Assembly (NCBI GenBank): GCA_021810565.1
Contig: JAJZIM010000026.1
Coordinates: 1 to 40,454, forward strand
Reading direction: 5' to 3'
DNA length: 40,454 bases
Source: Bacillota bacterium
Lineage (GTDB): Bacteria > Bacillota > Sulfobacillia > JAJZIM01
Of this stretch, positions 1 to 40,454 are shown in pieces. Position 1 is the stretch's first letter. Each line of letters opens with the position of its first letter. A program made the translations under genes and the position numbers. Below the pieces are notes generated by a model. The model was not told the origin of the DNA. It did no database searches and saw only the letters and a program-made list of their open reading frames with translations.

Positions 1-662
1 GTGGGGTTCACGTAATGGATGAGGTAGAGGGGATTGTTGCGCACCGTCTCCTCCACCAGCCCCCGGCCCAATTGGTAGTAGAAGGAGAAGGACCAGAACT
101 GGTAGCCTATCGGGAGCTGCCTGCGCTCCAGGTAGAAATAGCGCAGGAGCAGGATCAGACCGATGGTGGAGCCGATGGGCTGGGCCGGCCAGCGCTCCAG
201 GTGGAACATCAGGGCGTGGCGTCCCAGCACCTCGTGGTTGAAGATGTTGCCGACCCGGACCAGGATGTAACCCAGGGCCAGCCCCGGTACCGCCCAGTCC
301 AGAAAGCGGCTGGCCCGGTGCCCGTGGCGGGCCAGGTACCACCAACCGGTGAGCACCCCGCCCAAAAGGCCCCCGTCCCAGGCCAGGCCGCCCTGCCAGA
401 CCCGCAGGATCTGCGCCGGGTCCTGCCAGATCCACTGCGGGTCGTTGGCCAGCACGAACACCAAGCGGGCACCCACCACGCCGCCCACCACGGCCCAGGT
501 GGCCGCGTTGACCAGGAAGTCGCCCTCGATCCCCGCCGCCGTGCCCCGCCGGTACAGGTACCAGGCCCCCAGGGCCATGGAAAGGACCATGAAGATGCCG
601 TACCAGTGCACGCCGATGGGGCCAAGGTGGAAGGCATAGGGATTAAGGTAGCGCAGGTCCAA
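1..662 (-). CDS. lgt: Prolipoprotein diacylglyceryl transferase, 3' end outside window
   Basis: Lgt moves diacylglyceryl from phosphatidylglycerol to the lipobox cysteine of prolipoproteins at the cytoplasmic membrane. Conceptual translation from a TTG at 662 gives about 220 residues before the window edge. Family blocks are visible: GARLVFVL, then WQGGLAWDGGLLGG (the GGL-x-x-x-GG loop), then the signature VRVGNIFNHEVLGR followed by QPIGSTIG. Several hydrophobic segments fit a polytopic enzyme. The TTG is preceded by AAAGGGTGAT at good spacing; a GTG in another frame hits a stop at once. It lies 29 nt downstream of a lipoprotein gene and probably belongs to the same leftward operon. A degenerate Lgt-like domain also occurs in the gene at 1696-2934, so this copy is probably the working enzyme. 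Confidence 0.9.
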   Translation of the reverse strand, partial: MDLRYLNPYAFHLGPIGVHWYGIFMVLSMALGAWYLYRRGTAAGIEGDFLVNAATWAVVGGVVGARLVFVLANDPQWIWQDPAQILRVWQGGLAWDGGLLGGVLTGWWYLARHGHRASRFLDWAVPGLALGYILVRVGNIFNHEVLGRHALMFHLERWPAQPIGSTIGLILLLRYFYLERRQLPIGYQFWSFSFYYQLGRGLVEETVRNNPLYLIHYVNP

Positions 663-691
663 CGGCGATCACCCTTTCTTGACTGGTTGAG

Positions 692-1699
692 CTACGCGCC
701 GGGCAAGGGACGCCAGTAGAGGCCGTTCATGGTGACGGCATAGAGTTTTCCGTCGGTGGCATCAACGACGAAGGAGTTCAGGCTATGTGATCCTAGGCCG
801 CGGTCGTAAGCGGTCCAACGGCGGCCGCCGTCCCGGCTGACGAAGGCGCCGCCGGAGTTGTCCATGTCCCCCGCGAAGAGGATGGACGGGTTGCGGGGAT
901 CCACCGCCAGGGCGTGGATGTCCAGGGCGGATTCCAGACCACGGTTCACCGCCTGCCAGCTCTTCCCACCATTGCGGCTGCGGTAGATGCCACGTTGGTG
1001 GGTGCCCTCATAGAGCAGTTGGGGATCGGCCGGATCGATGGCCAGGTGGGTCATGTCCGTATGCAGGGGCAGGCCCCGGCTCACAGCCCGCCATGCCTTC
1101 CCTGCATTGGTGGTGACGAAGAGTCCGTAGCCGTAGGTGCCCACATACAGGCGCCGGTCGCCGGGGGAGAAACTCAGGGCGTCGATGTCCGCGCGGGGCA
1201 GACCGGCGACCGGCTGCCAGGATATGCCGCCGTTATGGCTTGCCCAGAGGGTGGGCCCGGCAACGCCCTCGGCCCAGACCCCGGCGAAGGCTGAGGAGGG
1301 GTTGCCGGGGTCGAAGATCGCCTGGTGGAAGGCCTGGGAGCCGGAGGTCTTCGCCCGAATCCAGCGGCGCCCACCGTCGGTGCTGCGGTAGAGGCCCTGG
1401 AGGGTGGCCGCCAGGAGAACCCGACGATCCCGCGGGTCCACCGCCAAGTGCAGCACGCTCTTGCCGGAGAGCCCGGCGGCCTTCCATGAACGGCCGTCGC
1501 GGCTCCTCAGGACGCCGGAGGACGTGCCCAGGTAGAGGAAGGGGTGCTTTCCGGGGGTTAGGGCCAGGGTCTGCGGCATGGCTCCCTGCGGCAGGCCGAG
1601 GGAGGACCAGGCATGGGAAGGGGAACTGGCGCCGCACCCGGCCAGGACCACGGCCAGGCTGGCCCCCAGCGGGAGTAACATCCGCAGGGAGTTGTTCAT
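692..1699 (-). CDS. Lipoprotein with six Asp-box (BNR) repeats, beta-propeller fold
   Basis: The 335-residue product starts with a lipoprotein signal peptide whose lipobox LAGC puts the lipidated cysteine at residue 22. The rest carries six S/T-x-D/N-x-G-x-x-W-type Asp-box motifs (SRDGRSW, STDGGRRW, SHNGGISW, TTNAGKAW, SRNGGKSW, SRDGGRRW) spaced about 45-50 residues apart. That pattern fits a sortilin/Vps10- or HCF136-like beta-propeller on the outer face of the membrane. No catalytic residues of a sialidase are recognisable, so a binding or assembly-factor role is more likely than an enzyme. Its ATG overlaps the stop of the upstream TlpA fusion gene by 4 nt (ATGA), which suggests translational coupling. 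The link to CcdA and TlpA hints at a role in maturing an extracytoplasmic redox protein; this is an inference. Confidence 0.8.
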   Translation of the reverse strand: MNNSLRMLLPLGASLAVVLAGCGASSPSHAWSSLGLPQGAMPQTLALTPGKHPFLYLGTSSGVLRSRDGRSWKAAGLSGKSVLHLAVDPRDRRVLLAATLQGLYRSTDGGRRWIRAKTSGSQAFHQAIFDPGNPSSAFAGVWAEGVAGPTLWASHNGGISWQPVAGLPRADIDALSFSPGDRRLYVGTYGYGLFVTTNAGKAWRAVSRGLPLHTDMTHLAIDPADPQLLYEGTHQRGIYRSRNGGKSWQAVNRGLESALDIHALAVDPRNPSILFAGDMDNSGGAFVSRDGGRRWTAYDRGLGSHSLNSFVVDATDGKLYAVTMNGLYWRPLPGA

Positions 1700-2934
1700 T
1701 TCGCTTTTTCGCCGCGCAGCAGTTGGCGAATATAGGGCTGGATCAAGGCGAAGGAGGGCAGTCCCCCCACCACCCGGTTCTCCACCGTGCCCTGCGGGGT
1801 GATGAAGACGTGGGTGGGCAGCGCATCCACCAAGTAGTTGGTGCCCACCCGGCTATGCAGATCCAAGAGTACCCGGTACTTGATTCCGTGCTGGCGCACG
1901 AAGCTTTGCACCTGGCTCGCGGTCTCGCCCCCCTCGGCGATGGCCAGAAAGTCCACCCGGTGGCCGTAGCGGGCGTAGATCTGCTTCAGGGCCGGCACCT
2001 CGGCGCGGCAGGGCGGGCACCAGGTGGCCCAGAAGTTGATGTAGACCGGGTGGCCGCGCAAGGAGGCCAGGGACACCGGATGACCGGACAGGTCCTCCAG
2101 GGTGAACCCAGGAGCCCGCATACCGGGCAGTGGTCCCACCGACGGCCTGCCTGCCGCTGCGGAGCCGGTCGGGGCGGGGGAAAGGCCCTGGTAGACCAGC
2201 AAGCCGGCCGCGGCCAGCAGCACCAGGGCGAGGGGAATGATCAGCCAGAGTCGTCGGCGCATGTCCAGACCTCCTTTGGTCCAAGCCAGCCAGATGCCGA
2301 CGGCTGCGGGCGCGGCCGGCCAGGCGGGGGGCAGGAAAGGGGGGCCGATGTAGTCGATTAGGGCCAAGACGGCCAGACCACCGGCGGCCAGGGCCAACAG
2401 GCGGCTGCCCGGCCGTCCCCGCACCAGGCCCACGGCGGCCAACACGACGAGCGAGGCGGTGGCCGCCAGGTAGGGCACAGGGGTGAGGTGCAGGTGCCCC
2501 ACGGGGATTCCCCAGGGCAGGGTGGTGGGGGGGCCGTAGCGGTCCCAGCCCAAGAAGGACACGGACCCGGCCAGGGCCAGGGGCCGGGTCAAGGCGTCCA
2601 AGAGCGGCAGGGTGGGACGGTGACGGCGGAGGGTCCAAGCCCCCGCGGCCAGCGCACCCAAAAGGCCGCCCAGCGGGCTCCAGGAAGCGGCCAGCACGGC
2701 CGCCGGCCCGGCCAAGAGGGCTGCGGGAGACAGCAACAGGGGCAGGAGCTTGCCGATCAGGATGCCGCCTAGGAGGGCGGAGGCCAGAACGTCCGGCGCT
2801 GCCCCCCGGGCCAAGCCGGCCCGGCGGCCCTCCCGATCGGCCAGGAGCAAGGCCGCCAGGGCTCCCAGGAGGAGGAAGAGGGCGAAGCGGGAGAAGATCA
2901 AGGGACCCAATTGGATCACTGCCGGGTAGATCAT
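1696..2934 (-). CDS. Lgt-like membrane domain fused to TlpA/ResA-type thioredoxin
   Basis: The reading frame encodes 412 residues from the ATG at 2934, which overlaps the ccdA stop by 4 nt. Residues 1 to about 220 form a polytopic domain with Lgt-family traces (YGPPTTLPWGIPVGH), but the GGL and GRIGN catalytic blocks are absent, so it is probably not a lipoprotein transferase. Residues from about 225 form a complete membrane-anchored TlpA/ResA module: an N-terminal signal anchor, a FWATWCPPC active site and the cis-proline region ALPTHVF. Such proteins reduce disulfides outside the membrane, often apocytochrome c or copper-site cysteines, using electrons from CcdA, encoded just upstream. A perfect SD precedes an internal ATG at 2262, so a separate 188-aa TlpA may also be made. 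A TTG at 3081 opens a longer frame but would overlap ccdA heavily. Confidence 0.85.
   Translation of the reverse strand: MIYPAVIQLGPLIFSRFALFLLLGALAALLLADREGRRAGLARGAAPDVLASALLGGILIGKLLPLLLSPAALLAGPAAVLAASWSPLGGLLGALAAGAWTLRRHRPTLPLLDALTRPLALAGSVSFLGWDRYGPPTTLPWGIPVGHLHLTPVPYLAATASLVVLAAVGLVRGRPGSRLLALAAGGLAVLALIDYIGPPFLPPAWPAAPAAVGIWLAWTKGGLDMRRRLWLIIPLALVLLAAAGLLVYQGLSPAPTGSAAAGRPSVGPLPGMRAPGFTLEDLSGHPVSLASLRGHPVYINFWATWCPPCRAEVPALKQIYARYGHRVDFLAIAEGGETASQVQSFVRQHGIKYRVLLDLHSRVGTNYLVDALPTHVFITPQGTVENRVVGGLPSFALIQPYIRQLLRGEKAK
2260..2277 (-). promoter_or_regulatory. Internal ribosome binding site and ATG for a stand-alone TlpA
   Basis: On the minus strand AAAGGAGGT (2269-2277) lies six bases before an in-frame ATG (2260-2262). 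The following residues are MRRRLWLIIPLALVLLAAAG, a typical N-terminal signal anchor. This is among the strongest SD sites in the window, yet it sits inside an open reading frame. It therefore predicts a second 188-residue product, the usual ResA/TlpA size. The alternative is that two ancestral genes fused by loss of a stop codon and the old ribosome site is relic. Confidence 0.65.
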
Positions 2935-3647
2935 CCCAAGGTCACCGTGCCGGCCAGTCCCTGCAGGTAGATGAAGAAGCCCAGGTACATTAGCACGCCC
3001 ACCGCCACCAGGAGCGTGCCGGCGGCCATCTGAGAACAGCGCAGAAACCGCCCCCAGCTGGCCAGACGGGGCAGGATCCAATGCAGCACAAGGGCCATGG
3101 CCAAGAAGGGCAGGGCCAGACCTGCGGAGTATAGGGCCAGGAGGGACGCTCCTGTGCCGATCCTGCCGCTGGAGCCGGCCACCAGCAGAATGGCGGTCAG
3201 GATGGGGGCCACGCAGGGCGTCCAGCCGAAGGAGAAGGCAATACCCAACAGGAAGGAGTTGGCGGGCCTAGCCTTGCCTGGACGGTAGCCCCAGCGCCAC
3301 TCCCGCATGAGCAGCGGCAGCCGGAAAGCACCCAAGAGCCAAAGCCCGAAGAGGACCACGACGATCCCGGCCACCTTCTCCAACAGCAGCTTCTCCTCTT
3401 GGAGGAAACGACCCAGTACCGTGGCGCTGAGGCCCATGGCCACGAAGACCAGGGAGAAGGCCAAGATGAAGGCCAGGGCGTTAGGCAACAGGCGGCGGGA
3501 ACGGGCCGCGGTGGACATCCCGGCCAGCTCCTCGGCGGAGGAACCGGTCAGGTAGACGAGGTAGGTGGGCACCAGCGGCAGCACGCAGGGAGAGACGAAG
3601 GAGACGAAGCCGCCGGCCAGGGCCAGCCACCAAGTAATGTGGGGCAA
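2931..3647 (-). CDS. ccdA: CcdA-family thiol-disulfide electron conduit
   Basis: CcdA carries electrons from cytoplasmic thioredoxin across the membrane to extracytoplasmic thioredoxin-like proteins. The protein has about six hydrophobic segments and the two conserved cysteine motifs: FVSFVSPCVLPLVPTYL near the N terminus and FSFGWTPCVAPILTAIL in the middle. The frame is open to 3692, but the TTG at 3647 is preferred because GGAGGTG lies seven bases upstream. It also removes an N-terminal extension that would precede the usual CcdA start. Length from this start is 238 residues, normal for the family. It is translationally coupled to the TlpA fusion gene. A BlaI-type dyad lies just upstream. 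Confidence 0.92.
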   Translation of the reverse strand: MPHITWWLALAGGFVSFVSPCVLPLVPTYLVYLTGSSAEELAGMSTAARSRRLLPNALAFILAFSLVFVAMGLSATVLGRFLQEEKLLLEKVAGIVVVLFGLWLLGAFRLPLLMREWRWGYRPGKARPANSFLLGIAFSFGWTPCVAPILTAILLVAGSSGRIGTGASLLALYSAGLALPFLAMALVLHWILPRLASWGRFLRCSQMAAGTLLVAVGVLMYLGFFIYLQGLAGTVTLG

Positions 3648-3664
3648 GGTGGGACACCTCCCAG

Positions 3665-3681
3665 CACTACAATGGATAGTG
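3665..3681. promoter_or_regulatory. Probable BlaI-type operator upstream of ccdA
   Basis: The 17-bp sequence CACTACAATGGATAGTG is an inverted repeat with half-sites CACTA and TAGTG around 7 bp. It has the same arms and spacing as the dyad at the blaI promoter (5317-5333). It lies 18 bp upstream of the ccdA start. The shared dyad suggests one regulator acts on both units. No clean -35/-10 pair is obvious here. Confidence 0.65.
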
Positions 3682-3726
3682 TAAAAGGGCATACGCTTAC
3701 TGCTGAAGGCGGGGATGGGTTAACCG

Positions 3727-4104
3727 CTATTCCGGACCCTGACCACGGCGCAGGCGGACCATGGATGGCCCCAGTTCCCGTTCCTCCTCCAGGTAGCGGG
3801 TGATCGGTGCCGGGATCCCCACGCCCTCCACCACCAATTCCCGCAGGCCCAAAGCACGCCGAGCCACCGTGATGCGCAGCCCTTCCCCTTCCAGTTGAAG
3901 GTCGTCGGGCACAAATATCGTCAACTCGTGCTGCTGCTCGATCCGGTAAGCTTCGGCCCTACGTGGCTTCCCCGATCGGATCCTGGCGGGCACCAGGGTG
4001 GTCTTGCAGCAGCCCTCGCTTTCCAAACGGGGCGCCTCCACGGTGGCGCTACCTCCCTTGCGGGCGATTAACTCTCGCGCCTCGGGGGAGATGTTCAGGC
4101 GCAT
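3727..4104 (-). CDS. CC/Se-motif family protein (small, adjacent cysteines)
   Basis: The 125-residue soluble protein resembles the CC/Se motif family. Members carry an adjacent Cys-Cys (or Cys-Sec) pair after a glycine-rich strand and are distantly similar to IscA/HesB-type folds. Visible features are RKGGSATVEAP followed by EGCCKTT and later HELTIFVPDDL. Here both positions are cysteine, so no selenocysteine is needed. The second ATG (4104) is chosen because AAAGGAGG lies eight bases upstream of it, while the first ATG (4110) nearly abuts the SD. The gene is 15 nt downstream of the M56 gene in the same direction. The molecular function of the family is unknown; metal or thiol chemistry is plausible given the redox neighbours. 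Confidence 0.7.
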   Translation of the reverse strand: MRLNISPEARELIARKGGSATVEAPRLESEGCCKTTLVPARIRSGKPRRAEAYRIEQQHELTIFVPDDLQLEGEGLRITVARRALGLRELVVEGVGIPAPITRYLEEERELGPSMVRLRRGQGPE

Positions 4105-4119
4105 CCGCATCGCCTCCTT

Positions 4120-4890
4120 TCAGCGACAGGAACTTAGCAGGGTCAAAAGACTAGCCGCCAGGACGCTACCGTCCCTGAAGACCGCTGGCCACAGCCCAGG
4201 CGGGTGGTAGCCCTCGCCCAGGGCGGCAGCCAGCCGTGGTTCCAAGGCCCCACCGGCGAAGTCGGCTGCCCCGGCGTTGGCGAGACGGGCGGAGTGCAGT
4301 ATGGCACCGGCCAAGGGATCACGACCGGCGTCCCGCAGGGCGGCCTCGTCCGCGGCTAACTCCAGGGCCAGTTCGTAGCCGGTCAAAAGCGGCCGGGAGG
4401 TCGGAAGGAACCAAAAGGCCCCTGCCAGGGTCCGCATCAAGAGGAGGCGCAACGGGTCCCGTCGCCGGCGGTGCCAGGCTTCATGCGCCAAGACGGCGGC
4501 CAGTTCCCTCGGAGGAAGAAGCTCCAGCATGCCGCGGCTGATAGCCGTGCGGGGTCGCAGGAAGCCCCAAGTGAAGGCCAAGGGCGAGGGCGCCTCCAGC
4601 ACGAGGGTGTCGGCCCCGGTCCCGAAGGGGCTCCCCGCCGCCAACAACCGACGCAAACGGCGGGTGGCGACCAGTTGGCGGCCGAGGCTGCGGCCCGCTC
4701 CCAGAAGGAGCAGGGTCGGCGGCAGCCAGCTGAGCAGCACGCCTGAGACAGGATCCAGTCCAAAGAGGAGGCAAGCTTGGATCACGGTGGCATTGTAGAG
4801 GGGGAGGGTGATCCCCGCCGTGGCGGCGGCCACGAGCAGCAGCGCGGCCGCCTCGTGGGAGCGGACCAGATGTAGGAAGCCGCTGTTCAA
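4120..4890 (-). CDS. Short M56 (BlaR1-like) membrane metallopeptidase
   Basis: M56 peptidases are membrane zinc proteases that cleave BlaI/MecI-type repressors after a signal. The 256-residue product has hydrophobic segments at about residues 15-35 and 48-66. The zinc motif HEAWH is at 136-140, and ELALELAADEAAL follows near 173-185, supplying the third ligand. It lacks the extracellular beta-lactam sensor of full BlaR1 (about 585 residues), so the signal must come from elsewhere or from the membrane itself. The TTG start at 4890 overlaps the blaI stop (TTGA), the usual coupled arrangement. Confidence 0.85.
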   Translation of the reverse strand: MNSGFLHLVRSHEAAALLLVAAATAGITLPLYNATVIQACLLFGLDPVSGVLLSWLPPTLLLLGAGRSLGRQLVATRRLRRLLAAGSPFGTGADTLVLEAPSPLAFTWGFLRPRTAISRGMLELLPPRELAAVLAHEAWHRRRRDPLRLLLMRTLAGAFWFLPTSRPLLTGYELALELAADEAALRDAGRDPLAGAILHSARLANAGAADFAGGALEPRLAAALGEGYHPPGLWPAVFRDGSVLAASLLTLLSSCR

Positions 4891-5309
4891 CCCCGTTCCC
4901 TCCTGCGACGTAACAGTTCCTCCAGGCGGTCCAGAGCGGCGGGATCGGCCCGGCCCAGGGCGTCCACGAAGGGAGCCACCGCCGCCTGCCCTAGATCCTC
5001 CACCAGGGCCGCACTGACCTTCCGGGCGATCCCCGCCAGGAAGGCCTCCCGGCTCTCCCGGGCCTGGAAGCGGTAGCCGCCCGGCTCACCCTCTCGGGTG
5101 AGCATCCCCTTGGCGGCCAGGCGGTTCATAACGGTCATCACCGTGTTGAAGGACAGCGGGCTTTTCGGGTTCAAGGTTTCCCAGACCTCGCGGATGGAGG
5201 TGGTCTTGCGCTCCCAGACCACTTCCATGACCTTGGACTCCAGGGAACCCAGGACCCGGTCGACGCCGCCTTGCCCGCTGAAACGAAATACCCGCAGGGA
5301 CACCGGCAT
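4887..5309 (-). CDS. blaI: BlaI/MecI/CopY-family repressor
   Basis: This is a dimeric winged-helix repressor of about 140 residues. The N-terminal domain shows the family core LGSLESKVMEVVW, then IREVWETL and LSFNTVMTVMNRLAAKGML (recognition region). The C-terminal dimerisation helices follow, where the partner M56 protease normally cuts. The N-terminal tail is somewhat long; ATG 5309 is used here, but a GTG at 5303 would place the GAGG motif at a more normal distance. CopY-type cysteine pairs are absent, so direct copper sensing is unlikely. The gene is autoregulated if the dyad overlapping its -10 box is its operator. Confidence 0.88.
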   Translation of the reverse strand: MPVSLRVFRFSGQGGVDRVLGSLESKVMEVVWERKTTSIREVWETLNPKSPLSFNTVMTVMNRLAAKGMLTREGEPGGYRFQARESREAFLAGIARKVSAALVEDLGQAAVAPFVDALGRADPAALDRLEELLRRRRERG

Positions 5310-5316
5310 CACCTCA

Positions 5317-5353
5317 CACTACGAATTATAGTGGCAGGAAGGGCAGGCGTCAA
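5317..5353 (-). promoter_or_regulatory. blaI operon promoter with operator over the -10 box
   Basis: On the minus strand TTGACG (5348-5353) and TATAAT (5325-5330) are separated by 17 bp, a near-consensus sigmaA promoter. The -10 box lies inside the dyad CACTACGAATTATAGTG (5317-5333), whose arms match those of the dyad upstream of ccdA. Repressor binding would block polymerase, giving autoregulation of blaI-M56-CC/Se. Confidence 0.8.
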
Positions 5354-5369
5354 GCTGGAGCAGGAAAGC

Positions 5370-5400
5370 AGGAAAGAGCCACGGGATCTAAACCGTGGCT
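5370..5400 (-). terminator. Probable intrinsic terminator after the rusticyanin gene
   Basis: On the minus strand AGCCACGG and CCGTGGCT form an 8-bp stem with an 8-nt loop (5377-5400), followed by CTTTCC. The T-run is short, so termination may be partial. It separates the rusticyanin unit from the blaI promoter. Confidence 0.5.
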
Positions 5401-5427
5401 TGTGCACAGATGGGATCCCGATCTACC

Positions 5428-6150
5428 TCAACCAACCACCAGTTTGCCGAACATGCCGGCGGCGGCATGGCCGGGGACTGGGCAGATATAGTAATAGGTG
5501 CCCGACGCTGCCGTGAAGCTGGAGCTGCGGGTGTAGTACTGGGCCGTGGCGAGGTCCTTGCTGGTGCGGGGAGGCAGGGGCATCACCAGGAAGTCGTTGT
5601 TGATCCCCATCATGGCCATGAAAGGATACGGTGGCGGGGTGGTGGTCAACTCGAAGCCGTGCAGATAGCCCCAGTCGGTGTTGACCAGCTCCACCTTGAC
5701 CCGGGCGCCGGGGTTCACCCGCACGGTGGGGTTGACCAGACCGTCGATCTCCCAGGTCATGTTGGGCTTGCCGTGGGGTGAGGCCAGGGCTACCAGGGTG
5801 ACGCTGCTGCCGGTGTAGGTCACCGTGTCGGTCTTGGCGTCCAGCTTGGCCCCCTGCTCACCGCGGCGCACCAGGGCGGTGAGCTGGGAGTTGCCCAAAA
5901 GGTTGCGGCCGTTGGCACCGTAACCACCCAGCATACCGCCCATCATGCCTCCATAGCCGCCCTCGCCGCCCATCATTCCGCCGTTCCCCAGGAAATCTCC
6001 CGGAGCCGCGCGACCCCCGAGGCCTCCGGATGGGTAACCCCTCCCGAGGAGGCCTGCCGCTTCGCCGGTGGAGGAATACAGCCAGAGCAGTCCCGCGCCG
6101 CCGACCAACAATAGGACCAAGGCGGTCACCAATTGCTTCCTGTTGCGCAT
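5428..6150 (-). CDS. Rusticyanin-like type I copper protein
   Basis: The C-terminal half is a cupredoxin closely resembling rusticyanin, the high-potential periplasmic electron carrier of iron-oxidising acidophiles. Copper ligands can be read as H164 (GYLHGFEL), C223 (YYYICPVPGH), H228 and M233 (GMFGKLVV). The block GTYYYICPVPGHAAAGMFGK is almost the family signature. The N terminus has one signal anchor (about residues 8-27). A Gly/Met-rich linker (about 50-80, repeated GGMMGG) follows, probably flexible and possibly copper-binding. The second ATG (6150) is chosen because GGAGAGG lies nine bases upstream; the first ATG abuts the SD. Iron oxidation is inferred from the family and is not proven here. 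Confidence 0.9.
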   Translation of the reverse strand: MRNRKQLVTALVLLLVGGAGLLWLYSSTGEAAGLLGRGYPSGGLGGRAAPGDFLGNGGMMGGEGGYGGMMGGMLGGYGANGRNLLGNSQLTALVRRGEQGAKLDAKTDTVTYTGSSVTLVALASPHGKPNMTWEIDGLVNPTVRVNPGARVKVELVNTDWGYLHGFELTTTPPPYPFMAMMGINNDFLVMPLPPRTSKDLATAQYYTRSSSFTAASGTYYYICPVPGHAAAGMFGKLVVG

Positions 6151-6184
6151 TTCGATCATCCTCTCCGATTGGAAGTGTCGCCCG

Positions 6185-6370
6185 TCAGATGGTTTCGGAG
6201 CGTCGGATGCTCCTCACGGCCGACGTCGCCCCAGGCGTAGGGCCGCGCCAGGCCATCGCGGCAGCGGAACCGGCGCAGCGGCGTGGGACTGCCGCGCCCC
6301 GGTGGCGGATCAAAAGCGCGAGCCCTCCCCGCAAGACGGCCCGGAACGGAAACCTCCCGACGCCCATCAT
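6185..6370 (-). CDS. Small Arg-rich hypothetical protein upstream of rusticyanin
   Basis: A 61-residue frame starts at tandem ATGs (6370/6367) preceded by GGAAGGAGG with four or seven bases spacing, a strong ribosome site. It ends 34 nt before the rusticyanin start, so it would be the first gene of that unit. The product starts MMGVGRFPFRAVLRGGLALL and then becomes Arg/Ala-rich. No family is recognised. It could be a decayed small membrane protein or a leader peptide. Confidence 0.45.
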   Translation of the reverse strand: MMGVGRFPFRAVLRGGLALLIRHRGAAVPRRCAGSAAAMAWRGPTPGATSAVRSIRRSETI

Positions 6371-6576
6371 CGTGCCTCCTTCCCTCAAACCTCAGGCTCA
6401 GGTTAGACCCTCCTGGTTAGGGGATGATGCAGCGCGGGTAAAAGCCCGGTAAATTGTCCGACGAGGGGGGAGCCAACCGAGGCAGGCCAAATCAGTGCCA
6501 CCGGCGGGTGCCTCTGAGGACGAGGCGAGGATCGCCGCGCAGGAGGCCGGAGGGCCGCGGTCGGAACATCCCCGTA

Positions 6577-6599
6577 ATACCCGTGGCAGGTATGGGTAT
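6577..6599. promoter_or_regulatory. CsoR-like inverted repeat
   Basis: ATACCC (6577-6582) and GGGTAT (6594-6599) form an inverted repeat with 11 bp between them; an extra GGTAT lies inside at closer spacing. ATACCC/GGGTAT arms are typical of CsoR/RcnR-family copper operators, although those usually have shorter spacers. It lies about 30 bp upstream of the -35 box of the cytochrome promoter. No csoR gene is present in the window. Confidence 0.4.
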
Positions 6600-6627
6600 C
6601 ATATCGGGTGATCTTGGCTGTGGGTAC

Positions 6628-6656
6628 TTGTGACGACGGCGGGGGAATGCTATCTT
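6628..6656 (+). promoter_or_regulatory. Promoter of the diheme cytochrome c gene
   Basis: TTGTGA (6628-6633) and TATCTT (6651-6656) are 17 bp apart. The start codon follows 39 bp later, with AAAGGGGGG as ribosome site. Confidence 0.5.
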
Positions 6657-6695
6657 GATATTCAGAAAACGCTCATCCAAAGGGGGGAACCGTTC

Positions 6696-7400
6696 ATGCT
6701 CCGTCTGCGTTCCGCGGCTCTTCTGGCCGTTCCCTTGGCCTTGTTGCTGGCGGCCTGCGGGCCCCCGGCCAAGAAGGCCGCCCCGAAACCTATCCTGTCG
6801 GCCGGGGCGGTGGCGGGGAAGCGCCTTTTCGCTACCGCCTGCACCATGTGCCACGGGCCTGCGGGAGACCAGATCCACCTGCTCCAGCAGCCGTACAACG
6901 GCATGGTGAAGACCCTGGCCGGCTCCCAAGGGAAACTGGCCGCCTTTATCCAGGCCAATGCGCCCATGTCCGACGCGGGGGTGCCGGTCAACGGCATGGG
7001 CGGCGGCATGATGGGCGGGCAGACAGGGGGCATGGGCCAGGGCATGATGCACCTGTCCGCCACTCAGGCCCAGTACTTGGCCGCCTACATTTGGTCGGGG
7101 AGCGGCTCGGTCAAGAAGCTCCCGGCAGTCACCGCCGCCGGGGACGCCACCCGGGGGCAGGCGCTCTTCGCGAGCAAAGAGTGCGCCATGTGCCACGGTA
7201 CCGCCGGAGACCAGGTCCACCTGGTCAACCCACCCCTGGCGCGCATCGCGGACCGGTTGGCCGGCACGCCGCAGCGCCTGGCGGGCTTCCTGAAGGTGTG
7301 GGCCCCCATGACCGACGCGGGGGATAGGAATCCGTCCATGAGCCTGTCGACCAAGGACAGCGCGGACCTGGCCGCCTACCTGGAGCAGTTGGGCCGCTAG
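6696..7400 (+). CDS. Diheme cytochrome c lipoprotein
   Basis: The 234-residue product is an electron carrier anchored by lipid. The lipobox LLAACG puts the lipidated cysteine at residue 21. Two heme-binding motifs follow: CTMCH at 49-53 and CAMCH at 163-167. Each is followed by GD-x-x-HL and later APMSDAG or APMTDAG, so the two halves are clearly duplicated and the APM methionines are the likely sixth heme ligands. A Gly/Met-rich stretch (about 97-118) separates the halves and resembles the linker of the rusticyanin next door. ATG 6696 is chosen over the frame's upstream ATG because it has a good SD and begins the signal peptide. A role as partner of the rusticyanin is a reasonable inference. 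Confidence 0.92.
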   Translation: MLRLRSAALLAVPLALLLAACGPPAKKAAPKPILSAGAVAGKRLFATACTMCHGPAGDQIHLLQQPYNGMVKTLAGSQGKLAAFIQANAPMSDAGVPVNGMGGGMMGGQTGGMGQGMMHLSATQAQYLAAYIWSGSGSVKKLPAVTAAGDATRGQALFASKECAMCHGTAGDQVHLVNPPLARIADRLAGTPQRLAGFLKVWAPMTDAGDRNPSMSLSTKDSADLAAYLEQLGR

Positions 7401-7442
7401 GGAGGGGGGGACGCCCGGGGCGTCGGGAAGGACTGCTGGCCG

Positions 7443-7472
7443 CCCCCACCGCTGCGGTGGGGGCCTTTGTTT
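7443..7472 (+). terminator. Intrinsic terminator after cytochrome gene
   Basis: CCCCCACCG and CGGTGGGGG form a perfect 9-bp stem with a 3-nt loop (7443-7463), followed by CCTTTGTTT. It closes the cytochrome transcript. Confidence 0.85.
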
Positions 7473-7503
7473 CGAGGTGGCCAGCGGGAAAAAGGTTTGG
7501 AGG

Positions 7504-9063
7504 ATGCCGAAGGCGAAAAGACCCCGGGGGTCGGCGGGAAAGCGATATCAAGGGAGGTTGGGGCCAGCGGATGCGGTAGCGGTGGCGGCGGGTGCCGGGG
7601 CCGCGGCAGTGGCCGGGCTCCTGCTCATAGCGCGAGGGAGTCTTGGGCGCAGGCTTGGCGCGGCGCGGCTCCGCTTGGAACGGGAGGCGCAGGAGGTGGC
7701 GGCCCAGGCCATCGCCTTGCTGCGTGAGACCGAGGTGTATCGGCTTTGGGCCGACTGGGACGCCGAGGCACCGCAGATCCGCCACCGGGCGGAGCTGTCC
7801 CTGGCGGCCGTGTCCGACGCGCACCGTCTTCTGGACCAGGCGGCGGGGCAGGCGCGGCGGCTTGTCCCTGCTGCCCGGGACGGCTTGGCCCAGGCTGCGC
7901 GGCGGCTGGGGTCGGCCCGCTCCGAGTTGGAGCAGGCGGTGCGCACGAGGCAAGGGGTGGAGCGGCGCTACGGCGAGTTGGCGACCCAATGCCGCGCCCT
8001 GGAAGGGCGGGACGGAACGTCCCTCCTGGCGAGCCTGGCGGCCTACGACACCGCCGACTTGGCGAAGCGGGAGCGGGAGACCCGGGAAGTCTTGTCCGCC
8101 GCGGTGCGGGGGGGCCATCCCGCAGCCATGTCCCAGGCCGCCGCGCAACGCGCCGCTTTGCTGGAGGAGCTGGAAGATGCGGCGAAGGCTCCCGCCAGGC
8201 TGCGGCAGCTTGACGCGGGCCGGGAGGAGGTGCGCCGGATCCTGGAGCAGGGGCAAGCTTCCGACCAGGTGATGGCCGAAGGGACGGCGCAGTTGGAGGA
8301 ACTGGCCGCCGGGAGCCGCCGATTGGAGTCGGAACGGGATGCCGGACGGCTGCGCCAAGGGGTGGAGGACTTGGAGGGGCGGCTGGAGCGGCTGGCCGAC
8401 TCCGCCAGGGAGGTCCTGGACTTGGCGGGGTCGTTGCCCGGGCGTCTCGCCACGGCGAGGCAGCGCCTGAGGGTTGTCCAGGAGGCGCAGCGCGACTTGG
8501 CCGTCGCCCAGGCCCGGGAGCGGCGGCGGGTCATTCCCGAGGTGGCCCAAGAGGCGGCGCGATCCGCACAGCAGGCGGCGGAAGCGATACGTTCGGCACA
8601 GCTCGCCCTGGGCCGGGCAGAGGAGGCCCTCGGAACGCGGGACCTGCCGGCAGCCAAGGAGTCGTTGATCCGAGGGGAGGCGGCCTTGGACGAGGCTGCG
8701 GCGCCCCTGGCGGCGGCTTTTGAGGTCATGGCGTCCTGGGACCGCCTGCTGGACCGGGCGGCGGAGCGGGTCGCGGCGGCGGCGGAGGACATCGCCGCGC
8801 TCGAGGAGCGATTGCGGCGAGGGAAAATTCCCGAGGAACTGGCCCCTCAACTGGCGGCCCTGGCGGAACAGGCGGCGGCGCTGGCGGGCCAGACTGGGCC
8901 GGTGGATCCGGAGCAGATGCTGCGGCAGGCCGAGGAACTGGCGCAACGGATCGACGAACTGGGCGGGCGCAGGGCTCGACGGCACGAAGGGCGTGACCGG
9001 GAGGAGGAGCACCACCACGGACACCATCGGAAGCATCACCACCGGCACCGCCGCGGTTGTTGA
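7504..9063 (+). CDS. Long coiled-coil membrane-anchored protein with His-rich tail
   Basis: The roughly 519-residue product has a basic N terminus. One hydrophobic segment follows (DAVAVAAGAGAAAVAGLLLI). Then come about 430 residues rich in Ala, Glu, Arg, Leu and Gln with heptad character, typical of a rod-like coiled coil. The last 20 residues are dominated by histidine (HHHGHHRKHHHRHRR) and end in cysteine, a probable metal-binding tail. ATG 7504 is preferred; a GTG at 7477 lies just after the terminator and has no SD. No domain family is recognised. Its place before a metal-type MerR gene suggests a link to metal stress, but low complexity makes any assignment weak. Confidence 0.7.
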   Translation: MPKAKRPRGSAGKRYQGRLGPADAVAVAAGAGAAAVAGLLLIARGSLGRRLGAARLRLEREAQEVAAQAIALLRETEVYRLWADWDAEAPQIRHRAELSLAAVSDAHRLLDQAAGQARRLVPAARDGLAQAARRLGSARSELEQAVRTRQGVERRYGELATQCRALEGRDGTSLLASLAAYDTADLAKRERETREVLSAAVRGGHPAAMSQAAAQRAALLEELEDAAKAPARLRQLDAGREEVRRILEQGQASDQVMAEGTAQLEELAAGSRRLESERDAGRLRQGVEDLEGRLERLADSAREVLDLAGSLPGRLATARQRLRVVQEAQRDLAVAQARERRRVIPEVAQEAARSAQQAAEAIRSAQLALGRAEEALGTRDLPAAKESLIRGEAALDEAAAPLAAAFEVMASWDRLLDRAAERVAAAAEDIAALEERLRRGKIPEELAPQLAALAEQAAALAGQTGPVDPEQMLRQAEELAQRIDELGGRRARRHEGRDREEEHHHGHHRKHHHRHRRGC

Positions 9064-9205
9064 GGGGTCTCCCCGGGGGGCCGGCGTGCCCGGGCCCGAC
9101 GGGCGCCGGTCCGAGTGCATCGGGGTGAAGGTGCCATGGCCCGTCAACCGGATGGACAACAAGTCAGGGCGTGGGAGCGGAACCCTTGAACGAGGAGGGA
9201 GGGCC

Positions 9206-9601
9206 GTGCGGATAGGGAAGTTGGCCGAAACGATGGGACTGAAACCGTCCACCCTTCGCTATTATGAACGGGAGGGTCTCTTGGCGGCGCCACGGCGGAC
9301 TGCCGCCGGATACCGCGACTACGGCCCGGAGGACCAGGCTGTTCTTCGCTTCGTGCGCCAGGCGCAGGAAGTTGGGCTGACCTTGGAGGAGATCGGGACG
9401 GTGCTCCAACTGCGCCGCGGTGGGGCCTGTCCCTGCGGGTACGTGGCAAAACTCTTGGAGCAAAAGACCGCCGCCGTGGAGCGCAAGATCCGGGAGCTGG
9501 AGGATTTCCTGCGCGAGCTTTCGGCCCTGCGGGAGAGGGCGGCAAGGGGGATCCAGGACACCGGGCGCTACTGCGAAATCATCGAGGAACGCGGCCCTTG
9601 A
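9206..9601 (+). CDS. MerR-family metal-responsive activator
   Basis: MerR proteins bend and untwist promoters with long spacers when they bind their inducer. The 131-residue protein has the N-terminal winged helix (RIGKLAETMGLKPSTLRYYEREGLL, then AGYRDYG), a long dimerisation helix and candidate metal ligands C75 and C77 (GACPCG) and C123 (RYCEIIEE). Cysteines at these places fit the heavy-metal branch; which metal is bound cannot be read from sequence, though the target gene copA favours copper. The GTG start at 9206 follows GAGGAGGGAGGG. Its stop codon overlaps the -35 box of the operator-promoter that reads into copA. Confidence 0.9.
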   Translation: MRIGKLAETMGLKPSTLRYYEREGLLAAPRRTAAGYRDYGPEDQAVLRFVRQAQEVGLTLEEIGTVLQLRRGGACPCGYVAKLLEQKTAAVERKIRELEDFLRELSALRERAARGIQDTGRYCEIIEERGP

Positions 9602-9629
9602 CCTTGCACCTGGGTGCAAGGTGTAGCAT
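9598..9629 (+). promoter_or_regulatory. MerR-type operator-promoter of copA
   Basis: TTGACC (9598-9603) and TAGCAT (9624-9629) are separated by 20 bp, the overlong spacing that MerR activators require. The spacer region contains a perfect dyad with ten-base arms ACCTTGCACC and GGTGCAAGGT around TG (9601-9622). This is a classic arrangement for metal-induced MerR promoters. It directs transcription into the copA start at 9651, now cut off by the IS. Confidence 0.92.
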
Positions 9630-9630
9630 G

Positions 9631-9649
9631 GACGGCAGGAGGTGCCGTC
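9631..9649 (+). promoter_or_regulatory. Copa ribosome site flanked by a 6-bp inverted repeat
   Basis: GACGGC (9631-9636) and GCCGTC (9644-9649) flank AGGAGGT, so the SD would sit exactly in a hairpin loop just before the GTG start at 9651. The predicted transcription start is near 9635, so the left arm may be only partly transcribed; the dyad could act at DNA level or be chance. Confidence 0.4.
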
Positions 9650-9650
9650 C

Positions 9651-9683
9651 GTGTTGCAGGAGGTGGAGTTCAGCGTCGAGGGG
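9651..9683 (+). pseudogene. copA: 5' fragment of copA (first 11 codons), cut by IS607-type element
   Basis: The GTG at 9651 follows AGGAGGTG and encodes MLQEVEFSVEG before the frame enters foreign DNA and stops at 9695. These residues are the first strand of a heavy-metal-associated domain. Joined to the sequence at 36260, the frame reads ...VEFSVEG-FHCTSCALAVERAL, a perfect metal-binding motif. This fragment keeps the MerR-controlled promoter; the rest of the gene lies 26.6 kb away. Confidence 0.9.
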
Positions 9684-9746
9684 GCTATCAACTGATAGGG
9701 TCTCCGTAGTATTGCAATCCGTCTCATGGTGTTGTATACTAATGCC

Positions 9747-9911
9747 ATGAAGCTATCCGACTGGGCCAGGCAGCAAGGGATCCAATACAAAACGGCGTAC
9801 CACTGGTTCAAGAGCGGCATCCTGCCGGTCCCCGCGCAGCAACTGCCCACGGGAACCATCCTGGTCCATCCGGATGCGCCGGAGAACCGAGGAACCGCCC
9901 TGTATGCCCGG
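9747..9911 (+). pseudogene. tnpA: 5' part of IS607 tnpA (55 codons)
   Basis: The frame begins MKLSDWARQQGIQYKTAYHW, the MerR-like DNA-binding N terminus typical of IS607 TnpA. It continues through PTGTILVH to ALYAR, the start of the catalytic YARVS motif. At that point it enters the 24.3-kb element. Joined to 34217 it gives YARVSSNDQKSDLDRQ, an intact resolvase core. The recombined gene would be 201 aa, the usual length of the family. Confidence 0.9.
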
Positions 9912-11507
9912 GTTTCCACCCATGGAACGCAATATGACGTCAACGCTCTGGGTGCCCTCGGGGCCGCCTGGGTCCGCGGGCAAGGGTATGGTGAACTCGA
10001 TGCGGACGTTCCCTCCGTCGAGGTCCACCACCACCCGGTTCACCAGGAGGCGCACCAGCCGCTGCCGATCCGCGAAGCCGAGATCCTCCAGGCCTTCGCT
10101 CACCCGGCTGAAGAAGGTCCGGAAGGCGGTCAATAGCGCGGCGACCTGTTCCCGGTCCTGCCGCCGCGCCTTCCACTGCTCCAGTTCCGCCGCGGCCTCG
10201 CGCCGGCGGCGGTTCAGCTTCGCCAGGCGCTCGTCCAGTCCGGCCCGCTCGATCTGCTCGCTTTGGTACAGATCCAATAGGCGCTCCTGCTGGCGCTTTA
10301 GGCCGGCGACTTCCGCCCGGAGTTCCTGCTCCCGGGCATCCTCGCCGCCTGCCTGGGCCAGCCTGTTTTCGTAGGCCTGCCGCAGGATGTCCGGCTCGCG
10401 CATGACCTCCAGGATCTTGCCCCAGACCGCCGCCTCCAGCTCGTCGGCCCCGGTGCGGGATGGCCGGGGGCAAAGCCTGTCCTTGCCCGTGCTCTGAGGA
10501 TCGAAAGCGCTGCAGCAGTAGCGGCGCTTGCCGTGGTTCGCCGCCCCCGACATGGCCGCCCCGCACCGGCCGCAGCGGACGAGGCCCTTCAGGAGGTACT
10601 CGTGCCGCTTGTTGTTGCGGGGGGCGAAGCGGCTGTTCTCGGCCAGCCGCCGCTGGGCCAACTCCCAGGTGTCGGGGTCCACGACGGGCGGCACCGCCAC
10701 CTCGATCCAGTCCTCCTCGGGACGCGGCCGCTTGCGGGTCTTGCGGTTCCTGCGGTAGGACGGCTGGGGCTGCGGCCCCTCCACGTACTCGTTGCGCCGG
10801 TAGAGGAAGATGCCCTTGTAGGTGGGATTGCGCAGGATGCGGTTGACGGTGGACTCCCGCCAAAACTCGCCCCCGCCGGGGGTGGGGATGGCGCGGTCGG
10901 TGAGGGTGCGGGCGATCCCCCGGCAGGACAGCTTTTCCTCGATCAGGAGGCGGAACATCTCCCGCACCGTGGCCGCCGCCTCGTGCACGGCCAGGGTGGC
11001 GCGGTGCTCGCCGTCCCGCGGCACGTAGCGGTAGCCGAAGGGAACGTAGCCGCCCATGAGGGCGCCCTGCTTCGCCCAGTACTGCTTGCCCCGGCGGGTG
11101 CGCTCGCTGATCTTCTCCCGCTCGTACTCGGCAATGATCCCCTGCATTCCCAGGAGCAGTTGCCCCTCGGGATTGTCCTCGGGCTGGCCGTGGAGCAGCT
11201 CCACGGCGACGCCTTCTTTTTCCCATTCCTCGAAGAGCACGTACTGCACCCCCAGCTTGCGGGCCAGGCGGTCCAGGGAGTGGACCAGCACCTTCTCGAA
11301 CCGGCCGGCGCGGGCGTCGTCCCGCAGCCGCTCCAGCCGGGGCCGCGCAAGCGTGGCGCCGGAGTAGCCCTCGTCCACGTACTCTTCGATCACCTCGTAG
11401 CCTTTCTCTTGGGCGTGCTCCCGGAGGGCCGCCAATTGGCTCTGGACCGTCTCCTCCTTCTCCTGGCGGTCGCTGGAGACCCGGGCGTAGATGGCCACCC
11501 TGGTCAT
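9753..11507 (-). CDS. Large serine recombinase (element integrase)
   Basis: The 584-residue enzyme has an N-terminal resolvase domain with catalytic S11 in IYARVSSDRQ. A recombinase domain follows (RGIARTLTDRAIPTPGGGEFWRE, then ILRNPTYKG). A zinc ribbon (CGRCGAAMSG, YCC, C) and a long coiled-coil segment complete it. This is the standard order for phage- and transposon-type large serine integrases. The ATG at 11507 follows AAGGGGGATGGAGG. The last 53 codons (below 9912) lie outside the element, antisense to IS607. In the excised circle the frame would instead run into the right end and stop after 20 residues (about 553 aa in total). The C-terminal tail therefore differs between integrated and circular forms. 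Confidence 0.93.
   Translation of the reverse strand: MTRVAIYARVSSDRQEKEETVQSQLAALREHAQEKGYEVIEEYVDEGYSGATLARPRLERLRDDARAGRFEKVLVHSLDRLARKLGVQYVLFEEWEKEGVAVELLHGQPEDNPEGQLLLGMQGIIAEYEREKISERTRRGKQYWAKQGALMGGYVPFGYRYVPRDGEHRATLAVHEAAATVREMFRLLIEEKLSCRGIARTLTDRAIPTPGGGEFWRESTVNRILRNPTYKGIFLYRRNEYVEGPQPQPSYRRNRKTRKRPRPEEDWIEVAVPPVVDPDTWELAQRRLAENSRFAPRNNKRHEYLLKGLVRCGRCGAAMSGAANHGKRRYCCSAFDPQSTGKDRLCPRPSRTGADELEAAVWGKILEVMREPDILRQAYENRLAQAGGEDAREQELRAEVAGLKRQQERLLDLYQSEQIERAGLDERLAKLNRRRREAAAELEQWKARRQDREQVAALLTAFRTFFSRVSEGLEDLGFADRQRLVRLLVNRVVVDLDGGNVRIEFTIPLPADPGGPEGTQSVDVILRSMGGNPGIQGGSSVLRRIRMDQDGSRGQLLRGDRQDAALEPVVRRFVLDPLLPGPVG
9909..9913. other. attL of the 24.3-kb element (CGGGT core)
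   Basis: CGGGT here and at 34214-34218 is the only sequence shared at the two junctions. Joining across it restores the tnpA frame, so strand exchange happened within these 5 bp. Large serine recombinases exchange at a central dinucleotide; GG or GT inside this core fits. Confidence 0.75.
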
Positions 11508-11540
11508 CCTCCATCCCCCTTCCCTTCCTGCGTCGATCAG

Positions 11541-11696
11541 AGGCCCTACAAAACGGTTCTGGAGGGCCTGAGCGACGATATGCCGCCGTATCCAGGCGCT
11601 AAGATCATTCCAGGTATTCCTCCCGCAGCGATACGCCTTACTGATCCCGCGTTCTTATCCTGAGGCCAGTGTAGGGGTCTACACAGGGAATGTCAA
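11541..11696 (-). promoter_or_regulatory. Integrase promoter and structured leader
   Basis: On the minus strand TTGACA (11691-11696) and TACACT (11668-11673) are exactly 17 bp apart, a near-perfect sigmaA promoter. The leader to the integrase ATG is about 150 nt. It contains an inverted repeat AGGCCCT/AGGGCCT (11541-11547 and 11563-11569). The repeat may be a regulatory hairpin or an operator half; no gene for a dedicated repressor is evident. Confidence 0.75.
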
Positions 11697-11719
11697 GCCA
11701 GTTCCTGCAACCCGTTCCG

Positions 11720-12244
11720 TCACGGCTTCCGCCTGGCGCGGCCAAGGGCGAGGAGGAAAACGACGCCGGCGGCTCCCGCCGCCGCGCCGTACCAGAAGGT
11801 GCCGGGGGGCCAGATGCTCCCGATCTCCCGGCGCAGCGCGGTGCAGGCGGCCGAGTCTTGGACGATGGCCACCTGAGCCCCCACCTGACATCGGTAGCTC
11901 CAGGAGGTCTGGGGACCGGCCCGCAGGACCTTGCCCAGGCCGTTCAGGTCGCCCGCGACATAGGCGAGGAGCAGCAGGAACACGAGGGCCGCCGCGCGGA
12001 AGAGGAAGCGGCGGTAGGTGCGCCCGGCGGCGGACGTGCTCCGGACCGGTCCCGGCGCTGGTTCGGAGGATGCGGCGGTCCTGCGCCGGCGCACCCGGCG
12101 GGAAAGGGCGCCAAGCACCCGGAAGACGGTTGGGAGCACACCCCCTGCGTGGACCCCGGTGGGCGCCCTGCGGGGCGGAACCTCCCGGAGGGGATCCCGC
12201 TCCCGGTCGAAGCTTTTCGGATCGAGCCGTACCGGCAAACGCAT
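11720..12244 (-). CDS. Small two-helix membrane protein, unknown function
   Basis: From ATG 12244 the product has 174 residues. A long basic N-terminal segment is followed by a transmembrane helix (FLFRAAALVFLLLLAYVAGDL). A loop of about 50 residues with two cysteines (YRC, AAC) comes next, then a second helix (FWYGAAAGAAGVVFLLALG) and a basic tail. The frame is open further up (ATGs at 12382 and 12472), but those extensions are low-complexity and lack SD sites. The real start is uncertain. It ends just before the integrase promoter. No family is recognised. Next to a predicted defence operon it could be an accessory membrane component, which is speculation. Confidence 0.5.
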   Translation of the reverse strand: MRLPVRLDPKSFDRERDPLREVPPRRAPTGVHAGGVLPTVFRVLGALSRRVRRRRTAASSEPAPGPVRSTSAAGRTYRRFLFRAAALVFLLLLAYVAGDLNGLGKVLRAGPQTSWSYRCQVGAQVAIVQDSAACTALRREIGSIWPPGTFWYGAAAGAAGVVFLLALGRARRKP

Positions 12245-12517
12245 CGCCTTCCGCTGGGACCGTCTGCAGCTTTGCCCCTTGTTCTCTTCGCCGCCGAGGC
12301 GGCGTTTCCTTGCCCTGCGAGGCGGTCCAGAGTCGGTCCATCGGTCCAGGCCGGGGGTTCCGGCCGGATCAGCCGTGGACATTTCTTGAACCGGAGGAAA
12401 CCCGGATGGCACAAGAGCCGTCCATGCGGGTCCACCAGTTCGTCCATCCGTCCGTTCTTCCGTTCGTCCCAATGGGTGCGCCGCGCTTCACCCTTGCCTA
12501 TGCCCCCGCCATCCGCT

Positions 12518-13858
12518 ATGATGTGCACCACTCTCGGACAGGGGGTGGGGGAGACGCCGCTCACGGACTTGATCGAGGAGGAACTGCTTGCCGCCCTGGA
12601 GGGCAAGGCGAACCCGCAGGAGGTGCTGCGACGGCACTCCGGCTCCAAGGGGCCGCTGTATACGGCCCTGGCCCGGGCCACCGCGAAAGCCGTGGCTCGG
12701 TTCCTGGCGCTTCGCCGCCAAATCGAGGAACTGCGGACGAAGGGCGAGGCGGCGGGAAGGGCGGCCGAGGAGGCCGAAGGACGCGCGGGCAAGGCCGAGG
12801 CGCGGCTGAAGGCGGCCGAGGGCCAACTGGCCCAGGTGGCGAAGGCGATCGGAAGACAGCAGGCGCTGTTGGACCAGGCGAAGGAACTCGCCTCGGCAGG
12901 GTTCGGCCAGAAGGCGTTGGAGAAGGTGCGCCGGCTTCTCGTCCAGGCGGCTGCGGCAGATGGGGTCTCCCCGGCCGAGGCCGCCTCCCGCTTCCTCCAG
13001 GCGGCGGAGGACTACGGGCGGCTGATCGCCCTCCAGGCGCAGACCGAGAAGGCCCAACAGCAGGCCCAGGCAGCCGAGGCCGCCGCCCGGGAGCGCATCG
13101 CCCGCAGCAAGGTCCAGACCCAGGCGGTGGAAGGGGCCGAATGGTTTGTGAAGCAGCAAATCCCCTTCAGCACGGTGCTGGCCGTGCGCACCGTGGGCAT
13201 GCGGCTCAAGCTTCCCCCGGAGAAACTAGCGGAGGGGCTGGCGGAGGCCCTGGGGGAGTACGGTTCCCTGGAGGCGGTGCTCCGAGCCAAGGCCCAAGAG
13301 CGGGACGAGCTGATCCGGGAGGCGGAGAAGCTGCGGACGGGCAACGGGGCGCTGCAAAAGGAGCGGCGGCGGATCGAGGCGGCCTTGCAGGCGGTGGCGA
13401 CGGGCGGCAGACAAAGGGTGGAGGAGGCGCGCAAGGCGGCGGAGGCGGCGGTGCGCTCGGTCCGCCGAGAGGCGGAGGCGAGTTTGAACGCGGCCGCCGG
13501 CCGGGCGCTCGCGGCCATGGAGCGGTACGAGGCTGCGGCGAGACAGGCCGCGGAATTGGAGCAGGACGTCGGCTTCGCCCGGGCCCTGCGCTCCCGGGAC
13601 GAGGCGGCCTGGCGGACGGTGGACGCCGGGAGTTGGGCGGCACTGATGATCCATCTGCTGCGGTGGCTGGAGGCCCGCGGGCTGGACCCGACGGTGTTCC
13701 TCGCGGACAAGATCCCCCAGGCCTTGGTGGACAGCTTCCGGTTGCCGACGCTCTACGGGGATCCGCGCCTCAGCTTGAGGCAACTGGTCGTCTGGGTCTA
13801 CGCCGGGCTGCAGGGGACGGAGGCGGCGGCCAGCCTGCAGGCTGCTGGGGAGAAGTGA
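12518..13858 (+). CDS. Coiled-coil protein preceding the defence operon
   Basis: The product of about 446 residues begins with a short globular part (TPLTDLIEEELLAALEGKANPQEVLRRH). Long Ala/Glu/Arg/Gln coiled-coil segments follow. A compact middle region is present (EWFVKQQIPFSTVLAVRTVGMRLKLPPEKL), and a distinct C-terminal domain (SWAALMIHLLRWLEARGLDPTVFLADKIPQALVDSF) closes the protein. Tandem ATGs at 12518/12521 or a GTG at 12545 could start it; none has a strong SD. It reads toward the helicase gene after about 170 nt. No known family is recognised. The non-coiled parts look conserved enough to be functional, so a structural or sensor subunit of the following system is possible. Confidence 0.65.
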   Translation: MMCTTLGQGVGETPLTDLIEEELLAALEGKANPQEVLRRHSGSKGPLYTALARATAKAVARFLALRRQIEELRTKGEAAGRAAEEAEGRAGKAEARLKAAEGQLAQVAKAIGRQQALLDQAKELASAGFGQKALEKVRRLLVQAAAADGVSPAEAASRFLQAAEDYGRLIALQAQTEKAQQQAQAAEAAARERIARSKVQTQAVEGAEWFVKQQIPFSTVLAVRTVGMRLKLPPEKLAEGLAEALGEYGSLEAVLRAKAQERDELIREAEKLRTGNGALQKERRRIEAALQAVATGGRQRVEEARKAAEAAVRSVRREAEASLNAAAGRALAAMERYEAAARQAAELEQDVGFARALRSRDEAAWRTVDAGSWAALMIHLLRWLEARGLDPTVFLADKIPQALVDSFRLPTLYGDPRLSLRQLVVWVYAGLQGTEAAASLQAAGEK

Positions 13859-14031
13859 CCCTCGGTCCCAAAACCCAAGCGGGAATCATCTCCAGAAAGT
13901 CGAAAGATGGCGACGGATGCCGACGAGGTAGCGCCAGGAAAGTTGATCGGCACCCCGGGAAGGTGGGATGATGGCAGGAGGATGTTGCCACCTACACGGC
14001 GAATGATGTCGATATCTGCATCGGCAAGGCG

Positions 14032-17000
14032 GTGACGGCAACGGCCGACTGGACGGATATCGCCCCGGATGCTCTCGTGCGCGGCCCCTTTTTTCCCGAG
14101 ACGCTGCGGGTCGTCCGGGCGGTGCCCTTCGCCGGGGGGCTGCGCCTGGAGGCCGTGGGCACCGGCTCTCAGCGCTTTCTCCAGTACCGCCTGAGTACGG
14201 AGCAGTTGGCGCAGGTGGAGGTTTTGGAAGCCGGCAACGACTTTTTGGGCGACCCGGGGTTGTTCAAGCGCGGGGTGGAGGCCCTGCGCCTGGGGCTCGC
14301 CTACGAGTACGACCCCTATTTCGCCCTCTCCGTGGCCCGGGTGGATCCGCTGCCGCACCAACTGGAGGCGGTCTATCACTATTTTCTGCGCCTTCCCCGC
14401 ATCCGGTTTCTGCTGGCCGACGATCCGGGGGCGGGAAAGACCATCATGGCCGGTCTCCTGCTCAAGGAACTGAAGGCGCGGGGGCTGGCGCAGCGGGTAC
14501 TCCTGGTGGTCCCGGCCAACCTCACTTTCCAGTGGCAGCGGGAGATGGAGGAGAAGTTCCGGGAGCGCTTCGAGGTCGTCCGCGGGGAGCAGTTGCGGGC
14601 CACCTACGGCATGAACCCCTTCGCCGAGCGCAATCAGGTCATCACCTCCCTCCCCTGGGTGGCGCGCATCCCGGACGCCAAGGACAGCCTCTTGCGCTGT
14701 CCCCACTGGGATCTGGTGGTGGTGGACGAGGCGCACAAGATGAGCGCCACCCGCAAGCAGAAGACCCTGGCCTACCGGATCGGCGAGGAGTTGCGGGAGC
14801 GCACCGACCACCTGCTGCTTCTGACCGCCACTCCCCACAAGGGAGACAAGGACAACTTCTGCCTGTTCCTGGAGCTCTTGGACCGGGACGTGTACGCTGA
14901 TGTGCGCAGCCTGGAGGAGGCCATGGCCCGCAACTCCGCTCCCTTCTACCTGCGCCGCACCAAGGAGGCACTGGTCGGCTTCCCGGACCCCGAAACCGGC
15001 AAGGCGATGCGGCTGTTCACCCGGCGCGAGGTGCGCACGGCCAAGTTCGAGATGACCAGCCGGGAGATGGAGTTCTACCAGGAACTTACCCGCTATGTGG
15101 AGGAGCAGGCTACGGCGGCGGCCGAGGAGGAGAGTCCCCTGGCCAGGGCGACGGGTTTCTTGATGGCCATGCTGCAGCGACGGTTCGCAAGCTCGGTGTA
15201 CGCCTGTCGGAGGAGCCTGGAGCGCATGCAGCAGCGCCGGCAGGAGGTTCTCAAAAATCCCCAGAAGTACCTGCAGGAGCAGCAGAAGAAGGACTGGGAA
15301 GTGGAGGACCTGGAGGATCTGGAGGACGCCGAGCGGGAGCAGTTCGAGGCGGACCTGGAGCGGGCGGTGCTCCACTTCGATCCCACCAACCTGCGCGAGG
15401 AGATCCGCCAACTGGAGGGACTCATCGACCAAGCCCGGGCCTTGGAGGCCGCCGGGGTGGAGAGCAAGCTGGAAAAGCTGCGGCAGGTGGTCACCGACGG
15501 GAGGCTTTTCGCGGACCCGCAAATGAAGCTTCTGCTGTTCACCGAGCACAAGGACACCCTGGACTACCTGGCGGGCGACGGCAAGGACGGCAGGCCGCTC
15601 GGCAAGCTGCGGGAGTGGGGCTTGAAAGTCTGCCAGATCCACGGCGGCATGAAGATCGGCGATCGGGACACCCCGGGCACCCGCCTCTACGCCGAGCGGG
15701 AGTTTCGGGAATCGGCCCAGGTCCTGGCGGCCACGGAGGCGGCAGGCGAGGGGATAAACCTGCAGTTTTGCTGGTTCATGATCAACTACGACATCCCGTG
15801 GAACCCGGTGCGCCTGGAGCAGCGCATGGGCCGCATCCACCGCTACGGGCAGGAGCACGACTGCCTGGTTTACAACTTCGTGGCCCAGGGCACCCGGGAG
15901 GGCAAGGTGCTGCTGCGGCTTTTGGACCGGCTGGAGGAGATCCGCCAGGAGCTCAGTTCCGAGAGCGTCTTCGACGTCATCGGGGAGATCCTGCCTGGGA
16001 ACCAATTGGAGCGCATGTTTCGCGATCTTTACGCCCGCAAGACCAGCGTGCCGGACATCGAGGCGCGGCTGGTGAGCACCGTCAGCCCGGAGCGGGTGCG
16101 GGCCATCACCGAGTCGGCCCTGGAGGGGCTCGCCCGGCGCAGCTTGAACCTGGCTCCCCTGGTGGCCAGCCGCGCAGAGGCCAAGGAGCGGCGGCTGGTG
16201 CCCGAGGTGGTGGAGGGGTTCTTCCGGGAGGCGGCGCCGCTGATCGGGATCCAGGTCAAGCCCTTCGGCAGGGACGGACGCAGCTTCCGAGTCGACCATC
16301 TGCCGCGCCGTCTGTGGGCGGTCGGGCAGGACGAGGCCTTTCGTGCCCGCTGGGGGCACCTGGGCCACAGCTACCAGCAGGTGGTCTTCGACAAGGAGCG
16401 CCTGCGGGAGCAGCCCACCGCGGAGTGGGTGACGCCGGGCCATCCCCTTTTCGAGGTGGTGCGCGAGGCAACCCTGCGGGAGGCCGAGGAGGCCTTGCGA
16501 CGGGGCACGGTGCTGTACGAGGTGGGGGGCAAGGAACCCCGCCGGCTGGACCTGTACCGGGCCGCGGTGTTGGACGGCAACGGCAAGACGGTGCAGCAGC
16601 GGCTCTTCGTGGTGGAGGCGACCATGGATGGTGAACTGACGCTACGCCAACCTACGGCCTTCATCGACCTTCTGCCCGCTCCGGGGGCCACGCCGCCTAA
16701 CGGCACGACGCTGCCTGACCGGGAGCAGGCGGAGGCTTTCCTCTGGAACCAGGCCCTGGTGCCGTGGCAGGGGGAGTTGGCCGGGGAGCGCGAGCGGGCG
16801 GTGGGTGCGGTGGTCAAGCACGTGGGGATCTCCTTGGACGCCCTGCTGGCCCGGGCCAATTTTCAACTGAGTGAACTGCTGGATCGGCAGCAGGAGGATC
16901 CCCGGGCGCCCGGCATCGCCGGCCGCACGGCCCAGGCGGAGGAACACGTGCGGGAGCTTCTGGCGCGAAAGGAGCAGGCCGAACGTCGGTTGAGCCGGGA

Positions 17001-17475
17001 GAGTCAGTGTGTGCTGGGCGACGTGGAGCACCTGACGACGGCCTGGGTGGTGCCCTATCCGGAGGAGGGCACGCGGGGGAGCGCGCACATCGTGCGGGAT
17101 GACGAGGTGGAGGCCCTCGCCATGGCCGTGGCCATGGACCATGAGCGCGCCCGGGGCTGGGATCCGGAGGACGTCTCCAGGGAGGACCAGGGATTCGATC
17201 TGCGATCCCGCAACCTCGCCACCGGCGCCGTGTGCTTCATCGAGGTCAAGGGCCATGGGGGGAGGGAGCCGACCCTTCTCACCCGCAACGAGTACGACAC
17301 GGCGCGGCGCCTTTGCCGCGACTACTGGCTGTACGTGGTGTACGACTGCCGCACCCGTCCGGAGTTGGTCCGCCACCAAGATCCCGCGCGGCTCGCCTGG
17401 GAGCCGGTGGTGGAGATAAGGCAGTACCGGATAGGGGAAGAGGGGTTGCAGAAGCCAGGGACGCAGACGGGGTGA
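14032..17475 (+). CDS. SNF2-family helicase with C-terminal DUF3883 domain
   Basis: This 1147-residue protein has all main superfamily 2 motifs. Motif I is LLADDPGAGKTIMAG (about 128-142), motif II is VVVDEAHK (about 232), motif III is LLTATPHKGD and motif VI is EQRMGRIHRYGQ (about 594). The last 140 residues form a DUF3883 domain (DVSREDQGFDLRSRN, FIEVKGHG, then LTRNEYDTA). DUF3883 is common in restriction-like defence proteins and may be nuclease-related. DISARM DrmD has a similar helicase, but drmA, drmB and drmC are absent here. GTG 14032 is the only usable start in the frame after the stop at 13969; the good SD at 13976-13980 faces no start in this frame, so the N terminus is uncertain. 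Confidence 0.88.
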   Translation: MTATADWTDIAPDALVRGPFFPETLRVVRAVPFAGGLRLEAVGTGSQRFLQYRLSTEQLAQVEVLEAGNDFLGDPGLFKRGVEALRLGLAYEYDPYFALSVARVDPLPHQLEAVYHYFLRLPRIRFLLADDPGAGKTIMAGLLLKELKARGLAQRVLLVVPANLTFQWQREMEEKFRERFEVVRGEQLRATYGMNPFAERNQVITSLPWVARIPDAKDSLLRCPHWDLVVVDEAHKMSATRKQKTLAYRIGEELRERTDHLLLLTATPHKGDKDNFCLFLELLDRDVYADVRSLEEAMARNSAPFYLRRTKEALVGFPDPETGKAMRLFTRREVRTAKFEMTSREMEFYQELTRYVEEQATAAAEEESPLARATGFLMAMLQRRFASSVYACRRSLERMQQRRQEVLKNPQKYLQEQQKKDWEVEDLEDLEDAEREQFEADLERAVLHFDPTNLREEIRQLEGLIDQARALEAAGVESKLEKLRQVVTDGRLFADPQMKLLLFTEHKDTLDYLAGDGKDGRPLGKLREWGLKVCQIHGGMKIGDRDTPGTRLYAEREFRESAQVLAATEAAGEGINLQFCWFMINYDIPWNPVRLEQRMGRIHRYGQEHDCLVYNFVAQGTREGKVLLRLLDRLEEIRQELSSESVFDVIGEILPGNQLERMFRDLYARKTSVPDIEARLVSTVSPERVRAITESALEGLARRSLNLAPLVASRAEAKERRLVPEVVEGFFREAAPLIGIQVKPFGRDGRSFRVDHLPRRLWAVGQDEAFRARWGHLGHSYQQVVFDKERLREQPTAEWVTPGHPLFEVVREATLREAEEALRRGTVLYEVGGKEPRRLDLYRAAVLDGNGKTVQQRLFVVEATMDGELTLRQPTAFIDLLPAPGATPPNGTTLPDREQAEAFLWNQALVPWQGELAGERERAVGAVVKHVGISLDALLARANFQLSELLDRQQEDPRAPGIAGRTAQAEEHVRELLARKEQAERRLSRESQCVLGDVEHLTTAWVVPYPEEGTRGSAHIVRDDEVEALAMAVAMDHERARGWDPEDVSREDQGFDLRSRNLATGAVCFIEVKGHGGREPTLLTRNEYDTARRLCRDYWLYVVYDCRTRPELVRHQDPARLAWEPVVEIRQYRIGEEGLQKPGTQTG

Positions 17476-17496
17476 GAGCGAGGGAGGTGACCTGCG

Positions 17497-18501
17497 TTGA
17501 CTGACGAGAGAGACATCGTCTTGAGCAGCCACATAGTCGGAAAGGTGGAGATGGACCCGGCAAGGTTGCGCGGAGAGGGTGGGCCGCTGGATCCGTGCCT
17601 CGTGGTGCCGATCAAGGTGCGGATGCATCCGCAGCCGGCGGAGCATCAACTAGCCTTGGTGTGGCTGAGCGGGCGGCTGATGCTTGGGCCGGACACCTCC
17701 GGGGAGCAGTTGGGTTCAACTGTGGGCATGAACCTCATGAACCAAGGCTTTCCCTGCCGTTCCGTTCCGGGTGCGCCAAATGAAAACGGGGTGGAGCTTC
17801 GCTTCCATCTGGCCCCGGCCCAAGTCAGCAAGCTGGAGGAGGCGCGCCACGCCGCATCCCCGGGACGCTTCATCCTCCGGGTAGCCTTGGACGGGGTGAC
17901 AGCCTGGATGCGCCACACCGGCAACAGCATGCAGGGCGTGGACGGAACATCCACCCTCGGTGAGGACGGCTGGCCTACCACCATGGGGATGTTCACGGAT
18001 CTGTCCTACTTCTGGTACACCAAGATTGGTCCGCTGCGGGTACAGGTCGAACCATCCTCTTGGGTGGACAAGGTGCTACCGGGATGGGGCCTGGATCACG
18101 TGCGCTTGGTGGAGATGTCTTTGCCACCGGCTTTGCCCGAACACGGGGATGTCGCCCGGCAATTCTCCCGGGCGTTGCGGGACCTGGACCTTGGCCGCTA
18201 CGACGACTCCATCGCGGCTTGCCGGGGCGTGAAGAATGCCTGGGAGAAGGAACTTGGGGCCAATAAAAAGCATCCTGTAGCACAGATATTGGCGGAGAAA
18301 CAAGGCTGGCCGGAGAACGATCCGCGCCGCAAGCTTTTGGACCAGGCGTGGCAAGGTTTGTGGTTTGTGGTCAATCCGCCGCACCATCCCGAATGGGAGC
18401 AGGATTTCCGACCCTCCCACGCTGATGCCCGCTTCTGCCTGCTGCTCACGGCCATCCTGTCGGAGTACCTGGACAGCCTGCGGAGAGGATCCGGCGCGTG
18501 A
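17497..18501 (+). CDS. Unknown 334-aa protein of the helicase-methylase-ATPase operon
   Basis: The TTG start at 17497 follows AGGGAGGTGA and lies 21 nt after the helicase stop, so the genes are co-transcribed. The first half looks like a beta-rich domain (VVPIKVRMHPQPAEHQLALVWLSGR). The second half is helical, with the segment GRYDDSIAACRGVKNAWEKELG and an end part (DARFCLLLTAILSEYLDSL) resembling helical bundles found in HEPN-like defence proteins. In predicted DUF499-DUF1156-helicase clusters this position is often held by a DUF3780 protein; the length and motifs do not let me make that call. It is probably a specificity or scaffold subunit; this is an inference from position. Confidence 0.7.
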   Translation: MTDERDIVLSSHIVGKVEMDPARLRGEGGPLDPCLVVPIKVRMHPQPAEHQLALVWLSGRLMLGPDTSGEQLGSTVGMNLMNQGFPCRSVPGAPNENGVELRFHLAPAQVSKLEEARHAASPGRFILRVALDGVTAWMRHTGNSMQGVDGTSTLGEDGWPTTMGMFTDLSYFWYTKIGPLRVQVEPSSWVDKVLPGWGLDHVRLVEMSLPPALPEHGDVARQFSRALRDLDLGRYDDSIAACRGVKNAWEKELGANKKHPVAQILAEKQGWPENDPRRKLLDQAWQGLWFVVNPPHHPEWEQDFRPSHADARFCLLLTAILSEYLDSLRRGSGA

Positions 18502-18544
18502 GGGAGAACGGCGAGCGACACCTTGGGAAGGGAGCGGAGGCGGC

Positions 18545-21471
18545 ATGAACGGTCCCCGGCGGCTGATCGAGGTGGACTTGCCTATCGGATGGATTGGAAT
18601 ACATGGTCGTCGTGAGAAGCACATCCAGCATAGACATATTGGTACCCTTAGTAAATGGTGGGCACGTAGACCGTTGGCTGCTTGTAGAGCGGTGGTGCTG
18701 GCGGCGCTTTGGCCCGACCCGGCGGACCCAGCCTGCCCGGGGAGCTTTCGGGCGGCGGCGGCAGCGGAGCTTGCCGCCTTCGGCAGGGAGCGCGGCTGGA
18801 AAGCGCGGGACTGGAACGATCCCGAGGGTTTGCGCCAAGGCCTTTTGGACTTTTTGTCCGAGTTCGCCGCCTGGGAGCACAGCGCGCGGCCCGAGTTCTT
18901 GCGGCTGGCCCGCAACCTCACGGCGGCGGCCCACCAGGCCCTGGGCGGCGACGCGGGCGCGCGGCCCCTGGTGGTGGACCCCTTTGCCGGGGGCGGGGCC
19001 ATCCCCCTGGAGGCCCTGCGGGTGGGGGCGGACGCCTTCGCCTCGGACCTCAACCCGGTGGCCGTGCTCTTGAACAAGGTGGTGCTGGAGTACGTGCCGC
19101 GTTTCGGCGCGGCGCTGGCCGAGGCGGTGCGGGAGTGGGGCGGCTGGGTCAAGGAGCAGGCAAACCGGGAGCTGGCCGCCTACTATCCGAGCGATGCCGA
19201 CGGCTCCGTACCCATCGCATATATTTGGTGCCGCACCGTCACCTGCGAGGGCCCCGGCTGCGGCACCGTGGTGCCGCTTATGCGTGCGCCGTGGCTGTCC
19301 AAGAAAGGACGCAACAGCGTGGCCCTGGAGTTGGTGCCGGATCGGCAGGGGGGAGGGGTGGACTTCCGTCTGAGGGAGGGGAGCCCGGGCAGTCCCCTCA
19401 CCGACGCGCAGGTGGGCGGCGGCACCGTGCGCCGGGGATCGGCCACCTGTCCGGTGTGCGGCTACACCACCCCGGTGGTCCGGGTGCGCGCGCAGTTGAA
19501 GGCGCGCCGCGGCGGGGCGGCGGATGCCCGCCTGGTGGCCGTGGTCACCACGCACCCGGCAAGGAGGGGTCGCAGCTACCGATTGCCGATGCAGCGGGAT
19601 CTGGCCGCCGTGGCGGCGGCCCGGGAGGAGCTTTCCCGGCGGGGGGAGGAGCGGCTGAACGGGCTGCCGGCGGTGCCGGACGAGCCCTTTCCTGTTAACG
19701 ACTCGCGGGCCTTTACCCCAGGTGTGTATGGCATCACGACCTGGGGCGAGCTGTTCACCCCCCGGCAGCTTCTGGCCCTGACCACCCTGAGTCGGCTGGT
19801 GCGCGAGGCCATAGACCGGGTGCGCATCGAGCGGGGCGAAGAATTCGCCCGGGCGGTGGGGACGTGCCTCGCATGCACGCTAAACCGCTGTGTTGACCGC
19901 TATACATCGTTGACGCCTTGGGACCCAGGGCGGATGACAGTAACACATACTTGCATCGGAAATGCCTTGCAAATCATATGGGACTTTGCCGAAGTAAATC
20001 CCTGCTCTGGAAGCATGGGGGGGTGGGAAAGCGCTGTCAATTGGGTGGCTGAAGTTTGTATGCATAACGCCGAGGTGCTAACGGTAACAGGCCAGGCATT
20101 GGCTGCTTCTGCAACACGTATCCCTCTTCCTGACGGTATTGCCCAGGTGTTGATCACAGACCCACCATACTATGATGCAGTGCCGTATGGTGATCTATCA
20201 GACTTTTTCTATATATGGTTGCGCAGAACGGTTGGGGACCTTCACTGCGATCTATTTCGTACGCTGGTAGTCCCAAAAGGCGAAGAGTGTATTGTAAATC
20301 TGGGCTGTGGCAAGGATAAACAATATTTCGAGCTTACGATGGAGCGGTCCCTCTCGGAATGTCGCAGGGTGCTTGCCGATAATGGGATAGGTGTTGTTGT
20401 CTTTGCTAATCAGTCGACGTCAGGCTGGGAAGCGCTACTTGGCGCACTGATAGATGCTGGCTGGACTGTAATGGGTTCATGGCCGATTGACACAGAGAGA
20501 AGTACGCGGTTGAGAGCACATAACTCTGCGGCTCTGGCCTCCTCGGTGCACCTGGTCTGCCGGCCGCGCACCGCTAAAGAGGTCGGCGACTGGCGGGACG
20601 TTCTGGCACAGCTGCCGGGACGGGTGCACCAGTGGCTGCCGCGCCTGGCCGCCGAGGGCATCGTGGGGGCCGACGCGGTGTTTGCCTGCCTGGGTCCGGC
20701 CCTGGAGGTGTTCAGCCGCTATGACCGGGTGGAGAAGGCCTCCGGTGAGGCGGTGCCCTTGGGCGAGTACCTGGAGCAGGTGTGGGCCGCCGTATCCCGG
20801 GAAGCCCTCGGCATGATCTTCACCGGGGCGGACGCCTCGGGCCTGGAGGAGGACAGCCGGCTCACGGCCATGTGGCTTTGGACCCTCCTGGCCGGAAAGG
20901 AAGGGCTGGAGGCAGCCGAAGCGGATGAGGACGAGGAGGAGGTGGAGGCCCCCTCCGGCAACGGCAAGGCCCGCGGCTTCGCCCTGGAGTACGACACGGC
21001 CCGCAAGATCGCCCAGGGCCTGGGGGCGCACCTGGAAGTGCTGGGCAAGCCGGGCGGCATCGTGGAGGTGCGGGGCGATACGGCGCGGCTGCTTCCCGTG
21101 CGCGAGCGCGCCCGGGCGCTCTTCGGTAGGGCCGCCGCGGGCGGCGGCGGGGAGCGCGCCAGCCGAGGCCAGCCGCGCTTTGCCTTCGACACCGCGCCTG
21201 GCGCCCCCCGGCTGGCGGGCGAACTCTCCCTGGCCGCCGGCGGGGAGATCACCCCGGGGACCAGCGTCCTGGACCGGCTGCATCAGGCCATGCTGCTCTT
21301 CGGCGCCGGGGGCGGGGACACCCTGCGCCGGTTCCTGAACGAACGGGGAGCGGGCGCGACGCGCGCTTCTGGCGGCTGGCCCAGAGCCTTTCCGCCATGT
21401 ATCCTGCGGGAAGCGAGGAGAAGCGCTGGGTGGACGGGGTGCTCCTGCAGAAGAAGAACCTGGGCTTTTGA
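18545..21471 (+). pseudogene. DUF1156 (COG1743-type) adenine DNA methylase, frameshift near 3' end
   Basis: The protein begins with the DUF1156 signature (RRLIEVDLPIG, HIGTLSKWWARRP). It has a SAM-binding motif I (VDPFAGGGAIPLEALRVGAD, about residue 145), a zinc-ribbon-like part (CEGPGC and CPVCGY) and motif IV DPPYYDAVPYGDLSDFF with D539-P-P-Y. These mark an N6-adenine methylase of the kind tied to DUF499 ATPases. ATG 18545 follows GGAGCGGAGG. Near 21352 the frame appears shifted: the present frame drifts to a non-family tail ending at 21547. One extra G would give RDARFWRLAQSL...KKNLGF with a stop at 21469-21471, just before the next gene's SD. This is either a real lesion removing the last 40 or so residues or a sequencing slip in a G-run; the catalytic domain is intact either way. 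Confidence 0.85.
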
Positions 21472-21488
21472 GAGGGGAGGGATCAACC

Positions 21489-24284
21489 TTGCGACTGCCC
21501 CCTTGGCACACCGTCGTGCCGCCCCGGGAGGACCTGCGCCGGGGTGAGCCCGTCGACGCCGCGGAGTTCGCCGTGCATCTGGAGAAGGTGCGCGAGGGCA
21601 AAGCTCCGGCGGACTACCAGGAACCGACGCGCTTCTTCGAGCGGACCTATCCCACGGTCAGCCTGAAGAACCTGGCGGGCGAGGTCCTGCGCCGCCTGGC
21701 CGGCCAGACGGTGGAGACCTCGGCCGTGTTCAACCTGACCACCCAGTTCGGCGGCGGCAAGACCCATGCCCTTACCCTGCTCTACCACTTGGCGCGCAGC
21801 GGCGAGGAGGCGAGATCCTGGCGGGGCGCGCGCAGGTTTCTGGAGGCCGGCGGCGTGGAGCAGGGCCCCCGGGCCGCCACGGCGGTATTCGTCGGCCAGG
21901 GGTTCGACGTGGTGTACGGCCGGGAGGGCCGACGCACGCCGTGGGGCGACCTGGCCTTTCAACTGGGGGGACCGGCGGCCTACGCGGTGGTGGAGCAGCA
22001 CGACCACTGGGGCGTGGCCCCTGCCGTGGACGTCTTGGAACGGGTGCTCCCCGCCGACCGTCCGGCCTTGATCCTTATGGACGAGACCATGAACTACATG
22101 GCCCGGGCGCGCACCGTTCGGGCGGGGGAGACGGGCTCCTCCAATTTGGCCACCCAGTTCTACGGCTTTTTGCAGAACCTGACGGAGGCGGTACGCGGCC
22201 GGAAGGGGGCGGCCCTGGTGGCGGCCCTGCCCGGCTCCGACATCGAGATGGCGGCGGAGGACGAGGCGGACTACGCGCGGCTGCAAAAGCTCCTGGACCG
22301 GGTGGGCAAGGCCTATCTCCTGTCCGAGGGCGGGGAGATCCCCCAGATCGTCAAGCGGCGCCTGTTCGAGTTCGGGGAACTGCCCCGGGACGCCGGAAAA
22401 ACCGTGCGCGCCTACGCCGAGTGGGTGCGGGACAACCGGGACCTGCTTCCCGGCTGGTTCCCCCCGGACCGGGCGGAGGAGCTGTTTCGGAATTCATACC
22501 CGCTGCACCCTTGCGTGCTGTCGGTGTTCGAGCGCAAGTGGCAGGTGCTGCCGCGCTTCCAGCGCACCCGGGGCGTGCTGCGGCTCTTGGCCCTGTGGGT
22601 GTCCCAGGCCTACGGGGAGGCTTACCGCGGCGCGCAGCGCGATCCGCTGATCACCCTGGGCACCGCCCCCTTCGAGTTGGCGGCCTTCCGCGCGGCCCTC
22701 TTCGAGCAGCTGGGAGAGGACCGGCTGGAGGGAGCCGTGACCACCGACATCGCCGGGGGAAAAGGCGCCCACGCCGTGCGCCTGGACGAGGCGGCGGGCA
22801 GGTCCCGATCCGAAATGCGGCTGCACCGCAAGGTGGCCGGCGCCGTATTCTTCGAGTCCAACGGTGGCCAGGCCAAGGCGGAAGCCACCCTGCCCGAGGT
22901 GCGTCTGGCCGTGGGCGAGCCGGGCATGGAGATTGGGCTGGTGGAGTCGGCGTTGGAGTCCCTGCGGGATGCGTGCTACTTCCTGCATGCCGAGGGCAAT
23001 CGCTACCGCTTCGGCTTTCGCCCCAACCTGAACAAGCTCCTGTCCGACCGGCAGGGCGCGGTGGATCAGGAAGCGCTGCGGCGGCACGCCTGGGAGACGG
23101 TGCAGCGCGCCTTCGCTGTCCCCGCCGCGCTGCGGGGCAGGCTGCGGGTGGTGTTGGGGCCTGAGAAGAGCGGGGACATCCCCGACGAGGCGCTCTTGAC
23201 CTTGGTGGTGGTGCGCCCGGAGGAGGGCATGGACGAGGAGGCTGCCACCCTGGAACGGGTGCGCCGCTGGACCCAGGAGCACGGCGCCTCCCACCGGAGC
23301 TTCAAGAACGCCCTGGTCTGGTGCCTGCCCGCGGGAGCGGCGGAACTGCATGAATGTGCCCGGCGTTACCTGGCCTGGAAGGACATCGAGGGGGACCAGA
23401 GGGAACTGGGGCTGGACGACACCCAGCGCCAGCAACTGGAGCGCGGGCTCGAGCGGGCGGAGTCGGACCTCAGGGAGGCGGTCTGGCACACCTATCGGCA
23501 CCTCCGGCTGCTGGGCAAAGACGGAGAGTTGCAGGGCGTGGACATGGGGCTTTTGCATTCCAGCTCCGCCAGTTGTCTGGTCGAGATGGTGCAGCAGCAG
23601 TTGGAGCAGCAGGGGGATCTGGTGCGCAGGGTGGGGGTTTCCTTCCTGCGGCGCAACTGGCCGGCATCTCCCTGGTGGAGCACCCGCCGCCTGGTCGATT
23701 CCTTTTTCGCCGCGCCCCGCTTCCCGCGGCTTTTGAATGCCGACGACGCGGTGCGCGAGGCCGTGGCTGACGGGGTGGCCGAAGGAGAACTGGCCTATGC
23801 CGCAGGCCCCGAGGAGAAGGATGCCCGGATTTGGTTCCGGGAGGCGATGTCCGCGGCAGAGGTGGAGATAGCCGAGGACACCTTCGTGCTCACCCCGGAG
23901 GAGGCGCAAAGGCACCTTGAGTCCACCGGGACCGGCGCCGAGAGCGTAGCGGGCGAGTCCGAGGAGCCATGGCCGGTACCCGCAACGGGTGGGGGCGGAC
24001 CCACGCCGATGCCGCCCACCTCCGACACCGGGTGGCTGGATCCTGGCAACCGGGAAGGCCGGGTGAGCGTCCTTGCCTGGCGGGGCGAGGTCCAGCATCA
24101 GAAATGGAACCTATTCTACCGGCAGGTGCTAAGTCCGCTCGTGCAGAAAGGAAGCATCAAGGTGGAAATCACACTTAAGGCGGAGAAGCCAGAAGGGTTT
24201 TCTCCCGAGGTGCGATCATCGCTTAAGTCGGCCCTGCGGGAATTGACCGATGGTGGCGAACTGAAGGAATTTGAAGGAATTTGA
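21489..24284 (+). CDS. DUF499-family P-loop ATPase
   Basis: The 931-residue protein starts at TTG 21489, eight bases after GGGGAGGG. It begins RLPPWHTVVPPREDLRRGE, as DUF499 proteins do. The Walker A motif lies in NLTTQFGGGKTHALTLLYHLA (about 82-102), and the Walker B motif is ALILMDETMNYMARA (about 190-205). Further conserved-looking blocks are RNSYPLHPCVLSVF and RFQRTRGVLRLLALWV. DUF499 ATPases occur with DUF1156 methylases and helicases in defence islands and probably drive a restriction-like complex. The C-terminal 60 residues include a separate small domain (KVEITLKAEKPEGFSPEVRSSLKSALRELT). The stop lies within a tandem repeat of GAAGGAATTT. Confidence 0.9.
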   Translation: MRLPPWHTVVPPREDLRRGEPVDAAEFAVHLEKVREGKAPADYQEPTRFFERTYPTVSLKNLAGEVLRRLAGQTVETSAVFNLTTQFGGGKTHALTLLYHLARSGEEARSWRGARRFLEAGGVEQGPRAATAVFVGQGFDVVYGREGRRTPWGDLAFQLGGPAAYAVVEQHDHWGVAPAVDVLERVLPADRPALILMDETMNYMARARTVRAGETGSSNLATQFYGFLQNLTEAVRGRKGAALVAALPGSDIEMAAEDEADYARLQKLLDRVGKAYLLSEGGEIPQIVKRRLFEFGELPRDAGKTVRAYAEWVRDNRDLLPGWFPPDRAEELFRNSYPLHPCVLSVFERKWQVLPRFQRTRGVLRLLALWVSQAYGEAYRGAQRDPLITLGTAPFELAAFRAALFEQLGEDRLEGAVTTDIAGGKGAHAVRLDEAAGRSRSEMRLHRKVAGAVFFESNGGQAKAEATLPEVRLAVGEPGMEIGLVESALESLRDACYFLHAEGNRYRFGFRPNLNKLLSDRQGAVDQEALRRHAWETVQRAFAVPAALRGRLRVVLGPEKSGDIPDEALLTLVVVRPEEGMDEEAATLERVRRWTQEHGASHRSFKNALVWCLPAGAAELHECARRYLAWKDIEGDQRELGLDDTQRQQLERGLERAESDLREAVWHTYRHLRLLGKDGELQGVDMGLLHSSSASCLVEMVQQQLEQQGDLVRRVGVSFLRRNWPASPWWSTRRLVDSFFAAPRFPRLLNADDAVREAVADGVAEGELAYAAGPEEKDARIWFREAMSAAEVEIAEDTFVLTPEEAQRHLESTGTGAESVAGESEEPWPVPATGGGGPTPMPPTSDTGWLDPGNREGRVSVLAWRGEVQHQKWNLFYRQVLSPLVQKGSIKVEITLKAEKPEGFSPEVRSSLKSALRELTDGGELKEFEGI

Positions 24285-24674
24285 AGGCAGGTGAGGGCAG
24301 AGCGAGGATTGAAGATGAGCCCATGCTGATCGGCGCTGGGAGGGGAGGTGGGATATGGCCGGGTTAGGTACACCCGCAACAGCCCGCTCATCATCCGCGT
24401 TAGGAGCGAGGTCAAGGCCAATAAGCCGAGGCGGACATTGGTACCCGGATAGAACCAGGCATTTGCGTGTCGGGGCCGAGATGAAGTCCTTAAGCAGGGA
24501 GCGGTCCATGCCGGGAAGGAAGAGATAGGGTTACGCTGATAACCGCTGAATAGCTAGAGAAATTCAAAGTTGTTGCGGAGGAGAAAGGATTTCCGCCATT
24601 CAAATCGAAACCTCGTCGGCCTATCAGACCCTGGGGAGTAATCCAAAGACATCATACAATAGGAGGATGACGAA
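24285..24674. other. Intergenic region with falling GC before the TIR gene
   Basis: No confident gene is present. A 34-codon frame (GTG 24348 to 24452; GYGRVRYTRNSPLII...) with a G-rich upstream tract reads like a fragment of a coding region. GC falls sharply after about 24530, marking a composition boundary. A TACAAT hexamer at 24654-24659 could be the -10 of the TIR gene, but no good -35 pairs with it. Confidence 0.4.
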
Positions 24675-25109
24675 ATGGCAAAAATGAAGGTATGCGTTAG
24701 TTATGACGCCGATCATGATAAAGAGTACAGAAGGCTTTTGGAGGCATGGGATGCCAATTCCAACATAGCTTTCTCATTCAATAACCTGACGCCAGAAGAG
24801 ATAAAAAGTGAAAACTATACTGCAGTGAAGGGGGTGCTGACCAAGAAGATCAGCAGTGCTACTCGTCTGCTTGTGATCGTCGGGGAACATGCTAAGCAAC
24901 GACACCCACGCTACCAAGAGATTGGAGACCATAACTGGATGTATTGGGAGATCAACAAGGCCAAGGAATTATCCAAGAAATTAGTAGCTGTCAAAATAGA
25001 TAAGTCTTTCGAATCCCCAGATCCGCTTCTGAATAGCGGGGCGTATTGGGCGAATTCATTTACCCTGAAAGCAATTACCGCCGCTCTGGAAAACAGCAAG
25101 GGAACCTAA
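24675..25109 (+). CDS. TIR-like (DUF1863/MTH538 type) protein
   Basis: The 144-residue protein matches the bacterial TIR-like family used in Thoeris and related abortive defences. It has strand A VCVSYDADHDKEYRRLL, an ISSATRLLVIVGEHA core and WMYWEINKAKELSKKLVAVKID. E92 in WEI is the likely catalytic glutamate of a nucleotide-processing TIR domain. ATG 24675 follows AGGAGG by eight bases. GC content is far below that of the flanking genes, so this gene and the next arrived as a unit from another source. It lies 16 nt upstream of a four-helix membrane protein, which suggests a sensor/signal generator plus membrane effector. It may act on NAD+; that is inferred from the family. Confidence 0.85.
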   Translation: MAKMKVCVSYDADHDKEYRRLLEAWDANSNIAFSFNNLTPEEIKSENYTAVKGVLTKKISSATRLLVIVGEHAKQRHPRYQEIGDHNWMYWEINKAKELSKKLVAVKIDKSFESPDPLLNSGAYWANSFTLKAITAALENSKGT

Positions 25110-25125
25110 CCACAGGAACGACGAA

Positions 25126-25971
25126 ATGGATAAGGAGATGGGCGGAAAATTCCTGATGGTTCTGCACGACCACTACAAGGAAACATTTGCGCTCGTGCGT
25201 GACAGAGAAAAACAACGAGACAAGCTTTTTATATACATTATCTGCGTAGTGGGGGCAATGTTTCTCTCTACTCAGTACCCAGGCTTTCTTCCAAGTGCGG
25301 TGGAGGTGGGCTCGGTAGGTGCCAGCTTCAGCCTAAGCATACCGGCAGCCGTTGCTACTAGCGTACTGTGGACGGTTATGTTGACACTATCCCTTCGCTA
25401 CTGCAACTATACAGTACTCATTGATCGGCAGTATCCCTATATTGCGCTACTTGAAGAAAAAATATCGCTCATAATTGGCGACGAAGATGTGTATCGACGA
25501 GAAGGCAAAGTATACAATGATAAGTATCCCGTCGTTTCCTGGTGGACATGGTTCATTTATACACTCGTTTTTCCTGCGTTAGTGATCGCTAGCGTCGTTG
25601 TGTTAGGGTGGATGCAATGGCGGTTTACTGCTGGCGCAAAAGCATATAGGTCATACGACATTATTGTCGGGAGCGCTGTAGTAATCACTTTTATGTTGTA
25701 TAAGATCTGGCCTGTATTGCAAAATATATTCAAAAGGGGAAAGGACGATATGATTGAACATGGCGAATGGCTAAATAAACCGGACGATATGCGGCGGCTA
25801 GGCATTGAAGTTGGAAGACGAAATCGGCTACTTGGCGGAGACAAGACGATAAGGGCCTCGCACCACCGGTCTTTGATTGAGGCAATAGCCGAGGTGTTTT
25901 ATGAAGGGAATATCTCAGCCATGTCCTTGCAAGCATTTGAAGATGGTTTAAATGAAGGATGGGGCGACTAA
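25126..25971 (+). CDS. Four-helix membrane protein paired with TIR gene (candidate effector)
   Basis: The 281-residue protein has hydrophobic segments at about 34-52, 68-90, 140-162 and 177-196. A cytoplasmic N-terminal helix (YKETFALVRDREKQRDKL) precedes them. A soluble C-terminal part of about 80 residues is rich in charged residues (KRGKDDMIEHGEWLNKPDDMRRLG). No known domain is recognised; it lacks a Macro or SLOG domain that would mark a known Thoeris effector. Its layout resembles small pore- or channel-type effectors in two-gene TIR or CBASS systems. The gene is as AT-rich as the TIR gene and closely follows it. Function as a membrane-disrupting effector is an inference. Confidence 0.75.
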   Translation: MDKEMGGKFLMVLHDHYKETFALVRDREKQRDKLFIYIICVVGAMFLSTQYPGFLPSAVEVGSVGASFSLSIPAAVATSVLWTVMLTLSLRYCNYTVLIDRQYPYIALLEEKISLIIGDEDVYRREGKVYNDKYPVVSWWTWFIYTLVFPALVIASVVVLGWMQWRFTAGAKAYRSYDIIVGSAVVITFMLYKIWPVLQNIFKRGKDDMIEHGEWLNKPDDMRRLGIEVGRRNRLLGGDKTIRASHHRSLIEAIAEVFYEGNISAMSLQAFEDGLNEGWGD

Positions 25972-26330
25972 TGCCGCTTTAGAGTTGACTTCACAAGTTA
26001 CAGCTTTGCCAATAGGGGAAGGCGGCCAGTATGAAGTCGGTCGCAAGGCGAGTCGTGCATACATTTAATGTGTCATAACATAGCTGTCGTGCCATCACCA
26101 CAGTCAGGTATCAGCGTCCTTGGGGGATAAGCGCGCTAAATGGCAGGCGGAGTGGCGATCGTTCGCTGTAGTTCAGGCTGCAGACTATGATCACTTCGTA
26201 TATGTTTGACAGGTTGGTTCACAGCGACGCGGAGGTGAGGCGGCCGCCTACACAACAAACCCCGATGCGGACCGGAAGCCATCCCCGTTTCCGAGGGGGG
26301 CGGGAAACACTTGAACCAGGAGGGGGCAAC
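25972..26330. other. Intergenic region after the TIR module
   Basis: No supported gene, clear promoter or terminator was found. GC rises back to the element average across this stretch. A frame from 26187 is open but has no SD; the downstream GTG at 26331 is the better start. Confidence 0.4.
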
Positions 26331-26534
26331 GTGATCCGGAGGGAAGCCGAAGTTGACGAGCTGTGCGAGCGGTGCGGCGGGATGCACGTTAGGAATGCGG
26401 CGGAGTTCCTGCATTGGCGACGGCTGTTTCTGTTCGTGAGGGTTTGCGCCTGCGAGGAGTGCGGCTGCCGCTCCGCCGGCAGGCGCATCCTGGCGCAGGA
26501 AAGGAGCACCAATTCGGGAGTTTCCGGCTGGTAG
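26331..26534 (+). CDS. Small zinc-ribbon protein
   Basis: A 67-residue product starts at GTG 26331 after the strong SD AGGAGGGGG. It has CERCGG near the N terminus and CACEECGC in the middle, enough cysteines for a zinc knuckle. The rest is basic. Such small zinc proteins are frequent in mobile elements, where they bind DNA or partner proteins. No specific family is recognised. Confidence 0.55.
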   Translation: MIRREAEVDELCERCGGMHVRNAAEFLHWRRLFLFVRVCACEECGCRSAGRRILAQERSTNSGVSGW

Positions 26535-26575
26535 CGAAGAAAATATAGGCGATGATAAGAAAGAGGAGGTTACCA

Positions 26576-27244
26576 GTGCCACGCCTTGGTTCCCCTAAGC
26601 CGCTAGCGGCGATGCGGGTAAATAAGGATGCAAGACCAGATATAGTGCCTATGGTCACGGAAGCAGATGATATTCCGGATAGTATTGCGGAAATTGCAAG
26701 GGCCGTTGCGGCTGGCAAATTGGATCTGGCACAGAACCTATCAGTGCGCATTGCCGCCTCCTTTTCTCCCGCAAGCCCTTCGATTTCACCGGCGATAAAG
26801 TTAACGTGTGAGCTTCAGGTTAGAGTTTTTCTACGAGATAGGTTCACATGCCGATATTGTCGGAGAAATACGGTATTCATCCCGGTGTTGCGGGTTCTTT
26901 CCCGGCTATACCCTGCAGAGTTACCTTACCAAAAGAACTGGCGCTGGTCGGAAACCCATCCTGCCTACTGGAAATATGCCGCTAGTTGTGACCATGTTGT
27001 GCCCGTTGCGCGGGGCGGCACTTCTGCCATCGATAATCTTGTAACAAGTTGTTATATGTGCAATTCGGTAAAACAGCAATGGCTTATCGACGAACTGCAT
27101 TGGCAGATCTTCCCCATGCAGAACACCGATTGGGATGGCCTTTCCGGGTTGTACGGAGCATTGGTGGAGGCTGCGGGTGCAGGCGCGGAACTGTATCACC
27201 GCCGATGGATGCGGGCTTTGCAGGCAGTGTCAGCGTCCCATTAG
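26576..27244 (+). CDS. HNH endonuclease
   Basis: The 222-residue protein has a C-terminal HNH domain. FTCRYCRRN supplies the first zinc pair, CDHVVPVARGGTSAIDNL gives the DH-VP-x-x-x-GG catalytic core and the conserved asparagine, and CYMCNSVK gives the second zinc pair. About 35 residues (LSRLYPAELPYQKNW...) are inserted between the first cysteines and the core. The GTG at 26576 is preferred because GAGGAGGT lies just upstream; an ATG at 26552 has none. The first residues (PRLGSPKPLAAMRVN) resemble the start of the next gene's product. Such nucleases serve as homing, packaging or defence enzymes; its target is unknown. Confidence 0.85.
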   Translation: MPRLGSPKPLAAMRVNKDARPDIVPMVTEADDIPDSIAEIARAVAAGKLDLAQNLSVRIAASFSPASPSISPAIKLTCELQVRVFLRDRFTCRYCRRNTVFIPVLRVLSRLYPAELPYQKNWRWSETHPAYWKYAASCDHVVPVARGGTSAIDNLVTSCYMCNSVKQQWLIDELHWQIFPMQNTDWDGLSGLYGALVEAAGAGAELYHRRWMRALQAVSASH

Positions 27245-27301
27245 AGGAATTACCAGTTCGCATTTACCTGGCTATGCATTAGGGAAAGGGGGCGTTTCGC
27301 G

Positions 27302-27490
27302 GTGCGCCTTGGTTCCGTGAAACGGCCTGCGGTGGTGCGGGTGCAGACGCAACGGAAGGCGGAGGAGATATTGCGCATCGCCGTGGAGCACGGCTGGAAG
27401 GTGATCGTGGGCATCGAGCCGGACAAGCCGGAGTTCCTCCGGGATTGGGAAACGCTTCTACGCTTGGCGCGTGGGCACCCTGGGCCTTGA
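27302..27490 (+). CDS. Small protein resembling the N-terminal part of PBPRA1643-type SEC-C proteins
   Basis: The 62-residue product starts at GTG 27302 after AAAGGGGG. It reads MRLGSVKRPAVVRVQTQRKAEEILRIAVEHGW and then VIVGIEPDKPEF. This pattern occurs in small proteins that usually end in a SEC-C metal motif; that motif is missing here. It may be a short form or a truncated gene. It ends seven bases before the convergent resolvase gene. Confidence 0.6.
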   Translation: MRLGSVKRPAVVRVQTQRKAEEILRIAVEHGWKVIVGIEPDKPEFLRDWETLLRLARGHPGP

Positions 27491-27497
27491 TCCGATG

Positions 27498-28133
27498 TCA
27501 AAAGACCGGCGTCTCCTTCCCGGGCGCCTCCAGGAGCCGCAGCAGCGTGGCGTAGCCGCAGTCCAAACGCCGGGCTGCCTCGGAGCGGCTGATGTGTCCC
27601 GCCTCCAAGTCGGCCCGGACGGCGGCCCAGCGCTGGGCAAAGCCTGGGCGTGCCGTCACCGGCGGCCGACCGATGCGCTTCCCCTGCCGCTTGGCCCGGT
27701 CCATCCCGGCCTTCGTCCGCTCGGCCAGGATGCCCCGCTCCAGTTGGGCATAGGCGACGGTGATGTGGAACAGGGCTTCGCCGAAGGGGCTGGTGGTATC
27801 CAGCCACGGCTCGGAGTACGAGCGCAGCCCCACGCCCCAGCGGCGCAGGCGTTCCAGAGTTGTGGCGGCGTCCAGGACGGAGCGGAAGGCCCGGTCCATC
27901 CGCCAGACTAGCAGAAGATCTACCTTGCGCTTGGCGGCGAGGTCCAGAAGCTCCCGCCAGGCCTTGCGATGCGGAAGGTCCGTGGCGGGGGCCTGGTCAA
28001 CGAACTCCCCCGCCGGCTGCCATCCCTGGGCGACGACGAACTCCCGCAGGGGGATGAGCTGGGTTTCGGGGTCTTGCTCCTTGTCGGCGGTGGATACGCG
28101 GGCATAGATCCCGGCGCGGACCAAGGCTGTCAT
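27498..28133 (-). CDS. Small serine resolvase/invertase
   Basis: The 211-residue protein has the resolvase catalytic domain with YARVSTADKEQDPETQ (catalytic S14). LLVWRMDRAFRS (arginine cluster) and ERTKAGMDRAKRQGKRIGRPP link to a C-terminal helix-turn-helix (HISRSEAARRLDCGYATLLRLL). It probably resolves dimers of the replicating element or acts on a separate site. It is the last gene of the leftward replication operon, overlapping the upstream zinc-ribbon gene by 4 nt. GAGGAGG precedes the start. Confidence 0.9.
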   Translation of the reverse strand: MTALVRAGIYARVSTADKEQDPETQLIPLREFVVAQGWQPAGEFVDQAPATDLPHRKAWRELLDLAAKRKVDLLLVWRMDRAFRSVLDAATTLERLRRWGVGLRSYSEPWLDTTSPFGEALFHITVAYAQLERGILAERTKAGMDRAKRQGKRIGRPPVTARPGFAQRWAAVRADLEAGHISRSEAARRLDCGYATLLRLLEAPGKETPVF

Positions 28134-28378
28134 CCCTCGTCCTCCTCCCCGGCTTGGGTTTTGGAGTGCTTTTGGAGGGCTGCCTCATCGGTCTCCACCC
28201 TCGCCACAACCTCTTCGACGAAGGGCCGGTGGTTGCAGAAGGCCCGCAGGTGGCGGCCGTCCGTGGGGCAGGTCAGTGCCACCGCGACCTTGCCTTTTTT
28301 CGAGTGGGTGATGCTCACGCGAAGGGACGCGCCACAGATGAAGCAGGTCGGGAGCGGCCGGGTCGCCTCGGTAGTCAT
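28130..28378 (-). CDS. Small zinc-ribbon protein between ParB-like and resolvase genes
   Basis: The 82-residue product has CFICG near residue 12 and CPTDGRHLRAFCNH in the middle, a likely treble-clef or ribbon zinc site. An acidic tail follows. Both ends overlap neighbours by 4 nt (ATGA), so translation is coupled. Its tight linkage suggests it works with the ParB-like or Mom-like protein. The family is not named. Confidence 0.65.
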   Translation of the reverse strand: MTTEATRPLPTCFICGASLRVSITHSKKGKVAVALTCPTDGRHLRAFCNHRPFVEEVVARVETDEAALQKHSKTQAGEEDEG

Positions 28379-29043
28379 CGTTCGTCACCTCCTGATTGTG
28401 TCGCCCCGTCTACACCTGAGCCTCGGAGCCACTCGCGGCAGATCTCCACCAGGGCCAGGGCGCGGCGGTTGGGCTCTTCGGCTGCCGCCACCCGCGGCAG
28501 TGCCTTGGAGATGGCCTTCTCCACCACCTCCCGCTGTTCCGCCGTGAAGGGGAAAGAGACCCGTTCCAGACGAACCGCCCTGGCCTGCTCCCAGATGTTG
28601 AGGGCCTCGGCCAGGGAGGCAGCCGATTGCTGCCCTATGGAGGCCAATCCCCGCAGGGCCTCGGCGGTGTCCGGCAGAATGGCCAGGACGTCTTCCTCCG
28701 GCATGGCGGCCAACAGATCACGGGTCAGGGCCGCCTTCTTGTTCAGATCGTCCTGGCCGTGGACGGCGTTCAGGGCTTGGGCCAGCAGCCGGGCGCCCAT
28801 GTCGTCCAGGTGGACCACCACGCAGGGCGCACTGGCAAGTTTTTGTTCCCGGTAGAGCCGCAGCCGCTGGTTGCCGCCCAGCACTTCGAACCGCTGGTCG
28901 CTCACGGGCCGCACCACGAGGGGGAGCACCATGCCGAAGCGGCCGATGCTGGCGGCAAGGCGGCCCAGGGCGGCAGCGTCCATCTCGTTGGGGTTCCAAG
29001 GAGCGGGGAGCAACTGCGCCAGGGGCAGATCAGTAACTTCCAA
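28375..29043 (-). CDS. ParB/Srx-fold protein
   Basis: The 222-residue protein begins with a ParB N-terminal domain: LPLAQLLPAPWNPNEMD, GRLAASIGRFGMVLPLVVRP and FEVLGGNQRLRLYREQ. The GGNQR box corresponds to the ENxxR/GERR-type nucleotide-binding site of ParB. The C-terminal part is helical and lacks a clear ParB HTH. The frame is open far upstream, but TTG 29043 is chosen because AGGAGGT lies seven bases before it and the upstream frame overlaps the Mom-like gene. ParB-like proteins with Mom-type modifiers occur in phages and mobile elements. It may bind the GTGCAC repeats or act as a CTP/ATP-dependent partner; both ideas are untested. Confidence 0.8.
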   Translation of the reverse strand: MEVTDLPLAQLLPAPWNPNEMDAAALGRLAASIGRFGMVLPLVVRPVSDQRFEVLGGNQRLRLYREQKLASAPCVVVHLDDMGARLLAQALNAVHGQDDLNKKAALTRDLLAAMPEEDVLAILPDTAEALRGLASIGQQSAASLAEALNIWEQARAVRLERVSFPFTAEQREVVEKAISKALPRVAAAEEPNRRALALVEICREWLRGSGVDGATQSGGDER

Positions 29044-29047
29044 GAGA

Positions 29048-29761
29048 TCAACCTCCTCGCTTCGGGTACGGCAGGACGGGAACCAGGAGCCGAATGCGCC
29101 AGGTCGGGTCGACGAAGACCACGTACCGGTGCTTGCCCGCCTGAGGAACGAGGCGCACCGGCAGGCCGCGACGTCGAAGATAGGCCGCCGAGTGGGTGCC
29201 GAAGGCCGAGCCCACGGAGCGCAGGTGGCGGGGTACGCCGTCGCCCAGGTCCATGAGCGGCTGGGCCTCGCTGACGCCGGTGTAGAGCCAACCTGCAGCC
29301 TGGTACACGGTGCCAACGTGGCCGACGCCAGGATCGGCGTAGCTCAGCAGGAACTTCAGCCGGGTGGACCTCCTCAGGGCGCGGACGAGGACTCCCAGCA
29401 GTCGGGACTCGCTGTTCTTGGGCAGGTCGTCCTCCAGCCAGAGGCGCGTAAGGGTCAGGCAGTCGTCGCGAGTTGCCCCCTCCACCAGGCGATGGCCGTT
29501 GATGGGGCCCACGCCCAGGCTGACGGCACCCCGGAGGCGGCTGTCAGTGAAGACGCCGAAGGTGAGCTTTGTGCCGCCGGGCATGGAATGGAGGTAGTGG
29601 TGTCTTACGAGGACGTCCTGCGCGACCCGATGCGGCACCGGAAGCATCTCGATCATGCGGGGGTTAATCTGGAGCGCCGGGGTCCGATTCGAACGGCCAT
29701 CCCCGCCTTGGGCAGGCGGTGGGCTGCCAGTTGCCCCACCGGCGCGGGTTTTTGCCCTCAT
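29048..29761 (-). CDS. Mom-like DNA adenine modification protein
   Basis: The protein resembles the Mom family, named after the phage Mu enzyme that converts adenine to a methylcarbamoyl derivative and thereby evades restriction. Diagnostic blocks are HHYLHSMPGGTKLTFGVF, LTLTRLWLEDDLPKNSESRLLG, LLSYADPGVGHVGTVYQAAGWLYTG and the C-terminal VLPYPKRG. The fold is related to GNAT acyltransferases. The ATG at 29761 overlaps the upstream stop (ATGA); the first 35 residues are low-complexity, so translation may begin later. It lies 4 nt before the ParB-like gene. Modifying the element's own DNA would protect it from host restriction, or mark self for the nuclease systems it carries. Confidence 0.85.
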   Translation of the reverse strand: MRAKTRAGGATGSPPPAQGGDGRSNRTPALQINPRMIEMLPVPHRVAQDVLVRHHYLHSMPGGTKLTFGVFTDSRLRGAVSLGVGPINGHRLVEGATRDDCLTLTRLWLEDDLPKNSESRLLGVLVRALRRSTRLKFLLSYADPGVGHVGTVYQAAGWLYTGVSEAQPLMDLGDGVPRHLRSVGSAFGTHSAAYLRRRGLPVRLVPQAGKHRYVVFVDPTWRIRLLVPVLPYPKRGG

Positions 29762-30162
29762 CGCATCTCTCCTTGGGCCTGGGGTGGCCGCACCAGATCA
29801 GCCGGCACCTCCACGGCTGTCTCCGGTCGGCTGTCCAGCGCCACGGCGCAACGGGCCTTGATCACCTGCAAGAGCCTGCCTGGGCCATGCGGCGTCTCCA
29901 CCTGCTGGCCTAAGAAGGGATAAAGCCGGGCGGCGCGGTGACCGAAACAGGCTTCCGCACGCAGCGACTCGGGCGGCCTGCCATCGGTTTCCTCTTCCCT
30001 CAGGTGACCCAGGGCATCGGGCTTGTGAGAACGAAGCTCATGCAACAAGGGTGTCACCTGACGGCGATCCGGCTGTCCGGCTCCCACGTAGCGGTAGCGG
30101 ATATCGCCGCCTTCGGCGAAGACGTGATAACCCAAGCGCCGCAGTTCGTCTACAGCACGCAT
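29758..30162 (-). CDS. Small TubC-docking-like protein of the replication operon
   Basis: The 134-residue protein begins AVDELRRLGYHVFAEGGDIRYRYVG and continues with ...VTPLLHELRSHKPDALGHL. This resembles the TubC N-terminal docking fold often seen in plasmid or phage replication proteins. The C-terminal half is unassigned. Its ATG shares one base with the primase stop (TGATG), and its stop overlaps the Mom-like start. A role as adaptor for the primase is likely but not proven. Confidence 0.6.
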   Translation of the reverse strand: MRAVDELRRLGYHVFAEGGDIRYRYVGAGQPDRRQVTPLLHELRSHKPDALGHLREEETDGRPPESLRAEACFGHRAARLYPFLGQQVETPHGPGRLLQVIKARCAVALDSRPETAVEVPADLVRPPQAQGEMR

Positions 30163-32324
30163 CAGACCGATCCTTCCCGGAGTTCATCCTCCGCCAAGAA
30201 TTTGCGATCCCCCTCTTCCGGATTCGAGTGCACGACTGCACGGGTCGCCTCGGAACCCTTGCCACCGCTGAGCTCGGACCCGTGCATGGAGGTGTGCACA
30301 GGTGGCTCAACGGAGTGCACAGGTGCACGGTTTGCGGCGGTCTCCGTGTGCACTTGTGCACGGTCGTCGGAGGGGATGCACAGGTCAGTGCACGGGTTGG
30401 GAGCCGCATCAGGAGTGGCTTCCTGGCCTACCCGTGCACGCGTTCGCTCGTTTTTGGAGTGAACCGCCGCCAAGTCCTCCGGGGTGGGAAGCGCTTGGGC
30501 ATCAGGGAGTGGGTCGCCGAGGACCAACACGGCTGGCCGACCACGTCGCGGCTGAAGGTTGACCAGAAAGCCAAGGTGGATGGCCTTGGCCACGCGCCGG
30601 GAAGCCGCCGAGCGGTCGATGCCCAGCTTCGCCGCGGCCTCGCTGATCGAGGGGCCGGAGGGGCAGTTCGGGTCAGCAGCATCTGGGACGGCATCTGTTG
30701 CTTCCTGAAGACTGCGCACGGCCTCCACGGTTTCCCGGACGGCGGGGGAGCAGCTGTCTGCCGCCGTGGCGGCGAAAATGTCCGCCACGATGTCATGGAC
30801 GGCCTGGTAGTCCGCCAGGGTGGCCAACACACGTCCCGCCCCGTCCAGCTCGCGCTGGCGCTGGTAGAGCAGGGCATGGGCCTGGATCAGGGTGACGAGT
30901 TGGGAAAAGTCCCGGCGTGCCCGCACCTGCCCAGCGGGGAAAAGCTCCGCCATCGCGTGGGCGAAAGGTACCAGCACGCGTCGGCGGCCGGCTATCTGGA
31001 GCCAGCCCTGCGCCGCGATGAAGGGAGAAAAATCCATGTCCGCCAGCACCCCCTCGGCGACGTCCGCAATGGCATGGAGCACGGCCTGAGTGTGTTCGGG
31101 GGTATCCGGAACCGAAGCCTCCAGCATCCGGGTTGCCAGTTCCGGCTCCAGCTCGCCGACGGTGGTGGTGATCAGGCCGGTGGGTCCGGCCTTCTCGATA
31201 TGTCGTGCGACGAGTCCGTCAGGGCTGTTCTCCACGGTGTCGTAGTTGAGCTTGCCTTCCCAGGCGAGGCTGCGGATGACCACGGCTCCCGCACCATCTT
31301 GAGCGAAGCTTGCCGCCTCGGCCACCACCACCACACGATGGGCGAGGTCCTCCTCGGAGTAGATCAATGCACGCTCGCTGCAGGCGGTCAGCCGGTAGAA
31401 GGCGTCGGCGGGGAAAAGTTTGAGCACCGCGTCCACCTCGGTGGACTTGCCTACCGACGAGGGGCCGGTGATGAAAAGGTTGACCGGGCGAGGGAGAAGT
31501 CGCGAGGTGATGGCCAAATAAAGGAGCTTGGACAAGCGGCGGTCGCCAGCCAGGCCGGAGCGGCGCATCACGTCAGCCATCGCTTGGAGAATATCCGGCC
31601 GATCCGAGAGGCCGTTCGTGGTGGCCAGGAGGTTCTCCGCCTCCCGGCTCCTGTCGGTGGCGAGGACGTCCTCCAGGCGCTGGCGGGGGCAGGCCGACAG
31701 CCAAGCGATGAACCGTTCCTTATCGTGGTCGGCCCGCCATGCGTCGCCCACATCCTTGAAACCCGCCGGTTTCACCAAGTGGATGTTGGCGCCCGGTAAG
31801 TGCTTGGCCAACGCCTGGCCGCTTCGCCGGGCACCAGCTTGGCCTGCCGCGTCGCCCTCGACCACGATGAGAATGTCGGCGTGCCGGTATGGATCCAAGA
31901 AGGAGACCCATTCCGGCTTGAAGGTAAGCGCTCCCGGGAGGCCTAAAGCGGCTTCTCCCGCAAAGCCCAGGGTCTGGACGTCGGACTCTTCTCCCACGAT
32001 CCAGACCTGGCCGGTGCGCTCCGCGGCGTGAAGGGTATGGCGCCCGTAAGGCTGGAGCCGCACGCCTTTGGGCTGGTCGAAACGCTGCCCCTCTTTCAGG
32101 CCGACCCGCCAACGGGAAAGCACCGCCGCGCCGTTCTCGTCGAGGTAGGGGATCAGAACTGCTGACCTGCCGTGCCGCTTGTATTCCGCCAGTCCCAACG
32201 TTTGGAGATAGTCTTCCGGCAGAGCCGTGTGGGTTGCGTAGGCGTGTAAAGTGACTCCCTCCAGGGATCCGGTGCCGAGGGCCGCTTGGACCCTGGCGAC
32301 TGCTGTCTGAGTGTCAGCAGGCAT
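30162..32324 (-). CDS. TOPRIM primase-helicase
   Basis: This 720-residue replication protein has a TOPRIM domain (VWIVGEESDVQTL around 107-118, ILIVVEGDAAGQAG around 151-164). A P-loop domain follows with NLFITGPSSVGKST (about 283-296) and the acidic strand HRVVVVAEAA. A winged helix-turn-helix lies near the C terminus (SISEAAAKLGIDRSAASRRVAKAI). The CHC2 zinc finger that usually precedes TOPRIM is encoded by a separate overlapping gene. The C-terminal 120 residues are low-complexity, and their DNA contains the GTGCAC repeat cluster, so this end may serve mainly as an origin. The element can therefore probably replicate after excision. Confidence 0.88.
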   Translation of the reverse strand: MPADTQTAVARVQAALGTGSLEGVTLHAYATHTALPEDYLQTLGLAEYKRHGRSAVLIPYLDENGAAVLSRWRVGLKEGQRFDQPKGVRLQPYGRHTLHAAERTGQVWIVGEESDVQTLGFAGEAALGLPGALTFKPEWVSFLDPYRHADILIVVEGDAAGQAGARRSGQALAKHLPGANIHLVKPAGFKDVGDAWRADHDKERFIAWLSACPRQRLEDVLATDRSREAENLLATTNGLSDRPDILQAMADVMRRSGLAGDRRLSKLLYLAITSRLLPRPVNLFITGPSSVGKSTEVDAVLKLFPADAFYRLTACSERALIYSEEDLAHRVVVVAEAASFAQDGAGAVVIRSLAWEGKLNYDTVENSPDGLVARHIEKAGPTGLITTTVGELEPELATRMLEASVPDTPEHTQAVLHAIADVAEGVLADMDFSPFIAAQGWLQIAGRRRVLVPFAHAMAELFPAGQVRARRDFSQLVTLIQAHALLYQRQRELDGAGRVLATLADYQAVHDIVADIFAATAADSCSPAVRETVEAVRSLQEATDAVPDAADPNCPSGPSISEAAAKLGIDRSAASRRVAKAIHLGFLVNLQPRRGRPAVLVLGDPLPDAQALPTPEDLAAVHSKNERTRARVGQEATPDAAPNPCTDLCIPSDDRAQVHTETAANRAPVHSVEPPVHTSMHGSELSGGKGSEATRAVVHSNPEEGDRKFLAEDELREGSV
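30228..30439. repeat. Cluster of GTGCAC iteron-like repeats inside primase gene
   Basis: The palindrome GTGCAC occurs exactly at 30228, 30294, 30315, 30323, 30348, 30356, 30388 and 30434. One-mismatch copies lie at 30236, 30282 and 30376. Three sets are spaced exactly 8 bp start to start (30228/30236, 30315/30323, 30348/30356), and most second copies are followed by GG. Eight exact copies in 212 bp is far above chance. The coding frame does not need them. It could be the replication origin (compare the origin inside gene O of phage lambda) or a binding array for the ParB-like protein. Confidence 0.8.
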
Positions 32325-32487
32325 GGCGGAGGAAGACCCCTCTGAGGACGTTCACGGCACAGCTAGCGTGCCGATCCTTGTGGAAGGGGCACTTGGCCAT
32401 GCGCTCGTTGGTCGTGCCACGCAGGTCGAACTCGGGGCGAAGCTTTGAAAATGCTTCCAGCCAATCCACGGAAGATCGGTTCGTCAC
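32314..32487 (-). CDS. CHC2-type zinc finger protein, first gene of replication operon
   Basis: The 57-residue product holds most of a primase CHC2 finger: DLRGTTNERMAKCPFHKDRHASCAV and then GVFLRHAC before the stop. The usual C-x-x-C of the second half appears as R-x-x-C, so one zinc ligand seems missing. GTG 32487 is preferred over the frame start because GGAGGAG lies eight bases upstream. It overlaps the TOPRIM primase gene by 11 nt. Together they look like one ancestral primase split in two, or a finger supplied in trans. Confidence 0.7.
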   Translation of the reverse strand: MTNRSSVDWLEAFSKLRPEFDLRGTTNERMAKCPFHKDRHASCAVNVLRGVFLRHAC

Positions 32488-32701
32488 CTTTCCGACTCCT
32501 CCTCCCACGTCCCGCTCGGGGTCTCACCGCCGGAAGGCGGACATTCAGCGTGGGCCGAACCACGACGGAGGCAAATGTCGACAGCCTCGCTCAGCCTGCG
32601 GCGCCAGTCCGACGCAGGGGTGGAAACTATGATCAGCTTAAGCTGTCCATCGCGGCGAGGCATTGCGGGTCCCCTCCCGCCAGGAAAGAATCTTCGATCA
32701 A

Positions 32702-32745
32702 ATTATAGCATGGTCCTTGATCTACACAATCAGATATGATAGAAT
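32702..32745. promoter_or_regulatory. Overlapping divergent promoters
   Basis: Rightward: TTGATC (32717-32722), 17 bp, TAGAAT (32740-32745), for the 399-aa gene. Leftward: TATAAT (32702-32707 on the minus strand) with TTGTGT 16 bp upstream (32724-32729), for the CHC2-primase-Mom operon. The leftward -35 lies between the two rightward boxes, so the two promoters probably compete and could form a switch. From the leftward -10 to the CHC2 start is about 215 nt without a supported gene. Confidence 0.7.
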
Positions 32746-32778
32746 AAAAGCGCCAATAACAGAACGGAGGTGGTTGTG

Positions 32779-33978
32779 ATGCCCAAGCCAGCCCTTCCCT
32801 TTCCTGACCTTAAACGCATCTGGGAGGCAGCGTGGCAGGACATCCTGCCGGAAGGTGGCGAGGTTGCCGAAGAGGACCAGGACGAAGAAAGGGAACAGTT
32901 CACATCTACCAGCGAGGAGTCGGTGGTGCATGAATTTGTTAACAGGCAAAGACGTGATCGCAACGCCGTTCGCTCTGCCTACCGCATCTTTCAACATCTC
33001 ATCCGCCGACATCGGGATGGGATGCCCATTTTGGTTCTCACTCTTTGCCAAGAGGTATCCAAGAATCTTGGCGCGCGCGGCGTTCTTTACTGGGATGAAC
33101 TCCCCAAGTATGCTCATGTAGATGGCTATGATCTTCGTGAGCCGACCCTGCTTAGGTACATGGCCGTCCACAACCACTGCATCATAGACAAGGAGGGTGC
33201 TCTGCCGCTACTGCCCCAGGTCGAGGCGGCTAAGCCTTATTCACAAGTGAATGGCCCATTCCCGAAAGGACACGAAGGCACCCTTCTGCAGGCAAAAGAA
33301 CGTCTGGGAAGACTCTACGCGGGGGACCCGCATTCAAAGTTCGGCAAGTGGCTGTCTGAGATTACTTCTCCCGAGCCGGATGAACGCTTCCTGCCCTGGG
33401 ACGGCCCCGACCTGGCGAGACAGCAGCTGCAAGAACACACTGCGAACAGTCCAGTTTGGGTTCACCTCGAAAAATGGCATGAAAAATGCGCCCAGTATGA
33501 GGACGCTGCGAGAAAGGCCGTGGCCCACTTTGAGAAACGTGCGTTGGAACTGACTTGCCTTGAACGTGCATATCAAGGCTACGGACCCGGGACAGAAGGA
33601 ATAACCTCGCATTTCACGCTGAGCGTCCTAAGGGATGCCATCGCCCTATGGGACGGTAGGCCAGCTGACCAATGGACCAGCACCATCACCAGAACCTCCG
33701 GAAAGGATAGCGAATTCTTTGGTCTAAATATCAACCAAACTCAGATTGCAGTAGGTAAATATGAACAAATGCGGGAGGCTGGAATAATCTACGAAACATT
33801 ATACAATGAAGCCTGCCGCTCACAAGACGTATTCAACGTCTACAAAATCTATTCAGAACTTAAGGTGGAGGAAAAAGAAATCGAAGAGGTTCTAAAGGGT
33901 ATGGACTTAGAGGAAATCATGGCACGTAAATGCTGGGCCTGCGCCATAATCGAACAGTCGCAAACGGTCAGCGACTAG
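32779..33978 (+). CDS. Unknown 399-aa protein near the right end of the element
   Basis: The ATG at 32779 follows GGAGG by eight bases. The protein is mostly charged and helical. An acidic N-terminal stretch (GGEVAEEDQDEEREQF) is followed by segments such as DRNAVRSAYRIFQHLIRRHRDG, LRYMAVHNHCIIDKEGALPLLPQ and FERALELTCLERAYQGYG-like helices. No transmembrane segments and no recognised domain are present. Base composition is lower in GC than its neighbours, so it has a separate origin. It is driven by a promoter divergent from the replication operon and stands alone. Regulator, accessory replication protein or a new defence gene are all possible. Confidence 0.75.
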   Translation: MPKPALPFPDLKRIWEAAWQDILPEGGEVAEEDQDEEREQFTSTSEESVVHEFVNRQRRDRNAVRSAYRIFQHLIRRHRDGMPILVLTLCQEVSKNLGARGVLYWDELPKYAHVDGYDLREPTLLRYMAVHNHCIIDKEGALPLLPQVEAAKPYSQVNGPFPKGHEGTLLQAKERLGRLYAGDPHSKFGKWLSEITSPEPDERFLPWDGPDLARQQLQEHTANSPVWVHLEKWHEKCAQYEDAARKAVAHFEKRALELTCLERAYQGYGPGTEGITSHFTLSVLRDAIALWDGRPADQWTSTITRTSGKDSEFFGLNINQTQIAVGKYEQMREAGIIYETLYNEACRSQDVFNVYKIYSELKVEEKEIEEVLKGMDLEEIMARKCWACAIIEQSQTVSD

Positions 33979-34213
33979 GACCGCAGGATTCCGTCCCGGC
34001 CCGTCGAAGAATAAGCTACGCCGGCCTTGAATGCCAGGGAAAGAGTGGGTAATCGGGGATGCAAGCCCGCCGCGCACCTACTGGACGCTCCCCATTGCGG
34101 CAAGGCCGGTCGCTTAAGTAAGGCAAGAAGAAGCACGGGCCAGGCCGCAGTCAGCGGCTGGCTCTTGTCCCGACCACCAATGGGACATCGCAGGCAATAC
34201 AAATTGCGTTGCG

Positions 34214-34218
34214 CGGGT
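34214..34218. other. attR of the 24.3-kb element (CGGGT core)
   Basis: This is the right-hand copy of the CGGGT core. To its right, GTC-TCT-TCC-AAC-GAT continues the IS607 tnpA frame (VSSND). The 235 bp to its left (33979-34213) contain no supported gene. They encode, on the minus strand, the alternative C-terminal end that the integrase would acquire in the excised circle. Confidence 0.75.
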
Positions 34219-34657
34219 CTCTTCCAACGATCAGAAATCCGATCTCGACCGGCAGATCGCTCGGCTTTCCACCTACGCCGCAGAGCACGAGATGCGCGTG
34301 CTCAAGGTGATCGGCGAAGTGGGGTCGGGGCTCAACGGGCATCGCCCCCGGCTGCAGTCGTTGCTTCGGGATCCGAAGATCGGGACCATCCTGGTTGAGC
34401 ACCGGGATCGGTTGGCGCGTTTCGGCTCCGAGTACATCGAGGCCGCCATGGCGGCTTCCGGACGCCGCCTGGTGGTGGTGGATCCCGAGGAGATGAAGGA
34501 CGACCTGGTGCAGGACATGATCGACGTGCTGACCAGCTTCTGCGCTCGGCTGTACGGCCGCAGATCGGCCAGGAGCCGGGCCAAACGGGCGGTTGCCGCC
34601 GCGGGAGAGGGGGTCTTGGGCGATGCAGGCGACGTATCAGGCGAAAATTCCCGATAA
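34217..34657 (+). pseudogene. tnpA: 3' part of IS607 tnpA (146 residues)
   Basis: This frame continues the IS607 recombinase: VSSNDQKSDLDRQIARL, then VIGEVGSGLNGHRPRLQSLL, TILVEHRDRLARFG and DDLVQDMIDVLTSFCARLYGRRSA. The last block is the family hallmark. The start and catalytic motif are split from it by the large element, so no functional TnpA can be made until that element leaves. An internal ATG at 34292 would give an inactive fragment. It overlaps tnpB by 35 nt. Confidence 0.9.
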
Positions 34658-36237
34658 GGGCATCTACCCGCTCCTGGACGCCATGGCCGCCCTGTACGGC
34701 CGGGCGGAGCGCGCCTTCTTCGTGGACCACCACGTGCGGGGCCGCGCGCTTTCGGAGTGCAAGCGGGAGTACATCCGGAATTTCGGCCTGACCGCGCGGC
34801 AGTTCAACGCCCTTCGGGCCAACCTGGACGGCAAGGTGGAGGCGGCGCGGGAGGGCCAAAAGAACCGCATCGCCCACCTGCAGGACGCCATCGCCGCCGC
34901 GAAAAAAGCGGCGAGGAAGGCCGAGCGGGACCTGGCAAAGCTCCGGAACAAGAAGGTACGTGCGGCGCAGGCGGCGGAGCAAAGGCACCGGCTGCGCTTC
35001 ACCCTGCACCAGAAAAGGCGGCGCCTTCACGCATTGCAACGACGCCTTGCCGCCGCCCAGGCGGACCACGAGGCGGGGCGGGTGCGCCTCTGCTTCGGAG
35101 GGAAGAAGCTTTTCTGTGCCCAGTTTCACCTGAAGGCCAACGGTTTCGCGGACCTGGCCGCCTGGAAAGGGGCGTGGCGCCGGCGGCGCTCCTCCCAGTT
35201 TTTGTGCCTGGGGTCCAAGGACGAGTCGGGGGGCAACCAGACCTGCACCCGCCTGCCGGACGGTTCCTTGCGTCTGCGGGTGCCGCCCGGGTTGGAGGCG
35301 GCCTTCGGGAGGCACGTCCTGGTCAAGAACGTCAAGTTCGCCTACGGCCAGGCGGAGATCGACGCCGCCCTGCGCCGCGGGGAGGCGGTGACCTACCGTT
35401 TTCTGCGGCGCGACGACCAGGAGGCCTGGTACGTGCACGCCTCGGTGGAGCGTCCAGACGCGAAGCTCACCACGGATCGGCGCCTGGGAGCCCTGGGGGT
35501 GGACTTCAACCCGGCCCATGTGGACGTGGGCGAGACCGACCGCTTCGGGAATCCCGCGGGGGAGCGGTCCTTTCCCCTGGACCTGGCCAAGAAGACCCAA
35601 GGCAAGGCCACGGCCATCCTGGCGGAAGCCGCGGCGGACATCGTGGACTGGGCCCGGCTTTCCGGCAAGCCCCTGGTCGTGGAGGAGCTGGACTTTCGGA
35701 AGAAGAAGGCCGCCCTGCGGGAGAAGTCGCCCCGCTACGCCCGGATGCTGTCGTCCTTCGCCTATCGGAAGTTCTTCCAGTTGCTGTTCTCCCGGGCGGC
35801 CCGGTACGGCGTGGAGGTCATGGGGGTGAACCCGGCCTTCACCAGCGTGATCGGCGAGGTCAAGTTCGCCTCGGGTTACGGGCTGTCGTCGCACTGCGCG
35901 GCGGCGGTGGCGATAGCCAGCTCCCCGGCCTTGCCGGCCTGAGGCACGGGAGCGTCTTCGGTCCAGATCCGCCTTTCCGCTACCTGCAAGGAATCGCGGG
36001 AAGCACGTCTGGAGCGACTGGAGGCGTGTGGCCCAGAGGCGGCGGGCCGAAAGGGCCCGTGGTCGGTGTCCCTCCGAGGGAGGCCGCGGCAGGGGGATAC
36101 CCCTATCCTCGGCGGCACCCGCCAGAGGCTCGGGCTCTGGCGAAGGCCCGCCTTGGGATGGTTTTGCCGCGGTTCCGGGGCGCGATACCCCGGCGCAAAC
36201 GGTCGGGAAAACTGTTCGCCCGGCCTGCGTGGTATAA
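34623..36237 (+). pseudogene. tnpB: IS607-associated TnpB-like gene with 3' frameshift
   Basis: From ATG 34623 an uninterrupted frame gives 439 residues to 35942. RuvC-like motifs are visible: GVDFNPAHVDVGETD (first Asp) and PLVVEELDF (Glu). The late block reads VNPAFTSVIGEVKFASGYGLSSHCAAAVAIA. In relatives it continues with an arginine-rich tail; here the frame ends in SSPALPA. The expected tail (ARERLRSRSAFPLPARNRGK, then HVWSDWRRVAQ) is present in the +1 frame up to 36237, so a 1-nt shift lies at about 35915-35935. The third catalytic Asp is not evident (histidine at that place, as in the TnpB-related subgroup). RNA-guided nickase or nuclease activity is therefore doubtful. Confidence 0.8.
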
Positions 36238-36259
36238 AAGGCCATGGTTTCAGGAACGG
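36100..36259 (+). ncRNA. Candidate omega/re-RNA at IS607 right end
   Basis: TnpB-associated guide RNAs normally span the tnpB 3' end and the right tip of the element and take the flanking DNA as guide. This stretch is GC-rich and contains strong hairpins, for example CGCCAGAG and CTCTGGCG around a 7-nt loop (36120-36142). It ends exactly at the GG junction with copA, so the guide would be the copA sequence from 36260 onward. The boundaries are approximate, and no promoter was identified. Confidence 0.4.
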
Positions 36260-38353
36260 TTCCACTGCACGTCCTGTGCTCTGGCCGTGGAGCGGGCCTT
36301 GGCGCGCTGTCCGGGCGTAGCGCAGGTGCGGGCCGCCTTCGCCACCGAGACCTTGCGGGTGGCCTTCGACCCGGCCCTGACGGATGTTTCCGTCCTGAAG
36401 GCCCTGATCCGGGAGGTGGGCTTCACCGCCTACACCGGGGCGGAGGCGGCGCGGCTTGCGGTTTCCCCCCAGGAACGTGATCTGGCCCGCCGCTTGGCCC
36501 GGGTGCGCCTGGGTTGGGTTCTGGGGGGGCCGTTGTTCGTCGCCATGGTTTGGGGATGGCTGCATCCCCTGCCGGCCGCCGTCCCCTACGCCATGGCCCT
36601 CCTTACCACGGCACTCCAGCTGTCCCTGGGCCGGGTCTATTACGCCGCGGCCTGGCGGGCCCTGCGCCACGCCCACACCGCCACCACCGACCTTTTGGTG
36701 TCCCTGGGCGCCGGCAGTTCCTTCGTGTACAGCCTGGCGGGACTGGCCTTGGGGTGGCACCCCCGCTACTTCGACACCTCGGCCATGGTCTTGGTCCTGA
36801 TCACCCAGGGCAACTACCTGAAGGCCCGGGCCACCACCCACTCCCTGGACAGCATCAAGGGGTTGGCCCGCCTGCAGGCCCGCTACGCCACCGTCGCGCG
36901 GGACGGGGGCACGGTGCAGGTGCCGGTGGACGAGGTGCGGGTCGGCGAGCGGCTCTTGGTGGCCACCGGAAGCCGGGTTCCCTTGGATGGCAGGCTGTGC
37001 ACCCCGGCGGCCGATTTGGAGGAGGGCGTCCTGACCGGAGAGGCGGCACCGGTGCACAAAGGGGAAGGGGACGCCGTTTGGGCCGGAACCCTGAATGTCG
37101 GATCACCCTTGGAGTTGGAGGTTACGGCCGTGGGGCAGGATCTGCGCCTGACCCGGGTGATCCGGTTGGTGCTGGCGGCCCAAAGCGACCGGGTGCGCGC
37201 CGTGGAGATCACCGACCGGCTGAGCCGCTGGTTTGTGCCGGCGGTACTGGCGCTGGCCTTGGTGACCGCCGGTATTTGGATCGATGAGCCGGGGGCGGCC
37301 CTGGCCCGGATGGTGGCGGTCATGGTGGTGGCATGTCCCTGCGCCCTGTCCCTGGCACCAGGCACGGCCGTGGCCCAGGCCACCGCCCGCTTGGCGGCGG
37401 TGGGCATTCTGCTCACCCGGGCCTCGGCTCTGGAGCGGCTGGTCCGGATCAGGGAGGTGGTGTTTGACAAGACCGGCACCCTCACCGAGGGCCACCTGGA
37501 GTTGGTAAGCTGCCCTGATGGGCACTGGGCGCGGGTGGCGGCCGCCCTGGAGGGAGCGTCTTTGCATCCCGTCGCCCGCGCCTTGCGGGAGAAGGTGGTA
37601 GGGGAGCGGCTTCCCACGGTGCGGGAGCGCCGGGAGATGGCGGGGCGCGGCGTGATGGGACGAGTAGAGGGCAGGGTGTACGCCTTGGGCCGTGCGGAGT
37701 GGATCGCCTCCCTTTGGGGCCATGCGGTGGAGTTGCCGGAGGGGACCGCAGCGGTGCTGGCCGATTCGGAGGCCGTGCGGGGCGTCTTCTCCTTCACCGA
37801 CCGGCTGCGCCCGGGCAGCGCCGAGACCGTGCGCCGGCTGCTGGCTCAGGGTCTGGATCCGATAATCCTCTCAGGCGATCGGGAGCCGGTGGTGGCATCC
37901 TTGGCCACGGCCCTGGGAATCGCGCGGTGGAAGGCGCAGGTCTCTCCCGAGGAGAAGTTCGCCTACCTGCAGGCTCATCCCCGGGCGGCCATGGTGGGGG
38001 ACGGCGTCAACGATGCGGCAGCTCTGGCGGCGGCCGGAGTGGGGGTGGCCATGGGTTCGGCCGCCGACGCCGCCGCCGCCAGCGCGGATCTCGTACTGAC
38101 CGGGAACGACCTTCAAGGGCTGCTGCTGGCCCGGGCCGCCGGCCGTGCGGCCCTGCGGGTCATTCTACAGAACCTGATCTACGCCTTCGGGTTCAACGCC
38201 GTGGCCTTGCCGCTGGCCATAGGGGGCCGAATACCGCCCCAATTCGCGGCGCTCAGCATGTCGGTGAGCAGCCTTCTGGTGGTTGGCAACTCCCTGCGAC
38301 TGCGCAGGATGCGCCTCGCCGTCCCGGATGCTGGAAGCGGGGGCAGGCGATGA
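36260..38353 (+). pseudogene. copA: Cu(+)-type P1B ATPase, main part (697 of 708 residues)
   Basis: CopA exports Cu(+) from the cytoplasm. Numbering the rebuilt 708-aa protein: metal-binding domain GFHCTSC (C14, C17), actuator TGEAAP, C370-P-C372 in the transport helix, phosphorylation motif DKTGTLTEG (D414), an HPVARAL nucleotide-site motif and MVGDGVNDAAAL (589-599). The late helices read AFGFNAVALPLA and MSVSSLLVVGNSLRLRR, the pattern of Cu(+) pumps. The frame is open far upstream through the IS, and an in-frame ATG at 36158 could start a chimera with 34 IS-encoded residues that still keeps both CxxC cysteines. The native start and MerR promoter are 26.6 kb away. It overlaps the next gene by 4 nt. 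Confidence 0.92.
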
Positions 38354-39165
38354 GGCTCCGGGGGCGGGCGGCCCTGTCTGTCCTGGTCCTGACGGCGTTG
38401 TTCGTCGGCGGCTATTTCTTGTATGTCCGGGTGGTGGGAGGGCTGCTGCCCCAGGTGGAAACCCTGCCGCCGACTCTGCTCTTGTTGTTGGCCGTGGTGG
38501 GCGGGGCTGCCTCCTTCTTCTCTCCCTGCAGCCTGGCCATCACCCCCTCGTTCCTGGCGCGCTTCGCCGAAGGCCGGGACGCGGCGGCGCGGCGGCGGCT
38601 CTCCTCGGGCAGTTTGGCCCTGAGTGCGGGGGTCCTGTCCTTCTACGGCGCGGCGGGGCTGCTGGTGGGATGGGTGGGTGCCGCGGCATACGACTACTTG
38701 GTATACCTGATCCCCGCCGTGGGGCTGGCCTTCCTGGCCCTGGCCTGGATGCTTCTGCGGGATACGGGCGGGGCCTCGGCGTTTCTTGGCCGGCTGAATC
38801 CCGCCGCCAGGTACGGGGAGGCCTGGCTGGACGGCCCGGCAGCGGCTACCCCGTGGGCTACGTACCGGTACGGTCTGGCCTACGGCGCCGCCTCGCACAC
38901 CTGCACCCTGCCGGTGTTCCTGGGGATCCTTCTGGCGGCCTTCGCCACCGGAAGTTGGTGGCTGGCGGCGGCCACGGTGCTGTCCTACGGGGTGGCCATC
39001 GCCGCCCTGGTCCTCCTCATGCTGCTCCTGGGCTGGGACGTGGTGCGGGTGGTCCGCCGGTGGGTGGGACGGGGGGCCTTGCGACTGGCCACGGGGATTC
39101 TTTTCGGGACCACCGGCCTCTATCTCCTATTCTATTTCGCCCAGAACTACGGCGGACTGCTCTAA
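38350..39165 (+). CDS. CcdA/DsbD-like membrane protein downstream of copA
   Basis: The 271-residue polytopic protein starts at ATG 38350 inside the copA stop (ATGA). After an N-terminal helix it shows FFSPCSLAITPSFLARF and, about 130 residues later, SHTCTLPVFLGILLAAF. These two cysteine-bearing segments are at the positions used by CcdA for thiol transfer. The motifs differ from those of the CcdA at 2931-3647 (SPCS and HTCT in place of SPCV and TPCV), so it is a separate subfamily. Such genes near copper ATPases may deliver reductant to extracytoplasmic copper proteins. Expression after the IS insertion depends on whatever transcript reaches copA. Confidence 0.82.
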   Translation: MRLRGRAALSVLVLTALFVGGYFLYVRVVGGLLPQVETLPPTLLLLLAVVGGAASFFSPCSLAITPSFLARFAEGRDAAARRRLSSGSLALSAGVLSFYGAAGLLVGWVGAAAYDYLVYLIPAVGLAFLALAWMLLRDTGGASAFLGRLNPAARYGEAWLDGPAAATPWATYRYGLAYGAASHTCTLPVFLGILLAAFATGSWWLAAATVLSYGVAIAALVLLMLLLGWDVVRVVRRWVGRGALRLATGILFGTTGLYLLFYFAQNYGGLL

Positions 39166-39199
39166 GGCGGCCCGCGCGGCGAAAGGAGCGGTCGTTCGA

Positions 39200-39631
39200 A
39201 TGGCGGAGGAAACGTCGGATTCCCGCTCTGCCGTGGCACGGAACCCACGCCGGCCATGGTTTCTGGGGGTGGCGGTGCTGGCCGCAGGGGTCGCGGCCCT
39301 GGCCGTCGGCCTATGGACTCGAGGAAACGGCGGCGCGGTCACTGTCCCGTCTGCACATGTGCCCGTGGTCCGGCTGGTGGAGGGAGCCCCGGGCCATGCG
39401 TACCCGTACCAGCCGCGGACCTTGCGAATCCCGGCGGGGCGGCTGGTGTCCGTGGGAGTCACGGACCATATCGGCGGCTGTCTGCTCACCACTATTTTCG
39501 TGGGGCTGGGGCCGCACGGAGGTGACGCCGTGGTGAGCGTGCCCGTGGGCCGCACGCGGTTTGTCCTGATCCGGGCGCCCCGCCCTGGAAGCTACTCCTT
39601 CCACTGTGGCGGCGACGTACCCGTTCGGTAA
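39200..39631 (+). CDS. Membrane-anchored cupredoxin-like protein
   Basis: The 143-residue protein has one signal anchor (about 20-40) and a small beta-rich domain. Candidate metal ligands are H90 and C94 (DHIGGC) and the H135-C136 pair (YSFHCGG). The pattern LRIPAGRLVSVGVTDH...PGSYSFHC resembles single-domain cupredoxins found near copper ATPases, although the usual methionine ligand after the cysteine is missing. The start at 39200 has GAAAGGAG about 11 bases upstream. It probably binds copper outside the membrane as part of the copA unit. Confidence 0.72.
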   Translation: MAEETSDSRSAVARNPRRPWFLGVAVLAAGVAALAVGLWTRGNGGAVTVPSAHVPVVRLVEGAPGHAYPYQPRTLRIPAGRLVSVGVTDHIGGCLLTTIFVGLGPHGGDAVVSVPVGRTRFVLIRAPRPGSYSFHCGGDVPVR

Positions 39632-39720
39632 AGCCGTAGGGGGCCAACGACAACTAGCAGCCGCGAAAAAGTTGCCCGGAGGGACTGGACACGGATGGCA
39701 ATCCGTGCTATGGTTTAGCC

Positions 39721-40454
39721 ATGGACACGGTACTGGCCTTCCGGACCGATGGAGCGGAGGATGCCTTCCTGGCCGAGATAGCGGCCAGGGACGGCGAAAT
39801 TGCGCATCTCCGGTCTGAGATCGCTCGCCTGAATGCGGAGGTGAACATCCTCCGCCCGCTCAAGGCCAAGGTGCGGGAGCTGGAGGCCCAGGTCGAGGCG
39901 CTCAAGGCCAGGGTGTGCCAGCTGCAGCGCCTGCTTTATGGCCGCAAGTCCGAGCGGGAGAAGGAGGAGGCTGCCGAGGCGGGGGAGCCGTAGCAGCCCG
40001 TCGGTCGGCGCCGCGGCCAACAGCCGGGGAGTCCGGGTCATGGCCGCCGGCGGCAGCTGAGCCTACCGGCGGAAGAAGTGGTGCATGATCTGCCGCCGGA
40101 GGAGCGGCATTGCCCCAACTGCGGTTTGCCCTACGAACCTACTTCCCTGGAAGACACCTCCGAGGAGATAGACTTCCGGGTCACCGTCAAGCGTGTCGTC
40201 CACCGTCGTCCCCTGTACCGACCGACTTGCGCGTGTTCCGACCAGTCGGGGCTGGTCAGCGCCCCGGTCCCGGCAAAGATGTATCCGCACTGTCCCTACA
40301 CTCCGCAAACCATCGCCTGGTTCGTATTGCTGAAGCACCTCGGCAGCCTTCCGTTCAACCGCATCCTGCGCCTTTTGCGCCTGCGGGGCCTGTTCCTGTC
40401 CCCGGGATCCATGGTGGGCATGCTGGGCCAAGTCGCCATCCTGTTGGCGCCCCT
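39721..40454 (+). pseudogene. IS66-type transposase with in-frame amber stop, runs off window
   Basis: The N terminus is a long coiled coil ending in the IS66 motif QLQRLLYGRKSER. An in-frame TAG follows at 39991-39993. The same frame then goes on with GQQPGSPGHGRRRQLSLP, HDLPPEERHCPNCGLPY (zinc site), CACS and PYTPQTIAWFVLLKHLGSLPFNRI, all normal IS66 transposase sequence. The gene is therefore interrupted by one nonsense codon at an interdomain linker. It is either inactive or makes two fragments. The 3' end lies beyond the window. Confidence 0.85.

Follow-up and report, generated by a model that had tools for sequence, protein, structure and literature searches.

A GTGCAC iteron array, probably a replication origin, in the 3′ coding tail of a primase and MCM-like helicase gene of a Bacillota mobile element

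The window, by which we mean the whole 40,454-nucleotide stretch of the Bacillota contig analyzed here, carries on its minus strand a gene (30162..32324) for a 720-aa initiator candidate. Its open reading frame, Foldseek results and an HTH_28 match lead us to read the protein as a Toprim primase, an MCM-like AAA+ helicase, a C-terminal wHTH domain and a disordered tail, with the helicase assignment taken from a medium-confidence structural model. Sequence libraries returned weak matches only: HTH_28 near aa 559–598 (E = 4.3e-5, just under the curated Pfam cut-off) and, in the Toprim part, families of phage primases, including the DNA primase/helicase family phrog_239 at aa 35–234 (E = 4.7e-8). 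The model itself, built on a four-sequence alignment, has a mean pLDDT of 61. The top 17 Foldseek matches were all MCM chains (MCM2–7; best 9lxd_4, E = 1.1e-7), at a TM of about 0.3 over the whole chain, and DnaG (5guj, E = 7e-4) and T7 primase (1nui) appeared lower down.

All parts of the gene are read from the minus strand. The Toprim region, corresponding to the DnaG-type primase catalytic part, covers about aa 107–211 (31692..32006; phrog_239 and Foldseek) and is followed by the predicted MCM-like ATPase at about aa 217–523 (30756..31676), which has a P-loop GPSSVGKS and a moderate pLDDT in the region matched by Foldseek. The wHTH domain at aa 526–611 (30492..30749), placed by HTH matches, model and alignment, is our proposed reader of the array described below; its helices and wing are well modeled (pLDDT mostly 60–93). 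The remaining tail, aa 612–720 (30165..30491), is predicted to be disordered (pLDDT 25–42 for residues 631–720) and contains the array. A CHC2 zinc finger is split from the primase as a separate 64-aa ORF (32314..32508, minus strand; PF01807, E = 5.7e-5, just under cut-off) that is overlapped by the ATG of the primase. This ORF ends in RHAC followed by a stop, leaving the last CxxC pair degenerate, and priming may be impaired for that reason.

Other genes in the window include the Hma-type defense genes HmaA, HmaB and HmaC (14032–24284, plus strand; PADLOC E 1e-172, 5e-115 and 6e-116), followed by a ThsB-like TIR gene (24675–25109) for which no ThsA was recognized. A Mom-family DNA modification gene (29048–29761, minus strand) overlaps the ORF of a ParB_N-domain protein (28375–29316) in the initiator operon. 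A large serine recombinase (9753–11507, minus strand) lies beside chromosomal-looking genes and is a candidate integrase for the element. The contig ends showed no overlap of the kind expected for a circular plasmid.

Directly after the wHTH coding region, within the 3′ tail of the gene, lies the cluster of GTGCAC palindromes that the initial annotation had reported. All eight exact copies were recovered, at 30228..30233, 30294..30299, 30315..30320, 30323..30328, 30348..30353, 30356..30361, 30388..30393 and 30434..30439, together with one-mismatch copies at 30236..30241 (CTGCAC), 30282..30287 (GTGCAT) and 30376..30381 (ATGCAC). Pairs spaced by 8 bp with a trailing GG were likewise found as described, exact at 30315/30323 and 30348/30356 and with one mismatch at 30228/30236; the commonest extended form of the site is GTGCAC[A/G]G. 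Eight copies in 212 bp have a probability of about 5e-16 at background density, and the 11 sites within 30228–30439 compare with about 1.6 expected per 250 bp when one mismatch is allowed. The genome-wide excess of GTGCAC that the initial annotation had named as a possible objection was not observed: the window holds 17 copies against 10.9 expected from dinucleotide shuffling, with the other nine scattered over its 40 kb, and a pattern search (three GTGCAC with gaps of ≤30 bp) had the array as its single match across the 3.18-Mb genome. The reversed control of this pattern gave zero matches in the genome.

The sites are spread over all three frames of the gene, with four in frame 0 (encoding VH), three in frame 1 and one in frame 2. 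Synonymous recoding of the tail with the gene’s own codon usage produced a mean of 2.3 sites and eight in 0 of 20,000 trials, while shuffling of codon order produced a mean of 0.34 and never eight. Selection therefore acts on the DNA, as had been supposed when the cluster was first noticed.

Ten of the 11 sites form five pairs mirrored about position 30337.5 (30236/30434, 30282/30388, 30294/30376, 30315/30356 and 30323/30348), an arrangement absent from the initial annotation. The probability of five such pairs is 0.0009 if sites are placed uniformly and 0.0027 if the observed gaps are shuffled, for a pattern that was spotted first and tested after. The two half-arrays thus mirrored make up an imperfect palindromic region (30225..30450, centered at about 30337.5) whose 34-nt outer arms are 74% complementary, and three inverted repeats (I1, I2 and I5) have this same center. 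Site spacing is 46 bp in both the inverted repeat TGCACGGGTC...GACCCGTGCA and the inverted repeat GTGCACGGGT...ACCCGTGCAC, the latter holding the iteron at 30388 in its left arm and that at 30434 in its right. We sought an AT-rich melting element in the window array and found none, the spacers being 28–34% A+T. Helical phasing of the window sites was not significant (Rayleigh p 0.09–0.14).

Comparison with homologs showed repeats of different sequence at the same place in several of them, so that the lack of repeats in homologous elements contemplated in the initial annotation did not occur. The window’s own class includes a frameshifted relative (G072) with the helix core DRSAASRR of the window protein and four exactly mirrored TCGTGC/GCACGA sites just past the stop codon, for which a generic count test gave P = 0.11. 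The most informative comparison is between two Moorella elements, L119 (from G165) and L120 (from G358; matching M. mulderi L025), whose homologous proteins lack a counterpart of the 720-aa protein’s tail. These proteins are about 90% identical and diverge at the wHTH: identity per 25-aa block is about 72–100% up to about aa 550 and then mostly 36–60%. DNA homology (83%) runs to about aa 587 and picks up again, at 94% over 163 bp, in a downstream GTTGCA array. Between these homology blocks, L119 has its own wHTH and about ten GTGTGCA copies directly after the stop codon. The wHTH and the array have thus been exchanged jointly, and the alignment indicates that wHTH and new array arrived together, with the old array left beside them.

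The Moorella operon is also preceded, at a distance of about 1 kb, by a second GTTGCA array that mirrors the downstream one, and L119, with its exchanged wHTH, retains old GTTGCA arrays flanking the operon on both sides (9156–9261 and 12194–12287). In M. mulderi, several near-identical AT-rich segments (gttaagggaatgttaaga...tgttattatg; L025:3750–4350) separate the upstream GTTGCA array from the regulator gene and resemble repeated promoters. Spacers in the Moorella arrays are 36–59% A+T. No ParB-domain gene was recognized among the Moorella neighbors checked.

More distant relatives are encoded on plasmids as CHC2-Toprim-ATPase-wHTH proteins adjoining xerC genes, with the ATPase in common. Their 3′ tails carry arrays of GGTCGG (L013, L016, L113 and L117), GGTCTG (L014 and L112), CAAGTC (L015) or AAGTTG (L111), and a Leptospira member (L115) has a CTTCGC array downstream of the gene. 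Several of the plasmid-type arrays have an 11-bp period. Motif covaries with the recognition helix sequence, (G/S)DTQLKxHL occurring with GGTCGG in 4/4 cases and SDSQLKNHC with GGTCTG in 2/2. In an exact 6-mer shuffle test of 13 tails, six reached the smallest possible p (0.0025) and two more fell below 0.05; results were not significant for L024 (p = 0.57), L026 (p = 0.39), L012 (p = 0.46), L017 (p = 0.90) and L016 (p = 0.11), and p ≤ 0.01 was reached by 7% of random 450-bp segments drawn from these loci with the arrays included. L114 and L118 showed no cluster of four or more copies. The tail array is common but not universal among homologs, and the primase is always the gene nearest to the array where one is present. 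A second short-repeat array, often with 11-bp spacing, was seen upstream of the primase, ahead of the HTH regulator gene, in L012, L013, L014 and L016; in L014 it consists of ten GATTCA copies (714–913), and the other three have other motifs.

On an 11.3-kb circular plasmid from Lonsdalea (L121), a family member is the only annotated replication gene in a gene table that is incomplete. This plasmid and an 8.8-kb one from Shigella (L122) are small circular molecules with xerC, a primase-family gene, toxin-antitoxin and immunity-type genes, and neither has another annotated replication gene in its likewise incomplete table. Among viral contigs there were no close relatives; an alignment scan with the plasmid type returned one clear relative (L031), the rest being mostly short partial primase/Toprim matches. 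Phage records matched in the Toprim region only, and the wHTH domain used alone as query found nothing in plasmids or phages.

The arrangement resembles several known replication systems to different degrees. In SaPI/PICI elements the origin consists of iterons directly 3′ of rep, and a helicase initiator reads two sets of short iterons through its C-terminal domain (PMC7581432, PMC6092414). Here, too, repeats stand at the 3′ end of the initiator gene, the Moorella and G072 arrays start right after the stop codon, and the five mirrored pairs parallel the two iteron sets. In the window, however, the coding sequence itself contains the iterons; a single protein combines primase, helicase and wHTH; and the AT-rich region found between the SaPI/PICI iteron sets is absent, the spacers being GC-rich. 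The helicase family of SaPIbov1 Rep and Cch is DUF927, whereas the 720-aa protein has no Pfam DUF927 match, and no PICI genes were recognized among the window’s annotated genes. A rep-ori-like way of working is what we propose; with neither AT-rich core nor DUF927, membership in SaPI/PICI is not claimed. In SCCmec, similarly, direct repeats lie behind the Cch/Cch2 helicase gene, and the C-terminal domain of the helicase binds them (PMC7581432). Cch2, however, is of the D5 type, its CCPol-MP primase is a separate protein and its three iterons, of 5 nt, lie outside the gene, whereas here a Toprim primase is fused to the helicase.

The phage P4 alpha protein joins a Toprim-type primase and a helicase to a C-terminal winged helix, through which the protein binds the repeats of its origin (PMC4234260). 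It shares the primase type and the C-terminal wHTH with our protein, but its helicase is SF3, while the modeled fold here appears to match MCM and not SF3. Neither ori nor crr of P4 is known to lie inside the tail of the gene. Lambda iterons are also read by the initiator (PMC3985674). That initiator, O, is unrelated to the window protein, has no helicase or primase and has four 19-bp iterons. They lie within the O coding sequence, an in-gene location like the one seen here. In Sulfolobus, ORF904 of pRN1 is a multidomain primase-helicase with a C-terminal winged helix and an origin just downstream of its gene (PMC4234260); it differs in its archaeal-type prim/pol, its SF3 helicase and a stem-loop origin that has no iterons.

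Several other explanations of the array were weighed. It might be an operator or a copy-control locus at which the wHTH autoregulates or handcuffs copies in the manner of P4 crr, with the true origin elsewhere. All of the binding-site evidence fits such a locus equally well, and the second GTTGCA array upstream of the Moorella operon favors it. A repressor would nonetheless be expected to have its operator at the promoter rather than in the 3′ tail, the surroundings of the gene showed no further origin-like array, and the corresponding place in SaPI/PICI is the origin (PMC6092414); we regard this explanation as rather unlikely. The initial annotation had alternatively suggested a ParB-type array. 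On this view it would be a parS-like centromere, with the ParB_N-domain protein encoded three genes downstream (PF02195, E = 1.8e-10) as its reader. Palindromic, clustered sites would suit that protein, but in Moorella the arrays stay linked to the gene for the primase-helicase, with no ParB-domain gene recognized among the neighbors checked, the motif changes exactly where the wHTH of the primase changes, and the primase is the nearest gene in each homolog with an array. We rejected this suggestion as very improbable.

Selection on the protein is harder still to credit. A repetitive, VH-rich, disordered tail peptide could leave DNA repeats as a by-product, and four sites do encode VH in frame; such an origin of the array is already contradicted by the use of three frames, by the recoding results and by the Moorella and Leptospira arrays outside coding regions, and was rejected. 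Much the same slight probability attaches to recognition of the sites by a modification or restriction enzyme, such as the neighboring Mom-like protein (encoded two genes downstream; PF25680, E = 1e-52) or the Hma methylase. The cluster occurs at a single place in the genome, and homologs have unrelated motifs at that place; this explanation was also dropped.

We conclude that the clustered GTGCAC sites form an iteron array that is, with good probability, the replication origin of the mobile element, placed in the 3′ coding tail of its own initiator gene. The origin proposed in the initial annotation is favored by the different arrays at the same place in homologs, and the array would most likely be read by the gene’s own wHTH in a SaPI/PICI rep-ori-like fashion, though embedded in coding sequence. 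Joint wHTH and array exchange and the covariation of helix and motif provide the apparent link between reader and site, and we infer origin function from the SaPI/PICI/SCCmec precedent and from the 11.3-kb plasmid. Against an origin stand the missing AT-rich stretch, the homologs with non-significant results, the 7% of random segments that also score p ≤ 0.01, the post hoc symmetry and the degenerate CHC2 finger. We hypothesize that the wHTH binds the mirrored GTGCAC iterons and that the two half-arrays, being mirror images, serve as assembly sites for two MCM-like helicase rings. These would then melt the duplex, after which the Toprim part would prime and the host replisome would take over.

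The PICI rep-ori layout has been termed unique among known bacterial replicons (PMC6092414), and the primase and MCM-like initiator family has most of that layout. Three points are new here: an MCM-like primase-helicase has the array behind it within its own gene, the layout is broadly distributed, and reader and sites are exchanged jointly. Chances are about even that these elements represent a broad, undescribed replicon class, spanning Bacillota, Planctomycetota, Spirochaetota and Pseudomonadota, in which a primase and MCM-like helicase initiator harbors the origin in the 3′ end of its gene or immediately beyond it and in which the wHTH is swapped along with its cognate iterons as a specificity cassette. 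Because the wHTH coding region adjoins the iterons, specificity may be exchanged as one unit, and the Moorella pair constitutes a natural experiment in the exchange of replication specificity. Few integrative elements, and far from all plasmids, have a known origin. If the 3′ tails of initiators of this family do signpost the origin, then origins, specificity and hence incompatibility would be readable directly from sequence across many lineages.
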